Positions 1-60,639 of a stretch of DNA of 60,639 bases are shown here, piece by piece. Position 1 is the first letter of the stretch, and every line of letters starts with the position of its first letter. The stretch comes from Microcoleus sp. FACHB-DQ6 (GTDB lineage Bacteria; Cyanobacteriota; Cyanobacteriia; Cyanobacteriales; Microcoleaceae), in assembly GCA_014695175.1 (NCBI GenBank), contig JACJNV010000386.1:1-60639 (forward strand), in the 5' to 3' direction. The notes below the pieces were generated by a model that saw only the letters and a list, made by a program, of their open reading frames with translations, searched no databases and was not told the DNA's origin. A program made the translations under genes and the position numbers.

Positions 1-231
1 CTATTTCTGGAAGATGCGACAATTCCACCCACGAATAATAGTAGCGAACAGGCGATTCGGATGAGTGTAATATTTCGCCGTGTGACTAATGGCTTCCGTT
101 CGGAATGGGGTCGGGATTTGTTTGCTGCCGTTCGTTCAGTTGTGAATACTGGCAAACGTCAGGGTTTAACTGCTTATCAATCTATTCAACAAGCTCTCTC
201 GATTGATGGCTCCCTTTTTTCCCCTAGTTGA
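1..231 (+). CDS. IS66-family transposase, C-terminal fragment (5' end outside window)
   Basis: Frame 1 is open from the first base and ends with TGA at 229-231, giving the last 76 residues of a transposase. The stretch [12 protein letters not shown] followed by [10 protein letters not shown] is the conserved end of the IS66-type catalytic domain; the glutamate of the NNxSEQ segment is expected to be the last acidic residue of the DDE triad. The remainder is a short helical tail typical of these proteins. The enzyme would cut and join the element ends. The gene is complete at its 3' end; its upstream part and the accessory tnpA/tnpB genes cannot be judged. Family assignment rests on motif recall, not alignment. 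Confidence 0.75.
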
Positions 232-239
232 GCAATTAC
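1..239 (+). mobile_element. Right end of an IS66-like insertion sequence
   Basis: The window opens inside a transposase gene that stops at 229-231. Eight bases later, at 239, similarity to the neighbouring AAA/WD40 gene begins abruptly: 240 onward matches 3756 onward almost base for base. The last bases before the junction read GCAATTAC, that is GTAATTGC inward from the end, and GTAA is the usual tip of IS66-type inverted repeats. The left end and the 8-bp target duplication expected for IS66 lie outside the window, so the exact boundary is an inference from the break in similarity. Confidence 0.65.
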
Positions 240-432
240 GAAATCCTTCGGCTTGCAGTCGGTGCAGGGTGCGAACGAGAAGGGAAGATTTGCCCATCTG
301 TCGGGAGTTGAGGACGTAGCAAAATTCGCCTCGTTTTAAGGCTTCATAAAGTTGGATATCTGCTTGTCGTTCGACATAGGTAGGCGCATCAGTTGTGAGG
401 CTGCCGCCAATTTGGTAAGAGTAATCTTTCAT
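240..432 (-). pseudogene. AAA-like/WD40 gene, N-terminal stub cut by the IS66-like element
   Basis: The first 64 codons are nearly identical to the start of the next gene upstream (start at 3948), including the Walker A segment NSRQMGKSS. At position 239/240 the frame runs into the insertion sequence and ends about 24 codons later on unrelated sequence. Only the nucleotide-binding loop remains, with no Walker B, ATPase core or WD40 repeats. It is the third and most downstream member of a tandem array on the minus strand, separated from the second gene by 27 bp with matching sequence on both sides. The remainder of this copy may lie beyond the left end of the IS. Confidence 0.85.
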
Positions 433-459
433 AATTGATAGTTCATGGTTTCGGATAAT

Positions 460-3400
460 TTAGCGATCGCCCACTGCATCGCACAAATGTCTATCCTCCT
501 CCTTCACATCGGCATTCGTCCGCAGATAATCTCGCACCCAGTCGCAACCATACTCCAGTAAATCGAGCTTGAGAATTTGCTCTAAATTCCACAAAATTAA
601 AGTATTATCTTCACCCCCTGAAGCAATAAAATGACCATCAGAGCTAACGGCAGTTGCTCGCACCGCTCCACTGTGCCCGATCGCGGTTTCGATTAACGTG
701 CCATCTTGATGCCAAAGCTTGACCATTTTATCCGCGCCACCCGTAACGAGCGTACTGCCGTCTGGAGTAAAGGTTAGACCGCAAACCGCTCCACCGTGAG
801 CATTAATGGTTTGCAACAGCGTACCGTCGCGCCGCCAGAGTTTTACAGTTCCGTCCGCACATCCACAGACGATCGTTTGACCGTCAGGGCTAAAATTAAC
901 CTTACAAACAACAGAGCTATGCCCAGTTAGGGAAGTTAGTAAAGTTCCGTCGCGATGCCACATTTCAACTGAATTTTCACTGCCCGCAGCGATTAATAGT
1001 TGACCGTCAGGGCTAAAAGCCACTCGTCGCGCCGTTGAACCATAGCTAGTTAGAGTCTGGCGTAATGTCCCATCCCGATGCCAAAGTTTAATCGTATTGT
1101 CTGCGCTGACGGAAGCAATTGTTTCGCCGTCCGGACTGAAGGCAACATACCAAACGAGAGCGCTATGTCCGCGTAAAGTCTGGAGTAATGTGCCATCCCG
1201 ACTCCAGAGTTTAACAGTCGTGTCGTTACTGGCTGTGGCAATTGTTTGACTGTCGGGGCTAAATGCAATGCCAAATAAAGAAGCTTCATGTCCGACGAGA
1301 ACTGTAAGTAACTTGCCATCCCGACTCCAGAGTTTCGCCGTGTAATCTAAACTGGCAGTAGCGATCGCGGAATTATCCGGGCTAATCGCCACATCCCAAA
1401 TAGCGGAACTATGGGCAGCCATTTGCTTCTGGATCGGGCTATTAAGTTTCCATACCCGGACAATTTTTTCTGTCGTTCCCGATACGAGGTAAGTATTATC
1501 GGAACTCAATGCCAAGCTCCAAACTCCACCATCAGCACCCTGAAGTGTTGTCAGTTGAGTTCCGTTAATATCCCAAAGTTTAATCGTTTTATCCAAACCG
1601 CCGGAAGCGATCGCGCTTCCATCCACACTAACGGTCAAACTGCCAATTCCGGCACTGTGCGCTTGGAGAATTTTGTAGGGTTGAGGTGCGGGCTGAGTCA
1701 GGTCGTTAACGTTCCAGAATCTGATGGTTTTGTCTTGACTGGCAGTAATTAGCGTTTGACCGTCTGGAGTAAAGACAAATTGAGAAATGCCAGCATCATG
1801 CGCCTGCCAGCTATTAATCAACGTGCCATCTCGCTGCCACAGTTTTATAGAGCGCTCTGCACTCGAAGCAAACATTTCACCGTTGGGGTTAAAGCCAATG
1901 CAACCGACAAAAGCTTCATGTCCTTGCAGCGTCCGGTAAGGTCGATCGAGAAACTCACCCGTACTATCTTGCAGCCAGAGCTTGACGGTAACATCATCGC
2001 TTCCCGATACGAGAATGCGACCGTCTGGGCTGAATCCTAGTACCTGAACCGTACCTGTGTGTGCTTTCCAATTTTGATAAGGCTCGGTGGCAAACTCGCC
2101 TGTCTCGTTGTATCCCCAAAGCTTGATAGTGCCATCTTCACCGCCACAGGCTAATTTTTGACCGTCGGGGCTAAACGTCAGTCCCCAAATGGGGCCACGA
2201 TAAGCTTCCAGTGTTTTCAGCAGAGTACCGTCTCGTCGCCAAAGTTTAATCGCCCCGTCATGACTAGCAGAGGCAATCAAGTTACTATCCGGGCTAATAG
2301 CTACTTTCCAAACTTCAGCTTGATGTCCTGACAAGCGATTGCACTCGGTTGCCCCATACACGGCTTGCCGTAAGGCGGATTCAACTTGAGTCTCGGTTTC
2401 TGGAGCGACTCCACCCCAAGCTTGCAGGCGGCGCTTGGCTTCGATCGCCTGTACGAGGGCATCTAAGCGCTGATTTGAGGAAAATAGGGCATCAGAGGTT
2501 TTAGCGATCGCTTTAATTTCATTGAGTCGCGATTCTTGCAAGGCAGTGACGACTGCACCTAAGAACATTTGTTGCAGTCGAATTGCTTGTTTTTCTTGCT
2601 CCAATCGCGCTTCCACTTCCTTAGCCCGTTCTGCTTCCAAGCGGATTTCTACTTCTTTTCTGTCAAATTCTTGACTGGCTGCTAAAAATTGATAGTCTAG
2701 ATCGCTCAAGCTTTTTCCCTGCGCCCACATTTGAGCATCTTTCAGGGCTTGCCCGCGTAAAAGCCGCGACTCATCCTCTTGTCTCGAAGCAATCCAAGCA
2801 TCGAAGGTTTGGGAGTAAGGGCGCAGTTGCCCTAATTGTTTCTCTACCCATTTAAGATTAAATACTTCTCGATAAATTCGGTTTTTTACCTGCAAGTAAC
2901 CTTCGTGTTTTACTACTAAACCCGATAGCAACAATTCAATTTGTTCGCTGCTGTCATCGTTTACTACTGCTACGCCTTGTAAGATTTGCTGATAAATGCC
3001 GAGTAATCTTCCGGCGCGTTGAGAATTGCGTAAAATGCGATCGCGGATCGTCTTTAAATGCTCCGGCTCATCTTGCGATTCCCAGTTGTGGATAATATGC
3101 CTTTTTACTACCGATTCGACAAAAAATCCTTCGGTTCCCGGTGGTATTGTTAAATTGCTGCTGTGAGATTCTTTAGCAGTTCTTACCACCAATACACATA
3201 GTTTTTGGGTCAGAAATGGTTGTCCCGCCGTCCAAGCTAATATTTCTTTGATAACTGCTTGCGGATTATTTATTACATTTTCTAATCCTTTCGCTAATGG
3301 TTGGGCTTCCGCTAAATTAATTCCTAGCAAATCTATCGCTCGTCCGATATTAAAAGGTGTCCGATTTTTATCAGCTATTAAATCGCTGGGTGCAGCTACT

Positions 3401-3948
3401 CCGAAAATGGCGAAGGTAATTCGGTTGTATTCTGGATTAAGGGCTCGTTGGTTGTAACAATAACGAATCAAGGCGAAAAAGTCATCGACGGGAAAATCTA
3501 AGCTTAAAATACTGTCAATCTCATCGACAAATATAAAAATTCGCTCGTTAGGAAACCTCGCTAATAATACCTCTTCAATAAAGTGACTCAATCTTTGCAG
3601 GAGAGAAACTTCTTCTTGTTCTTGCCACCAGGTTTTTAAGTTAAGTTGCCCTAAGAGATTGAAACTGCGCCACAAATCCCCAACAATTCCTTTATACCAC
3701 TGTAAAGGAGTAATGTTTTCGCTACCGATGCGGGTCATGTCGATCGCGCTGCATAGAAATCCTTCGGCTTGCAGTCGGTGCAGGGTGCGAACGAGAAGGG
3801 AAGATTTGCCCATCTGTCGGGAGTTGAGGACGTAGCAAAATTCGCCTTCTTTTAAGGCTTCATAAAGTTGGATATCTGCTTGTCGTTCGACATAGGTAGG
3901 CGCATCAGTTGTGAGACTACCACCAATTTGGTAAGAGTAATCTTTCAT
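460..3948 (-). CDS. AAA-like ATPase with 14 WD40 repeats
   Basis: This 1162-residue protein starts with an AAA-like (AAA_35-type) module: Walker [10 protein letters not shown] around residues 42-50 and Walker B-like IFIFVDEID around 137-145. A charged coiled-coil linker follows (about 430-480). From about residue 536 to 1120 come 14 WD40 repeats, recognisable by SPDG...S.D.TIKLW, enough for two seven-bladed propellers. It ends in a [11 protein letters not shown] tail found in many cyanobacterial WD40 giants. Unlike its upstream paralogue it shows no clear membrane helix. Architecture resembles STAND/NLR-like switches, in which the propeller senses a ligand and ATP drives assembly, but no effector domain is visible, so the function is unknown. 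It sits 27 bp after the stop of its paralogue, so the two are probably co-transcribed. Confidence 0.88.
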
Positions 3949-3975
3949 AATTGATAGTTCATGGTTGCGGATAAT

Positions 3976-6900
3976 TTAACCTTCGCCCACTGCATCGCAC
4001 AGATGCCTGTCCTCCTCCTTCACTTCGGCATTTGTCCGCAGATACTCTCGTACCCAATCGCAACCCGCTGCTACTACCTTATCCAACTCTACAGACTGCT
4101 CTAAATTCCACAAAATTACCGTTTTGTCCTCAGAAGCTGAGGCAAGAGTTTTGCCGTCAGGAGCAAACGCTAATCCCGTAACCCCAGCACTATGTCCAAT
4201 TAGATTTGTTAGCAATTTACCGTCAGGATTCCAGAGTTTAATTATCCCATCAGTACTCCCCGTAGCGATTGTCTGGCTGTCAGGGCTAAACGCTACACTC
4301 CAAATCCCAGAATCATGTCCCTTGAGATTATGCAGTAACTTTCCGTCACGACTCCAAAGTTTAACCATCCTGTCGTCACTCACCGAAGCAATCAATTCGC
4401 CATTAGGACTGAAAGCTACGCCAATAACTGCACTATTATGACCTTGAAGAGTCTTGAATAAGCTACCCTGCCCCTTTGGGGCGGGTGTGGGGTGTGGGGT
4501 TGCAGGTTTCGGGGAAGGCAAACGCCAAAGCTTTACTGTTTTGTCGCCACTGCTCGATACAAGTGTCGAACCATCAGGACTAAAAGCAACCCCCCAAGTC
4601 CCAGCCGTGTGCCCTCTAAAAGTAGCGATTTCGGTGCCGTTGATGCGCCAAAGTTTGATTGTGCGATCGCTACTCGAAGATGCAATCATATTACCGTCCG
4701 GACTAAAAGCGACTTTCCTAATCTGAGCCTGATGCCCTTTGAAACTATGAAGCAATGTACCGTTCGGACTCCAAAGCTTGATTGATTGGTCTATACCAAC
4801 AGTAGCGATCGTTTTACCATCTGGAGCGATTGCAACTGAGCTAAACCGAGGGCTTGGTACTTTTAAGCGCCTATAGCTAATCGGGTCCTTGCGCCAGAGG
4901 ACAGTCTCCTTCAGACTCAATGAAGCCACTAACTGTCCATCGGGGCTAAAAGCTACTCCCCAAACTCCAGTCGTATGTCCCCGCAGAATTGTCAGCAACC
5001 GACTGCGTAATTTCCAGGCTTTGACAGTGCCATCCCAAGATGCAGAGAACAGGGTGTCGCCGTTGGGGCCAAATTTAATATCTTTAATACTACTGTCATG
5101 GGCTTTAATGGCATTCAAAGCAGTACCGTCCTTGCTCCAGAATTTGAGCATCTTGTCGTCAGAAGCAGAGACGAGGATCTGCCCATTCGGGCTGAAAGCT
5201 AATGCGTCAATTCCAGCATCGTGTGCGGTGAAAGTCTTTAACAAACTGCCGTCACGCTGCCACAGTTGCAGCTTGCCGTCTCCATTACCGATTGCCAGGG
5301 TTTTGCCGTCAGGACTAAAGGCAATTGAGAAAACACGAGATTGAAGATCTGAAAGTGTTTTCAGCAATGTGCCATCGGACTGCCAGAATTTTACAGTGCC
5401 GTTGTCAGAACTCGAGACAATCAACTCTCCATCGGGGCTAAAAACGACTTCCGTAACGATCGCGCCATGCCCTGTCAAGGTCTTTAGCAATGTACCATCT
5501 TTTCGCCAGAGTTTTAGCGTACCGTCCCCACTGGCGGCAACGATTAGTTCTCCGTCAGGACTAAAATTTACTTTCTGAGCTGGAGCTTTAAACCCTTTCA
5601 AAGTTTTCAGCACCGGAGCTTTAGTGAGGATGCCGTCACGCCGCCAGAGTTTAACAGTTGTATCTCCGCTTGCTGAAGCAATGAGCTGATTGTTGGGGCT
5701 GATGTCTACTCCTAGAACTGGGCCTTGATGTCCTTTGAGAGTGCCCAGCAACCTGCCATCGCGCTGCCAAATTTTGACGCCCTCTTCGATTGTTGCCGCA
5801 GCAATAATCTCGCCATCAGAACTGACATCTAATCCGTTATTTACGGAAGCGTAAGCCGAAAAGCGGTTAGATTCAACAGCTCCATAAATTGACCGTCGCA
5901 AAGCTAACTCCACCATTGTTTCTGTCTGCGGATCGGTTGACGCCAGGTGTTTGAGTTCTTTTCTGGCCTTAAGCGCTTCAATTAAAGCATCTAACCTTTT
6001 GTCTAAGGCAAAGAGGGCTTCCGAATATCTAGCCCTGCCTTGAATTTTTTCTATTTCCTCATTGCGTTGGCTGACGAGGGCTTTTTGGTACTGGGAAAAA
6101 GCGAAAATTCCGGCTGCGATCGCGTTTACTAGAGCAAAGGAAAGTGCCGCAATCCAATATTTTTGGCGTTGGGCATTTTTTCTCTTGAGTGATAGCCGAG
6201 CTTCTACTTCTTTAAGACGTTCGGCTTCCAAAAATAATTGCAATTCTTGTCGGTCTACTTCTTGGCTAGCCGCTAAAAACTGATAGTCCAAATCGCTTAA
6301 ACTTTTGCCCTGTGCCCAAGCTTGAGCGTCTTTCAAAGCTTGTCCTCGCAACAGTCGGGAAGAATCTGTTTGTTTGGCTGCAATCCAACTTTCAAAAGTT
6401 TGGGAGTAGGGACGTAGTTTCCCTAATTGTTTTTCTACCCATTCGAGGTTAAAAACTTCTGCATAAATGCGGTTTTTAACTTTAAGTAATCCTGCTTTTT
6501 TTTCTACTAATCCAGATAGCACCAGTTCGATTTGTTCGCGGCTGTCGTCGGCACAGATCCCTCCTGCCCCCATTATTAAGGGAGGTTCTGAGTGTCCCCC
6601 CCCTTGATAATGGGGGGTTAGGGGGGGTTCTGAGTGTCCCCCCCCTTGATAAGGGGGGGTTAGGGGGGGTTCTGATTGTAAAATTTGCTGATAAATGCCT
6701 AGCAATCTTCCGGCGCGTTGTTCGTCACGGAGGATGCGATCGGCTATGGTTTTTAAATGCTCCGGTTCGTCCTGCGATTCCCATTTATCGATGATGCGCG
6801 ATCTCACCAAACTATCGACCCAAAATGCCTCTGTTCCCGGAGGAATATTTACTAATCCGCCCACCGTCTCAAGGCTAGCTTTGTACGCCAAATAGCAAAT

Positions 6901-7647
6901 TTTATGCGTGAGGAAGGGCTGTCCACAAGTCCAAGCTAATATTTGTTTGAGAACGGCATCAGGATTACTGACAACCGTCTCTAATCCTTTAACTAATAGT
7001 TGAGCTTCCTGCAGTTCAAAACCCCGCAAATCTATAGCACGACCGATATTAAAAGGAGTTCGCTTTTTGTCAGCAATTAAATCGCTCGGCGTAGCTACTC
7101 CAAAGATTGCAAAACTAATGCGGTTATACTCGGGATTAATCGCTCGCTGATTGTAGCAAAACCTAATCAGGGCAAAAAAATCATCCACAGCGAAATCTAA
7201 ACTGAGAATGCTATCGATTTCATCGATGAATATAAAGATCCGCTCTTGGGGAAACTTAACCAGTAAAATATCTTCTATAAAATGACTCAATCTTTGCAGA
7301 AACGAAACCTCTTCTGAGTCGCGCCACCAGGTTTTTAAATTAACTTGCCCTAAAAGATTGAAGCCGCGCCACAACTCGGCGACCATTCCTTTATACCACT
7401 GTAAAGAGGTAATATTTTCGCTGCCGATGCGGGTCATGTCGATCGTACTGCATTGAAAACCTTCTGCTTGCAGTCGGTGCAGGGTGCGAACGAGAAGGGA
7501 AGATTTGCCCATCTGTCGGGAGTTGAGGACGTAGCAAAACTCGCCGAGTTTTAAGGCTTCATAAAGTTCGATATCTGCTTGTCGTTGGACATAGGTAGGC
7601 GCATCACTGGCGAGACTGCCACCAATTTGGTATGTAACCTTGGTCAT
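3976..7647 (-). CDS. AAA-like ATPase with membrane helix and 14 WD40 repeats
   Basis: This is a 1223-residue paralogue of the gene at 460-3948. Walker [10 protein letters not shown] lies at residues 42-50 and IFIFIDEID near 137-145. A hydrophobic helix ([18 protein letters not shown], about 500-520) precedes the propellers, so the WD40 part may be membrane-anchored. I count 14 WD40 repeats from about residue 596 to 1180, then the [11 protein letters not shown] tail. Residues about 324-360 contain [13 protein letters not shown]-like repeats absent from the paralogue; at the DNA level this is a G/C-run repeat that entered in frame (6567-6675). First gene of the tandem array; about 115 bp separate it from the ATPase gene upstream. 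Role unknown; a signalling or conflict switch is a guess from architecture. Confidence 0.88.
6567..6675. repeat. Interspersed G/C-run repeat inserted in frame in an AAA/WD40 gene
   Basis: Two good copies and one decayed copy of a unit of about 40 bp lie in tandem: a run of C, TTGATAA, then two runs of G separated by TTA, then TTCTGA. On the coding (minus) strand this gives the peptide [12 protein letters not shown]. The paralogous gene joins the flanking codons directly, which shows insertion into this copy rather than loss from the other. Similar peptides appear in many cyanobacterial proteins as translated interspersed repeats. Confidence 0.85.
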
Positions 7648-7762
7648 GCCGTTTATGAATTAATTTAAATGTAAGTATTTATTGAGTTTATTGAGAGGTG
7701 AGGATGTGGTGACATCGCTTCCTTCTCAAATAATTTACGCAAATAAACTCTCAAAACTCGAT

Positions 7763-9085
7763 CTAAATAAAGTTGTGCGAAGCGAAATATAGGCGATACA
7801 ACTCACAGCTCAGCGTACAGCGGTTATTATCGATATGAATTAGCCCCATACTAACTAACTTAGAAGCTACTATCGGATCTAATTCCACTCCGCGTTCCGA
7901 TTTTACCACTTGTTTAAGTGCAACCGCAAGTTCGGGATACTCTTGGAATGTCACCCAAAAACTCCGCAAGTAATCTTTATAAATTCCCGCTATGGTGGGA
8001 GCTTCTTGTAGTAGCCGATCTAGCGTTAAACTGTTTTGACATAGGTGGTAAAGAGCGAGCCGCACTAGATAAGGATGTCCCCCCACCATTGCCATGAGTC
8101 GATCGGCATCGGGGCTATCTGTCCAATCCAGTCCGTGACGCTGGGCTAAAGCAAGTATCTGCTCTTCTGTAAAATAGGGCAATTGCAGCGGTAAACCGAC
8201 ATTAAAGGGCGATTCGGTGAGCTTTAAAGGAATATAAATTTCTGTGGAGTGAAGAACGATTACCCGCAGTTTTTCCAGGGTTTTTATCCGCTTTGCTTCT
8301 TCATGCCAGCTTCGCAGCAGCGGCAAAAATTCTCTGGCAATTTTTGGATACTCAAAAATCCTATTGACTTCATTTAAAGCTAAGACAAGCGGACTATTTA
8401 TTTGGTCTAAAACATATTGCTGTAAATAGATAGCACAGCTTACTTTGCTACCCATGTCTTCATCCCAATAATCCTCTAATAGAGGTGGCAATTCTAGGTG
8501 ACGGCTGATGTTGGCACAAAACCACCGTAAAAATTTATCGAGGTTGTCTAAAACAGCTTCCTCGGCTTGCTGAAAATCTAAACTTACAGTTCGGCACCCA
8601 AGAGAATTAGCGCGATCTAAAATCCGTAGCAGGAGAGAACTTTTTCCCATCTTCCTGGGAGCTTTAATCCGCAGAACACTTCCAGGTTTGGCAATTTCTC
8701 GATAGGCGAGTTCTTCTATTAGCGGGTGATGGATATAAAATGGGGAACCGATGGGTACTGGAGAGCCGGGATATTCTAAAGGTGTTGCTAGGCATTGGCT
8801 GCGGGTGAATTCTTCAATCAATTCTCGTTCGTCTGGGGTCAGGGAACGCGATTCTACTGAGGAGCGAAAATTAGATTTGCTAATAGGTGTCTGCAAGATT
8901 TCAGAGAGAGATTGCCACAAGGACGAGGCGATGTTTCTCAGGTAATGCTCTCCGTAATGAGAGGTAGAGGCGATGCTTGTATAAGTCTTTCCTTCCCAAA
9001 CTTGGCGGAGTATGATTTCTTGTACGGGATATAAATCTTTTTGCGATCGCACACGAGTTAGCTGTAGTACCTCATCTATCGTCAT
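7763..9085 (-). CDS. AAA-like ATPase with N-terminal helix-turn-helix (vMAP-type)
   Basis: The N-terminal 65 residues (MTIDEVLQL...RQVWEGKTYTSIA...YLRNIASSLW) look like the helix-turn-helix domain at the N-terminus of many cyanobacterial AAA-like proteins, described in vWA-MoxR-associated systems. An AAA-like domain follows with Walker A PRKMGKSS (lysine 148) and a LALNEVNRIF segment that replaces the usual DE-type Walker B with NE. I place the start at 9085 because the family starts with this MTIDE-type sequence; the frame is open to 9223, adding 46 residues that look non-conserved. It precedes the tandem AAA/WD40 genes by 115 bp on the same strand, so it may belong to the same system. Substrate and output are unknown. 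Confidence 0.75.
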   Translation of the reverse strand: MTIDEVLQLTRVRSQKDLYPVQEIILRQVWEGKTYTSIASTSHYGEHYLRNIASSLWQSLSEILQTPISKSNFRSSVESRSLTPDERELIEEFTRSQCLATPLEYPGSPVPIGSPFYIHHPLIEELAYREIAKPGSVLRIKAPRKMGKSSLLLRILDRANSLGCRTVSLDFQQAEEAVLDNLDKFLRWFCANISRHLELPPLLEDYWDEDMGSKVSCAIYLQQYVLDQINSPLVLALNEVNRIFEYPKIAREFLPLLRSWHEEAKRIKTLEKLRVIVLHSTEIYIPLKLTESPFNVGLPLQLPYFTEEQILALAQRHGLDWTDSPDADRLMAMVGGHPYLVRLALYHLCQNSLTLDRLLQEAPTIAGIYKDYLRSFWVTFQEYPELAVALKQVVKSERGVELDPIVASKLVSMGLIHIDNNRCTLSCELYRLYFASHNFI

Positions 9086-9663
9086 AACCGGCAATAACCA
9101 TATAAGTGTATCGTTGATATTATCACTTATGATTGACTGTAAAGCTGATCGCCTATTGGATTGCGACACGATTCTGTCGCGACATTTCTCAGGGACTAAC
9201 TGGTAAAATCTGTTAAATCTCACCGCAGCGCACCAATATCAATAAAAGATTCATGGGTCACTGAGCGCTCTAACCCAATTTCAAGAGCTGCTAGCGGGGT
9301 TTTTCAGGTAGCAGTGTTCAGTTTTTCTCGCTCGTTTGCCAAAATGTCATGCAGGTGTCACATTTGGTCGTGAAAGTACAATTTAAAGATGTGACACTTG
9401 AGATTGCTAAAGTTTAGTTAATTTATGCTAATTTAATTAAAGCTATTTTCAGGTCGCTGTATCTCCTCATCACAAGTGCGTTGACATGGCTAAAGTTTAG
9501 TTAATTAATGCTAATTTAATTAAAGCTATTTTCAGGTATCTGCATCTCCAGATCGCAAGTGTTAAGCACACAACCCTAATTCTTCTTTTTGTGGAAGCAG
9601 GTTTTTTAACCATACTGTCATCCGTCAAAAGCATCTTATAAAATAAGAGGATTGATACCGCAA
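9086..9663. other. Divergent intergenic region with inverted and direct repeats
   Basis: This stretch separates the minus-strand ATPase genes from the plus-strand sensor kinases. It holds a 9-bp inverted repeat GTGTCACAT (9355-9363) / ATGTGACAC (9389-9397) and, closer to the kinase, a pair of long direct repeats (listed separately). AAGAGG at 9645-9650 is a plausible ribosome binding site for the kinase. No convincing reading frame was seen apart from the 46 codons that could extend the ATPase at its 5' end. Confidence 0.6.
9406..9560. repeat. Pair of about 73-bp direct repeats, 83-bp period
   Basis: The sequence starting GCTAAAGTTTAGTTAATT at 9406 recurs at 9489. Both copies continue through TGCTAATTTAATTAAAGC and TATTTTCAGGT with few changes. 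The copies end about 100 bp before the start of the ethylene-receptor-like kinase, so they could carry regulator sites or a duplicated promoter; this is inference. Confidence 0.9.
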
Positions 9664-11217
9664 ATGGTTCATACAATGTTTTCAAATTATTTTATTCCTC
9701 ACGGTCATTGCTACTTGTGGAAACCTGGATTAGTAGGGCTACACGTTTTGTCCGATGGTTTGATAGCCGTCGCTTATTTTTTGATTCCGATCACGCTGAT
9801 TTATATTGTCAAAAAGCGAAAAGATGTGCCTTTTGACTGGGTTTTCATGCTGTTTGGCTCTTTTATTATCTGCTGCGGTATTACCCATATTATGGAAATA
9901 TGGACGCTGTGGTATCCTAATTATTGGTTCTCTGGTTTTCTTAAAGGGATTACAGCGCTGATTTCGCTATCTACAGCAGCAGTGCTGGTGGAACTAATCC
10001 CAAAAATCTTGGCTATCCCCAGTCCCGCTCAATTAGCGGTGGCAAATTTAGCTTTACAAAATGAGATTGGCGATCGCAAACAAGCTCAAGAAGCACTCTC
10101 GGAATTAATGCTAGAATTGGAAAAACGGGTGACGGAGAGGACGCTAGCTTTAGAATCAACCAATGAACTTTTGCAACAGGAAAATCGCGATCGCTCTTTG
10201 GCTGAAAATTCATTGCGGCACTCGGAAGCGAAACTACTTGAACGAACTCAGCAGCTAGAGGAAACTCTGCAACAGCTTAAAGAAGCCCAAACTCAACTCG
10301 TGCAAACTGAAAAAATGTCTTCTTTGGGCCAAATGGTAGCTGGGGTTGCTCACGAAATCAATAACCCTGTTAACTTCATTTATGGCAATCTGATTCCGGC
10401 TGAGGAATACATTAAAGATATTTTGGCATTGATTAAGGCTTATCAAGTTTATTACCCCAATCCTGCGCCGGAAATTGCAGACAAGATTCACACTATCGAA
10501 CTCGATTTTATTTTAAAAGACCTGCAAAAACTTTTTGGTTCGATTAAAATAGGAGCAGAACGAATTAAGGACATTGTTAAATCTTTACGCAATTTCTCCC
10601 GTTTAGACGAAGCTGATATGAAAAAAGTAAATATCCATGAAGGGCTCGACAGCACTTTAATGATTTTGCAGCACCGCTTGAAAGAACAACCAAACCGTCC
10701 GCCGATTCAAGTGATTAAAGAGTATGGAGAATTGCCAGAATTAGAATGCTACGCGGGGCAAATTAACCAAGTATTTATGAATATTTGTTCTAATGCTATT
10801 GATGCTTTAGAACAGATTGTACAGCAGGGATATTCCACCAACGGCTATTGGGAAAATAATTTCTGTGACCGCTTACAAAACACCTATTGCCCACTGCTAA
10901 AAATTCGCATTCGCACGCTTTTAGTTGATGGCAAGTGGGTGCAGATTCACATTGCTGATAATGGCCCTGGCATAGATTATGATGCGATCGCTAAAATTTA
11001 CGATCCGTTTTATACGACGAAACCTATCGGTTCTGGTACCGGCCTGGGTTTGGCGATTTCTTATCAGATTATTCAAGCCCATGAAGGTTATTTGCGTTGC
11101 ACTTCCGAGGTTGGCAGAGGTACTGAGTTTATCATTGAAATTCCTTTGCGATGGCAACTTTGCCAATGCGATTGCCACCTGGCCCACAAGCAAGTTGTTA
11201 TGAACAAGCTGGGTTGA
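9664..11217 (+). CDS. Sensor histidine kinase with ethylene-receptor-type membrane domain
   Basis: The N-terminus has three hydrophobic helices (about residues 23-120) matching the ethylene-binding domain of plant ETR1 and Synechocystis SynEtr1. The second helix carries FIICCGITHIMEIW, in which Cys71 and His75 align with the copper ligands Cys65/His69 of ETR1. A coiled coil (about 125-215) leads to the kinase core: H-box GVAHEINNPVNF with His230, N-box NICSNAIDAL, and ADNGPGID and GSGTGLGLAIS of the ATP site. There is no receiver or GAF domain. I chose ATG 9664, preceded by AAGAGG; the frame is open from TTG 9652. The next gene has the same N-terminal domain, so the pair arose by duplication or domain sharing. 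Predicted to bind ethylene through Cu(I) and phosphorylate a response regulator. Confidence 0.9.
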   Translation: MVHTMFSNYFIPHGHCYLWKPGLVGLHVLSDGLIAVAYFLIPITLIYIVKKRKDVPFDWVFMLFGSFIICCGITHIMEIWTLWYPNYWFSGFLKGITALISLSTAAVLVELIPKILAIPSPAQLAVANLALQNEIGDRKQAQEALSELMLELEKRVTERTLALESTNELLQQENRDRSLAENSLRHSEAKLLERTQQLEETLQQLKEAQTQLVQTEKMSSLGQMVAGVAHEINNPVNFIYGNLIPAEEYIKDILALIKAYQVYYPNPAPEIADKIHTIELDFILKDLQKLFGSIKIGAERIKDIVKSLRNFSRLDEADMKKVNIHEGLDSTLMILQHRLKEQPNRPPIQVIKEYGELPELECYAGQINQVFMNICSNAIDALEQIVQQGYSTNGYWENNFCDRLQNTYCPLLKIRIRTLLVDGKWVQIHIADNGPGIDYDAIAKIYDPFYTTKPIGSGTGLGLAISYQIIQAHEGYLRCTSEVGRGTEFIIEIPLRWQLCQCDCHLAHKQVVMNKLG

Positions 11218-11324
11218 GGCGTTAATAACTCATTCCACATCCAGCTACAATTTTGAATCTATTTTAATTTTTTCCCTACCTTAGGCATGGTTCACATCAA
11301 CATTATCTGCAAATAGCAAATATT

Positions 11325-14300
11325 ATGTGGGAAGCACTCAAAAATATCTTTTCCCCAACTCAGTATATGCCTCACGGTCATTGCTATCTTTGGCAAACGC
11401 CTTTAGTGTGGCTGCACGTAACTGGGGACTTTTTAATCGCGATCGCCTACTATTCAATTCCGGCGATGCTGATTTATTTTATCTTCAAGCGGCGCGATGT
11501 CCCTTTTTTAGGAATATTCGCTTTATTCGGTGCATTTATCATTCTCTGCGGCACGGGTCACTTGCTAGAAATTTGGACGTTGTGGCATTCCGCTTATTGG
11601 CTGTCGGGGATTGAAAAAGGAATTACTGCACTGGTTTCCTGCTACACAGCCGCCTCGATGGTAACACTATTGCCACAGTTTTTATCTTTAAAAACCCCAC
11701 AAGAATTAGAGGAAATAAATCGCAAGTTGCAGTGTGAAATCGCCGTGCGTGAAGATGCAGAATTAGCTTTGCGCTGTGCTTATGATGACTTAGAAATTAA
11801 AGTGCAAGAGCGCACCGCAGAGTTGAGAGAAATTAACGGTTATTTAGAAGCAGAAATTAGAGAAAAAGTTGCCGCTGCATCGGCTTTGCGCGAACGAGAA
11901 ATTAGGTTAAGAGAACAACAAACGGGCTTGCTAGAATTAGCAAAAAATTCTAGTATCTACGAGGGAAATATCAACGAGGCGTTGAGAGAGATTACGCAAA
12001 TGGCAACCCGTACTCTAAATGTTGAGCGGGGAAGTATTTGGTTTTATAGGCAAAATAAATCCACAATGTGGTGTGCCGAACTCTACGAACTGACGGCCAA
12101 TCAACACAGCGAGGGTGTAGAACTGAAAGTTGCTGACTATCCTAGCTATTTCCAAGCTTTGAATACAGAACAGGCGATCGCAGTGGTTGATGCCAAAACA
12201 GATCCGCGCACCCTAGAATTTAGCGAATCTTATTTGACGCCTTTAAACATTTCGTCGATGTTAGATGTTCCTATTACCCATCAAGGACAAATTGCGGGGG
12301 TAATTTGTTTAGAACATCAGGGAACGACGAGGAATTGGACGCTCGACGAACAAAACTTCGCTAGCTATGTGGCACAGATTGCAGCTTTAGCAATGGAAGC
12401 TCGCGATCGCAAGCAAGCTGAGTTAAACTTGCGTTCTGTCACCGAACGCTTGCAATATTTGTTGGCGACCACTCCGGCGGTGATTTTTAGCTGCAAATTA
12501 GGGGGAAATTATGACGTAACATTTGTCAGCGATAATATTGTTTCAATGATTGGTTACGAAGCGCGAGAATTTCTTGATGGTTCCCTTGATTGGCATAGCC
12601 TGGTTCACCCAGAAGATAGAGAAATTGTTGCTACTTCATTCGCTCAACTATTGGAAAAAGAAGGGATTTCTTACGAATACCGCGAACGGCACAAAGACGG
12701 TAGTTATCGCTGGATATACGACGAGGTTAAGTTAGTCAAAAATTCTGCTGGCATACCTGTGGAGTGCGTGGGTTATGGAGTAGATATTACTGCTCGCAAA
12801 CAGGCGGAAGCAGCTTTGCAGCAACAAGTCAAAAGGGAGCGGCTAGTGAATGCTATTCAAGAGCGGCTTCGCTCCTCTCTTAACCTAGAAGAAGTAATGA
12901 CAATGGCTGTGGAAGAAGTGCGCCAGTTTTTGTCAACAGACAGGACTGTTATTTACCGCTTTAACCCAGATTGGAGTGGATTTGTCGCCGTTGAGTCGGT
13001 AGCAGCCGATACGATGCCGATTTTGGGAATTGATATTAATGACCAATGTTTTCGAGAACACTACGTCTCTGTTTACCAGGAGGGACACCTGCGCGCGATC
13101 GACAATATTTATACGGCAGGTCTTTCAGAGTGCCACGTTAATTTACTGAGCCAGTTTGAAATTAAAGCTAACCTCGTGGTTCCCATTTTGCAAGGTGAAA
13201 AATTATGGGGGCTACTAATTGCTCATCACTGCCGCAATTACAGGCATTGGGACTCTTCTGAGATAGAATCTCTTAAGCAAATTTCTGTGCAGCTAGCAAT
13301 TGCCCTCCAGCAATCTACCCTTTTTGAACAAGCCAAAACAGAAATTGCCGAACGAAAATTAGCAGAAACAGCATTACAAAAAGCTGTCGTAGCTGCTGAT
13401 ACAGCTAACCGCGCCAAGAGCGAATTCCTTTCTTCTATGAGCCACGAACTGCGGACTCCCCTGAATGCCATTCTCGGATTTAGTCAGGTGATGGTGCGCG
13501 ATCCATCTCTCAACAATCAACACCAACAGCACCTAGAAATTATTAATCGCGCCGGTGAACACTTGCTTGCCCTGATTAATGACATTTTGGAAATGTCTAA
13601 AATTGAAGCCGGCCGAAGTCAGCTTAATGAAAGCAGCTTTAATTTAATGCGCTTGCTAAAAACCTTAGAAGAAATGTTTCGATTAAAAGCTAAATCTAAG
13701 AAATTGCAGCTAAATCTTGAAGTGGGTGACGGCGTACCGGACTTTGTTAGTGGAGATGAAGGTAAATTGCGCCAAATTTTGATTAATCTTGTAGGAAATG
13801 CGATCAAGTTTACAGAGATGGGTAGCGTTACTTTGCGAGTGAAAAAGAAGGTAGAAAAAAGTTTGGGGGCTGAAACCGCAGAGTTTTCGGACACACAAAC
13901 AAAACTTATCGGCGCGGGTTGTGAACATTCCGAAAGCTTAGCGGTTGAAACCGCAGCTATACAAAGAAAAGCCGGATGGTGCAGTGGTTTTAATCAGTCC
14001 GAAAGCTTGGCGGACTGTGATTGTGCAGACGCGCATGACCTTCACCCGGAATTGTTACGCCTTCAGTTTGAAATTGAAGATACGGGTCTTGGCATTGCCC
14101 CAGAAGAAATGAATAAGTTATTTGAACCTTTTGAGCAAACAAAAACAGGTCAAAAATCTCAACAGGGGACTGGATTAGGTTTACCAATTAGCCGCAAATT
14201 TGTACAAATGATGGGAGGAGATATTACTGTCAGCAGTACACCAGAGTTGGGAAGTAAGTTTGCATTTGATATTCAAATCAACCTTGCCACTCCAAGCGAG

Positions 14301-15023
14301 ATTAAAATCCTTAAACCGCAGAAAAAAGTCATGGGTTTAGCACCGAATCAACCAGAATACCGGATTTTGGTTGTTGACGATCGCGCCGATAACTGCCTAG
14401 TCATAGAGAGATTATTGTCACCACTAGGCATCCTCGTGCGAGAAGCTAGAGATGGTCAAGAAGCTATTGCGGTATGGGAGGATTGGCAACCGCACCTGAT
14501 CTGGATGGATATGCAGATGCCTGTCATGGATGGCTATGAAGCCACCAGAAAAATTAAAGCTCATCCTCTCGGAAAACAAACTGTAATAGTTGCTCTTACT
14601 GCTAGCGTTTTTGAAGAGGAACGACAAACTATTTTAGGAGCAGGCTGCGATGATTTCATGCGTAAACCCTTCGAGGCAAAGATATTATTTGCGAAGATGG
14701 AAAAATTTTTAGGAGTGCGCTACATTTACGAGGAATCTGTTGATGCACCACTAGAAAAGGAAAGCGAAATTAGCGGAGTGGGTAGCAATCAATCTGTCGA
14801 GTCACAACTCGGTCAAATGCCTCATGAGTGGGTGGAGAAGATATCTCATGCTGCTCATGAATGTTGCGACGATAAAATTCTTAAGTTGATTGAGGAATTG
14901 CCTAGAGAATTTGCTGGAGCCGCACAAGTTTTAACTACTTTAGTGGAGGATTTTCTGTTTGACGATATTATAGAGCTAGCGCAATCAGCACTTACGATGA
15001 TTAGAGTACCAGTTTCCAACTAA
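11325..15023 (+). CDS. Hybrid histidine kinase: ethylene-binding domain, GAF, PAS, DXCF cyanobacteriochrome GAF, receiver
   Basis: A 1232-residue sensor. Residues 1-120 form an ethylene-receptor-like three-helix domain with Cys75 and His79 (LCGTGH). A coiled coil, a GAF (about 205-355) and a PAS/PAC (about 375-495) follow. The second GAF (about 515-665) is of cyanobacteriochrome type: DQCF at 573-576 is the DXCF motif and Cys603-His604 is the canonical bilin-attachment pair, followed by KANLVVPIL and LWGLLIAHHC. DXCF proteins of this kind often switch between blue/violet and green states. The kinase has His707 (SHELRTP) and GTGLGLPIS; a receiver with Asp1062 ends the conserved part. About 60 residues (845-905) between N-box and G1-box look inserted. 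The domain set recalls SynEtr1/UirS, so it may sense both ethylene and light. Confidence 0.9.
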   Translation: MWEALKNIFSPTQYMPHGHCYLWQTPLVWLHVTGDFLIAIAYYSIPAMLIYFIFKRRDVPFLGIFALFGAFIILCGTGHLLEIWTLWHSAYWLSGIEKGITALVSCYTAASMVTLLPQFLSLKTPQELEEINRKLQCEIAVREDAELALRCAYDDLEIKVQERTAELREINGYLEAEIREKVAAASALREREIRLREQQTGLLELAKNSSIYEGNINEALREITQMATRTLNVERGSIWFYRQNKSTMWCAELYELTANQHSEGVELKVADYPSYFQALNTEQAIAVVDAKTDPRTLEFSESYLTPLNISSMLDVPITHQGQIAGVICLEHQGTTRNWTLDEQNFASYVAQIAALAMEARDRKQAELNLRSVTERLQYLLATTPAVIFSCKLGGNYDVTFVSDNIVSMIGYEAREFLDGSLDWHSLVHPEDREIVATSFAQLLEKEGISYEYRERHKDGSYRWIYDEVKLVKNSAGIPVECVGYGVDITARKQAEAALQQQVKRERLVNAIQERLRSSLNLEEVMTMAVEEVRQFLSTDRTVIYRFNPDWSGFVAVESVAADTMPILGIDINDQCFREHYVSVYQEGHLRAIDNIYTAGLSECHVNLLSQFEIKANLVVPILQGEKLWGLLIAHHCRNYRHWDSSEIESLKQISVQLAIALQQSTLFEQAKTEIAERKLAETALQKAVVAADTANRAKSEFLSSMSHELRTPLNAILGFSQVMVRDPSLNNQHQQHLEIINRAGEHLLALINDILEMSKIEAGRSQLNESSFNLMRLLKTLEEMFRLKAKSKKLQLNLEVGDGVPDFVSGDEGKLRQILINLVGNAIKFTEMGSVTLRVKKKVEKSLGAETAEFSDTQTKLIGAGCEHSESLAVETAAIQRKAGWCSGFNQSESLADCDCADAHDLHPELLRLQFEIEDTGLGIAPEEMNKLFEPFEQTKTGQKSQQGTGLGLPISRKFVQMMGGDITVSSTPELGSKFAFDIQINLATPSEIKILKPQKKVMGLAPNQPEYRILVVDDRADNCLVIERLLSPLGILVREARDGQEAIAVWEDWQPHLIWMDMQMPVMDGYEATRKIKAHPLGKQTVIVALTASVFEEERQTILGAGCDDFMRKPFEAKILFAKMEKFLGVRYIYEESVDAPLEKESEISGVGSNQSVESQLGQMPHEWVEKISHAAHECCDDKILKLIEELPREFAGAAQVLTTLVEDFLFDDIIELAQSALTMIRVPVSN

Positions 15024-15186
15024 TCTCTACTTAGGAGCATCTCCTGTTTAAAAAAGACTTAACCTTAGCCCCCCCCAACCACTCCCTGCCCTCTCTCTGT
15101 AGGAGAGAAAATCAAAATTTATACTGTTTCGTTTGGATGGAGAGCGAATTATTAAGTGTTAATATCTTTGAGTTTAAAAAACAACC

Positions 15187-16416
15187 GTGAACCCTCGCAT
15201 GGACAGCAATCAATATCCTACCATTCAAGCCAACATTTTAGTAGTTGATGATAAGCCCGATAACGTGCGGCTTTTATCTACAATCTTGACCGAACAAGGG
15301 TATCAGGTTCGTAAAGCGCTGAACGGTCAAAGGGCGATCGCTACAGTGCTGGAGTTTCCGCCAACTCTAATTTTGCTGGACGTGATGATGCCAGACATGA
15401 ATGGATATGAGGTATGTGCAAAGTTGAAAGCTTCACCAAAAACCAGTTCCATTCCCGTAATTTTCTTAAGCGCCTTAGATGACGTTTTAGATAAGGTGAA
15501 AGCTTTTGAGGTGGGAGCAGTTGACTATATTACTAAACCTTTTCAAGGTAAAGAAGTATTGGCACGAGTGGCAAATCAGTTAACAATTCAAAATCAACAA
15601 CAGTTACTTCAAGAGCAAACGAAGCAATTCAAACAACTTGTCGAACGTTTGCAAAACGAAATTAAAGAGCGGCAGGGGGTGGAGCTAGCTTTACGGCTTG
15701 CTCAAACAAAGTCGGATAATTTATTGCTGAATATTTTACCAGCAGCGATTGTTGAAAATTTGAAAAAGGGCGAGGGTTCTCCTGCCCAGAGGTTTGATTC
15801 AGCAACAGTTCTTTTTGCCGATATTGTCGATTTTACGTCTATTGCTGCTAGAATGTTACCTCTAGAATTGGTAAATGTACTGAACCAGATTTTTTCCAGG
15901 TTTGACCAACTAACTGAAAAACACGGTTTGGAAAAAATTAAAACAATTGGAGATGCTTATATGGTAGCGGGGGGGTTGCCTGTGCCGAGGGCAGATCATG
16001 TAGAAGCGATCGCGAATATGGCTTTGGATATGCAGGAAGCGATCGCAGATTTTCACACTGACAGAGGCGAACCATTTCAAATTCGGATTGGCATTCATAC
16101 AGGGCCCGTAGTTGCTGGCGTAATTGGCACTAAAAAATTTATCTATGACTTGTGGGGAGATACTGTTAATGTTGCTTCTCGGATGGAATGTCAAGGATTA
16201 CCGGGATATATTCAAGTTACTACGGCTATTTACGAACTGTTAAAAGAGCAGTATTTATTTGAGGAAAGAGGTGCGATAACGATTAAAGGAAAAGGAGAGA
16301 TGAGCGTCTATTGGCTAAAAGGTAAAAAAGATAATTCAGCGGTAGAAACCGATGCTTGTCAAACGAATTCCACTCCTCTCGAACTAATAGATTCCCCAAA
16401 TATTCCACTTCTTTAA
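15187..16416 (+). CDS. Response regulator fused to class III adenylate cyclase
   Basis: This 409-residue protein has a receiver (about 15-130, phosphoacceptor Asp65 in LILLDVMMPD), a coiled-coil linker with the helical NILP element (about 135-195) and a class III cyclase domain. Metal aspartates are Asp212 (LFADIVDF) and Asp256 (KTIGDAYM); Lys252 and Asp321 (YDLWGD) fit adenine selectivity and Arg332 (ASRM) is the transition-state arginine, so a functional adenylate cyclase is predicted. GTG 15187 is used here; ATG 15199 is an alternative. It follows two ethylene-receptor-like kinases by about 160 bp on the same strand and is the obvious candidate to receive phosphate from them, turning gas or light input into cAMP. 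That link is inferred from position only. Confidence 0.9.
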   Translation: MNPRMDSNQYPTIQANILVVDDKPDNVRLLSTILTEQGYQVRKALNGQRAIATVLEFPPTLILLDVMMPDMNGYEVCAKLKASPKTSSIPVIFLSALDDVLDKVKAFEVGAVDYITKPFQGKEVLARVANQLTIQNQQQLLQEQTKQFKQLVERLQNEIKERQGVELALRLAQTKSDNLLLNILPAAIVENLKKGEGSPAQRFDSATVLFADIVDFTSIAARMLPLELVNVLNQIFSRFDQLTEKHGLEKIKTIGDAYMVAGGLPVPRADHVEAIANMALDMQEAIADFHTDRGEPFQIRIGIHTGPVVAGVIGTKKFIYDLWGDTVNVASRMECQGLPGYIQVTTAIYELLKEQYLFEERGAITIKGKGEMSVYWLKGKKDNSAVETDACQTNSTPLELIDSPNIPLL

Positions 16417-16465
16417 GAAGTCGGGCATCTAACCTAGGAGCTAGGGAGGAAGGTCAAGCTAATCC

Positions 16466-17746
16466 TTAAAAAATGAAAATAATTTGCAGTTTCCAATTTG
16501 TATTTTCCCGGACGATTTCAATGCGATCGATAAATTCTCGAAAGTAAAACCTGCGTTCTGATTCTGATAAATCGAGCCAAAATTGGGGAAAGGAAACGGT
16601 TTGGGCAGTTTCTCGCAAATTTACTGGGGGTAGTTGCGCTAATTTGCTTTGCAGTTCGGCAATTTCGGTGCGGATTTTGTAGGCTCTAAACTCTGCCGTT
16701 TCCGTGTCTAAAATGCCGCTGTCAATCAGGGCCGGAAGTTGCTCTAGGATTTCTTGTTTTGATGCGATCGCCCTGACAATTCCTGCTTTAATTCCATTCA
16801 TATTCGGCATTTGCAACCCAGCAACAGCATCGGGTAAATCCCGACAAATACCGGCGATGGTTAATTGCAATACTTCATCGTAGGAAATGCCGCTACATTT
16901 AGGCTGTTTTGGACAGTTAATCGGTCGCAAATAAAGGTATTCTTTTTCTTTGCGGTAGGAGGTGACTTTGGCAACTGTCATGGGCGATTTGCATTCTGCA
17001 CAAATTGCTAAACCTGCGAGGGAACGTGGGGCGCTAGCGCTGCGAGGAGAAAGGCAGCGGTTGCGGCGCAGTAACCTGTCTATTTGGGCGGCTTCATCTC
17101 TGGAAATAATCGGGACGTGGGTGTTAGAAATTACTTGGCCGTTTTGATATTCCAAATCCCCTCGGTAGGCGGGATTTGTCAGCCAGCGGCGGCCGGTACT
17201 TACAGAAATTTTTTTGTTGTATTTCTTGGCTAAATACCGCACGGAACCTCGCAAAGAACCGTAAATTAAAAAGTGTTCAAAAAAGTCTTTGACGGTGGGG
17301 GCGGTGGTTTTATCGATCGTATAACAATCTTTGCCGCGCCGGTAGCCGTAGGGAGCCTTACCCGGTGGAATGCGGGATTTGATGCGGTTGCGCGCGTGTC
17401 CTTTGCGAATACTCCGGCTGTGTTGGCTGCGCTGGATTTCTGCGAGGATTTGCAGCAAGTTTTTGCGGTTTCGCGGTTCTGTTTCTGCTTGTACGATGAT
17501 TTCGACGCCGAGGTTTTCGAGTTGCCAGAGGTGCGAACACACTTGCTGCAATGTGTCGCCTAGTTCTTCAAACCGCTGAATTAATAAGTATTTGACTTGT
17601 TCTGTTTGGCAGTCTTTGAGGAGTTGCTGAAGTTGTTGCCGCCCTCCTAAGTCTTGATAGGTGCGATCGACTTCTTGACCCCAAATTTCCGGTGCGGGTG
17701 CTGCTTCCAGTAGCGGTTCGGTGTAAGAATAAGCGATGATTTTCAT
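16466..17746 (-). CDS. Serine recombinase-like protein (XisF-type) with degenerate catalytic end
   Basis: The 426 residues follow the layout of large serine recombinases: an N-terminal resolvase-like fold (1-110), a Recombinase domain (PPGKAPYGYRRG onward, about 125-225) and a zinc ribbon (CAECKSPM...CPKQPKC, about 250-290), then a coiled coil. The N-terminus reads IIAYSYTEP where active enzymes have YxRVS, so the catalytic serine falls on Glu10 and the arginine on Tyr8; the DRLxR motif is also altered (QRFEELGD). The protein may bind DNA without cutting it. It begins 3 bp after the stop of the VOC gene, so the two form an operon. No attachment sites or element ends were seen. Similar proteins are widespread in cyanobacteria, related to XisF of the fdxN element. 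Confidence 0.8.
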   Translation of the reverse strand: MKIIAYSYTEPLLEAAPAPEIWGQEVDRTYQDLGGRQQLQQLLKDCQTEQVKYLLIQRFEELGDTLQQVCSHLWQLENLGVEIIVQAETEPRNRKNLLQILAEIQRSQHSRSIRKGHARNRIKSRIPPGKAPYGYRRGKDCYTIDKTTAPTVKDFFEHFLIYGSLRGSVRYLAKKYNKKISVSTGRRWLTNPAYRGDLEYQNGQVISNTHVPIISRDEAAQIDRLLRRNRCLSPRSASAPRSLAGLAICAECKSPMTVAKVTSYRKEKEYLYLRPINCPKQPKCSGISYDEVLQLTIAGICRDLPDAVAGLQMPNMNGIKAGIVRAIASKQEILEQLPALIDSGILDTETAEFRAYKIRTEIAELQSKLAQLPPVNLRETAQTVSFPQFWLDLSESERRFYFREFIDRIEIVRENTNWKLQIIFIF

Positions 17747-17749
17747 CTG

Positions 17750-18109
17750 TTACTCGCTGAGTTCGATGATGTTGCCGTCGGGATCTTGGGTAAATAATGC
17801 CGATCGACCTGACGCGCTCATTTGGAACGGGCAATTGTGAGCGATTAACTGCTGTTTGGCTGCCTCTAAGTTAGCAACAGAAAATGCTAGATGTCGGTTG
17901 CGTCCCCATTTGGCATGGTCTACGGCATCTGGGATAATTGTTGCACCTAAAATTAAGTGGAGCTGGAAGTCGCCGATTTGATACCAGATTCCGGGAAATT
18001 TTAAGTCTCGATCGATTTTTTGCAGTCTTAGTACGGTGCTGTAAAAGTGTTGGGATTTTTCCAGGTTGGAGATGAGTAGGGCGCTGTGCAGGGATTGAGT
18101 AATTTGCAT
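17750..18109 (-). CDS. VOC-family (glyoxalase/bleomycin resistance-like) protein
   Basis: A 119-residue protein with the two beta-alpha-beta-beta-beta units of the vicinal oxygen chelate fold: SALLISNLEKSQHFYSTVL and HLAFSVANLEAAKQQL begin the two halves, and TQDPDGNIIELSE is the usual end. Candidate metal ligands are His8, His51 (LHLIL), a histidine in RHLAF and the C-terminal Glu (IIELSE). Members range from lyases to dioxygenases and binding proteins, so the substrate cannot be named. It is the first gene of a two-gene operon with the recombinase-like protein 3 bp downstream. The partnership is odd and its meaning is unclear. Confidence 0.85.
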   Translation of the reverse strand: MQITQSLHSALLISNLEKSQHFYSTVLRLQKIDRDLKFPGIWYQIGDFQLHLILGATIIPDAVDHAKWGRNRHLAFSVANLEAAKQQLIAHNCPFQMSASGRSALFTQDPDGNIIELSE

Positions 18110-18230
18110 TTTTGTTTGGTATTTTTTTTTATTTTAACCGCTGATGCAGGCTGATGAACGCAGATTGGTTGGTGTTTGTTCAGTTTTGCATATGATAACA
18201 TTGTCACTTGCTCTTAACCTATCCAAAAAG

Positions 18231-18375
18231 GTAAATAGGTCATCGGAAAAAACCTGAATTGGAAATCGGAAATTTTAGGGGCGCGTTTAGTTAGAATCTA
18301 TGGCAGCAGCGAGTTTACTACTGCAAAACCCGCACTCTCCCCATGTTATATTTATTTGTACCTACTTACTTATAA
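18231..18375. mobile_element. MITE-like element, copy a (about 145 bp)
   Basis: The left end reads GTAAATAGGTCATCGGAAAA and the right end, read inward on the minus strand, ATAAGTAAGTAGGTACAAAT. The same two kinds of end, facing each other about 145-155 bp apart, occur at 49648-49793 and 50621-50776, with unrelated interiors. No coding capacity. The element lies between the VOC gene and a decayed SDR gene. The assignment as a non-autonomous mobile element is inference from the shared ends. Confidence 0.5.
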
Positions 18376-18378
18376 ATC

Positions 18379-18713
18379 ATGAATAGCAAACAAGTATTTT
18401 TGACTGGCGGAATGAGGGGATTGTGACTGTCGCTTCGCGTGGGGGCGAACAGCCGATTGGACAATGGGTGGCTTACTGTGCTGCTAAAGCTGGAATGGTG
18501 GCGCTCACAAAGGCGATCGCAGATGAAACAAAAGGTACTAATATCACTGCTAATACTGTCCTCCCCCGTGTGATTGATACTCCGACAAATCCATCGTTAA
18601 TGGGTTCGGAAAAGGCTCACTAAGGGGTGAAACCACAATCTCTAGCTCAAGTAATTTACTTTTTTGGTTTGGAAGCTGCCAAAGATGTTCGCGGCGTCGT
18701 TATTCCGATTTAG
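18379..18713 (+). pseudogene. Short-chain dehydrogenase/reductase remnant
   Basis: An ATG at 18379 begins MNSKQVFLTGG, the first strand and start of the glycine-rich loop of an SDR, and then hits a stop after four more codons. The sequence then resumes at the middle of an SDR: VTVASRGG, the active-site YCAAKAG (Tyr and Lys present), TANTVLPRVIDTP, then a stop at the end of SEKAH, and a final piece ending in DVRGVVIPI with TAG at 18711-18713. Roughly 120 residues between the cofactor loop and the catalytic region are missing. Internal deletion plus stops make this a clear pseudogene. Confidence 0.85.
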
Positions 18714-18773
18714 GGCAGCATTTGAAAAGTTAATCAACCTACTGTAAACTGCCCGCTGGGAGTGTTTTTAACA

Positions 18774-20900
18774 ATGGTTTCAGAAAAAAGTGCGATCGGC
18801 TCCAGATCGGGCAAATTCCGTCTCCGCAATGTCTTGGTAGTTCCCTTTGTTCTCCAAATTTTGGCTGCTGTTGGCTGCGTTGGCTATCTCTCTTACAGAA
18901 ACGGAGAGCAGATAGTCAACGATATTGTTAATCAGTTGCGGCAGGAAGTGAGTGCGAGAGTTTACGAACGTGTCCAAACCTATCTGGAAGATCCGCCCCT
19001 CGTGAATCAGATCAATTACGATGCTTTACGTCTGGGGGTGTTGAACTTTGACGATTTAGAGCAAACTCGACCCTATTTTTGGAAACAAGTTCTGCAATTT
19101 AATTCGATCGGTTACGCGGGAATTGCCAACGAAAAAGGTCAGTACCTGCGTGTGGGTTGGGTAAATCGGCTGGTTGGACTTGAACAACCTCAGCTTGCCC
19201 AGCAACTAATTCCCGGGAGTGGCGACTTGATATTTTACAACCTTGACGCTGATGGAAACCCGACAAAAATTGACAAAACCACGCCCAATTACGACGTTCG
19301 CACGCGCCCTTTTTACAGAGTTGTTGTTGAGAAGAAACAGGCAGCTTGGAGTGAAGTTTATATTAATTTTGGTTACGGTACGCTGCAAATTAATGCGAGT
19401 CTACCCTATTACGATGCCAAAGGCCAACTAATTGGCCTGCTGACTTGCCAGATGGGACTCGATCAAATTCGCCACTTCCTGCAAACCTTAAGGGTGGGTA
19501 ATTCCGGTCAAGTATTTATCATTGAACCCCAGGGTGAATTAATAGCCACCTCGGTTAAAGAACAGCCTCTTTCGGTGGGAACAGGCAAAGATACAAAGCG
19601 GATCAAAGCACAGGAAAGCAGCCACCCGCTGATGCGTCAAAGTGTGTTTGAGCTGCTCGATCGCTTCAAGCGTTTGGAAGACATCCATCAAACTGTTCAA
19701 CTTGACTTTAAGCTGAACGGTGAGCGGCAATTTATCCAAGTTTCTCCGCTAACTGACAAGTACGGTCTCAATTGGCTGATTGTAGTAGTAGTTCCTGAAG
19801 CGGACTTTATGGCGCAAATTTATGCTAACAGTCGCCACACCATTTTGCTGTGTATTGTGGCTCTAGTTGTCTCTGTTGGAGTGGGTATTTTCACCGCTAG
19901 CTGGATTACTCGCCCCCTGAATCAAATTGCTCAAGCTTCACAATATCTAGCAGGTGGTGCTCTCAACCAGAACGTTGATTCCAGTCGGATTTGGGAAATT
20001 GAAACCTTAACAAATTCCTTTAACAGCATGGCGAGACAACAGCAAGAATCCTTTGAAACGCTAGAAGATAAAGTCAAAGAACGTACCTCTGAACTCGCTA
20101 CAGCCACTAAACAAATTGCTGCTCTCAACCAGCGCCTGAAAGCGGAAAACCTCCGCATGAGTTCCGAGCTCGATATTCTCAAACAAATGCAGCAGTTGAT
20201 TCTGCCAAAACCTGCTGAACTTGCAGCCATTGAAGATTTAGATATTGCCGGATTTATGGAGCCAGCCTCGGAAGTAGGCGGTGATTACTACGACGTACTT
20301 TGTACGAACGGGGTTGTCACGATTTGCATTGGTGATGTCACCGGACACGGATTAGAAAGCGGCATTTTGATGGTGATGACTCAAGCTGCTGTCCGCACTC
20401 TTCAGGAAATGCAAGAATCCAACCCGGTGCGTTTTTTAGATACCCTCAACCGCACTATTTATAAAAATGTCCAGCGCATGAACTCCGACAAAAATATGAC
20501 ACTAGCTTTGCTCAACTATGCGGATCGCACAATTAGTATCAGCGGTCAACATGAGGAAACTCTTGTGGTTAGGAAAGGCGGTCAAATCCAGCGGATAGAC
20601 ACCATAAATTTAGGATTTCCGCTCGGGTTAGATGAGGATATTTCCGATTGGATTAGCCATGTTTTAGTCTACTTAGAACCTGGGGACGGGGTGGTGCTTT
20701 ATACTGACGGCATCCCCGAAGCTAGAAATATGCACAAAAAATTCTACGGTATCGAAAGACTCTGTGAAGTGGTTTCTCAAAACTGGCATTTGAGCGCCGA
20801 ACAAATTAAGGAAGCCGCCATCGATGATTGGCGACAATTTATTGGAAAACAAAAAGTATTTGATGACATTACCTTGCTTGTGGTCAAGAAAAGAGATTGA
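18774..20900 (+). CDS. Membrane-bound PP2C (SpoIIE/RsbU-type) phosphatase with Cache sensor and HAMP
   Basis: The 708 residues contain a membrane helix near the N-terminus (about 20-40), a large extracytoplasmic Cache-type sensor (about 45-355), a second helix (TILLCIVALVVSVGVGIF), a HAMP linker (RPLNQIAQASQYLAGG) and a coiled coil. The C-terminal part (about 485-708) is a SpoIIE-type PP2C domain with metal-binding acidic motifs EVGGDYYDV, GDVTGHG and YTDGIPEARN. Such enzymes dephosphorylate STAS anti-sigma antagonists. ATG 18774 is preferred; GTG 18762 is in frame upstream. From the coiled coil to the end it is nearly identical to the C-terminus of the giant kinase gene at 22860-28310. Predicted to report a periplasmic ligand to the switch proteins further downstream. 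Confidence 0.9.
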   Translation: MVSEKSAIGSRSGKFRLRNVLVVPFVLQILAAVGCVGYLSYRNGEQIVNDIVNQLRQEVSARVYERVQTYLEDPPLVNQINYDALRLGVLNFDDLEQTRPYFWKQVLQFNSIGYAGIANEKGQYLRVGWVNRLVGLEQPQLAQQLIPGSGDLIFYNLDADGNPTKIDKTTPNYDVRTRPFYRVVVEKKQAAWSEVYINFGYGTLQINASLPYYDAKGQLIGLLTCQMGLDQIRHFLQTLRVGNSGQVFIIEPQGELIATSVKEQPLSVGTGKDTKRIKAQESSHPLMRQSVFELLDRFKRLEDIHQTVQLDFKLNGERQFIQVSPLTDKYGLNWLIVVVVPEADFMAQIYANSRHTILLCIVALVVSVGVGIFTASWITRPLNQIAQASQYLAGGALNQNVDSSRIWEIETLTNSFNSMARQQQESFETLEDKVKERTSELATATKQIAALNQRLKAENLRMSSELDILKQMQQLILPKPAELAAIEDLDIAGFMEPASEVGGDYYDVLCTNGVVTICIGDVTGHGLESGILMVMTQAAVRTLQEMQESNPVRFLDTLNRTIYKNVQRMNSDKNMTLALLNYADRTISISGQHEETLVVRKGGQIQRIDTINLGFPLGLDEDISDWISHVLVYLEPGDGVVLYTDGIPEARNMHKKFYGIERLCEVVSQNWHLSAEQIKEAAIDDWRQFIGKQKVFDDITLLVVKKRD

Positions 20901-21070
20901 GTTTTGCCTGTTTTAATTATTGCTTTATTCACCGAATGTTGCTTTTATAAAAACCGATATTTAGTATTATTAACGCCTGTATTTTTTCTAAAAATATATA
21001 TGAATAAAATTTTAGAAAAGGCTGGATCTACCGCCTTAGTGATTAAAGCTCTATTCTGCTCTATAAATAA

Positions 21071-22730
21071 ATGACAAACAGCATCTTTCGACTACTGTCA
21101 ATCTTCTTAACTATCGCAGTAATAACTCTGTTTCCCGGAGTTGCTAATGCAGCAGGTCAGATTTCCCTTCACAATTCTACTAACCAGCCAATTACCTGTT
21201 ATGCTGCTGGCGAGATTCGCCACACGGTTAAGCAAAATACACAGACGATGGCCCTCTCACAAGGCGAAACTCTTGCACTCAAGCCACAGGATTTCTCGAC
21301 GCAAAAGATCGATCGCGTGGAGTGTGCGGGATACAATGTGCACAATCTGAACGTCACCGCAAATAGTCCCGATCGCTATTTATCTTTCATCGGTCAAGCC
21401 CAGCAGACTTTATCGCTATTGTTGTACCCCTATTTACCGACAACGCCAGAAGCAAATTTTCCGCCGATGGTACAGCGGATTGTTAATGAGTTGCAACAGA
21501 AAAATCCCCAGATTTGGCTCAATGCAGTAATGACTTAAGATTTAGAATATGACACCTATACCTACAGCAATTTACCGAATGTTCTGGGTAAAAATGGATT
21601 TAATTGAGTTGAAATTGATACCTTAATGTTAGGTGATGCAGTCGAGAATCATTTGATTCTTCCAGCTTATCCAGCAATATCAAATTAAAAGTTTTGGCAA
21701 GTAGGTCTAGAAGCATCAACTTACAAAAATCAACTCGACGGTTTTCCGACTTGGCTGTGTTCGTATTTTTTATTCGGGGAAAACCCGGATATTTTGCAAG
21801 TTAAATCAGTGCCGCGATTAATTAATTATTTATCTCACACACCACCCGTAAAACCGCGATTAATTGCCAATTTTAACAGTGACTGGAATGCGATCGGCTT
21901 TTATTTGGATGGCTATACAGACTTGTTTGGGTTTGAGCAAGTGATAGAAGCTTTGGAAAAACCGCTCGATCCGCAGGTAATGAACAATTTAGTAGAAAAT
22001 TCTTCGGAATGTGCAGTCAATGGTACAAATGGCTGTGTCAACAACTACTATAATCAACATCCCAACGCGGGATACCAGGACTTTTTAGCAGGAGCCAGCA
22101 GCTTTATTGGCTTTTCGGAAAATTCTTTTTATATCCGCTTGTCCGATACCCAAAAGCTACCTCTTTTTGCAACACCAGCTCCCTAGGCTCAGGAACTTAA
22201 ACCCTTGGTTTTTGCTGATACTTTAGCTGTAAATTATTCTCGATGTAACAATCAAGATTCTCAGGCTAATGCTGTCAAGTTTATCGACTACATGAGCAGC
22301 GTTGATACCAAACTATGGATTGCTTTTAGCGAAGATTTAGATAGCGGTACGCCACCCCAGCGAGCGCTACCAGCCATCAAAGCTTTCTACGACCAGCCAT
22401 GAGTCCAGCAAGACGAACTATACCCGCCATTCCCAGCAGTAATCAAGAACCCAAACGCAAATTTCCCTAACTCTATTTCAGACAATAAAAAAATAGCGAT
22501 GTACCAAGAAATTTGTCCGGAATTCAACCAACAGGAACCTGAATATCCCAAATGTGACTTTACCAGGCGATCGATCCTACGAAGCAAGCGCTTCCAAGGT
22601 TTTTAACACAATTGATGTGATTCGCGATCGGTTAGGGCTCGATCATTGTTTTTTGGTCAAATCTTCCCTAAACCTTGCCGGCTGTAGTAAACTAATCACT
22701 AAGGACCGCGAACTTTTTTATATTCCTTAA
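21071..22730 (+). pseudogene. Exported thiaminase I-like/solute-binding-like protein, broken by five stops and a frameshift
   Basis: One frame runs from ATG 21071 to about 22570, interrupted by in-frame stops at 21536, 21605, 21686, 22184 and 22400, and then continues one frame over to the stop at 22728-22730. It begins with a signal peptide (IFLTIAVITLFPGVANAAG). The body resembles thiamine pyridinylase (thiaminase I) or related two-lobed binding proteins: TLSLLLYPYLPTT, GFPTWLCSYFLFGENPD, FLAGASSFIGFSE and QRALPAIKAFYDQP. Cysteines are frequent (ECAVNGTNGC). Because the frame is held for 1.5 kb, loss looks recent. The thiaminase label rests on recalled motif similarity and is moderate; the status as a pseudogene is firm unless stop readthrough operates. 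Confidence 0.75.
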
Positions 22731-22859
22731 ACTAAAAGCTTACTACGATTTAGCAACCTGAGCGGTGGTAAGTACGTTCTGAATCGCTGAAACCATTGCC
22801 CCCAATTGCATCGCTCCATCGATTTTTGCCTTCTTCCTTTAAGATATACTATAGTAACT

Positions 22860-25800
22860 ATGACCCTGATATCAATTCCCGGCTACCGGGCGATCGAACA
22901 ACTCTACTCAGGCTCTAGAACCTTGGTTTACCGAGGCTTTTCTGAATCAGACAATCAACCAGTCGTCATCAAACTGCTCAAATCAGATTATCCCACTTTC
23001 AGCGAACTGGTGCAGTTTCGCAATCAGTACACCATTGCCAAAAATATTGAAAATTCCGGTATTGTCAAACACTTAAGTCTGGAAGTATACCGTAACGGTT
23101 TTGCCTTAGTGATGGAGGATTTTGGCGGAATTTCTCTAGCAGAATACATCACCAATGAGACTTGGAACCTCAAGGACAAAATTACCAATACCCTAGAAAA
23201 TTTTTTACAAATTGCCCTGAAAATTTGCTCTTGTTTAGAATCAATATATAACAACAAAGTTATTCACAAAGATATCAAACCCCAGAACATTATAATTAAC
23301 CCTACAACTCAAGAAGTTAAAATAATAGACTTTAGTATTTCCTCGCTTTTGCCTCGAGAAAATCCAGAAATTAAAAATCCCAACATCTTAGAAGGGACAT
23401 TAGCTTATATGTCTCCAGAACAAACTGGAAGAATGAATCGTGGGATTGACTACCGCACCGATTTTTACTCGCTTGGAGTAACTTTTTACGAACTGTTGAC
23501 AGGACAATTGCCATTCCAATCTAACGAGCCGATGGAATTGGTTCACTCTCACATTGCTCGCCAGCCAATTCACCCGATCGCCCTCAATCCTGCCATCCCC
23601 CAAGTATTGAATGACATAGTGCTCAAACTTATGGCGAAAACAGCCGAAGCACGCTATCAAACAGTTGGTGGCATCAAACACGATTTAGAAAAATGCTTAA
23701 AAGAATACTCAGATCGTGGCACTATTCAACTGTTTGAACTAGGAAGCAGAGACATTCCCGAACGCTTTGTGATTCCCGAAAAACTTTACGGCAGAGAAAC
23801 CGAAGTTTTGGCTCTATTAGCAGCCTTCCACCGCGTCGCCTGTCCCCAAGAAAATTCCGCAGCCGCGGATTTGGAGGTTTCCCCTAGTAGCAGCCGAGAG
23901 CCTCAGAAACTCCCCCCTAGAGCTACTACCGAAATCATGTTGGTAGCAGGCTTTTCCGGGATTGGCAAAACCGCTGTGGTGAACGAAGTTCACAAGCCAA
24001 TCGTCCAGCAGCGGGGATACTTTATCAAGGGGAAATTCGATCAATTCAGGCGCGATATTCCATTCTCAGCATGGGTACAAGCTTTGCAAAGTTTCCTGCA
24101 GCAATTACTGACAGAAAGCGTTACTCAAGTTCAGCAGTGGCAAGCCCAAATATTGTCCGCTTTAGGCGATAAGGCTCAGGTAATTATTGATGTTATCCCA
24201 GAATTAGAACTGCTGATTGGCAAGCAACCTGCTGTCCAGGAATTAGAAGCCAATCCTGCACAAAATTGTTTCAATCTGTTATTTCAAAAGTTCATTCGTG
24301 TCTTTGCTACCAAAAATCACCCCTTAGTGATCTTCTTAGATGATTTGCAATGGGCAGATTCAGCATCTCTGAAACTAATGCAATTGTTGCTCGGCGAATC
24401 AGAAGGTCAACATTTGCTGCTAATTGGCGCTTATCGAGATAATGAAGTTTCCAGCGTTCATCCATTAATGCTGACTTTATCAGAGATTCGCAATCTACCA
24501 AATCGCAGTATCGATCGCCCAGCCCCTATAATTAATCAAATTACTCTCGCGCCACTTTCAAAAATTGACTTAAATCGTCTAGTTGCTGATGCTTTAAGTT
24601 GTCCGCCATATCGCTCTATTTCTTTAACAGAATTGATTTTTCAAAAAACTAAAGGCAATCCTTTTTTTAGCAATCAATTTCTCAGAAAGCTGCATGAAGA
24701 TAAGTTAATCTATTTCGATTTTACCCCGTTGGATGGGGGAGAAAGGGGTGGTTGGCAGTGCGATATTACTAAAATTAGAGAATTGGCAGTCAGCGATGAT
24801 GTCGTCGAATTTATGGCTAATCAATTGCAAAAATTGCCGCTAAATACTCAAAACCTTTTAAAAATAGCTGCTTGTATGGGCAGTCAATTTGATTTAGAAA
24901 CCTTAGCTGTTGTTTGTGAAAAATCTCAAATAGACACTGCGGCTGATTTATGGAAAGCATTGCAAGAAGGTCTAATTTTACCGCAAAGTGAAGTTTACCA
25001 ATTTTTTGCAGATGATGGGGAGTCTGCACCATTAGCTGTTGCCGATTGTCAATTGCCCAGTTACAAATTTTTGCACGATCGCGTTCAACAAGCTTCTTAT
25101 TCTTTGATTCCCGAGGAGGCAAAACAGTCAACTCACCTAAAAATTGGCAGATTGTTGTTGAGTAATACCCCAGATGATGAAAAAGAAGAGCGGATATTTG
25201 ATATTGTCAACCACTTGAATATTGGAGTGGAATTAATTGTCGATCGCACCGAAAGAAATCAACTAGCTTCCTTGAACTTAATGGCGGGATGTAAAGCTAA
25301 AAATTCTACAGCTTATGCTGCTGCTGTGGATTATTTAAGTATCGGCAGAAAACTGCTAGCAGATGATAGCTGGACAAATTTATACGACTTGACGATCGAT
25401 CTTTATGTAGAAGCGGTTGAAGCCGAATATTTGAATACCAATTTCGATTTGTCGCACCAACTGGCGGAAATAGTTCTATGTCGAGCGCACAATCTCCTCG
25501 ATCAATTCAGAGTTTACGAAGCGCAAATTCAGTCTTATATTGCTCAAAATCAGATGAAATCGGCAGTAGATACTGGATTGCAAGTTTTGGGAATGCTGGG
25601 TGTTTCTTTGGAAACAGAACTTCCCGCTACAGTAGAGATATCTGCCTTAGCTAATTTGCCTCAAATTAATAATCCTTATAAAATTGCTGCTTTGAGGATT
25701 TTATGTGCGATCGCTTCTGCCGCTTATCTAGCTAGTCCAGAACTTTACCCAGCCGTTGTGTTTACAATGGCACATATTTGTAGCAAATATGGGAACTCTG

Positions 25801-28310
25801 CACCGGCTAGTTATGCCTATGCTTGTTGCAGTTTAATCTGTGAAGTAATCGGAGAAATTGAATTAGGCTATCAATACGGCAAACTATCTTTGCAGGTATT
25901 AGATAAATTCCCATCCCAAGAATTTCACTCGAAAGTTCTGATGGTGTACAATGCTTGCGTGAGACATTGGAAAGAACCCAGTCGATCGAGCATAGCGTCT
26001 TTGGTATCAGCAGTCCAAAGCGGTTTAGAAACGGGCGATATCGAGTATGCTTGCTATTCGGCTATGTATCTTTGCATCTACAGCTTTTTTAGCGGTGAAA
26101 ACTTAAGAGCGGTAGATACAAAATACGAGCAGTATCTCGAGCTAATGCTGAATTCCCAACAAGAATATCAGACTTATTATACTAAAATATGGCGACAACT
26201 TACATTAAACTTACAAGGATTAGCTGAGGACAATTGTCGGTTAGTTGGCGAGAGTTTTAATGAAGATGAAATGTTACCAGTTTTGCTGGCAGCAAATAAT
26301 GTCTCTTCTCTCTTTGGGGTTTATTTTGCTAAATTGGTTGTGAATTATTTGTTTGGCAATCGCGATCGGGCTGTGGAAAATGCCCAGCTAGCAGAGCAAT
26401 ATGTCGCGGGTGTCGGCTCGTTGATGATGGTTCCCCAGTACAATTTTTACCATTCCCTCGCCCTGGTGGCACTGTATCCCCATGCTGATTCGATCGCTCA
26501 AGAACAATACTTGAACCAAGTTGCAGCCAATCAGGAAAAAATGCAAACTTGGGCCTTCCATGCACCCATGAATTATCAGCACAAGTATGACTTAGTAGCC
26601 GCAGAAATAGCACGAGTATTGGGACACAGGCTCGAAGCAATGGATTTGTACGATCGCGCCATTGCTACGGCAAAAGAAAACCAATACCTCCAAGAAGAAG
26701 CACTAGCAGGTGAATTGGCAGCTAAATTCTACCTTGAATTAGGCAAATATAAAATTGCCCGCGTCTATCTAACGGACGCTTACTACGCTTATGCTCGCTG
26801 GGGATCTCCAGCAAAAATTCATGATTTAGAACAAAAATATCCCCAATTACTCTACCAGATTCTCGAACAAAAAACAAGTTTGTATGCGGGAGATACAATC
26901 GATCAAACTCTAGTCGAACCCCTCACCTCTACTGGCAATAATATTAGCAATATGCTGGATTTGGCAACAGTTATTAAAGCTTCTCAAGCCATATCGGGAG
27001 AAATAAACGTCGAGGAATTACTATCAACTTTGATCGGAGTTTTGACCCAAAATGCGGGAGCCTCAAAAGGCTCTATCATTTTAGAAAGAGCTGGCCAATT
27101 ATCGATTGTTGCTAAATGCTTAGACGAGCGCTGCTATTTACCCAATATTCCCCTTTCTCAAAGTCACAATCTTCCCATCACTGCCATTAACTACGTCTGG
27201 CGTACCAGAGAAACCTTGGTAATTAATGATATTGCTACTGAAAACATCTTTGCGGCTGACCCCTACATTATTCAGCACCAACCTAAATCTGTATTGTGTA
27301 CTCCCATAGTTAACCAAGGTAAAGCGATCGGCATTTTGTACTTAGAAAATAGTCTCGCCCCAGGTGCATTTACTCCTGACAGGTTGGAAGTCTTAAAAAT
27401 TCTCTCTTCCCAAGCAGCAATTTCGCTGGAGAATGCTCTGCTATATCAAACTCTAGAAGATAAAGTTGAAGAACGTACAGCCCAACTAGCCCAAGCGAAT
27501 CAGGCAATTTCTGCCCTCAACCAACGCCTCAAAAACGAAAATCTGCGGATGAGTGCCGAACTCGATATCCTCAAACAAATGCAGCAGTTAATTCTGCCCA
27601 AACCTGCGGAATTAGCTGCAATTGCAGAGTTAGATATCGCTGGCTTTATGGAACCTGCAGATGAAGTTGGTGGCGATTACTACGACGTACTTTGTACTGA
27701 CGGGGTGGTTACGCTCTGTATTGGTGATGTCACCGGACACGGACTAGAAAGCGGAATTTTGATGGTAATGACTCAAGCTGCTGTTCGCGCTTTGAAAGAA
27801 GTTCAAGAAATAGAGCCCGTTCGCTTTTTAGATACCCTCAACCGCACTATTTATAAAAATATCCAGCGGATGAACTCGGACAAAAATATGACCCTAGCTT
27901 TGCTCAACTACGCCGATAGCACAATTAGTATCAGCGGTCAACACGAGGAAACTATTGTGGTCAGGAAAGGCGGTCAAATCCAGCGGATAGACACAATAAA
28001 TTTGGGATTTCCGATCGGCTTAGATGAGGATATTTCCGGTTGGATTAGCCATGTTTTAGTAGACTTAGAACCGGGGGACGGGGTGGTGCTTTATACTGAC
28101 GGCATCCCCGAAGCTAGGAATATGCACAAAAAATTCTACGGTATTGAAAGACTCTGTGAAGTGGTTTCTCAAAACTGGCATTTGAGCGCAGAACAAATCA
28201 AGGAAGCCACCATCGATGATTTGCGAAAATTTATTGGAAAACAAAAGGTATTTGATGATATTACTTTGCTAGTATTGAAGCAACAGGGAAATATTGTGCA
28301 TAATTTATGA
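22860..28310 (+). CDS. Giant Ser/Thr kinase - AAA ATPase - GAF - PP2C phosphatase fusion
   Basis: A protein of 1816 residues. Residues 1-270 form a Hanks-type kinase: invariant lysine in VVIKLLK, catalytic loop HKDIKPQN, DFS in place of DFG, and GTLAYMSPEQTGR. An AAA ATPase (about 300-650) has Walker A GFSGIGKTA and LVIFLDDLQWAD. A long helical TPR-like region (about 650-1350), a GAF (about 1367-1530), a coiled coil and a SpoIIE-type PP2C domain (EVGGDYYDV, GDVTGHG, YTDGIPEARN) follow. Kinase and phosphatase in one chain could both write and erase signals. ATG 22860 fits the family start MTLISIPGY; the frame is open from 22806. The PP2C part is almost the same as that of the gene at 18774. 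Probable input to the ATP-binding/STAS pair downstream. Confidence 0.92.
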   Translation: MTLISIPGYRAIEQLYSGSRTLVYRGFSESDNQPVVIKLLKSDYPTFSELVQFRNQYTIAKNIENSGIVKHLSLEVYRNGFALVMEDFGGISLAEYITNETWNLKDKITNTLENFLQIALKICSCLESIYNNKVIHKDIKPQNIIINPTTQEVKIIDFSISSLLPRENPEIKNPNILEGTLAYMSPEQTGRMNRGIDYRTDFYSLGVTFYELLTGQLPFQSNEPMELVHSHIARQPIHPIALNPAIPQVLNDIVLKLMAKTAEARYQTVGGIKHDLEKCLKEYSDRGTIQLFELGSRDIPERFVIPEKLYGRETEVLALLAAFHRVACPQENSAAADLEVSPSSSREPQKLPPRATTEIMLVAGFSGIGKTAVVNEVHKPIVQQRGYFIKGKFDQFRRDIPFSAWVQALQSFLQQLLTESVTQVQQWQAQILSALGDKAQVIIDVIPELELLIGKQPAVQELEANPAQNCFNLLFQKFIRVFATKNHPLVIFLDDLQWADSASLKLMQLLLGESEGQHLLLIGAYRDNEVSSVHPLMLTLSEIRNLPNRSIDRPAPIINQITLAPLSKIDLNRLVADALSCPPYRSISLTELIFQKTKGNPFFSNQFLRKLHEDKLIYFDFTPLDGGERGGWQCDITKIRELAVSDDVVEFMANQLQKLPLNTQNLLKIAACMGSQFDLETLAVVCEKSQIDTAADLWKALQEGLILPQSEVYQFFADDGESAPLAVADCQLPSYKFLHDRVQQASYSLIPEEAKQSTHLKIGRLLLSNTPDDEKEERIFDIVNHLNIGVELIVDRTERNQLASLNLMAGCKAKNSTAYAAAVDYLSIGRKLLADDSWTNLYDLTIDLYVEAVEAEYLNTNFDLSHQLAEIVLCRAHNLLDQFRVYEAQIQSYIAQNQMKSAVDTGLQVLGMLGVSLETELPATVEISALANLPQINNPYKIAALRILCAIASAAYLASPELYPAVVFTMAHICSKYGNSAPASYAYACCSLICEVIGEIELGYQYGKLSLQVLDKFPSQEFHSKVLMVYNACVRHWKEPSRSSIASLVSAVQSGLETGDIEYACYSAMYLCIYSFFSGENLRAVDTKYEQYLELMLNSQQEYQTYYTKIWRQLTLNLQGLAEDNCRLVGESFNEDEMLPVLLAANNVSSLFGVYFAKLVVNYLFGNRDRAVENAQLAEQYVAGVGSLMMVPQYNFYHSLALVALYPHADSIAQEQYLNQVAANQEKMQTWAFHAPMNYQHKYDLVAAEIARVLGHRLEAMDLYDRAIATAKENQYLQEEALAGELAAKFYLELGKYKIARVYLTDAYYAYARWGSPAKIHDLEQKYPQLLYQILEQKTSLYAGDTIDQTLVEPLTSTGNNISNMLDLATVIKASQAISGEINVEELLSTLIGVLTQNAGASKGSIILERAGQLSIVAKCLDERCYLPNIPLSQSHNLPITAINYVWRTRETLVINDIATENIFAADPYIIQHQPKSVLCTPIVNQGKAIGILYLENSLAPGAFTPDRLEVLKILSSQAAISLENALLYQTLEDKVEERTAQLAQANQAISALNQRLKNENLRMSAELDILKQMQQLILPKPAELAAIAELDIAGFMEPADEVGGDYYDVLCTDGVVTLCIGDVTGHGLESGILMVMTQAAVRALKEVQEIEPVRFLDTLNRTIYKNIQRMNSDKNMTLALLNYADSTISISGQHEETIVVRKGGQIQRIDTINLGFPIGLDEDISGWISHVLVDLEPGDGVVLYTDGIPEARNMHKKFYGIERLCEVVSQNWHLSAEQIKEATIDDLRKFIGKQKVFDDITLLVLKQQGNIVHNL

Positions 28311-28466
28311 TTGACGGTAGTCAACCCGGTGTCTACAAGAGGTCTTGGATTTAGTGCTCAAGCATCGAAGCAGAAACAGGATTTCGAGTTCCGCGCCTGT
28401 AAGTTATAATAATTTATAGCGAGGAAGTCAAACAATTTTGCGCTTCCAGATTCGGAAGTATAAATT

Positions 28467-29702
28467 ATGAAACCCAAAATAAATTTAGCACCATCTAAAT
28501 CTCCCGAAGAACTCCATATCCAGCTACAGGAGTTGAGCCAAAAACTTGAGGAAGTCGAGGATGAAAAAAATAGCTATGAAACCTTAGTAGAAATTATTAC
28601 ACAACACTCCACCGATCTGGAAAACCAGATCCGTCATAAAAACCGAGAGATGCAGACTTACATCGAGCAGGTAAAAAAGGTTATAGATGCAGCTATTGCT
28701 GTAAAAAACAATAGCTTTCAACCCCAGATATTGTCAGATGTGGCAGCGCGCAGTGATGCACTGGGAGAACTGGCACAGGTATTTTCGCATATGGTGCAAA
28801 CCGTGAAAGCGCGGGAACAAGAATTAGAGAAACTTTTGCAGGCTTACGGACGTTTCGTTCCCGATGAATTTCTCCAATTTCTCGGCAAGCAGAGCATGGT
28901 TGATTTCCAGCTTGGAGATCACGTGAGCAAAGAGATGGCAATTATGTTTTCCGATATGCGTTCGTTCACCACGATGGCGGAGCAAATGACTCCTCAAGAA
29001 AACTTTGACTTCATCAATAACTATTTACAGCAAATTAGTCCCGAAATTCGGAAGCACAACGGTTTTATTGTCAAGTATATTGGAGATGGAGTTATGGCAG
29101 TTTTTCCTGATGGCGTGGATGATGCTATTCAGGCAGGAATTGTGAAATTGGAGCAGTTGCAGAAATACAATCACAGCCGTAAAATAAATGGGGATATACC
29201 GCTGAAGATTGGCATTGGTATCCATGTGGGTGATACGATGGTTGGGATTATTGGAGACGCGAATCGGATGCAAGCAGATGCGCTCTCCGATCATGTCAAT
29301 CTCACCGCTCGTCTGGAAGGTTTGACTAAGTATTATGGCGTATCTTTATTAATTTCTGGAGATGTGGTACAACGTTTGAGTCAACCCGAAAAGTATCATA
29401 TCCGTTTTTTGGATCGGGCTATTGTCAAAGGTAGACAAGAAGCCATTACAGTTTGTGAGGTGTTAGATGTTGAAGTAGAACCAGTGCGATCGCTCAAAAT
29501 TCACACTTTGCCTATATTTGAGGAGGGACTCCAAGAATATTGTCAGGGAAATTTTGCTAAGGCCAGAGTTTGTTTTGAACAAATAGTAGCCCTAAATCCA
29601 GATGACAAGCCCAGTCAACTTTACCTAAAACGCATCCAATCGCTGTTAGAAAATAGTATTCCTGCTAACTGGGATGGCGTGTGGAAATTCACCCAGAAGT
29701 GA
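28467..29702 (+). CDS. Soluble class III adenylate cyclase with coiled coil and TPR-like tail
   Basis: 411 residues. A coiled coil occupies about 10-90 and 105-135, with no membrane helix. The cyclase domain (about 150-335) has the first metal aspartate in IMFSDMRSF, the second in KYIGDGVMAVF with the preceding lysine, and ALSDHVNLTARLE carrying the second adenine-selecting position (Asp) and the catalytic arginine. These residues fit an active adenylate cyclase. The end (FEEGLQEYCQGNFAKARVCFEQIVALNPDD) is one TPR-like unit, common in cyclases of this type. It ends 31 bp before the ATP-binding protein gene, so cyclase, switch protein and STAS protein probably form one operon. Confidence 0.9.
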   Translation: MKPKINLAPSKSPEELHIQLQELSQKLEEVEDEKNSYETLVEIITQHSTDLENQIRHKNREMQTYIEQVKKVIDAAIAVKNNSFQPQILSDVAARSDALGELAQVFSHMVQTVKAREQELEKLLQAYGRFVPDEFLQFLGKQSMVDFQLGDHVSKEMAIMFSDMRSFTTMAEQMTPQENFDFINNYLQQISPEIRKHNGFIVKYIGDGVMAVFPDGVDDAIQAGIVKLEQLQKYNHSRKINGDIPLKIGIGIHVGDTMVGIIGDANRMQADALSDHVNLTARLEGLTKYYGVSLLISGDVVQRLSQPEKYHIRFLDRAIVKGRQEAITVCEVLDVEVEPVRSLKIHTLPIFEEGLQEYCQGNFAKARVCFEQIVALNPDDKPSQLYLKRIQSLLENSIPANWDGVWKFTQK

Positions 29703-29733
29703 CATTAATACATCTATTGGAGGGAGAGAAATC

Positions 29734-30345
29734 ATGACATCTGGAAGCTTAAAAACAATGACACAAATATTTGGAGAATTCATTGAAGAATTTCCTCCTG
29801 AACACGACTGCCTAGAACTTACATTTACCCCCAGTTCTCGCCCCATCAAACAGCGCTGGCGCAATAACAGGCTTTCAGCTCATTTTGTAGCCGATTATTT
29901 GTCTAGCTTTCTACCGGTGGATGAGGAGGATGCTAGCAGCGAGAAACGGATAAAAGAAAGCAAAGGAGCTGTGAGCTACGTAGCCAACGAACTGTTAGAA
30001 AATGCGATAAAATTTAACAACGATGATGCTAATTACAAGGTCAGATTTGGTATACATTTTATTGGTGAAATAGAGGTAACGGCGGTAATTTTTGCCAGTA
30101 ATAGTGTGAATCCACAAGGGGCAAGTAAGTTGAAGGAGTTTATTCAAGAAATTATGGATTCCGATCCAAATGAACTTTATTTGCAGCAGCTTGAAAAGAA
30201 TGCGGAATCGGAAAGTGACGACACATCGGGATTGGGATTGCTGACGATGATTAATGACTATTCAGCTAAGATAGGTTGGAAATTCGATCGCAGGCCAGAT
30301 AGTGATACCATCATTGTTACGACTGTGGTTCAAATTAGGGTCTAG
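29734..30345 (+). CDS. ATP-binding regulatory protein of the slr1658 type (anti-sigma-like switch protein)
   Basis: 203 residues. ELLENAIKFN matches the N-box of GHKL ATP-binding proteins and DTSGLGLLTMINDY the later glycine-rich loop, so this is a small HATPase-like protein of the kind that acts as kinase or anti-sigma factor in partner switching. It resembles the family named after Synechocystis slr1658. I start at ATG 29734, which has GGAGGG ten bases upstream; the frame is open further 5'. The next gene, 66 bp on, is a STAS protein, its expected partner. With the PP2C proteins at 18774 and 22860 the parts of a phosphorylation switch are all present. Confidence 0.82.
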   Translation: MTSGSLKTMTQIFGEFIEEFPPEHDCLELTFTPSSRPIKQRWRNNRLSAHFVADYLSSFLPVDEEDASSEKRIKESKGAVSYVANELLENAIKFNNDDANYKVRFGIHFIGEIEVTAVIFASNSVNPQGASKLKEFIQEIMDSDPNELYLQQLEKNAESESDDTSGLGLLTMINDYSAKIGWKFDRRPDSDTIIVTTVVQIRV

Positions 30346-30411
30346 TTTCTAGCATTTCAATATTTACTCTCTTGTGCGATCGCAATATTTTAGTCAGGAC
30401 ACAAAATCACA

Positions 30412-30765
30412 ATGGGCATTCAAGAAATTAAAGGTGAAGATTACAGCATTCAGTACGATGCAGAATCAGTCACAGTCACTTTCCAAGGCGAACTCAGCCT
30501 GAGCGGTCCAGCAGAGTATGCACCAATAGCCGAATTGTTAGATGAGGTCGCCAAGGGCGAACCTCCTACTATTACCTTGAACCTAAAACAATTGGAATTT
30601 GTTAACAGTTCTGGTATCAGTATGCTGTCTAAATTTGTCATTAGCGTCCGGAAAAAGAAAACGATTCAACTTTTGGTATTGGGTTCAAATGATATTCCTT
30701 GGCAACAGAAATCTCTCAGAAATTTAGAAAAGCTGTTGCCAACTTTGAAGCTAGAATTAGGCTAG
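30412..30765 (+). CDS. STAS-domain antagonist protein of the slr1659 type
   Basis: 117 residues forming a single STAS-like domain. TITLNLKQLEFVNSSGISMLSKFV contains the conserved loop with a serine pair (NSSG); the first or second of these serines would be the phosphorylation site. It follows the ATP-binding protein by 66 bp, in the order seen for the slr1658/slr1659-type pair. Predicted to bind the ATP-binding protein when dephosphorylated, with the nearby SpoIIE-type phosphatases removing the phosphate. The target sigma factor or enzyme is not in this window. A triple 33-bp repeat begins 20 bp after its stop. Confidence 0.85.
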   Translation: MGIQEIKGEDYSIQYDAESVTVTFQGELSLSGPAEYAPIAELLDEVAKGEPPTITLNLKQLEFVNSSGISMLSKFVISVRKKKTIQLLVLGSNDIPWQQKSLRNLEKLLPTLKLELG

Positions 30766-30785
30766 GATATGTGTAAATTTTAAGT

Positions 30786-30884
30786 ACAGTTAACACAGGC
30801 GGGACGCCCGTGCCACACACAGTTAACACAGGCGGGACGCCCGTGCCACACACAGTTAACACAGGCGGGACGCCCGTGCCACAC
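30786..30884. repeat. Three tandem copies of a 33-bp palindromic repeat
   Basis: Three perfect copies start at 30786, 30819 and 30852. Each has the core GGCGGGACGCCCGTGCCACA, which can pair CGGG with CCCG. Relatives with the same plan (GGCnnGANGCCnGTnCCACA) occur inside the Omp85-type gene (33996-34138) and after the DUF928 gene (43914-44063). The array lies between the convergent STAS and PilJ-kinase genes, so it could act as a two-way terminator. Confidence 0.95.
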
Positions 30885-30919
30885 TTAACATAGATAAATT
30901 TGGATGATTAGTAAATTGC

Positions 30920-32338
30920 TTAAGTTTGCTGGATCGGCAGTTCAAGGATAAACTCGGTTCCCTTGCAGGGTTCCGACTCGCACCGGAGCGAGCCTCGGTG
31001 ATTTTCTACTAAGATTTTGTAGACAATAGACAATCCTAAACCGGTACCTTTACCAACTTCCTTGGTGGTGAAAAACTGCTCGAACATTCGCTCTTTTATC
31101 TGTGGTGTCATTCCGGTTCCCGTGTCAGCAATCCGCACTCTCACGCGATCTGGCCCAGCTAATTCTGTGGTGATCAAAATTTTTAGCGCAGCATAGGGCT
31201 GATTTTGTGATGCCTCGTCCAAAGCATCGATCGCGTTAGTAATTAGATTCATAAATACTTGATTGAGCTGTCCCGAATAACACTCTACAGGAGGCAATTT
31301 CCCATAATTTTTAACTACTTGAATGTCGCGACGGTCTATTTGAGAATTGAGACGGTTTCGCAAAATTAACACGGTGCTGTCAATGCTGTCGTGCAAATCG
31401 CACATGGTCATGTTACTGTTATCGGTTCGCGAAAAGTTGCCCATAGATTTGACAATTTCGCGAATGCGATTGGAACCCATTTGCATGGAAGAGATAACTT
31501 TAGGCAAGTCTTCAACTAGAAAATCAAGATCTATCTCTTCGATTTTAGCTGTGATTTCGGGACAGGGATTGGGATAGCATTCTTGATAGAGACACAGCAG
31601 GTGCAACAAATCTTGAGTATAAATTGCGGCATGGCTCAAGTTGCCGTAAATAAAACTAACTGGGTTATTAATTTCGTGGACGATACTAGCCATTAGCGCC
31701 CCCAGCGAAGACATTTTTTCGCTGTGGAGGAGTTGAGCTTGAGTTTGTTTTAGTTCGCAAAGTGCGCGATCGATCTCGGCAGCTTGAGCTTCTGCTTTCG
31801 CGGTAGCCGCACAACTTTCTTGATAAAGTTCAACCTGTTTGAGGTCGATTTCAAATTGTTCTATTTCGCTTTCTTGCTGGTATTGACTCACCACGGCATC
31901 GAAAGCTTCTAGCAAGTCGCCGCCCGCTGCTTCGATAATGTACAGCAGATGGGGATTTTCCAGCATGAGTTCGGCATCAGGAACTTGCACCAATGCTTTT
32001 ATTCGATCGATATATGCGCGCACTTGTTTGTCTAAATACAGCGGCGGCTCAAAATACATTGCCTTGAGGGTGGCTGAAGGGGGACTGCCTAAGTTGATGC
32101 TGCTGCCAATATTAATTAAGTCGCGGTGCGATTTTTCCATAAGCTCGATCGCTTCTAACAAATTCACCCGCAGTTGGGCTCTTTCTACCCCATTCTGAGA
32201 GCAAACTAACCTCATGCAAAAAAAAGCCGTTCGTTGGGAAAGCATTCGCTGGCGGCCGCTGATGTTAATTACCGCAGCACTAATTTTTCTGGCTGTCGTA
32301 ATTTCTTCCAGATTAAAATAGTTCCTCATTGCCGCCAT
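30920..32338 (-). CDS. Histidine kinase with PilJ-type N-terminal domain
   Basis: The segment ARKISAAVINISGRQRMLSQRTAFF is the hallmark of the sensory domain of type IV pilus chemoreceptor PilJ and NarX-like sensors. A helical region follows, then a coiled coil and a kinase core like that of the gene at 9664: H-box SIVHEINNPVSF, N-box NLITNAIDAL, ADTGTGMT and GKGTGLGLSIV. No membrane helix or receiver is evident. Start at ATG 32338 is favoured because GGGG lies about nine bases upstream; a GTG at 32422 and an ATG at 32401 are in frame. It converges on the STAS gene. The PilJ-like input hints at motility or nitrate-like signals, but the ligand is unknown. Confidence 0.85.
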   Translation of the reverse strand: MAAMRNYFNLEEITTARKISAAVINISGRQRMLSQRTAFFCMRLVCSQNGVERAQLRVNLLEAIELMEKSHRDLINIGSSINLGSPPSATLKAMYFEPPLYLDKQVRAYIDRIKALVQVPDAELMLENPHLLYIIEAAGGDLLEAFDAVVSQYQQESEIEQFEIDLKQVELYQESCAATAKAEAQAAEIDRALCELKQTQAQLLHSEKMSSLGALMASIVHEINNPVSFIYGNLSHAAIYTQDLLHLLCLYQECYPNPCPEITAKIEEIDLDFLVEDLPKVISSMQMGSNRIREIVKSMGNFSRTDNSNMTMCDLHDSIDSTVLILRNRLNSQIDRRDIQVVKNYGKLPPVECYSGQLNQVFMNLITNAIDALDEASQNQPYAALKILITTELAGPDRVRVRIADTGTGMTPQIKERMFEQFFTTKEVGKGTGLGLSIVYKILVENHRGSLRCESEPCKGTEFILELPIQQT

Positions 32339-32530
32339 TGGTAATATCCCCGACTCAACTAAATGTCTGTAGCTCGTGCTGACACAAGATTTAAGAGCCA
32401 TAAAAATAATTGTACAATACACTAATCAATATATTCTGTATTTCCTAATAAAGTAGTATACTAAAACACAATTATTGGCAATTGGTGGCTTATCACAATT
32501 TGTATGATTCGGCTTATTGCACAGTTTTTC

Positions 32531-33301
32531 TTAATTATTCAAAAAATTACAAGTCAACTTCGCCATAATTTGAGCTTGAGTTTGCGGCAACCCGTGAGCA
32601 GCATTGGGAATAATTGCTAACTCGGCCCCCGGTATCTCATTAGCGTAGGTTTGACAGTGCCATAAAGGAATTGTTTCGTCACTATCTGCTGCGATGACTA
32701 AGGTAGGAATTTGCAATTGGTGAATTTCTTTTTCTACTGTATCAACTGCGTCTTCTGGCCGCATCCGGCTCATTAAAAATGACCTGGCTACTGGTTGAGA
32801 CATTAACTCCCTGCGCCACCCGGAAATTTGCTGCAATTTCTCACTTTTTCCAGCTAAACTAGCAAAAGGTTTTGCCAACTGCAAGGCCCAATCTACGGCT
32901 GGGGTTTCCCACAACAGCGGCCGCAAAGCATCATATTGACCACAAAAAGTGTCGTCCCGAATACCCGCCGGCGCTGCTAACACTAAACTGCTAACAGAAT
33001 TAGGATATTTTAGGGAATATGCAGATGCTACCCAACCGCCAAAAGAATGTCCGATAATGCAGCAAGGTTCAATATTTAGTTGTTCTACAACTTGCCGGAC
33101 AAAATCAACTTCTACAGCTACGTCATAGCGGATTTCAGGTTTGCTGGATTCTCCAAAACCCAACATATCTAAACTGATGCACCGAAACTGAGATTGCCAT
33201 AACTCAATTAATGGCAGCCAGCAAGTCTTTTCTCCTCAGAAACCGTGCAGCATCAATAAGGGCCACACCCGATGTCGAGGTAGGCGGCTGTTTGGGTGGT
33301 G
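32531..33301 (-). pseudogene. Alpha/beta hydrolase with in-frame stop near the N-terminus
   Basis: From 33166 the frame is open for 211 residues with nucleophile elbow GHSFGG, the acid in ADSDETIP and the histidine in NAAHGLPQ, so the catalytic triad is complete. The natural N-terminus lies upstream in the same frame: WPLLMLHGF (first strand and oxyanion loop), a TGA at 33236-33238, then about 23 residues ending in RCISLD that join directly onto MLGFGESSKP. A single substitution thus removes the oxyanion-hole part from the main product. The segment from 33301 lacks a good ATG. A truncated protein from ATG 33166 could be made but should be inactive. A sequencing error at the TGA is possible. 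Confidence 0.75.
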
Positions 33302-33515
33302 CTATTGACAAATGTACTTAATGTGTGCTTGTGCCATACAAGTGCTTGAGACTGCATGGGGATCGACTCCTGATAGGTAAGAAATCTTTGTAAATAATTG
33401 TAACAAAAAAGCAGTCCAAACGTTAAACTTCATTAAGGAGTACACACTTAGAAATAGACCGTGATATTCTCTATGATTATTAGAAAATACTACAAACTCA
33501 AAGCAGGAGAACACT

Positions 33516-33716
33516 TTGAACTCTACTTTAAAACAGTACCCGGCTTGCTCTCTTCGCGAAGATGTCAGTGAGTACGTAGCACACCTACAGCTTCACATGA
33601 CGTTACAAGCTCGCAACTTGCTCCCTACCATTACCACCGCTAAGGATAGTCGCGAACAACTGTTGCAGCAGACTCAGGCTCATTTTGAGAAACGAGTTTC
33701 TCGCCAAGCTATTTAA
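33516..33716 (+). CDS. Small protein of unknown function, 66 residues
   Basis: The frame starts with TTG at 33516, five bases after CAGGAG, and ends at 33716, 50 bp before a strong terminator. The product (MNSTLKQYPAC...LLQQTQAHFEKRVSRQAI) is soluble, glutamine- and leucine-rich and probably helical; no family is recognised. The good ribosome binding site and the terminator argue that it is a real gene with its own transcript. About 210 bp of AT-rich sequence upstream (33302-33515) could hold its promoter. Confidence 0.6.
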   Translation: MNSTLKQYPACSLREDVSEYVAHLQLHMTLQARNLLPTITTAKDSREQLLQQTQAHFEKRVSRQAI

Positions 33717-33766
33717 ACAAATTTTACGATCGCCCGCGATCGAACTTTCCCACATTTCAGAATCCC

Positions 33767-33804
33767 AGAAACCCGGTAGCCTCAAAAATACCGGGTTTCT
33801 TTTC
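33767..33804 (+). terminator. Rho-independent terminator after the small protein gene
   Basis: A perfect 12-bp stem AGAAACCCGGTA (33767-33778) / TACCGGGTTTCT (33789-33800) with a 10-base loop is followed by TTTT. It is the clearest factor-independent terminator in the window and separates the small gene from the Omp85-type gene. Confidence 0.85.
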
Positions 33805-33863
33805 GGCTAATTATGCAGGGGGCCCGGTTTTGGGTAATATGCGTTGGGTGTGCTTTAAATTTA

Positions 33864-35717
33864 ATGTCTATGCGAATTCCGATTATTGCATTTTTGACTT
33901 TGGCGGCGCTGGCTGGCGGCGAATTGGCAGCGCGGGCGATCGATCCGAGTGCCGCACCGACTGAGGCGGAGTTTAGAGAGGGAACCGCAGAAATTGACAG
34001 GCGAGACGCCTGTCCCACAAGGGCACAGAGGCAGGAAGATGAGGTGAGTCTCACATCTGGCACCATTCTCAAGAACGGGCAAGATGCCCGTTCCACAAGA
34101 GATGAATTGTTTTGTGGAACAGGCATCTTGCCTGTTGATAAAAAGCTGATTGACAATGGTGCAACATCTCAGGTGAACCCAACTGTGCAGGATTTGCCGC
34201 CATCGGATGAGCTCGCAGCTTCTGCTGGAGAAGTACGCGCGGCGCAGCTATCCCCTAGGGAATCTCTCTCTCTCAAGTCCAGCCACCATAAAGATTTTAC
34301 ATCTCTGTTAAAAACTCCGGCGACGATCGCGACAAAGGCCGAAATCCCCGAAGCAGTAAACAGCAACGCCCGACAGCTAGGCGGTACTCTACAAATCAGT
34401 CAAGCGGGCAATGCTGAAGGCGTTTACGTTGCAGAGGTAAAAATTCGCTTTGTCAATTCCCGAGGCGAAGCTGTTGATAAAAAAGGGAATCCGGTTGAGG
34501 GCAGAATTTCGGAAGATTTTATCCGAGGCGAGCTCAAACTCAAGGCGGGGGATAACTACAGCCGGGAAGTTGTACGATCGGATTTGCAGCAGTTGCAGCA
34601 ATTGGGATTGTTTGACAAGGTTACGGTTTCGATCGAAGAAGTTGGCACGGATGTTAATGTAATCTACAACGTTCAAGAGCGATCGGCTCGCTCTTTTAGC
34701 GTGAGTGCCAGTCTTAGTGATGATGTTGGCGTTGCGGTTCCTCTTTCCTATACCGATCGAACTTTCGGCCGAAACCCGCAGCGGCTAGCGGTGGAACTTG
34801 AACCCAGCCTCCGAGGTATCCAGTACGATGTCGAGTTTGTCAGCCCTTACGTTGCCGCCGAAGACCGTTTGGGATACAGTGTGAGAGCTTTTGGCGATCG
34901 CAGAATATCGGAAATTTTCAACAAAGATATTGATTTGCCCAACGGGAACCGGGTACGGGAAATTCGGGTGGGGGGAAATCTCAGGTTTACCAGACCTTTG
35001 GGCGATTGGCGAGGGACTTTGGGATTAAATTATACAAATATCAGCACGCGCGATCGCAACTTAAATATCGCCCGCCGCGACGAACTCGGCAATCCTCTCA
35101 CCTTCAGCGGCAGCGGCGTTGACGAGTTATACACTGTTTCCTTTGGTGCGATGCTCGATCGGCGGGACAATCCCTTCGACCCAACCAGAGGATCGATTCT
35201 CAGCCTCAGCACCGAGCAGTCGATACCTCTGGGGCGAGGTAACATTGTGAGTAACAGGCTGTTAGCGAATTATATACAGTATGTGCCAGTAACTTTGTTG
35301 GGCATCAGCGAGTCCGAAGCCTTGCCCGAAATGCTGGCTTTTAACTTGCAAGCGGGTACGGTAATCGGAGATTTGCCACCAACGGAAGCTTTTCGCCTCG
35401 GCGGTCGCAATTCCGTGCGGGGTTACGATAGCGGGGATATTGGCAGTGGTCGGAGTTATTTTTTAGCTTCCGGCGAATATCGGTTTCCGGTCGGCAGGGA
35501 TGTCGGCGGCGTGATATTTGTTGATTTTGCGTCGGATTTGGGCACAGGAGATAGCGTACTCGGAAAACCGGCGGTAGTCAGGGACAAACCGGGGACTGGG
35601 GCGGGTGTTGGGGTGGGTGTGAGGGTGCGATCGCGCTTTGGATTAATTCGCTTAGATGTGGGTGTTAGCGACTCTGGCGACATCAAATTTATACTCGGTA
35701 CAAAGCAGCGATTTTAA
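33864..35717 (+). CDS. Omp85/BamA-like outer-membrane beta-barrel protein
   Basis: From ATG 33864 the protein has 617 residues and a signal peptide (MSMRIPIIAFLTLAALAGG); ATG 33813 would add 17 residues, but sits just after a terminator. A spacer of about 160 residues of low conservation follows, then one clear POTRA-like domain (VAEVKIRFVNSRG...VNVIYNVQER) and a C-terminal barrel with the NSVRGYDSGDIG motif, equivalent to the VRGF/Y loop of Omp85 proteins, ending in F as outer-membrane proteins do. It has fewer POTRA domains than typical cyanobacterial Omp85 (three), so it may be a secretion or assembly partner rather than the main BamA. The spacer contains three short repeats inserted in frame (33996-34138). 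Confidence 0.85.
   Translation: MSMRIPIIAFLTLAALAGGELAARAIDPSAAPTEAEFREGTAEIDRRDACPTRAQRQEDEVSLTSGTILKNGQDARSTRDELFCGTGILPVDKKLIDNGATSQVNPTVQDLPPSDELAASAGEVRAAQLSPRESLSLKSSHHKDFTSLLKTPATIATKAEIPEAVNSNARQLGGTLQISQAGNAEGVYVAEVKIRFVNSRGEAVDKKGNPVEGRISEDFIRGELKLKAGDNYSREVVRSDLQQLQQLGLFDKVTVSIEEVGTDVNVIYNVQERSARSFSVSASLSDDVGVAVPLSYTDRTFGRNPQRLAVELEPSLRGIQYDVEFVSPYVAAEDRLGYSVRAFGDRRISEIFNKDIDLPNGNRVREIRVGGNLRFTRPLGDWRGTLGLNYTNISTRDRNLNIARRDELGNPLTFSGSGVDELYTVSFGAMLDRRDNPFDPTRGSILSLSTEQSIPLGRGNIVSNRLLANYIQYVPVTLLGISESEALPEMLAFNLQAGTVIGDLPPTEAFRLGGRNSVRGYDSGDIGSGRSYFLASGEYRFPVGRDVGGVIFVDFASDLGTGDSVLGKPAVVRDKPGTGAGVGVGVRVRSRFGLIRLDVGVSDSGDIKFILGTKQRF
33996..34138. repeat. Three palindromic interspersed repeats inside the Omp85-type gene
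   Basis: Copies lie at 33996-34020 (GACAGGCGAGACGCCTGTCC core), 34071-34098 (CGGGCAAGATGCCCGTTCC core) and, inverted, at 34110-34138. They are translated as RRDACPT, NGQDARST and CGTGILPV. All keep the reading frame, and all fall in the poorly conserved spacer between signal peptide and POTRA domain. They belong to the same family as the array at 30786-30884. Confidence 0.9.
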
Positions 35718-35763
35718 GAATAGTGCAACAGATCATATCAATTCCGGTTGCACGGTCCGTGAT

Positions 35764-35812
35764 TGTTGACTGTTGACTGTTGACTGTTGACTGTTGACTG
35801 TTGACTGTTGAC
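35764..35812. repeat. Heptamer array (TGTTGAC)x7
   Basis: Seven perfect copies of TGTTGAC run from 35764 to 35812. Heptameric short tandem repeats are a known feature of cyanobacterial genomes. It lies 47 bp after the Omp85-type gene. A related isolated copy occurs at about 35842. Confidence 0.95.
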
Positions 35813-35889
35813 GGGCGGGTCGAAAAACTGAATGGTTGAGTGTTAACTGTTGACTCGATTTTATTATTCCGATGCAACCGGAAACGATA

Positions 35890-36075
35890 TCAGTTAAACC
35901 ACAATCTTAAACAGATTTTGCGCGACTCAATTGCCGCCAAAGCCGTTACCAGGGCATCATCAAACCTATCGGCCTCGGCTGGCGGGGTGTCGGTGATTGC
36001 TGCTAAGGATTGGGCGAGTTGTCGATCGAATAATTGAGTTGGATTTCTTTGCTCAACCCAACCTCCAAAGTGGTA
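35890..36075 (-). pseudogene. Possible C-terminal remnant of an unknown protein
   Basis: On the minus strand an open stretch reads WVEQRNPTQLFDRQLAQ, then SLAAITDTPPAEADRFDDAL, then VTALAAIESRKICL and ends at TGA 35890-35892. The composition (alanine, glutamate, aspartate-rich amphipathic helices) looks coding, while a stop lies just upstream and no start is present. The plus-strand frame over the same bases looks like its shadow. The parent family is not recognised. Confidence is low. Confidence 0.35.
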
Positions 36076-36186
36076 CTAATCGAAATTGAGTGAAATACAG
36101 CACCTCGGTAAGGACACAACAATGTTGTATCCCTACTGTGTTGTAGGCAATTGACAATTGCTATATTTATTTAGGCTCGTAAATGC

Positions 36187-37518
36187 TTAACGCTTTGGTT
36201 TCTTTACATCAACAGTTTTCGGCTTAGCCGCCGGAGTGCGCGGATAAAACTTAAACTTATTGAGCGCAGCACTTGCCGATTTAGCCACACCGCTATCTGT
36301 ATCTCGCAAAGCTTTTTGTAGCAGCGGAATCACTTTTTCAGACTTAATCATTGCCAGTGCTTCCACAGCAGCTTGGCGCACCTCCGGCTGAATATCTTGA
36401 GCTAATTTTCCCAAGGTTTCTATTGCTCGCTGACCTTCGGCTCTCAGAGCATTAGCAGCAGCCATTTTACCTAAAGCAGACGCTGCAAACTTGCGGGTTT
36501 CTTTGTCCTGACTTTGAACACATCCCATCAACTGCGGTAGGGAATAGCTTGGTGCTTGTCTGGTAATTGGAACCTGCTGTTCGACTGCTGGTTGATGTAA
36601 ATCAATTGGTTGTGGTTCCGAAAAATCTGTGTAATTTAACTCTTCTTGAACTTCTGTTTGATTTAACTCACTTGACTGTTCCTGCCAAACTTCTTCTTGT
36701 GGTAAATATTCTCCAAATTCTGTGGGATTTAACTGACTGAACTGCTCCTCGGGGACTTCTTGTTGTACATTACTCTCGTACTGCTCTTGCAAAGACCTGA
36801 TAGTAGCTTGCATCTGAGCTTCGTGCTCTCTCAACTGCTCGTGAGCGGCTTGCAACTGACTCTCGTATTGCTCTTGCAAAGCCTCCATATTTAACTGCAT
36901 CTCAACCTCTCGGTTCTCATATTCCTCGGCAATTTGCCTCAGTCGAATTTCGTGTTCATCTTGCAGGTTTTGCAAATGTTGCTCCATCTGAGCTTGATAA
37001 TTTATATGCAATTCGTCAGCAACTCTGAGTAAATGATGTTCGTGTTCTGCTTGCAAAGATTGGATATTTTGCTGCATCCTAGCATTGTTAGCGGCTTCTA
37101 ATTCCTCGCTGATTTGTCGCCGCAGCTCGTACTCGTCTACGCTGGCAACTGGTTGGATCTGAGTGTCGCGTTCTACCAAAACTTGTTGAAGCTGACTGTC
37201 ACGTTCTGCCCGAACTTGTTGGAGCTGATTTTCATATTGAGCTGCAACTTGTTTGAGCTGGTTTTCGTATTGGGTAGTAACTTGTCTGAGTAAATTTTCG
37301 TGTTCGATAGTAGCTTTTCTAAGCTGATTTTCGCGTTCTTGTTGCTGAGATTCGACAGCTTGTCGCACCCGAGACATCTGAGCTAATTCTATTTCTTCAC
37401 TAATTCTGCTAGTTTGCTGCAAGTATTCTTGTTTTTGCTTGTTTAAGCGCTTTTCCACTAACCAGTAAGCAACTGCTACCCCTGCCAAAAAACCTACGAT
37501 CGCTCCTATGATACCCAC
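36187..37518 (-). CDS. Membrane-anchored coiled-coil protein with C-terminal HEAT repeats
   Basis: 443 residues. A single N-terminal hydrophobic helix (MGIIGAIVGFLAGVAVAYWL) is followed by about 270 residues of glutamine/glutamate-rich coiled coil with internal repeats such as QVTTQYENQLKQV and QVLVERDTQ, then an acidic linker and two or three HEAT-like repeats (RKFAASALGKMAAANALR; VRQAAVEALAMIKSEKVIP). The end is basic (KPKTVDVKKPKR). The GTG start at 37518 has GGAGG upstream. HEAT repeats suggest protein binding; the tether and coiled coil suggest a scaffold at the membrane. No enzymatic motif is visible and the role is unknown. It is 45 bp downstream of the CPBP protease gene, possibly co-transcribed. 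Confidence 0.75.
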   Translation of the reverse strand: MGIIGAIVGFLAGVAVAYWLVEKRLNKQKQEYLQQTSRISEEIELAQMSRVRQAVESQQQERENQLRKATIEHENLLRQVTTQYENQLKQVAAQYENQLQQVRAERDSQLQQVLVERDTQIQPVASVDEYELRRQISEELEAANNARMQQNIQSLQAEHEHHLLRVADELHINYQAQMEQHLQNLQDEHEIRLRQIAEEYENREVEMQLNMEALQEQYESQLQAAHEQLREHEAQMQATIRSLQEQYESNVQQEVPEEQFSQLNPTEFGEYLPQEEVWQEQSSELNQTEVQEELNYTDFSEPQPIDLHQPAVEQQVPITRQAPSYSLPQLMGCVQSQDKETRKFAASALGKMAAANALRAEGQRAIETLGKLAQDIQPEVRQAAVEALAMIKSEKVIPLLQKALRDTDSGVAKSASAALNKFKFYPRTPAAKPKTVDVKKPKR

Positions 37519-37563
37519 AACTGAGATCCTCCCGACAAAATAGTGATGCTGGACTTTTTACAT

Positions 37564-38139
37564 TTAACCATACAGCCTCCTGTAACCGCCCAGTAGCAAC
37601 AGCCAGCCTGTCACTGCTAGCCAGTGAACCGCCACCGCAGGCCAGATAGAACCGCTTTGCAGGTATGCGATGGAGCACGCAACTCCCAAAATTGCAGCCA
37701 GTAGCAAAAACACTGGATTCATAAAGGTCGATCGACCAACCGGGTAAAAAGTCAGCGCGTTCAGCGGGTGGTAAACTACAAAAACCGCCAAACTCGCGCA
37801 TCCCCAAAACCACAGCATTAAGCCAGAAGCATTCTCGAACGGATGTGGCAGCATTAACACGCGGAACAATAATTCCTCGGTGATGCCCGGACTTAACAAA
37901 CAGCCAATGAGCACTCCCACAATAGTACGCCGAGAGGTTTGCACGTCTACTTTTAGAAATCCCGACCAAAAACCCACGGAAAGAGCGATCGAAGTGTAAA
38001 CCAGCGCCAGCATAGCTGCAACCAGCCAATCAGTGAAATCGGGAATAGTTGAAAAAGCTAGGGTGACGCGACGTATCAGGAATCCCGGCAGCACGTGAAG
38101 CGGAGCTATCCCGAAGGGAATCGCACTAAAATTTAACAT
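37564..38139 (-). CDS. CPBP-family intramembrane metalloprotease
   Basis: 191 residues with about six hydrophobic helices. The motif TEELLFR is the EExxxR signature, followed by a conserved histidine in FVVYHPL and another in AVHWLAV; these form the active site of CPBP (Abi/Rce1-like) proteases. ATG 38139 is chosen because AAGGA lies ten bases upstream; TTG 38166 is the frame's first possible start. Members cleave prenylated or membrane proteins or are involved in bacteriocin self-immunity; no substrate can be named. Its start lies only about 60 bp from the divergent acylphosphatase start, so the promoters must overlap. Confidence 0.85.
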   Translation of the reverse strand: MLNFSAIPFGIAPLHVLPGFLIRRVTLAFSTIPDFTDWLVAAMLALVYTSIALSVGFWSGFLKVDVQTSRRTIVGVLIGCLLSPGITEELLFRVLMLPHPFENASGLMLWFWGCASLAVFVVYHPLNALTFYPVGRSTFMNPVFLLLAAILGVACSIAYLQSGSIWPAVAVHWLAVTGWLLLLGGYRRLYG

Positions 38140-38198
38140 AATCAAACTGATCCTTAAAATTTTCAAACAGATGTTAGCAGTAAGTTGAGCCGTTTATT

Positions 38199-38489
38199 AT
38201 GCAAAACCAATCATTGCCGCCCGTCAGAGTCCGCGTTTTTGTTTCGGGATTAGTTCAAGGAGTAGGATACCGATATTCAACGAGGGATCGAGCACAGTAT
38301 TTCGGCCTGGGCGGCTGGGTAAGAAATCTCCCCGATGGGCGCGTCGAGGCTGTCTTTGAAGGATCTAAAAAAGCTGTGGAAGAAATGATTAGTTGGTGCC
38401 GCCGCGGCCCCACCGGTGCTACGGTTAGTGAGTTGGTTTTGGAATACGAAGACCCGGAGGGCGATCGCACTTTTGAGATCCGCCGATAA
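38199..38489 (+). CDS. acyP: Acylphosphatase
   Basis: 96 residues covering the whole acylphosphatase fold. GLVQGVGYRYSTRD contains the phosphate-binding loop with Arg25, and GWVRNLPDGRVE holds the catalytic Asn43. The enzyme hydrolyses acyl phosphates such as carbamoyl phosphate or 1,3-bisphosphoglycerate to the acid and phosphate in the cytosol. The length is normal for the family. It is divergently placed to the CPBP gene. A hairpin follows 50 bp after the stop, before the convergent trpF gene. Confidence 0.95.
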   Translation: MQNQSLPPVRVRVFVSGLVQGVGYRYSTRDRAQYFGLGGWVRNLPDGRVEAVFEGSKKAVEEMISWCRRGPTGATVSELVLEYEDPEGDRTFEIRR

Positions 38490-38538
38490 AACAATAAAGG
38501 GAATAATCTGCGGTTGAAATTGCTACTGTAGAAACGAT

Positions 38539-38575
38539 GTCTGCCTTGTATAAGGCAGGCTTCGCTCAGGCAGAC
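38539..38575. repeat. Palindromic element between acyP and trpF
   Basis: GTCTGCC (38539-38545) pairs with GGCAGAC (38569-38575), and an inner CTGCCTT/AAGGCAG can form an alternative stem. There is no T-run, so it is more likely an interspersed palindrome than a factor-independent terminator, though it lies between two convergent genes. Confidence 0.6.
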
Positions 38576-38622
38576 TAAAGAATGAATCCGATAAAAAGCG
38601 CGAATTTGGTATTGCCAATTTA

Positions 38623-39270
38623 TCAATGATGAGCAAGTTGACTTAAATTAGCAAACAACTGAGCAACTTTGGTCAAATCTTTATCTCCCGGCGCTATTTC
38701 TACGCCGCTAGAAAGGTCAACACCGTTGAAGTTATTGCCGATCGCGCTATCAATTGCATTTAAAATATTATCGGGTGTTAAACCGCCCGCCAGCAGCCAA
38801 GGACACTGCGGTCTAAACTCTGATAACATCCTCCAGTCGATCGTTTTACCCGTACCGCCCAATTGCTCTGGATGGTAAGCATCCAGCAGTAAAGTATCGA
38901 CACGAACAGCATAAACAGCAGCGGTGGCTAAAGTTTCAGGAGTCTTAACTCTCAGGGCTTTGATAATTTCAATTCCAGGCAAAAACTCCCGCAGTCGATC
39001 GCAATATTCCGCTGTTTCATCTCCATGCAACTGCACCCCGCTTAAATTTGACTCTGCCGCTACTTGACAGATATTTTCTATTGTGGTGTTGGCAAAAACG
39101 CCGATGCGATCGACATTTTCCGGCAACTGCTCGACAATCAGGCGAATTGTTTCTGGGCTGACATAGCGCGGGGAAGCCGGCACGCAGATAAACCCCAAAG
39201 CTTGGGCTCCCAAGCGGGCGATCGCAATTCCTTGGTCTAATTTAGTGATTCCGCAAATTTTAACCCGCAC
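38623..39270 (-). CDS. trpF: Phosphoribosylanthranilate isomerase
   Basis: A TIM barrel of 215 residues. VKICGIT carries the catalytic cysteine, [10 protein letters not shown] the catalytic aspartate, and [13 protein letters not shown] plus GVDLSSGVE the phosphate-binding loops. It converts phosphoribosyl anthranilate into the deoxyribulose isomer in tryptophan synthesis. The start is set at GTG 39270, where GAGGAGG sits four bases upstream; the frame is open to 39300. No other trp gene is near, as usual in cyanobacteria where these genes are scattered. Confidence 0.96.
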
Positions 39271-39403
39271 TCTTCCTCCTCGCTTCCGCAGTTGTATCAA
39301 AATATCAACGAATTGTTAACTATTAAAACAAATCTTAGTTTAATGCAAACCGCTTTTTATAATCGTGGAAATCAATTTATCTGTGAAATCAGGAGATAAG
39401 AAC

Positions 39404-39688
39404 GTGATCGACTCATCTTTGCTGTTAGCCGTACAATCTACCGCTCCCTCAACACCCGAGTGGTCGCCAATGGTAGGACTGACAATGATTTTATGTAATT
39501 TGCTGGCGATCACGATCGGCTACTACGGGATAAACAAGCAAAACCGAGGCAAGGGCCCAGCTTTACCCGTTGCACTCCCTGGAATGTTCAAAGGCTTCGG
39601 CGTACCAGAATTGCTGGCAACAGCCAGCTTCGGCCACTTGCTCGGAGCCGGAGTAATCTTGGGCTTGGGTAACGCCGGAGTTCTGTAA
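39404..39688 (+). CDS. psaK: Photosystem I reaction centre subunit PsaK
   Basis: 94 residues with two membrane helices (MVGLTMILCNLLAITIGYYG and ELLATASFGHLLGAGVILGL) joined by a charged loop (NKQNRGKGP), the pattern of PsaK. The start TPEWSP is typical. GTG 39404 is chosen since AGGAG lies nine bases upstream; an in-frame GTG at 39365 has no such site. PsaK sits at the edge of the photosystem I complex, binds chlorophyll and helps attach antennae, including phycobilisomes. The presence of this gene marks the organism as a cyanobacterium. Confidence 0.95.
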   Translation: MIDSSLLLAVQSTAPSTPEWSPMVGLTMILCNLLAITIGYYGINKQNRGKGPALPVALPGMFKGFGVPELLATASFGHLLGAGVILGLGNAGVL

Positions 39689-39768
39689 AAATCAGGGGAA
39701 AGGCAAAGGCAAGGGGTAGAAAAGATATAATAGAAACTCTTTCTTGCTCTCCTTTCCCAGGAAAATTC

Positions 39769-40965
39769 ATGCAGACAGGTTGGCGAATCGGCTCTTTATT
39801 TGGCATCCCCCTACTTATAGATTATTCGTGGTTTATAATTTTAGCCTTAGCAACCCGCGAATACGCCAGCAGTTACCGCCTGTGGGGGCCTGCGCTCTCC
39901 TGGAGTGCGGGGTTGGCAATAGCTCTGCTGCTGTTTGCTTCCGTACTCTTGCACGAACTAGGACACAGCTTGGCGGCGATATCGCAAGGCATTAAAGTTA
40001 ATTCTATTACCTTATTCTTATTTGGCGGGGTAGCTTCGATCGACTCGGAATCAAAAACTCCGGGTCAAGCTTTTCAAGTAGCTATTGCCGGCCCTCTCGT
40101 CAGCTTTGCGGTGTTTTTAATCCTCGGTTTGGGTTCTCAAGTTCTTCCCCCGAAAAGTTTGCTAGCAATTGTCACGGAAAGGGTAGCACTAATCAATCTC
40201 GTTTTGGGATTATTTAACTTAATTCCCGGTCTGCCTTTGGATGGAGGACAAGTTTTAAAAGCAGCAATTTGGAAAATCACTGGCTCTCGATTTACCGGCG
40301 TTCGCTGGGCGGCAAAAACAGGACAAGTTTTAGGTTGGCTGGGTGTTGCTTTGGGTCTGAGTTTCTGCTTTTTAGCGCGCGACTACGGCGGCTTGTGGAT
40401 TGCGCTGATCGGCGGGTTTGGCATTCGCAATGCCACTGCTTATAGCCGATTGACTTCACTGCAAGAAGCTTTGGTTAAAATTAAAGCAGGCGATGCGATG
40501 AGCCGCGAGTTTCGAGTTGTAGATGCAGATTTGACTCTGCGAGAATTTGCCGATCGATATTTGTTAGAAGTCAATCCGTTTCCATTTTACATTGCTGCGA
40601 CCAACGGCCGGGATTTGGGCTTAGTGTCGATCGACGATATCCGCTTCACAGAACGCAGTCAATGGCAAGTTCAGACATTGCACAACATTTTGAAACCCCT
40701 GGCAAAAACCCCCACAGTCTCCGAGAAAGCATCCATCGCAGAAGTAATTAACAGCATGGAAGCCCGTCAACTTTCCCGAATCATCGTCCTCTCGCCGATT
40801 GGTTCAGTAGCGGGGACGATCGATCGGGGTGACGTGGTTAAAGTTTTGGCAAAATACCTCAAACCCCAGGTTTCAATGGCCGACATCAAGCGCAGCAAAG
40901 AAGAAAACAGCTATCCGCAGGGATTGCAGTTAAGTGCGATCGCCAAAACCGCCCAGGAAAATTAA
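39769..40965 (+). CDS. Site-2 protease family zinc metalloprotease with CBS domains
   Basis: 398 residues. HELGHS gives the HExxH zinc site (His62, Glu63, His66) and NLIPGLPLDGG supplies the third ligand, Asp158; six hydrophobic segments lie in the first 220 residues. The C-terminal half (about 235-370) has two CBS-like modules (GDAMSREFRVVDADLTLREF; LSRIIVLSPIGSVAGTIDRGDV). S2P enzymes cut membrane proteins within the bilayer, often to release regulators; CBS domains may sense adenine nucleotides. ATG 39769 has AGGA seven bases upstream. No substrate such as an anti-sigma factor is adjacent. Confidence 0.93.
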   Translation: MQTGWRIGSLFGIPLLIDYSWFIILALATREYASSYRLWGPALSWSAGLAIALLLFASVLLHELGHSLAAISQGIKVNSITLFLFGGVASIDSESKTPGQAFQVAIAGPLVSFAVFLILGLGSQVLPPKSLLAIVTERVALINLVLGLFNLIPGLPLDGGQVLKAAIWKITGSRFTGVRWAAKTGQVLGWLGVALGLSFCFLARDYGGLWIALIGGFGIRNATAYSRLTSLQEALVKIKAGDAMSREFRVVDADLTLREFADRYLLEVNPFPFYIAATNGRDLGLVSIDDIRFTERSQWQVQTLHNILKPLAKTPTVSEKASIAEVINSMEARQLSRIIVLSPIGSVAGTIDRGDVVKVLAKYLKPQVSMADIKRSKEENSYPQGLQLSAIAKTAQEN

Positions 40966-41046
40966 AAAGGGGGCATAGGTAGGGGGCATCAGTGATCAGT
41001 TAAGATGTAGTAGAGCTTGTCACTGAGGGTTCAAACAAAAATTATT

Positions 41047-42996
41047 ATGCCCAATTTTTTTAAGAAATTTCATCATAAATTGGGGGAAAAAGGTTGGAAA
41101 AACTTAACTCATTTCTTCCCCTTCCCTGACTTGCAACCTCTTGCTATTATCTGGATTGTCGTGACGGGAACTCTATTGGGAGTGCGGCAGTTAGGCGGGT
41201 TGCAGCCACTGGAATTAAATGCTTTCGACCTCATGGTGCAGTTGCGGCCAGATCCAGGTGCTGACCCCAGGTTGCTGGTAGTAACAATCACAGAACAAGA
41301 CATTAATACCATTGAAAAATGGCCAATTTCCGATCGCACTTTAGCAAAAGCTATCGCCGAAATAGCGCGTCTTGAACCCACAGCTATTGGCATAGATATG
41401 ATTCGCAACATTCCCTACGAACCGGGGAATGCAGAATTAGTAACTCAATGGAAAAATCCCAAAGTAATCCCCATTACCTTCATCGGCAGCTCTGAGTCCG
41501 AGCGAGTGCCGCCACCTCCCAATATACCAGACAAGCGAGTAGGATTTAACGATGTAGTAGTAGATGCAGACGGTATAGTGCGTCGAAATTTGATGTTGAG
41601 GGGCGATGGCAAAAGGACAGTGTATTCATTTTCGATGCGGCTAGCTTTTGCCTATTTTAAAAGCCAAAAAATAGCTCATCAAAAAACAGAAAAAAACGAA
41701 CTTCAGGTAGATAAAACAGTATTTTCCAAGTTGCGTTTAGACTCAGGAGGTTATCAGAACATAGATGCAGAAGGCTATCAAGTCCTGCTCAATTATCGCT
41801 CTGCTGAAAATATAGCAAAGAGCGTGACACTAACTCAAGTGTTGGAGGGAAAAGTTGAGCCTAAATTGGTGAAGGGTAAAATAGTGCTAATAGGCGTTAC
41901 AGCCCTAAGTGTCAACGATTTATTTTTTACCCCTTACAGCGCTACTGCAAGCGAAAACCAGCCGATGCCTGGGGTATTAATTCACGCAACGGCCACCAGC
42001 CAAATTCTCAGCGCAGTTTTAGAGGGCAAAGGGCTATTTTGGTATTGGGATGAATGGCAAGAAATCCTCTGGATCGCTGTTTGGAGTGCAGTGGGTGGCT
42101 GTTTAGCTTGGCGGCTAGAAAAATCGCTGAATTTGATGGGAAGTGCGATCGCAGCTTGCGGCTCATTATTCGGATTCACCTTTTTCCTATTCATACAACA
42201 GGGGTGGATACCTCTAATCGCTCCCGCCCTGGGACTTTTAATCACCGCAGGAGTCGCAGTCACCTATAAATACGAGCAGTCGAGGCAACAGCAAGGGATT
42301 GTGATGAAATTATTAGGACAACAAACTTCACCCGCCATAGCAAATGCCCTGTGGAAAGAGCGCGTCCATCTGCTCGAATCAGGGTTATTGCCAGGGCAAA
42401 AAGTTACTGCTACCATCATCCTCACCGACTTGCAGGGTTTTAGTACAATCTCCGAAAAACTACCGCCAGAAGTAGTAATGAGTTGGTTAAATGAGTATTT
42501 ATCAGCAATGGCTCAAGAAGTCCAAGCACATCAAGGCGTGATTAATAAATTTACCGGAGATGGAATGCTGGCAGTATTTGGCGTACCTATTCCCCGCACC
42601 ACTCCCGAAGAAATTGCCGAAGATGCTCGCCTCGCCGTATCTTGCGCTCTAGCTATCAGTTCGCGCTTGCCACAAATGAATCAAAATTGGCTCACACGCG
42701 GTTTACCGGCCGTAAAAATGCGAGTAGGCATCTTTACAGGGCCTGTTATGGTGGGTAGTCTGGGAGGCACAACCCGTTTAGAATATGGAGTGATCGGCGA
42801 CAGCGTAAATATTGCCTCTCGACTCGAAAGCTGCGAAAAGGATCGGCAAGAGGACACTTGCCGGATATTGATTGCAGAAGAAACCTTACTGCATCTGGCA
42901 GACCAATTTGAAGTAGAATCTTGGGGAGCTTTACCGTTAAGAGGCAGGGAACAAAAAGTTAATGTCTACCGCATTTTGGGAATAAAACAGAAATAA
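41047..42996 (+). CDS. CHASE2-domain adenylate/guanylate cyclase
   Basis: 649 residues. One helix near residue 35 precedes an extracytoplasmic CHASE2 domain (ELNAFDLMVQLRPDPGADPR...), which is followed by three closely spaced helices (about 335-410) and a class III cyclase domain. Metal aspartates are in ILTDLQGFS and KFTGDGML, with the adenine-selecting lysine before the second; the other base-selecting position falls on glycine in EYGVIGDSVN, and the arginine is in ASRLES. So cAMP is likely but less sure than in the other cyclases of the window. ATG 41047 is preferred to the TTG at 41017. The DUF928 gene 27 bp downstream is probably co-transcribed. Confidence 0.92.
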   Translation: MPNFFKKFHHKLGEKGWKNLTHFFPFPDLQPLAIIWIVVTGTLLGVRQLGGLQPLELNAFDLMVQLRPDPGADPRLLVVTITEQDINTIEKWPISDRTLAKAIAEIARLEPTAIGIDMIRNIPYEPGNAELVTQWKNPKVIPITFIGSSESERVPPPPNIPDKRVGFNDVVVDADGIVRRNLMLRGDGKRTVYSFSMRLAFAYFKSQKIAHQKTEKNELQVDKTVFSKLRLDSGGYQNIDAEGYQVLLNYRSAENIAKSVTLTQVLEGKVEPKLVKGKIVLIGVTALSVNDLFFTPYSATASENQPMPGVLIHATATSQILSAVLEGKGLFWYWDEWQEILWIAVWSAVGGCLAWRLEKSLNLMGSAIAACGSLFGFTFFLFIQQGWIPLIAPALGLLITAGVAVTYKYEQSRQQQGIVMKLLGQQTSPAIANALWKERVHLLESGLLPGQKVTATIILTDLQGFSTISEKLPPEVVMSWLNEYLSAMAQEVQAHQGVINKFTGDGMLAVFGVPIPRTTPEEIAEDARLAVSCALAISSRLPQMNQNWLTRGLPAVKMRVGIFTGPVMVGSLGGTTRLEYGVIGDSVNIASRLESCEKDRQEDTCRILIAEETLLHLADQFEVESWGALPLRGREQKVNVYRILGIKQK

Positions 42997-43023
42997 AAAG
43001 ACAGAATTTCTCCCTAAAAAACC

Positions 43024-43818
43024 ATGAAGCCCATGAAAAAAATTACTAAGTTTATCCTGAATCTAACATCAGTTGGATCAATAGTATTGATCGCCACACT
43101 TAACGCTTCCCTCTTTCCAGTTGTGGGACAGGATATAGATATAAACATACAGGGCGGGCCACGTACTAGACCGGGAGGGCCGCGCTTCATTCAGCCCCGT
43201 GAAGATATCGACGATCGCCCCCCCACTCAACCGGGACGCCCTGTGCGCGGTGGCTGCGCGAGCATTAGTCAGCTAGGTCTCACAGCCTTAGTGCCTACAA
43301 ATAAGATCGGACGGACTGTTTTCGACTATCCAACGTTCTTTTTCTACTTGCCTCCAACAGAGGCGGAATCAGCCGAATTTATCTTAAAAGATCAAAGCGG
43401 CAACCAGATTTATAAACAGGATCTCACAATTAGCAATGTATCAGGGGTGATCGGCGTTAGTATCCCCGCTAACCAAAATGTGCCGCCCTTGGAAGTAGGC
43501 AAAAGTTACACTTGGAATTTTACAGTGATTTGCGACTCTCAAGACCGATCGAGCGATCAGATCGAAAGCGGTACTGTACGGCGAGTTGAACTCAGTGCAG
43601 ATATCCGCCGTCAATTAGCTCAGGCAGATCCGCGCCAGAAAACCGTTATTTATGCTGAAAATGGGATTTGGCTAGATGCCCTCAGCACCCTAGCTGCCGC
43701 TCGCCGCGATCAGCCTAATGATACAGCGCTCAAGGCTGATTGGGAAAGCTTGCTGGATTCTGTGACATTGGGCAAAATTGCCAAAGAGCCGATCGTTCAA
43801 ACTAAGCCACAGCCATAA
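43024..43818 (+). CDS. DUF928-type exported protein
   Basis: 264 residues with a signal peptide (KFILNLTSVGSIVLIATLNASLF). A glycine/proline/arginine-rich spacer (GGPRTRPGGPRF) is followed by a conserved body with GCASISQLGLTALVPTN and WNFTVICDSQDRSSD and a helical tail. This is the DUF928 pattern known from cyanobacteria, whose genes tend to lie beside CHASE2 proteins, as here (27 bp after the cyclase). It may be a periplasmic partner of the CHASE2 sensor, but no biochemical role is known. The two cysteines of the mature part could form a disulphide. Confidence 0.75.
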   Translation: MKPMKKITKFILNLTSVGSIVLIATLNASLFPVVGQDIDINIQGGPRTRPGGPRFIQPREDIDDRPPTQPGRPVRGGCASISQLGLTALVPTNKIGRTVFDYPTFFFYLPPTEAESAEFILKDQSGNQIYKQDLTISNVSGVIGVSIPANQNVPPLEVGKSYTWNFTVICDSQDRSSDQIESGTVRRVELSADIRRQLAQADPRQKTVIYAENGIWLDALSTLAAARRDQPNDTALKADWESLLDSVTLGKIAKEPIVQTKPQP

Positions 43819-43913
43819 GCTGTACTGCATATAAATTTAACTTTTTTAGTGGCGTTAGAGCAACGGGTCAGAAGACTTTTAATAAAAAGTGTACAAGTTT
43901 TTAACTTGTATCA

Positions 43914-44063
43914 GTAACAGCCAAGATGGCTGTTCTACAATAAAAATTTTTTGTTGTGGAACGGCCATCTTGGCTGTTACCAAAAGACAGCCGACTTTTT
44001 GACATCCCCCACAATAATTATTCGAGAAATCTCTTGTAGAACGGTCATCTTGGCTGTTCCCAA
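43914..44063. repeat. Inverted pair plus third copy of a palindromic interspersed repeat
   Basis: A 27-bp arm at 43914-43940 (GTAACAGCCAAGATGGCTGT core) pairs with 43954-43980 around an AT-rich 13-bp centre, giving a long near-perfect hairpin. A third copy lies at about 44034-44063. The plan GGCnAnnATGGCnGTTC(T/C)AC links it to the repeats at 30786 and 33996. It lies between the convergent DUF928 and lipoate ligase genes; nothing else is seen in this 280-bp gap. Confidence 0.9.
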
Positions 44064-44098
44064 AAGGCGCGTGGAAAGCCCGCCGCCAAATATGCAGA

Positions 44099-44851
44099 TT
44101 AAATGTGAAACAGCTTATTACTTGTTAATTCCAAAATATCCTGCCATTCCCGATCCGAAAGCGGCTGCACCTCCAAATCAATCTCAAAACACCGACAAGC
44201 CGCCGCACTCAAAACATCAATTACAGTTGAAATCAAATCATCTCCCCCTTCAGATAGAGGTAATTGCACAGGAATTAATTGCTCCCCAAAAACTTGAGAA
44301 AACAAACAAACATCCGGCTGCAAACGCATCGAACCGTGCTGCAAAATAGCATCACCCCGTCGCAATTGCGCGCTACCAATTAACTTGCAGCCATCAAGTT
44401 TAACTAAATCGGCACCCGTCGCAGTACCAAAACAATTTGGATTGTGAATATAACCCCTTCCAGCTTCCCCGTATTGCAAATCCAAACCCATCGCCCTCCA
44501 ACCCTCAATCAAAAACTCGCAAATAGTCTGATAAGCTTTCATACGGCTGCTTCCAAATCCCGACGCCACAACTGCATAAGTTAAATCCCCTTGGTGCAAC
44601 ACGGCGCGCCCGCCGCTGGGCCTCCTCACTAACTCCACAGGCATTCCCTGCCAAGACAAATGCTGCCAAAACTCCGGCCACCTGCGCTGGTGGTAGCCCA
44701 AGGAAATCGCCGCCGGTTGCCAAGTGTAAAATCGCAGAGTTGGCGGATGTTTGCCCGCTAGATACTGTTCCAGCAGCCATTGGTCGATCGCCATCTGCAC
44801 GCTACCAGACGCCGACAGCAGTGGAATTAAACGCCAAACAGAATTAGCCAT
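44099..44851 (-). CDS. Lipoate/octanoate-protein ligase-like (biotin/lipoate A/B ligase family)
   Basis: 250 residues. RRPSGGRAVLHQGDLTYAV is the substrate-binding motif of the lipoate ligase family, SLGYHQ the upstream strand, and CKLIGSAQ carries the lysine that contacts the acyl-adenylate. Members attach lipoate to E2 subunits, transfer octanoate (LipM/LipL-like) or act on related cofactors. The length is shorter than E. coli LplA, which has an extra C-terminal domain, so transferase activity of the LipM type is possible. ATG 44851 is used. It is divergent from the thioredoxin gene, with 144 bp between. Confidence 0.9.
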   Translation of the reverse strand: MANSVWRLIPLLSASGSVQMAIDQWLLEQYLAGKHPPTLRFYTWQPAAISLGYHQRRWPEFWQHLSWQGMPVELVRRPSGGRAVLHQGDLTYAVVASGFGSSRMKAYQTICEFLIEGWRAMGLDLQYGEAGRGYIHNPNCFGTATGADLVKLDGCKLIGSAQLRRGDAILQHGSMRLQPDVCLFSQVFGEQLIPVQLPLSEGGDDLISTVIDVLSAAACRCFEIDLEVQPLSDREWQDILELTSNKLFHI

Positions 44852-44995
44852 CCGTCCCCAGTCCTGAGTTTCTACTCAATAATTCGCAGAATGTTTTAAA
44901 ATTAGTAACAGTTTTTTGGGCCTGTCTTCTCAGTTGGTGCAAGTTTCACGCCCGCCGGTGCTTTAGAAATAAATAGAAAAAATAATCGCAAAACC

Positions 44996-45322
44996 ATGAG
45001 CAACAGTGTAATTGTCATTAACGACGAAAAATTTGAAACAGAAGTCCTGAAAGCTGAGCAACCAGTGCTTGCCTATTTTTGGGCTACTTGGTGCGGGCCT
45101 TGCAAACTGATCGCGCCTTCGGTAGACTGGGTGGCGGCCAACTACAGCGATCGGCTGAAGGTGGTTAAAATGGAAATTGACCCCAATCCTAATACTGTCA
45201 AGCAGTATAAAGTAGAAGGAGTCCCAGCTCTCAGGCTGTTTAAAAATGCCGAAGTAGTCCTTTCTCACGAGGGAGCTATTACTAAACAAACTTTGGTCGG
45301 TTTGCTCGACGCTCACTTATAA
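44996..45322 (+). CDS. Thioredoxin
   Basis: 108 residues with the classical fold and active site WCGPC (Cys33 and Cys36) in YFWATWCGPCKLI, the buried-lysine region and the cis-proline loop GVPALRLF. It reduces disulphides in target enzymes using thioredoxin reductase or ferredoxin-thioredoxin reductase. Several types exist in cyanobacteria (m, x, y); the DWVAANYSDRLKVVKMEID stretch does not let me decide. Single gene, no operon partner. Confidence 0.95.
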   Translation: MSNSVIVINDEKFETEVLKAEQPVLAYFWATWCGPCKLIAPSVDWVAANYSDRLKVVKMEIDPNPNTVKQYKVEGVPALRLFKNAEVVLSHEGAITKQTLVGLLDAHL

Positions 45323-45556
45323 AGTTTGGAAATGATTCGGGAGTTTCCAACTCCCAACTTACAATTATAGCAATCGCAAATATTTTTTTAACATCTCTCT
45401 TTTTTCCTCGATATTCCTCTCTGACTCTGCGCCCTCTGCGCTCTCTGCGGTTAGTCAAAAAAAAATAATTTACAAACGCAATAAAAATGCAATATAAAAA
45501 ATAATAATTTAGCTCATATAAAAATATTCCTTAAAATCCCCCAAAAATACAGAAAT

Positions 45557-46789
45557 ATGCAATTTGCTAAACGTTTAGATCCACTGCAATTTAATGTATT
45601 TGCCGATATGGATCGGGCAAAAGCTCAAGCTAGAGCAGCGGGGCAGAATGTGATTGACTTGTCTCTGGGTTCTTCGGATTTGCAGACGGCGGCTCATATT
45701 ACAGATGCGATCGCACATTCTCTGGCCGACACCAGCACTCACGGCTATTTGCTGTTTAACGGGACGAAATCTTTTCGGGAAACAGCAGCAATTTGGTACG
45801 AGAAAAAATTTGGGATATCAGTCGATCCAGAAACAGAAGTGCTGCCGTTAATTGGTTCCCAAGAAGGCACGGCGCATCTGCCTTTAGCTGTACTCAACCC
45901 GGGAGATTTTGCTTTGCTGCTCGATCCGGGCTATCCTTCCCACGCGGGGGGTGTGCATTTGGCCGGCGGTCAAATTTATCCGATGCCGCTATTAGCAGAA
46001 AATGCGTTTTTGCCGATATTTGAAGATATTCCGACAGCAGTGCTGGCTCAGTCGAAGATGATGGTTTTGAGCTATCCTCACAATCCTACAACTGCGATCG
46101 CCCCGCTGGCTTTTTTTGAGAAAGCTGTGGCTTTGTGTCGGGAACATCAACTTGTTTTAGTTCACGATTTCCCTTATGTGGATTTGGTGTTTGACGATTC
46201 CGTAGGGGCTGTGCCCCCGTACCCGCCCTCTGGTAACGAGGAAGAATATCGAAAATTGATGGCGCCGTCCATATTTCAGGCGGATCGAGACAAGAGTGTG
46301 GCGATCGAGTTTTTTACACTATCCAAATCCTACAGTATGGGAGGTTTTCGAGTCGGATATGCGATCGGCAATTCCGAACTAATTGCAGCGCTGCGACAGG
46401 TAAAAGCCGCAGTGGACTTCAACCAATACCGAGGGATTTTGAACGGAGCGATCTCCGCATTAACCGGTCCTCAAGATACCGTCAGAACCAGCGTAGAAAC
46501 CTTCAGAAAACGGCGGGATGCCTTTGTAAACGCGCTGCAGGGCATCGGCTGGCAAGTACCCGTACCCCCCGCCACCATGTACGTCTGGGCGAAACTGCCG
46601 GAACCTTGGGCCCAAGATTCCGTGAAATTTTGCACTCAGCTAGTACAGAGTACAGGAGTCGCGGCTTCCCCCGGTGCCGGTTTCGGGAAATCGGGAGAAG
46701 GCTACGTGCGATTTGCCTTAGTCGAGTCGCCAGCAATTTTGGAAACAGCAGTTAGAAAAATTGCTGAGTTTCTAAATTTAGCAAAGTGA
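45557..46789 (+). CDS. PLP-dependent class I/II aminotransferase, LL-diaminopimelate aminotransferase-like
   Basis: 410 residues. TLSKSYSMGGFRVGY carries the pyridoxal phosphate lysine and the phosphate-binding arginine; SYPHNPTT and VHDFPYVDL hold the conserved Asn and Asp. Related cyanobacterial proteins are often labelled LL-diaminopimelate aminotransferase, but the opening IDLSLGSSDLQT differs from true DapL, so another amino donor/acceptor pair is possible. Residues about 215-235 (VGAVPPYPPSGNEEEYR) look like a translated repeat: the DNA GTAGGGGCTGTGCCCCCGTA (46201-46220) is palindromic and the family usually joins the flanking parts directly. The upstream 234 bp (45323-45556) is low-complexity, with a CTCTGCGCCCTCTGCGCTCT stretch. 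Confidence 0.88.
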   Translation: MQFAKRLDPLQFNVFADMDRAKAQARAAGQNVIDLSLGSSDLQTAAHITDAIAHSLADTSTHGYLLFNGTKSFRETAAIWYEKKFGISVDPETEVLPLIGSQEGTAHLPLAVLNPGDFALLLDPGYPSHAGGVHLAGGQIYPMPLLAENAFLPIFEDIPTAVLAQSKMMVLSYPHNPTTAIAPLAFFEKAVALCREHQLVLVHDFPYVDLVFDDSVGAVPPYPPSGNEEEYRKLMAPSIFQADRDKSVAIEFFTLSKSYSMGGFRVGYAIGNSELIAALRQVKAAVDFNQYRGILNGAISALTGPQDTVRTSVETFRKRRDAFVNALQGIGWQVPVPPATMYVWAKLPEPWAQDSVKFCTQLVQSTGVAASPGAGFGKSGEGYVRFALVESPAILETAVRKIAEFLNLAK

Positions 46790-46851
46790 TATGTGTCAAC
46801 TTAACTCGAAACACCCTCGTGAGACTTAAGCCCACCAGACTCGAGCTTTGA

Positions 46852-46873
46852 GGCAGGGGTTTTAACCCCTGCC
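46852..46873. repeat. Strong hairpin after the aminotransferase gene
   Basis: GGCAGGGGTT and AACCCCTGCC form a perfect 10-bp stem with a two-base centre, flanked by partly similar CCAGACTCGAGCTTTGA and CCGGACTCGGGTTTTGA. It resembles an interspersed cyanobacterial palindrome and may also end transcription. The remaining part of the gap 46790-47032 shows nothing else. Confidence 0.8.
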
Positions 46874-47032
46874 GGACTCGGGTTTTGAAGTTTTTGGACA
46901 CAGGATGAAGGACACGGCGTTTAAGTGCTTACCCGTAGCTCAAGATGGATGCAATTGCTAAAATAGTGTGATTTCTACCTAAAGGAATAGATATTTGCAC
47001 GCAGTATCTGTCACAATTTCTTTTAAGAAATG

Positions 47033-47431
47033 TTAACGTGAGACATCTTGGGAATTACCAGTTCCGCTCACCCACTCTAAAAGTCCTTGAAGTGAATTCT
47101 CTCGGGGTAGCGATTGTTCCGTAGCGGCTAGCGCACACCCGAAAAAGACCACACTGCCCAAAATTGCAATCAGCGGAAAAGGCTTACCCAGCCCAAAGTC
47201 CCGCTGAAGGCGAGCTAACGGTCTGCTCTCGCGCCTGAGCATCTTTCCCACCGTCAGTTGTTTGAGACTAAAAGGATCGCGCACAAAATGACCGCTCCAG
47301 CTAATTACCATATGAGAATGGCAGTGGGGACAAGTGAATAGTCCACTGACCATCCCGACTGGGCCTACGACGCTGGAACGGTTGCAGATCGGGCAAGTGA
47401 CAGAATGAGTGTTATAGGTGGGAGCGTTCAT
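47033..47431 (-). CDS. Zinc-ribbon membrane protein of unknown function
   Basis: 132 residues from ATG 47431. Two CPxC pairs (CPICNRS and CPHCHSH) about 20 residues apart form a zinc ribbon near the N-terminus. A basic stretch (MLRRESRPLARLQRD) precedes one hydrophobic helix (FPLIAILGSVVFFGCALA), and a short polar tail ends the protein. Such a layout suggests a ribbon on the cytoplasmic side tethered to the membrane. No family is recognised and the neighbours (aminotransferase, SurE) give no hint. TTG 47458 is a weaker in-frame start. Confidence 0.7.
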   Translation of the reverse strand: MNAPTYNTHSVTCPICNRSSVVGPVGMVSGLFTCPHCHSHMVISWSGHFVRDPFSLKQLTVGKMLRRESRPLARLQRDFGLGKPFPLIAILGSVVFFGCALAATEQSLPRENSLQGLLEWVSGTGNSQDVSR

Positions 47432-47556
47432 AACTGTTTTTCTTGAGTAAAAAACCAATAACTAATGGGGAGCCTGTGTTAACGCCTAAGGCATAGACCT
47501 TTAGAGGCACTTTTCCTTAATTCCTAGTTTACCGCTCCGATCGGGTCGATCGGAGC

Positions 47557-48363
47557 TCACTGCTTGGGAAAACCTTCAACTTGCCAATCCCGCAACGAGT
47601 GCAAGTCTGGAACACAGGTGAGATTATATTGCAAAGGAGTTACCGTTATTCTGTTGTCGCGGATAGCTTGTACGTCCGTAGGAATATCATGCGGCACCGC
47701 CGAATCGGCGACTTCTTCTACATCTTCTAACAATTCCCCAGCCAGCCAATAATAAGTTTTGCCGCGCGGATCGGTGCGCTTTTGAAATATGTCGAAATAG
47801 CGGCGAATGCCTTGACGGGCGATCGCAACTCCGGTAATTTCTGCTTGTGTGACTGCCGGTATGTTGACGTTCAACAGCATCGGTTTCGCCATTGGCTGTT
47901 TTTCCAACTGGGCCAGCAAGGTGACAGCGAAATCCACCGCCGGCCCAAATTCCTGCGACGTAAAGCTGGCGAGGCTGAAAGCAATGCTGGGAATGCCTTC
48001 CATAATTCCTTCCATTGCTGCCGAAACCGTACCCGAACAGATGATATCCGTGCCTAAATTGGGCCCGTGGTTGATACCGGAAAGAACAAAATCCGGCGGT
48101 TTGTCAAGTAAAGCCCACAAAGCGAGTTTCACGCAGTCGGCGGGAGTGCCCGAACAAGCCCAAGCTTGGACTGCGGGATCAAAAATAGATTCGACAATTT
48201 CGGCGCGGATGGGTTGGTGCAGGGTAAGGCCGTGGCCGGTAGCGGAGCGCTCTCTGTCGGGACAAACTACGCTCACGTCGTGACCTGCTGTGGCGAGAGC
48301 GTTGGCGAGGCTACGGATGCCTTGTGCAAAGATGCCGTCGTCGTTGCTAATTAAAAGTTTCAT
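47557..48363 (-). CDS. surE: 5'/3'-nucleotidase SurE
   Basis: 268 residues. The start [10 protein letters not shown] carries the metal-binding Asp8 and Asp9; [16 protein letters not shown] and [25 protein letters not shown] are the SurE signatures, including the asparagine that completes the metal site. SurE dephosphorylates nucleoside 5'- and 3'-monophosphates and helps survival in stationary phase. The length is normal. It is divergent from pheS, with about 210 bp between, containing two heptamer arrays. Confidence 0.96.
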
Positions 48364-48462
48364 TGAAAATTTTATAGGCCTTATAACAATACTAAACTAG
48401 ATTCAACTAGGGCGATCGCTCTCACATCGGATTACTTATTACGAATTATCCGTAAATACCGA

Positions 48463-48569
48463 AAATCTAAAATCTAAAATCAACAATACTGTCGAGCCAA
48501 AATTGCGGTAAACTCAACTTGGCCCAAAACTGCCATCAATCTAAAATCTAAAATCTAAAATCTAAAATC
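48463..48569. repeat. Two CTAAAAT heptamer arrays upstream of pheS
   Basis: A short array (AAATCTAAAATCTAAAATC) lies at 48463-48481 and a longer one of about 4.4 units at 48539-48569. The second ends only three bases before the pheS ATG at 48573, so it occupies the place of the ribosome binding site. The same heptamer in opposite orientation occurs at 50389-50431 and 55211-55241. Confidence 0.95.
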
Positions 48570-48572
48570 AAA

Positions 48573-49577
48573 ATGACTGTCCAGCTAAGCGACATTGAAA
48601 CTCAACTAGAAACCCTCGGTCAAGAGTCCAAAAGTGCGATCGCCACTGCCAATACCCTCGAACAACTCGAACAGTTGCGCGTCGGCTACCTCGGCAAAAA
48701 AGGCCAACTCTCTCAAATTTTAGGCATGATGGGCAAACTGTCGCCAGACCAGCGACCCAAAGTAGGTGCGATCGCCAATACAGTCAAAGAAGCCCTGCAA
48801 GCCGATTTAGAAGACAAGCGCGCCGCCCTCCAAACCGCCCAAATCCAAGCCAAACTAGCCTCAGAAACCATCGATGTGACGATGCCGGGGATTTTTCGCC
48901 CCCAAGGCCGCATTCACCCCTTAAACGCCGTCATAGACCGCGCTCTCGATATCTTTGTCGGTCTCGGCTACACTGTCGCCAACGGCCCGGAAATGGAAAC
49001 AGATTATTACAACTTCGAGGCGCTGAACACACCCCCAGACCACCCAGCGCGGGATATGCAAGATACATTTTACCTACCAGGCGGCGATTTGCTGCGGACT
49101 CAGACATCATCAGTGCAAATTCGCTACATGGAACAGCACAAACCGCCGATTCGGATTGTCTCTCCCGGCCGCGTTTACCGCCGCGATACTGTCGATGCTA
49201 CTCACGCAGCAGTCTTCCACCAAATTGAACTTTTAGCAATTGATGAAGGTCTGACTTTTACTGACTTGAAAGGCACGATTAAAGAGTTTTTGCGGCAAAT
49301 GTTCGGGCAAGATTTGCCGATTCGTTTCCGCACGAGTTACTTTCCGTTTACGGAACCTTCTGCCGAAGTTGATTTGCAGTGGAACGGCAAGTGGTTGGAA
49401 GTTTTGGGCTGCGGAACGGTCGATCCTAACGTTCTTAAAGGAGTCGGTTTAGACCCAGAAAAATATACTGGGTTTGCGGCCGGTTTTGGTGTCGAGCGGT
49501 TCGCAATGGTACTTTATGAAATCGACGACATTCGCCGGGTTTATGCTAGCGATTTGCGCTTTTTGCGACAATTTTAA
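48573..49577 (+). CDS. pheS: Phenylalanine--tRNA ligase, alpha subunit
   Basis: 334 residues. The N-terminal coiled coil (about 1-90) contacts tRNA; the class II catalytic core follows with PHP-like [17 protein letters not shown], the motif 2 strand [33 protein letters not shown] and the motif 3 [18 protein letters not shown]. With PheT it charges tRNA-Phe. The gene is complete; pheT is not next to it, common in cyanobacteria. No Shine-Dalgarno sequence is seen because the heptamer array abuts the start codon. Confidence 0.97.
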
Positions 49578-49647
49578 CGAAGGGCTTGGGGTCGGTTACA
49601 CGAGCCGTATAGAGGTCTTGGTCAATGTACATCAATCTTTCAGTTTC

Positions 49648-49793
49648 AAGTAAGTAAGTACAAATAAACATTACTTGGGGAGAGGGCGGGTTCTGCAACG
49701 ATCGACTCGCCCTTACTGTAGATAAGCCCTAAAGCCGCCCCTACAAGCCCCTGCAAGATATTATTGTTTTTTTGCGCTTACCTACTTATTTAT
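49648..49793. mobile_element. MITE-like element, copy b (about 146 bp)
   Basis: The left end AAGTAAGTAAGTACAAATAA and the right end, read inward on the minus strand, AATAAGTAGGTAAGCGCAAA match the two end types of copies a and c. The inside is GC-rich (GAGGGCGGGTTCTGCAACGA onward) and differs from the other copies. The right end stops about three bases before the stop codon of the LEA-like gene. Confidence 0.5.
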
Positions 49794-49796
49794 TGT

Positions 49797-50246
49797 CTAC
49801 TTGCCAAAAACACCCTTGATGCTGTCAACAGCGCTCTCGACAGCATTCTTGGTATTATCTACTGCTTTCTGAGTCCGAGCTGAATCTTCCGATGCTCTTT
49901 TCTCAATTGTGGCCGCATCTTTCTTAGCTTTGCGCTCTACTACACTACCATCCTCCGATGCTCGATCGACTTTAGAAGCATTTGTCTTGGCAGTTTCCTT
50001 AACCTTCTCTTCTGTATCTCGGATGAAGTTCTTGGCTCGTCCAGCATCTTTGCTGGCTTTTTCTTGAACCTTATCCCCCGCATCTGCATCTGCTGCCATC
50101 GAGTTTACAGCAGGAGAGGCCATTGCTGCGGTGTTGGAGAAGAAGGCACCAGACCAAACGAAGGCCATCGCTGACACGCAAAGCACAGTTGCAGCCATCA
50201 AGCGCCCTAAAGTCGAAAGCCGTTTCGTAAAATAATTCAGTTTCAT
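49797..50246 (-). CDS. Exported LEA-like low-complexity protein
   Basis: 149 residues from ATG 50246 (ATG 50270 would add eight). A signal peptide-like helix (LMAATVLCVSAMAFVWSGAFF) is followed by about 100 hydrophilic residues rich in Lys, Glu, Asp, Ala and lacking aromatic residues except one near the end: VQEKASKDAGRAKNFIRDTE, VVERKAKKDAATIEKRASED, AVDNTKNAVESAVDSIKG. The 11-residue-like amphipathic pattern resembles group 3 LEA and CsbD-like stress proteins, which protect membranes during drying. Function is inferred from composition only. No operon partner. Confidence 0.7.
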   Translation of the reverse strand: MKLNYFTKRLSTLGRLMAATVLCVSAMAFVWSGAFFSNTAAMASPAVNSMAADADAGDKVQEKASKDAGRAKNFIRDTEEKVKETAKTNASKVDRASEDGSVVERKAKKDAATIEKRASEDSARTQKAVDNTKNAVESAVDSIKGVFGK

Positions 50247-50388
50247 AGAATACAGAAGAAGATATGACATTCTATTTTTACTGGATCGGAGCGATCGGCG
50301 TAACCGTTCTCTAGATAGAGGTTATCCCCCGACGAGCGGTTAAAAAAGTTCCCTCTTTTGATAGATTCAAGCAAGGAATTTCAGTCAC

Positions 50389-50431
50389 TTTTAGATTTTA
50401 GATTTTAGATTTTAGATTTTAGATTTTAGAG
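50389..50431. repeat. ATTTTAG heptamer array, about six units
   Basis: About six units of ATTTTAG run from 50389 to 50431 and are followed by GTTGACTCCCCAGCCG. A similar stretch (TTTACTCCACAG) follows the array at 55211-55241, so the arrays may be part of a larger repeat. Confidence 0.95.
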
Positions 50432-50620
50432 TTGACTCCCCAGCCGCCATTTGGAAGCTTGAACTTTGGTGAGTCGATTAAAGATTAAAGATTAAACAAT
50501 TGACTCCACAGCCGGAGCGCAGATCCGGGTGATTAAGTAGGTAGGCGGAAAAAATTATGTTTATGTAAAGAAACATTAACTAGCGTGATTCAAGTTAAAT
50601 TTAACACATTGTTTACGGCC

Positions 50621-50776
50621 AGTAAGTAGGTACACATAAACTTTAGTATGTCACCGACTATCAAGCTATCATCAATCGGGCGATTGTTTGCATAAAATAT
50701 CGCTTCTAAAGAGCGTTTCACGGAGTGACTATCGCTTTGGACTACATAGATATTTTGCCGCTCATCTACTTATTTA
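50621..50776. mobile_element. MITE-like element, copy c (about 156 bp)
   Basis: The left end AGTAAGTAGGTACACATAAA matches the same-type ends of copies a and b; the right end, read inward on the minus strand, AAATAAGTAGATGAGCGGCA matches their other end. The interior is unrelated to the other copies and has no coding capacity. Confidence 0.5.
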
Positions 50777-50833
50777 GGAATAGGTTGTTCCCGAAATTGT
50801 GCGTGGGATATCAACATATAATACTTCTAATGA

Positions 50834-53800
50834 CTAATCACAATTTAGTAAAAAAGTCAATACCGTTTCATCAATTCCCTTTAGTTTCAAAGGCTTATAT
50901 TTAACAATGCGATTTTCCTCAACATAATCTGCCACCGCCGCCGAAATTAGCACCGTGTTTGGTTCCGTCACCTCTTGCAAGCGAGCGGCAATATTCACGC
51001 TCGGCCCGATCGCAGTATAATCTGCTCGATCAGGGCCACCAAACATCCCCACCACCGCAGTACCCTGGTGAATTCCGCAGCGAAACCGCACCGGAGGCAC
51101 GCCATTTTCCCCAACAATTCCCTGCTCCAACCAGCCCTTGTTAAGCTCCTTGAGAGCTCGCAGCATTTGCCCCGCAGCAGCCACAGCGCGACGTACTTGC
51201 TCGTTAGGCGTTAGTTCCTCCGGCGCGCCAAAGAAAGCCATTACCGCATCTCCAACAAACTTGTCCACCGTACCGCCACTGTCAAAAATAGCCTTAGTCA
51301 TTGCCGCCAAATATTCATTCAACAGCTCAGCTACCCGGCGCGAGCGCAGCGTATTTGCCATTTGAGTAAAACCGACAATATCGCTAAACAAAATAGTAAT
51401 CAATCGCGGTTCCGGGCGCAAATCCAGGGCCAAATCTCCAGCCGCTGCCGCCTTCACCATCGCCGGCGGTAAAAATCGGCGCAGCACCGACTCAGTTAAA
51501 TAACTGTTCAACTGCTGCACTCGGCGCTCGTTTTGTTTGAGGGCGATCAAATTCCGCACTTCCGCCAACAATTCTCGATCGTTAAAAGGCTTCGACAAAT
51601 AAGCATCCGCACCCCGTTCTACTCCTTCAATTCGAGTATCTTCGTCGGCTTTAGCAGTCAGCAAAATTGCTGGAGTTCCCTGCAATTCCTCATCCTCTCG
51701 AATCATCCGAATCAAATCCAAGCCGGAAATCAAAGGCATCATCAAATCCGTTATAATTAAATTAGGGCGACGTTTTTTAGCCACGGCAAATCCTTCTTCT
51801 CCGTTGCGGGCGAGCAAAACTGCAAAGCCGGACTCTCGCAGAATTGCCGACACATAAAAGCGCAAATCGGGATTGTCGTCAACCACCAAAACCGTTCCCA
51901 CTGCCGTTTCCGATCTGACCGGTTCGAGCGCCTCAAAGTTATGATCTTCGGCCTCATCTTCCGACAAATCCGCCTCCACATCTGCCAGTTCCACCGCAGC
52001 TTTGGAGGAGTGAAACTCTGCTGGTATTTCTAGTACCTGTTCCGGGGGTAAGTGAGTCGAACCGAAGTGCAGCCAAACGGTAAAAGTAGTACCTTCGCCG
52101 TAAACTGACTCAACTGAAATTTGACCGCCGTGGAGTTCGACCAATTCTTTGACAAGTGCCAAACCTAAACCGCTGCCTTCGTAGGAACGGCTAGCAGAAC
52201 CTTCGGCTTGGTGAAACCGCTCGAATAAATAGGGAATTTGTTCAGTGCGAATGCCGATCCCCGTGTCTTTTACTTGCAACAAGCAGTGAGCGCCGGCCGA
52301 TTCAACTTTCAGGGTGATAGTTCCGCCTTCTGGGGTGAATTTAACAGCATTTGATAGCAGGTTGTAAATAACTTTGTCAAATCTTTCGAGATCCAAATAA
52401 AGTAAAGGACATTCTTGCAGTTGGGTAATTAACTGCAGTCCTTTTTTCTCGCAGTAGGTGCGGAATGACTCTGCGGTAGAGTAACAGAAACCGACCAAAT
52501 CGCAGGGGCGAAAACTCGGCTGCATCCGTCCGGCATCGAGTCGCTGCAAGTCCAGCAGTTGATTTACCAAGCGCAGGAGGCGGCGGGAATTACGCAAAGC
52601 GATTACGGCTTGTTCGTAGGGCAAGTCTTCTTGGCGCCTGCAAGCTGATTCCAGAGGGCCGATAGTTAGAGTTAGAGGGGTGCGGAACTCGTGGGAGATA
52701 TTTTGGAAAAATTCGGTTTTGAGCCGATCGGCTTCCAGAAGTCGTTCTGCCTGCTGTCTGGTAGTCTGGTAGAGGCGCGACTGCTGCACGGCCAGAGCAG
52801 CTTGAGTTGCGACTATTTGAGCCAGGTCAATGTCTGAGATGTTCCAGCGGCGGATGCTGTGATTTTGGCGCAGGGAAATGCTGCCGATGATTTTGCCTTC
52901 TGAGAGTAAGGGAACGACTAACAGGGCGCGGGCTGGCGATCGAACTTGCAGTTCTGTAACATTTAACTCGGGGTGTTCGTCGAGATCTTCGATCGCCACC
53001 GGCTCTTTTGATACCATAACTTCCAGCAACACCGGATTGCCCCGAATCGGCACCAAAGACTGTGGCAAAGAAGGATGGGCAAAAACCCAGGCGCGAGTGT
53101 TAGCAGCAGCATCGCCAGAAGCCGTGTCGTAGCCCAGAGGGTTCGCAACTAGCTCTGGATTGTCAATAAAACCCTCTACAGCCACGGTATCCCTATTTGT
53201 GTCGTATAGCCCCACGCATTGGACGTATTCATCATCTTCTGTCCACAGAGATAGGGCGCAGCCGTCAACTTGCAAAGCTTGGCCGAGTTGTTGAGTAATG
53301 GCTGCAAAAATATTTTGGGGATCGAGACTCGATCGAATTGCCGTAGTAATAGTATTGACTAAAGCCTCGCGCTTGGCCAGCGCCCGCACCTGTTCGTAAG
53401 CCCGGGCTTGAGAAAGCGCCAAAGCCGCTTGGTCTGCCACCGTAATTACCAACTGTACCTCGTGGTCTTGCCACTGGCGCGGTCGATCAAACTGGTGCAG
53501 CGCCAAGACTGCCATCAGTTCCATTTTGTAAAACAGCGGTACGATCAAGCTCGATCGAATATTCGCAGCTTCGTAAGCCTGCTGTCGTTGCTGATTATCC
53601 CAGTTTAAAACTCGATCGTCAGTTTGGGCATCTTGAATCACCTCCACATCCAGAGTTTCCCAAACCAAATCCGGCAGCAAATCTGGGGAGAGTTCCGCAG
53701 CAGAAGCATCTCCGGGCATCGCTTCCTCATCGCCCCGCAACCCTTTAGTTTCTGCCTTCTGGTAAACGAACCACTCATCGGCCACTCGGCCGTCTTGGAA

Positions 53801-54355
53801 CGGCCGCAGCAGACAGCAACTCACCTCAAACATCTGCCCGACACTTTCCACAATTCTTTGCAGCATTTGCTGGTAATTGGGAGCCGATCGGATAGTATTG
53901 GTAACGGCATAAAGCAGCGATTCTTGGCTCAAAGCACGGCGCAGTTCATTGGTGCGCGTTTTCAGAAGATTGTGAGTCTCAACAGCTTGACTGACAAGAT
54001 TTATCAGCTCTTGAGCATCCCAAGGCTTGGTAACGTATTTGAATACTTTGCCAGCGTTAATAGCTTCAACTAAATCTTCAACATCCGTATAGCCAGTTAA
54101 AATAATTCGGATCACGTCGGGGTACTGAGCCGCCGTCAGGCTGAGAAACTCCGTACCGCTCATTTTTGGCATTCGCTGATCCGAGATAATCACCGCCACT
54201 TCTCCCTCTTTTGCCAAAATTTCGAGAGCAGCCGGGCCCGATTCGGCTCTGAGCACTTTGTAGTCTCGATGGAAGGTGCGGTAAAGCAAGTCGAGGTTAT
54301 CCGGTTCGTCATCGACGATTAGAATCTTTAGCTTAGGATTTTCTTGGGAATTCAT
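50834..54355 (-). CDS. cyaC: CyaC-like multidomain adenylate cyclase: receiver, two GAFs, histidine kinase, receiver, cyclase
   Basis: 1173 residues. First receiver (about 10-125) with Asp59; GAF domains at about 160-320 and 340-530; kinase core with His555 (NISHEFRTP), N-box NLLSNAVKF and GSGLGLALV; second receiver (about 820-935) with Asp870; cyclase domain (about 980-1165) with metal Asp992 and Asp1036, adenine-selecting Lys1032 and Thr1114, and Arg1125. All catalytic residues are present. This order matches CyaC of Spirulina and Anabaena, where internal phosphotransfer to the second receiver activates cAMP production and affects motility and respiration. ATG 54355 has AGGAG upstream with a spacing of about nine. 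No co-transcribed neighbour is evident. Confidence 0.92.
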   Translation of the reverse strand: MNSQENPKLKILIVDDEPDNLDLLYRTFHRDYKVLRAESGPAALEILAKEGEVAVIISDQRMPKMSGTEFLSLTAAQYPDVIRIILTGYTDVEDLVEAINAGKVFKYVTKPWDAQELINLVSQAVETHNLLKTRTNELRRALSQESLLYAVTNTIRSAPNYQQMLQRIVESVGQMFEVSCCLLRPFQDGRVADEWFVYQKAETKGLRGDEEAMPGDASAAELSPDLLPDLVWETLDVEVIQDAQTDDRVLNWDNQQRQQAYEAANIRSSLIVPLFYKMELMAVLALHQFDRPRQWQDHEVQLVITVADQAALALSQARAYEQVRALAKREALVNTITTAIRSSLDPQNIFAAITQQLGQALQVDGCALSLWTEDDEYVQCVGLYDTNRDTVAVEGFIDNPELVANPLGYDTASGDAAANTRAWVFAHPSLPQSLVPIRGNPVLLEVMVSKEPVAIEDLDEHPELNVTELQVRSPARALLVVPLLSEGKIIGSISLRQNHSIRRWNISDIDLAQIVATQAALAVQQSRLYQTTRQQAERLLEADRLKTEFFQNISHEFRTPLTLTIGPLESACRRQEDLPYEQAVIALRNSRRLLRLVNQLLDLQRLDAGRMQPSFRPCDLVGFCYSTAESFRTYCEKKGLQLITQLQECPLLYLDLERFDKVIYNLLSNAVKFTPEGGTITLKVESAGAHCLLQVKDTGIGIRTEQIPYLFERFHQAEGSASRSYEGSGLGLALVKELVELHGGQISVESVYGEGTTFTVWLHFGSTHLPPEQVLEIPAEFHSSKAAVELADVEADLSEDEAEDHNFEALEPVRSETAVGTVLVVDDNPDLRFYVSAILRESGFAVLLARNGEEGFAVAKKRRPNLIITDLMMPLISGLDLIRMIREDEELQGTPAILLTAKADEDTRIEGVERGADAYLSKPFNDRELLAEVRNLIALKQNERRVQQLNSYLTESVLRRFLPPAMVKAAAAGDLALDLRPEPRLITILFSDIVGFTQMANTLRSRRVAELLNEYLAAMTKAIFDSGGTVDKFVGDAVMAFFGAPEELTPNEQVRRAVAAAGQMLRALKELNKGWLEQGIVGENGVPPVRFRCGIHQGTAVVGMFGGPDRADYTAIGPSVNIAARLQEVTEPNTVLISAAVADYVEENRIVKYKPLKLKGIDETVLTFLLNCD

Positions 54356-54442
54356 GCACCGTTCTCCTGTGCCCCGGGGCTGTTCGATTTAACAAGTCTG
54401 ATCAAAGGAAGAATTCACCGATTTAAATTGCTGAAGTCATAC

Positions 54443-54467
54443 CATTTTCGATTTTCGATTTTCGATT
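54443..54467. repeat. TTTTCGA heptamer array
   Basis: About 3.5 units of TTTTCGA upstream of the CyaC-like gene. It is a one-base variant of the ATTTTAG arrays nearby. Confidence 0.85.
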
Positions 54468-55210
54468 GCGAATGACTGAGGACATAAGGGTTGGGATTTT
54501 GCCTAGAGTGCCATTATTTTGGGAAAATGGTATCACAATAATTCGTGGATATGAAGTTGTTGTGAGTGTGCGAGGCAAGCATCAACCTTGATTTTTGATG
54601 TCTGGGTTTTCAATGCGGAATTCTTCTGAGCCACAGTTATCTGTCGTGCACCCCAATTTTATTATTTAATGATATTCACATAAACTCGTCTCCCGATAAT
54701 TTTATTTCACCCCTTACCTTTATGCAGCAGGAGAGCAAACACTAATCTAGCCATTTTAACTGCCGTCTGCATATCTCAGAATACATAGGAAGAACCGTCC
54801 TGATTGTGAGGTGACTTGCCAAATTTATGTTTGGTCCTGGCTCCTGGGACTGTTTTATTTGGTATGTGAAAGCTGCCCGCAGCAAGATACAATAGACAAC
54901 CAACATCTTCGCCTGTGTTTTTTCCCACAAGTAACAGCAACTTTAACAGTCAGCCAAGGATACCGACCACAATCCGGCCCCGAGCCCCTGACTGATATTC
55001 GGGGGTGGCTGACAGACCACAGAGGTGTCTGTGGGAGTGACGCAATTGCTGTACCATTTTAGTTAGACTTGCACTTTTTTCCCCGATCTCGGCATTTTTT
55101 GTGCCTCCTGCAGACCTTCGACAAGCCAATTACTGCGGCGAAACACCGCAAGCTCGAGCATCCATCTGTTAATCTTAGCTAGGGATGTACTCTGTGGAAA
55201 CCGGTCAGTC

Positions 55211-55241
55211 GATTTTAGATTTTAGATTTTAGATTTTAGAT
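55211..55241. repeat. ATTTTAG heptamer array, about four units
   Basis: About 4.4 units of ATTTTAG, followed by TTTACTCCACAGATGAATCG. This resembles the sequence after the array at 50389. Confidence 0.92.
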
Positions 55242-56068
55242 TTACTCCACAGATGAATCGCGGAGCTTGAACTAGGGTCTAAAATTTTGATCTGTCCCCG
55301 ACGAGTGTCGGTGGCGGATATCGGTTTTTGGGCAGGGTCAATCAGCTCGATCGAGGTTTTGAAGGTCTCGCTCGCGCGCAGCAGAGTATCGAACCGACGG
55401 GGAAAACCCCTGCAGACTGTTTCCAGGCATCCAAATTTAAATTGGAGGTTGGAAAAGTACCCCCTAGCTCAACAGGTAAGACCAATTCGATCGGGGACGG
55501 GCGATGGATTGCCCTGAACTGCTGAAAGCTGGGGTGCCAGGTCGGGGGGCGGCGGGGAACCTCCGACGCGCCAGCGCGCCCGGTGTTAGTCTGGTCAGTC
55601 GTTGAGTTTTTCCACTACCGCTTGACGGATAAATTATATTCGATCGGGTATTTCCCTAAGCAGAGAGCGGTAGGATTCCGGGAACCTGACGTTAAAACCT
55701 TTGTGATTGTTTTTAATACCTTGCCCGCTAAGCTGTCGCGCATTTAATTTGTAAGCTACTGTTTACTTAAACTCTTGTGATGCCGGCCGAAAGCCAGGGA
55801 TCAAGCTTCAATTTAAAGGCAAAATAGCTTATCCACAAATCTAGTATTAGGGGATGAGTTTTATTTTTTCATAACTAGAGTATTAACTGCTAAAACTTTT
55901 TCATTTACCTCGAATACTACTTAAAGTCAAGCACAAAAAAATGTAATTTAATCTGGCTAATAAACTAGGCCTATAAGTTACGTTATAAGATCAGTATAAC
56001 ATCAGTGATTTTTCTAAGAGGGTAGCTTAGAAACCCGCGTAAAAAAATTAATATAGTGGCCTGGCATT

Positions 56069-56692
56069 GTGAATCCTTCATTTTTTTCCTCACCATCTCA
56101 CCAACAACAAACTCCCGGACTTTCTGGTTTTTCGATCCGGGTGGCTGCGCCCAACGACTTAACGCAGCTAGCTGATATTTTAGCCATGAGCTTTCACTCC
56201 CGCGAGGGGTTTGTAGAATGGGTGTATCCAGTGTTGCGTTTGGGCATTTACGAAGATTTAAAAAATCGGCTGCGTTCTAAGGCAGAACATTACATTTGTC
56301 TGGTTGCTGAGCTAGTCTCGCGCGAGGAGGGAACGCAGAATTATAGATCGCACCGAGATCAGCGCATAACAGGAACAGTAGAAATGGCTCTACGTTCTCG
56401 CTTCCCTTGGCAAATCCCGACTTCTGACTATCCTTATTTGTCGAATTTAGCCGTTCACCCGGAGTATCGGCGGCAGGGAGTTGCTCAACAATTGCTTAGC
56501 AACTGCGAGGAGACAGCCAGAGAATGGGGATTTTCTGAGATTTACCTCCACGTTCTGGAAAATAATCACGCGGCGCGACAGTTGTACTATCAGGCCGGCT
56601 ATCGCTTGCAACAGGTGGATTGGAATTGGACGGGTAGGCTGTTCGGCCAGCCGCGCCGCCTGTTTTTACGCAAGCAGATTTCGCTATCTTAA
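56069..56692 (+). CDS. GNAT-family N-acetyltransferase
   Basis: 207 residues from GTG 56069. After about 20 non-conserved residues the GNAT fold begins (FSIRVAAPNDLTQLADILAM). Motif A is LSNLAVHPEYRRQGVAQQLL, with the RRQGVA acetyl-CoA loop, and motif B is EIYLHVLENNHAARQLYYQAGY. This pattern recalls RimI-like acetyltransferases that act on protein N-termini, but small-molecule substrates are equally possible. No partner genes are near. The start is uncertain, since the Shine-Dalgarno sequence is weak. Confidence 0.88.
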   Translation: MNPSFFSSPSHQQQTPGLSGFSIRVAAPNDLTQLADILAMSFHSREGFVEWVYPVLRLGIYEDLKNRLRSKAEHYICLVAELVSREEGTQNYRSHRDQRITGTVEMALRSRFPWQIPTSDYPYLSNLAVHPEYRRQGVAQQLLSNCEETAREWGFSEIYLHVLENNHAARQLYYQAGYRLQQVDWNWTGRLFGQPRRLFLRKQISLS

Positions 56693-57348
56693 ACTAAGTA
56701 TTGGAATTGATCGTGGGGAATTGGGACTAAGCAGGAAAAAGGAAAAAATAGCTATCCGTGTATCTTTAACTTCCGAATTGTGAATCAATGGAATGGGAAT
56801 GGGGAATTAGTGATGAATTTTAGTTTGCTCTTAAGCCCGATCGCACAACACATTAAAATTAGTTGGTAGTAAACACTTGAGCTACCAACCCTTGTGTACC
56901 TGGGAACACCTGAAAAACCCCATACACAGTTATCTCAACTCCGGTAGCCTCGTCGGGCGTAAAAACCAGTCAAGAATCACGGATGGTGCAACACAAATTG
57001 ATATAACTAATCTGCGTTAATCTGTGTTTATCTCCCTGTATCTGCGGTGAAAAAAGATAAATTTTTCACCGTAAATAACAAGGAATTGACCCTGATTCAC
57101 GCAGATAAAGATAATAGATTTATGAATAACCCCGAGGCTAATAGATTTGATATTATACCAAATCCGGGTTGAAGATACGTTGATTTTTTAGCCTTTTAGA
57201 GAGGAGCAAAAGGTAACTGTAAGAGCGATGTCAAGAGCCGATTGCTACAAAGTTTCTAACCCGGATTGAGTGTTGTGAGGAACGCCACAGAAGTTCGGAT
57301 CTGCTGCGGCGTGTTGTTCGCCAGAACAGGAGACTTTCGCCGCCAATT
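56693..57348. other. Intergenic region between acetyltransferase and RTX genes
   Basis: About 650 bp without a supported gene. It has a 10-bp inverted repeat AATCCGGGTT (57161-57170) / AACCCGGATT (57258-57267) enclosing about 90 bp, and a stretch around 57010-57120 with CTGCGTTAATCTGTGTTTAT-like wording common in cyanobacterial intergenic DNA. A terminator for the two convergent genes is expected here but I see no clear one. Confidence 0.5.
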
Positions 57349-60300
57349 CTAGAACTCAGAGAGATTTGGTAAGAAATCCGAGGAGCCGATCGCCCCGTTA
57401 ATCCCAACCAGATTCGCTAAAACCCGATCGGTTCCTGCTACTCGCAGCAACGTACCGTTCGGAGTGGCGCTAAATTGCAACTGCTGGAAACTCACCCCAC
57501 CGCTCAAAACAAACTTATCGACGCCTACCTCGAAGTTAATCACAGTATCAGTGCCGCCCTCACCATTCAACACAAATTGATCGCTCCCAATACCTCCAAT
57601 TAAAGTATCGTCGCCCAAGTCGCCAAACAACCAATCGTCTCCAGCGCCCCCATTGAGCAGGTCGTTATCTTTACCGCCAGTCAGGGTATCGCTGCCGGCA
57701 TCTCCGTTCATAGTATCTTGGCCTTCGTTGCCGTAAAGCAAGTCATCGCCGTCACCGCCGTTGATGCAGTCTTGCTGGTCGTTTGCGCCCACCGAGAAAG
57801 CCCGGTTATCAGCCCGATCGCCATAGATGGTATCGTTGCCCTCGCCACCGCAGAGTTCATCGCTGCCGTCACCGCCGTAAATCAAGTCGTCGCCCAGATC
57901 TCCGTTTATGAGGTCGTTAGCTTTACCGCCGTAAATCAAGTCGTTGTCTTGACCGCCACTGATAGTATCGTCACCCTCATCGCCGAACAGCACATCAGCA
58001 CCGATGCCGCCAAAGAGCAAGTCCTGACCGGCAACATCATTAGCTCGACTTCGAGCGCCACCGTACATGGTGTCGTCGCCGCTGTCGCCAACAAGGGTAT
58101 CAGAGCCGAGTTCGCCCCAAATCAGGTCATTATCTTTGCCACCCCAAACACAATCATTGCCTTTACCTGCTTGCACGGTATCATTACCGTGGCCGCCGCC
58201 GATGATGTCGTTGCCGCCGTCGGCAAAGATTAAGTCTTGTTCGCCGAGATCCCCGATGGACTGGGAACTGCCACTGTCGCCGAGCAGAGTATCAGCTCCT
58301 TCGCCGCCGTAGAGGGTATCAGAGCCTAATTGACCGTAGATGATGTCATTGCCTTTACCTCCGTAAGCGCGATCGTTATCTTTGCCTGCAACCAGCGTAT
58401 CGTTGGCTTGTTGGCCGTTGAGGAAGTCGTTACCGAAGCCTCCGTACAGCAAGTCGCGTCCCTGGGAGTCGCTGGCCCTTCGATCGCGGATGCCCCCAAA
58501 CAAGCTGTCGGAGCCGATGCCACCAAACAACGTATCGGAGCCGAGTTCGCCCCAAATGAGGTCATTTTCTTTACCTCCAAGGGCAATATCGTCACCTTTG
58601 CCGGTATGGATGGTATCATCGCCCTCGTTGCCGTTAATGAGGTCTGCACTCTCGCCTCCGAAAATCAAATCGCGAGCATCGTCAGGACTCTGGGAGTTGT
58701 TCTGGCCGGTGTCTCCGAGAATCGTATCCGCACCTCGATCTCCAAACAGGGTGTCAGAGCTTAAGTCGCCGGCAATCCAGTCGTTCTGTTTGCCTGCAAA
58801 TACGATATCGTTGCCCTCGTCTCCGTAAACAATATCGGTGTCAATGCCCGCAAAAATCGTGTCATTGTCTTCGTTGCCGTAAATTTCGTCCGCGCCGTCT
58901 TCACCTAAAAGCAGGTCGTTGCCTTCAAAACCGACAATTTTTTGGTTGCCTTTGGTGTCTACGATGAAGTCATCGCCGCCGGTTCCTTTGGTGGTTTGTC
59001 CCTCTGAAAATTGTGAAATAGGCCCGACAAATCCAACTGCGGGTGGTTGCTGCGGGGGCGCAAAGTTAATTCCCGGTTTTTCAGTAATGGGCTGACACAA
59101 ACAGTCGGTATCTGGTTCTCCGATCGGATTTGAGATGATCGGTGATGCCGGCGTTGGTGTGGGAGTTGGCGCAACCGGCCGCAAGATAGCGACAACAGTA
59201 GCGGGTGCGGGACTGGTGGCGCCGCTGTTGTCTGTGGCGCTGTAGGTGAAATTGGCTCCTGTAAAGTTACCTGTCGTGAAGAAAAATAGTTGCTGCAACT
59301 GTTGAGGAGTCAGGACTTGGGCTGGTGTCACTGGTAAACCACCGTTGGCTGGATCTCCTAAAAACAGGACTGCTTGGTCTGGTGAGGGGGGGGTGTTGAT
59401 CGTGTAAGAGACGATCGACCCGTCGGGGTCGCTGCCTCCCAATCCGGTGACTAACTGGCTGCTGTTGGGCCCTAGGCTGGAGTTCGCATTGTTGGCAACT
59501 GGTGGTTGGTTGTCAGTTGGAAGTATGGCCGCAACAGTAGCGACAGCGGGACTGGTGGCGCCGCTGTTGTCTGTGGCGCTGTAGGTGAAATTGGCTCCTG
59601 TAAACTTGCCTGTGGCTTGGAAAAATAGTTGCTGTAACTGTTCTGGAGTCAGGACTTTGCCTGGTGTGACTGGTACGCCGCCGTTGGCTGGCTCTCCTAA
59701 AAACAGGACGGCTTGGTCTGCTGGGGGCAGGGTGTTGATGGTGTAAGAGACGATCGACCCATCGGGGTCACTTCCTCCCAATCCCGGCACCCGCGCGCTG
59801 CTGTTGGGGTCTACCGTGAAATTAGCATTGTTGGTTACTGGCGGTAAGTTTAGGGGATTTGGTGTGGGAGTTGCTCCTGTGGAACCGAGAGTAGCGGTAG
59901 CCAGGGAACTGGTAGCGCCGTTGCTATCTGTGGCGCTGTAGCTGAAAGTTGCTCCGGTAAAGCTACCTGTGGATTGGAAAAATAGTTGTCCTAGCTGTTC
60001 CGGTGTCAGGACTTGACCTGGTGTGACTGGTACACCACCGTTGGCTGGATCTCCTAAAAACAGGACTCCTTGGGCCGCTGGCGGCAGGGTGTTGATGGTG
60101 TAAGAGGCGATCGACCCATCGGGGTCACTTTTTCCCAATCCCGGAATTTGCGCGGTGCTGTTGGGCTCTAGGGTGAGGTTAGTATTGTTGGCTGCTGGCG
60201 GTTCGTTGGGAGTCGGTGTGGGAGTTGGTGTTGGAGTTGGTGTTGGTGCTGGAATCGGTATTGGTAATGGTGTGGGAGTGGGCGTTGGTACTGGTGCTGG

Positions 60301-60639
60301 AGTCGGCGGGGGTGTCGTTCCTGTTAAACCGAGATTTGCGTTAGCTGGGGGGCTAACTGCGCCGCTGTTATCTGTGGCGCTGTAGGTAAAATTGGCACCG
60401 GTAAAGCTACCTGTGGATTGGAAAAACAGTTGTCCTATTTGTTCCGGTGTCAAAACTTGACCTGGTGTCACGGCTACTCCGCCGTTGGCTGGATCTCCTA
60501 AAAACAGGATTCCTTGGGCCGCTGGAGGCAGGGTGTTGATGGTATAAGAGGCGATCGACCCTTCCGGGTCAGTTCCTCCCAATCCAGGCACCGGGGCGCT
60601 GCTGTTTGGCCCTACCGTGAGGTTAGTAGGTGTCGCGAA
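57349..60639 (-). CDS. RTX-type calcium-binding repeat protein, N-terminus outside window
   Basis: The frame is open to the right edge, giving at least 1096 residues. It begins with four copies of a domain of about 95-120 residues, each with PGLGGSDPDGSIxSYTINT, PANGGxPVTPGQVLTP and FTGANFTYSATD, separated by Pro/Thr linkers (long PTPTPTP runs near 60190-60320). From about 58960 to 57580 there are some 40 nonapeptide repeats GGxGxDxIx that bind calcium in a parallel beta-roll. The end, FVLNGEGGTDTVINFEVGVD to NLSEF, is the usual C-terminus of cyanobacterial RTX proteins and probably carries the type I secretion signal. Likely a secreted or surface protein used in adhesion, sheath or motility; no enzymatic domain is visible in the present part. 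Confidence 0.9.
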   Translation of the reverse strand, partial: FATPTNLTVGPNSSAPVPGLGGTDPEGSIASYTINTLPPAAQGILFLGDPANGGVAVTPGQVLTPEQIGQLFFQSTGSFTGANFTYSATDNSGAVSPPANANLGLTGTTPPPTPAPVPTPTPTPLPIPIPAPTPTPTPTPTPTPNEPPAANNTNLTLEPNSTAQIPGLGKSDPDGSIASYTINTLPPAAQGVLFLGDPANGGVPVTPGQVLTPEQLGQLFFQSTGSFTGATFSYSATDSNGATSSLATATLGSTGATPTPNPLNLPPVTNNANFTVDPNSSARVPGLGGSDPDGSIVSYTINTLPPADQAVLFLGEPANGGVPVTPGKVLTPEQLQQLFFQATGKFTGANFTYSATDNSGATSPAVATVAAILPTDNQPPVANNANSSLGPNSSQLVTGLGGSDPDGSIVSYTINTPPSPDQAVLFLGDPANGGLPVTPAQVLTPQQLQQLFFFTTGNFTGANFTYSATDNSGATSPAPATVVAILRPVAPTPTPTPASPIISNPIGEPDTDCLCQPITEKPGINFAPPQQPPAVGFVGPISQFSEGQTTKGTGGDDFIVDTKGNQKIVGFEGNDLLLGEDGADEIYGNEDNDTIFAGIDTDIVYGDEGNDIVFAGKQNDWIAGDLSSDTLFGDRGADTILGDTGQNNSQSPDDARDLIFGGESADLINGNEGDDTIHTGKGDDIALGGKENDLIWGELGSDTLFGGIGSDSLFGGIRDRRASDSQGRDLLYGGFGNDFLNGQQANDTLVAGKDNDRAYGGKGNDIIYGQLGSDTLYGGEGADTLLGDSGSSQSIGDLGEQDLIFADGGNDIIGGGHGNDTVQAGKGNDCVWGGKDNDLIWGELGSDTLVGDSGDDTMYGGARSRANDVAGQDLLFGGIGADVLFGDEGDDTISGGQDNDLIYGGKANDLINGDLGDDLIYGGDGSDELCGGEGNDTIYGDRADNRAFSVGANDQQDCINGGDGDDLLYGNEGQDTMNGDAGSDTLTGGKDNDLLNGGAGDDWLFGDLGDDTLIGGIGSDQFVLNGEGGTDTVINFEVGVDKFVLSGGVSFQQLQFSATPNGTLLRVAGTDRVLANLVGINGAIGSSDFLPNLSEF

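What the first reader, a model, noticed from the sequence alone, without database searches (positions are those of the whole stretch)
9664..16416. Ethylene- and light-sensor kinases next to a receiver-adenylate cyclase
Two adjacent histidine kinases carry the ethylene-receptor membrane domain with both copper ligands (C71/H75 and C75/H79). The second adds a cyanobacteriochrome GAF with both DXCF and canonical cysteines, and a receiver. The next gene is a receiver fused to a class III cyclase with all catalytic residues. Synechocystis SynEtr1/UirS is followed by transcription-factor-type regulators, so a cyclase output would be a different wiring: ethylene and blue/green light controlling cAMP. 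The direct link is inferred from order and strand.
Basis: partly seen in the sequence, partly recalled or inferred. Interest (0 to 1): 0.85.

Follow-up and report, generated by a model that had tools for sequence, protein, structure and literature searches.

The report
Ethylene and light kinases controlling cAMP
A cyanobacterium carries a conserved three-gene cluster in which two kinases built like plant ethylene receptors, one of them also a light sensor, sit beside a receiver-linked enzyme that should make cAMP, suggesting that a plant-hormone gas and light jointly control a second messenger.

Summary
At 9664-16416 lie an ethylene-receptor-type kinase (HK1), a second one with a DXCF cyanobacteriochrome GAF and C-terminal receiver (HK2), and a receiver fused to a class III cyclase with the adenylate-cyclase residues. 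The order is not chance: in 11 of 11 other genomes with a close cyclase relative (74% identity or more; 243 genomes searched), it lies directly after the HK2-type kinase while outer genes vary. Five more named genomes show the cluster, one cut by its contig end. A second cyclase lineage (4 genomes) also follows ethylene kinases, with the light sensor in the cyclase; a tree test rejects one clade for both. The cyclase's receiver resembles those following ethylene hybrid kinases elsewhere, there joined to GGDEF or kinase parts. Best reading: a modular ethylene/light hybrid kinase acting on a swappable receiver protein, here with cAMP output. HK2 has no conserved tail histidine, so transfer is probably direct. 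Ethylene binding, photochemistry, phosphotransfer and cAMP are inferred, not shown. The wiring is patchy: 1 of 80 ethylene-domain genes outside the family has it. A new variant of the SynEtr1 kind.

The parts
9664..11217 (+). HK1: ethylene-binding-type membrane domain, coiled region, HisKA (H230), HATPase; no receiver
9730..10017 (+). HK1 ETR1_N domain; copper ligands C71 (9874-9876) and H75 (9886-9888)
   Evidence: 79-98% identity in 7 of the 8 related loci with HK1, the eighth (L043) being cut before this domain
11325..15023 (+). HK2: ethylene-binding-type domain, GAF, PAS, cyanobacteriochrome GAF, HisKA (H707), HATPase, C-terminal receiver (D1062), helical tail
11403..11690 (+). HK2 ETR1_N domain; C75 (11547-11549) and H79 (11559-11561)
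12882..13307 (+). HK2 cyanobacteriochrome GAF; DXCF Cys C575 (13047-13049), canonical Cys C603 (13131-13133)
   Evidence: (both Cys in 12 of 12 aligned loci, window counted)
13413..13613 (+). HK2 HisKA dimerisation and phosphoacceptor domain
14364..14696 (+). HK2 C-terminal receiver, D1062
14727..15020 (+). HK2 helical tail after the receiver; no conserved His, no significant HPt match
15187..16416 (+). Receiver-adenylate cyclase (alternative ATG start 15199)
15235..15570 (+). Receiver domain of the cyclase protein, D65
15784..16323 (+). Class III cyclase catalytic domain; D212, K252, D256, D321, N328, R332

Best explanation
This is a dual-input two-component module with a cAMP output. HK2 (helped by HK1) sits in the membrane; its copper-type membrane domain is expected to bind ethylene and its DXCF cyanobacteriochrome GAF to absorb in the UV/blue-to-green range through a bilin held by two cysteines. 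Both inputs set the autophosphorylation of the HisKA histidine (H707). The phosphate goes either to HK2's own receiver (D1062), a likely brake or sink, or directly to D65 of the neighbouring receiver-cyclase, whose state sets the class III cyclase homodimer and so cAMP. HK1, a simple kinase with the same membrane domain, is most likely an accessory ethylene input, by heterodimer or by phosphorylating or dephosphorylating the same receiver. Shown here: gene content, intact motifs, conserved linkage, a second cyclase lineage in the same setting, and the matching receiver type. Inferred: ethylene and light as inputs, direct phosphotransfer, the sign of the effect, and cAMP as the physiological output.
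For: Observation and motifs. Linkage: one search covered 243 genomes of the order (own included); 11 others hold a cyclase of 74% identity or more, and in 11 of 11 it lies directly downstream, same strand, of the CBCR hybrid kinase, 24-163 bp apart by first in-frame start. Flanks differ: the serine recombinase and glyoxalase genes lie beside the cluster in 6 of the 11 and were not seen in 5, one of them (L041) at a contig end. Each of the 11 loci keeps an ethylene-type domain in HK1 or HK2 (L047 in HK1 only). Five further named genomes show the cluster, one cut inside the cyclase. Second lineage: in 4 genomes an ethylene hybrid kinase is followed, with 0-bp spacing or a 4-bp overlap, by receiver-CBCR-cyclase proteins of 671-1061 aa (DXCF and canonical Cys read in two of them); both cyclase types as one clade is rejected, AU p 0.0019. 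Within the genome, 6 of 6 receiver-bearing unfused cyclases examined have a kinase within two same-strand genes against 4 of 19 without receiver, Fisher p 0.0012. The cyclase receiver resembles N-terminal receivers of genes that follow hybrid kinases elsewhere; such a receiver follows 29 of 64 ethylene hybrid kinases against 10 of 69 simple ones.
Against: No biochemical evidence of any kind. In the wider sample 1 of 80 ethylene-domain genes, at 79 loci outside the family, had a receiver-cyclase neighbour, so this wiring is a minority one. Even in the family it is patchy: of the 19 family genomes that one search lists (own included), 10 hold the cyclase ortholog, and two of the ten same-genus genomes (G179, G209) do not. 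Vertical inheritance explains much of the conservation. Two genomes lack HK1 beside HK2 and one (G165) has MHYT domains in place of HK2's ethylene domain. Oscillatoria princeps RMCB-10 keeps HK1 but has a receiver-GGDEF-EAL output. HK2 has its own receiver and no conserved tail His. One relative's HK2 (L038, G033) lacks one of the seven ethylene residues. Two promoter-like matches lie in the gap between HK1 and HK2 (16 in the region against 14.6 in shuffles), so one transcript is not shown.
Confidence: 0.6

Rival explanations
1. Light-to-cAMP only: the membrane domain does not report ethylene but anchors the kinase or senses copper, redox or another small ligand; the working input is the cyanobacteriochrome.
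For: Both light cysteines are kept in 12 of 12 cluster loci, whereas the HK2 ethylene domain is replaced by MHYT in one and lacks one of seven ethylene residues in another. HK1 is absent beside HK2 in two genomes.
Against: All seven ethylene residues are intact in HK1 of 8 of 8 loci with that region and in HK2 of 10 of 11 with the domain, window counted in both; each of the 11 related loci keeps at least one ethylene-type domain; the SynEtr1 domain and Geitlerinema cells bind ethylene (PMC6682694, passages read).
Confidence: 0.25
2. The neighbours are not partners: the receiver-cyclase is served by other kinases and the order persists by inheritance or co-regulation only.
For: Gaps of 107 and 163 bp in the window would allow separate promoters; the cluster was seen only in one order and only part of its family.
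Against: 11 of 11 linkage while flanks vary; gaps of 24-52 bp between HK2 and cyclase in 8 of the 11 relatives; no terminator-like site in the two gaps; receiver-cyclases sit near kinases 6 of 6; the same receiver family follows ethylene hybrid kinases with other outputs.
Confidence: 0.15
3. HK1, not HK2, is the kinase for the cyclase, and HK2 is a light-gated phosphatase or sink acting through its own receiver.
For: HK1 is a simple kinase with intact motifs, and HK2's own receiver competes for its phosphate.
Against: HK1 is missing beside HK2 in G001 and G228 while HK2 and cyclase remain; leaving out L058-L068, the receiver family follows 21 of 56 hybrid and 0 of 58 simple ethylene kinases (arithmetic).
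Confidence: 0.2

Closest known systems
SynEtr1/UirS-UirR-LsiR of Synechocystis PCC 6803 (slr1212-slr1213-slr1214)
   Same: Ethylene-binding membrane domain and two-cysteine bilin GAF in one sensor kinase, with response regulators encoded near it (PMC3546692, PMC6508509, passages read).
   Different: Output there is an AraC-type regulator, a PatA-type regulator and the RNA csiR1; here it is a receiver-adenylate cyclase. Here there is a second ethylene-type kinase and a C-terminal receiver on HK2 (its absence in SynEtr1 is recalled).
GeiEtr1/GeiEtr2 of Geitlerinema PCC 7105
   Same: GeiEtr2 has ethylene domain, PAS, GAF and C-terminal receiver, like HK2 (a kinase part is assumed), and a diguanylate cyclase gene grouped with it (PMC6682694, passages and Discussion part 1 read).
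   Different: The neighbour should make c-di-GMP, not cAMP; no link between the two was tested in what I read.
AphC-CyaC of Anabaena PCC 7120
   Same: A phytochrome-like histidine kinase proposed to phosphorylate and activate an adenylate cyclase and so raise cAMP (PMC4284465, passages read).
   Different: Far-red light and no ethylene domain; that CyaC has its own kinase and receivers and is not encoded beside AphC is recalled.
Synechocystis Cya1-SYCRP1 blue/UV-A light motility pathway
   Same: Blue or UV-A light raises cAMP and motility (PMC3546692, PMC4284465, passages read).
   Different: The photoreceptor above Cya1 is not identified in what I read; here sensor and cyclase are linked genes.
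Cyanobacteriochrome-based photoswitchable cyclases (cPAC)
   Same: Bilin GAF controlling a class III cyclase; the second lineage found here (L088, L137, L139, L140) has this fusion.
   Different: Known to me from recall and a search listing only; whether an ethylene kinase partner was noted there I did not see.

Membership tests
Ethylene-receptor (ETR1-type) sensor kinase | ETR1_N membrane domain | tested here: met
   PF25487 at 4e-41 (HK1) and 2.7e-38 (HK2)
Ethylene-receptor (ETR1-type) sensor kinase | Copper ligands and the other residues needed for ethylene binding (seven; list recalled) | tested here: met
   7 of 7 in HK1 and in HK2
Ethylene-receptor (ETR1-type) sensor kinase | Saturable, copper-dependent ethylene binding | not testable with these tools
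   needs expressed protein and labelled ethylene
SynEtr1/UirS system | Ethylene domain plus two-cysteine cyanobacteriochrome GAF plus kinase in one protein | tested here: met
   HK2
SynEtr1/UirS system | AraC-type and PatA-type regulators encoded next to the kinase | tested here: not met
   next gene is receiver-cyclase, then an opposite-strand recombinase
DXCF cyanobacteriochrome | Canonical Cys and DXCF Cys in a bilin-type GAF | tested here: met
   C575 and C603, both in 12 of 12 aligned loci; the GAF matches solved cyanobacteriochromes
DXCF cyanobacteriochrome | Covalent bilin and photoconversion | not testable with these tools
   needs spectroscopy of purified GAF
Class III adenylate cyclase | Two metal Asp, adenine Lys/Asp, transition-state Asn/Arg (roles recalled) | tested here: met
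   D212, D256, K252, D321, N328, R332; present in 12 of 12 aligned
Class III adenylate cyclase | Makes cAMP | not testable with these tools
   needs enzyme assay
Phosphorelay hybrid kinase with HPt | Conserved phosphotransfer His after the receiver | tested here: not met
   no invariant His in the tail of 9 sequences; helical tail model without significant PDB match, HPt 3myf at E 3.5
AphC-CyaC type phospho-regulated cyclase | Receiver with phosphoacceptor Asp on the cyclase | tested here: met
   D65, receiver E 4e-29
AphC-CyaC type phospho-regulated cyclase | Kinase-dependent change of cyclase activity | not testable with these tools
   needs phosphotransfer and cAMP assays

The most novel reading that the evidence does not exclude
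Cyanobacteria hold a modular ethylene-and-light signalling kit: hybrid kinases with an ethylene domain act on a dedicated next-gene receiver whose output part has been exchanged among adenylate cyclase, diguanylate cyclase (with or without EAL) and histidine kinase, so that ethylene reaches cAMP by at least two independent recruitments. In that reading ethylene is a first messenger for cyclic-nucleotide second messengers in bacteria, with the light sensor free to sit on either the kinase or the cyclase.
Probability: 0.5. Interest if true: 0.75.

Novelty: new variant of a known kind. Interest (0 to 1): 0.62.

Why it matters
Plant ethylene receptors are believed to come from the cyanobacterial ancestor of the chloroplast (PMC11819568, passage), yet the downstream pathway of a bacterial ethylene receptor is described, in what I read, chiefly for Synechocystis, where it is transcriptional. 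A receptor kinase beside a receiver-cyclase gives an enzyme output that can be measured directly. It also offers a concrete candidate for which photoreceptors set cAMP in filamentous cyanobacteria. The swap of the output part under one receiver type (cAMP, c-di-GMP, kinase) lets the same ethylene input be compared across species.

Tried and rejected
Chance adjacency: considered because the genome has 34 cyclase and 7 ethylene-domain matches; rejected by 11 of 11 linkage. General enrichment of cyclases beside ethylene kinases across the phylum: not found, 1 of 80, so I claim a recurring wiring within one branch, not a common one. HPt in the HK2 tail: not supported. Fold of the receiver-cyclase: mean pLDDT 51.9 with nine sequences, discarded. 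Plasmid collection: 75 records, all of proteobacteria by name and all under 60% identity, not followed. Promoter and terminator scan: 16 promoter-like sites against 14.6 in shuffles, two of them between HK1 and HK2; no terminator-like site in the two gaps; weak evidence either way. Literature: ten searches (open-access library only; lists cut at 20 of 113 and 20 of 52) gave no listing or passage that I saw tying an ethylene receptor to a receiver-adenylate cyclase. Six papers were opened, for passages or one section part only (PMC6682694, PMC6508509, PMC11819568, PMC4284465, PMC3546692, PMC7076178); the other listed papers were not opened.

Limits of the surveys. Neighbour classes came from small profiles built here (ethylene domain, CBCR, kinase, receiver, cyclase, GGDEF), with no DNA-binding profile, so 'no tracked partner' can include transcription factors. 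Searches fetched 80 loci: 79 hits outside the family, taken roughly from the top of the (capped) list, and one inside it (L227); other listed hits were left out. One search counted the 80 ethylene-domain genes on the 79 outside loci. One search used both samples, L227 included, distinct by the first 150 residues. Fisher tests ignore relatedness, and includes the cluster itself; the figures without it are given. One search examined 27 cyclase genes (2 fused ones set aside), not all 34 matches, and three lie near the end of the stretch held. In the tree test rows outside the ethylene groups were scored as 'not beside an ethylene kinase'; this was seen with wide flanks for 11 of them (L049-L057, L146, L147), while the others were held with only 1.5 kb on each side and not checked. 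One search printed at most seven matches per protein.

Full report
What is there. The three genes are real and intact. HK1 (9664-11217) is an ethylene-type membrane domain followed by a simple histidine kinase. HK2 (11325-15023) has the same kind of membrane domain, a first GAF, a PAS, a cyanobacteriochrome GAF with C575 in a DQCF motif and C603 before a His, then HisKA, HATPase and a receiver. The third protein (15187-16416) is a receiver followed by a class III cyclase with the residue set of an adenylate cyclase. The seven residues that ethylene binding needs in Arabidopsis ETR1 (recalled list) are all present in both kinases.

Is it more than chance. The genome (6.7 Mb, 402 contigs) has 34 cyclase matches and 7 ethylene-domain matches, so one adjacency alone means little. 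One search covered 243 genomes of the order, own included, with the receiver-cyclase; 11 others have a match of 74% identity or more (G033, G092, G166, G109, G234, G219, G001, G056, G228 in the same family; G165, G136 in other families). Stretches around all 11 were fetched. In 11 of 11 the cyclase is directly downstream, on the same strand, of the CBCR hybrid kinase, with gaps of 163, 24, 24, 36, 52, 32, 33, 35, 35, 157 and 143 bp (L038 to L048) by first in-frame start. HK1 precedes HK2 in 8 of 11 (incomplete at a contig end in G219); in G092 the contig ends there, and in G001 and G228 it is absent beside HK2. The outer neighbours differ: the recombinase and glyoxalase genes next to the window's cluster are beside it in 6 of the 11 relatives; in the other five they were not seen, one of which (L041) ends at the contig end. 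The ortholog is patchy within the family: 10 of the 19 family genomes that one search lists, own included, have it. A draw of 386 genomes of the phylum gave 9 with a match at E 1e-130 or better, own included, all of the order (it overlaps the draw).

Named carriers. A tenth HK1-type locus (L067) ends on a short contig after an unclassified 462-aa frame, and an eleventh (L068) has another output (below). Two further loci of the 80 (L088, L137) have a receiver-cyclase of another type next to the ethylene kinase; so 10 of 80 loci show a whole receiver-cyclase directly downstream.

What is kept. Among 12 aligned loci (window and 11) both light cysteines are present in 12, the six cyclase residues and the receiver Asp in 12, and the HK2 copper ligands in 11; in G165 the HK2 membrane part is MHYT instead, while its HK1 keeps the ethylene domain. 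HK1 copper ligands are present in 8 of 8 HK1 sequences that include the region, window counted. A relative of HK2's first GAF was listed in 5 of the 11 relatives (at most seven matches printed per protein); five others have HK2 proteins of 1005-1038 aa against 1171-1232 aa, in line with loss of that GAF, while the light GAF is kept in all. One HK2 (L038) lacks one of the seven ethylene residues.

A second lineage. In Symplocastrum torsivum CPER-KK1 (L137), an uncultured Coleofasciculus (L088, the same contig as L138), G196 (L139) and G065 (L140), an ethylene-domain hybrid kinase is followed at 0-bp spacing or with a 4-bp overlap by a receiver-CBCR-cyclase protein of 1061, 1038, 1020 and 671 aa (Pfam for L137). 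In the two whose sequences I read (L088, L137) that CBCR has DSCF or DPCF and the canonical CH. In G008 (L153) an ethylene kinase, a small receiver and a receiver-GAF-cyclase follow one another. In a tree of 43 cyclase domains the window type (16 rows) and the second type (4 rows) are each one clade; holding both together is rejected (AU p 0.0019; with L153 p 0.0030). The fewest changes of the ethylene-neighbour label are three, which could also be one gain and losses; of the other cyclases in the tree, 11 were seen with wide flanks and none of these has an ethylene-domain neighbour, while the rest were not checked.

Does the receiver belong to the kinase. In the window's genome 6 of 6 unfused receiver-cyclases examined have a kinase within two same-strand genes, against 4 of 19 cyclases without a receiver (Fisher p 0.0012). 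The window cyclase's receiver was compared with 209 receiver domains from the loci in hand, identical ones merged. Besides its orthologs and other receiver-cyclases, the closest are N-terminal receivers of receiver-GGDEF and receiver-kinase proteins, 50-66% identical, many of which follow hybrid kinases; the first receiver from inside or the end of a hybrid kinase stands at rank 64 with 43%. In one search, 133 ethylene-domain kinases, distinct by their first 150 residues, were scored: a receiver of this family follows 29 of 64 hybrid and 10 of 69 simple kinases. The 10 simple ones are all HK1-type genes standing before a hybrid kinase (L058-L066, L068). Leaving out L058-L068 gives 21 of 56 against 0 of 58 (arithmetic). 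Outputs among the hybrid hits are 10 kinases, 9 cyclases, 7 GGDEF and 3 receiver-only, the last including contig ends (L062, L083). So the receiver tracks the hybrid kinase and the output part changes. Oscillatoria princeps RMCB-10 (L068) shows a swap within this kind of cluster: HK1 and a CBCR hybrid kinase are followed by a receiver-GGDEF-EAL protein and a lone receiver.

How it probably works. Ethylene (membrane domain) and light (DXCF GAF) tune HK2; phosphate is passed from H707 to the receiver-cyclase, in competition with HK2's own receiver. The tail after that receiver is predicted as helices (mean pLDDT 77) with no invariant His in nine sequences and no significant structural match, so an HPt step inside HK2 is unlikely and direct transfer is the simplest route. 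HK1 is best seen as a second ethylene input. The genome has 13 cNMP-binding-domain matches that could read cAMP. Which way ethylene and light push the system is unknown. [quoted passage not shown]

Comparison with what is known. SynEtr1/UirS shares the kinase anatomy but has transcription-type regulators (PMC3546692, PMC6508509, passages). GeiEtr2 shares HK2's sensor anatomy and has a diguanylate cyclase gene grouped with it (PMC6682694, passages and Discussion part 1). AphC is proposed to phosphorylate CyaC in Anabaena (PMC4284465, passages). The ingredients are therefore known; the combination with a cAMP output, its conservation and the swap series I did not find in print in the searches. 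In the sample of 80 ethylene-domain genes outside the family, 6 are fused to GGDEF and 12 more have a GGDEF protein in the same-strand run, 10 of them with a receiver; 1 has a receiver-cyclase. So c-di-GMP is the commoner cyclic-nucleotide setting and cAMP the rarer one.

Verdict. It is a new variant of a known kind: a SynEtr1-like receptor kinase wired to adenylate cyclase. Function is untested.

Noticed in passing
window 50834-54355 (-): Single protein with receiver, GAFs, histidine kinase, receiver and a divergent class III cyclase domain fused in one chain.
   Followed up: partly
window 41017-42996 (+) and 28467-29702 (+): A CHASE2-cyclase and a second divergent cyclase with a weak TPR match; with the two others the 60-kb window holds four cyclase matches.
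   Followed up: partly
window 18762-20900 and 22806-28310 (+): A Cache-HAMP-SpoIIE phosphatase and a large kinase-AAA-GAF-SpoIIE protein share a very similar C-terminal phosphatase stretch (by eye; domains).
   Followed up: no
window 3976-7647 (-): AAA_35/WD40 protein carries an in-frame repeated stretch rich in Pro-Pro-Leu-Thr-Pro and Gln-Gly-Gly that looks like a translated DNA repeat (by eye).
   Followed up: no
window 16466-18109 (-): Serine recombinase with zinc ribbon and a glyoxalase-fold gene lie against the cluster; the same pair sits beside the cluster in 6 of 11 relatives.
   Followed up: partly
L047 4281-9116 (G165): HK2 relative in which two MHYT repeats stand in place of the ethylene domain, a swap for another membrane sensor also proposed to hold copper (recalled).
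   Followed up: partly
L149, L157, L172, L181, L207, L220: Ethylene-binding domain in the same protein as a GGDEF domain, with no kinase found by the profiles used.
   Followed up: partly
L145 (G000 contig 261): Own-genome ethylene-type domain without the copper Cys and His, so probably not an ethylene receptor.
   Followed up: no
window 57349-60591 (-): Large protein with nine RTX-type calcium-binding repeat stretches and a bacterial Ig domain match.
   Followed up: no
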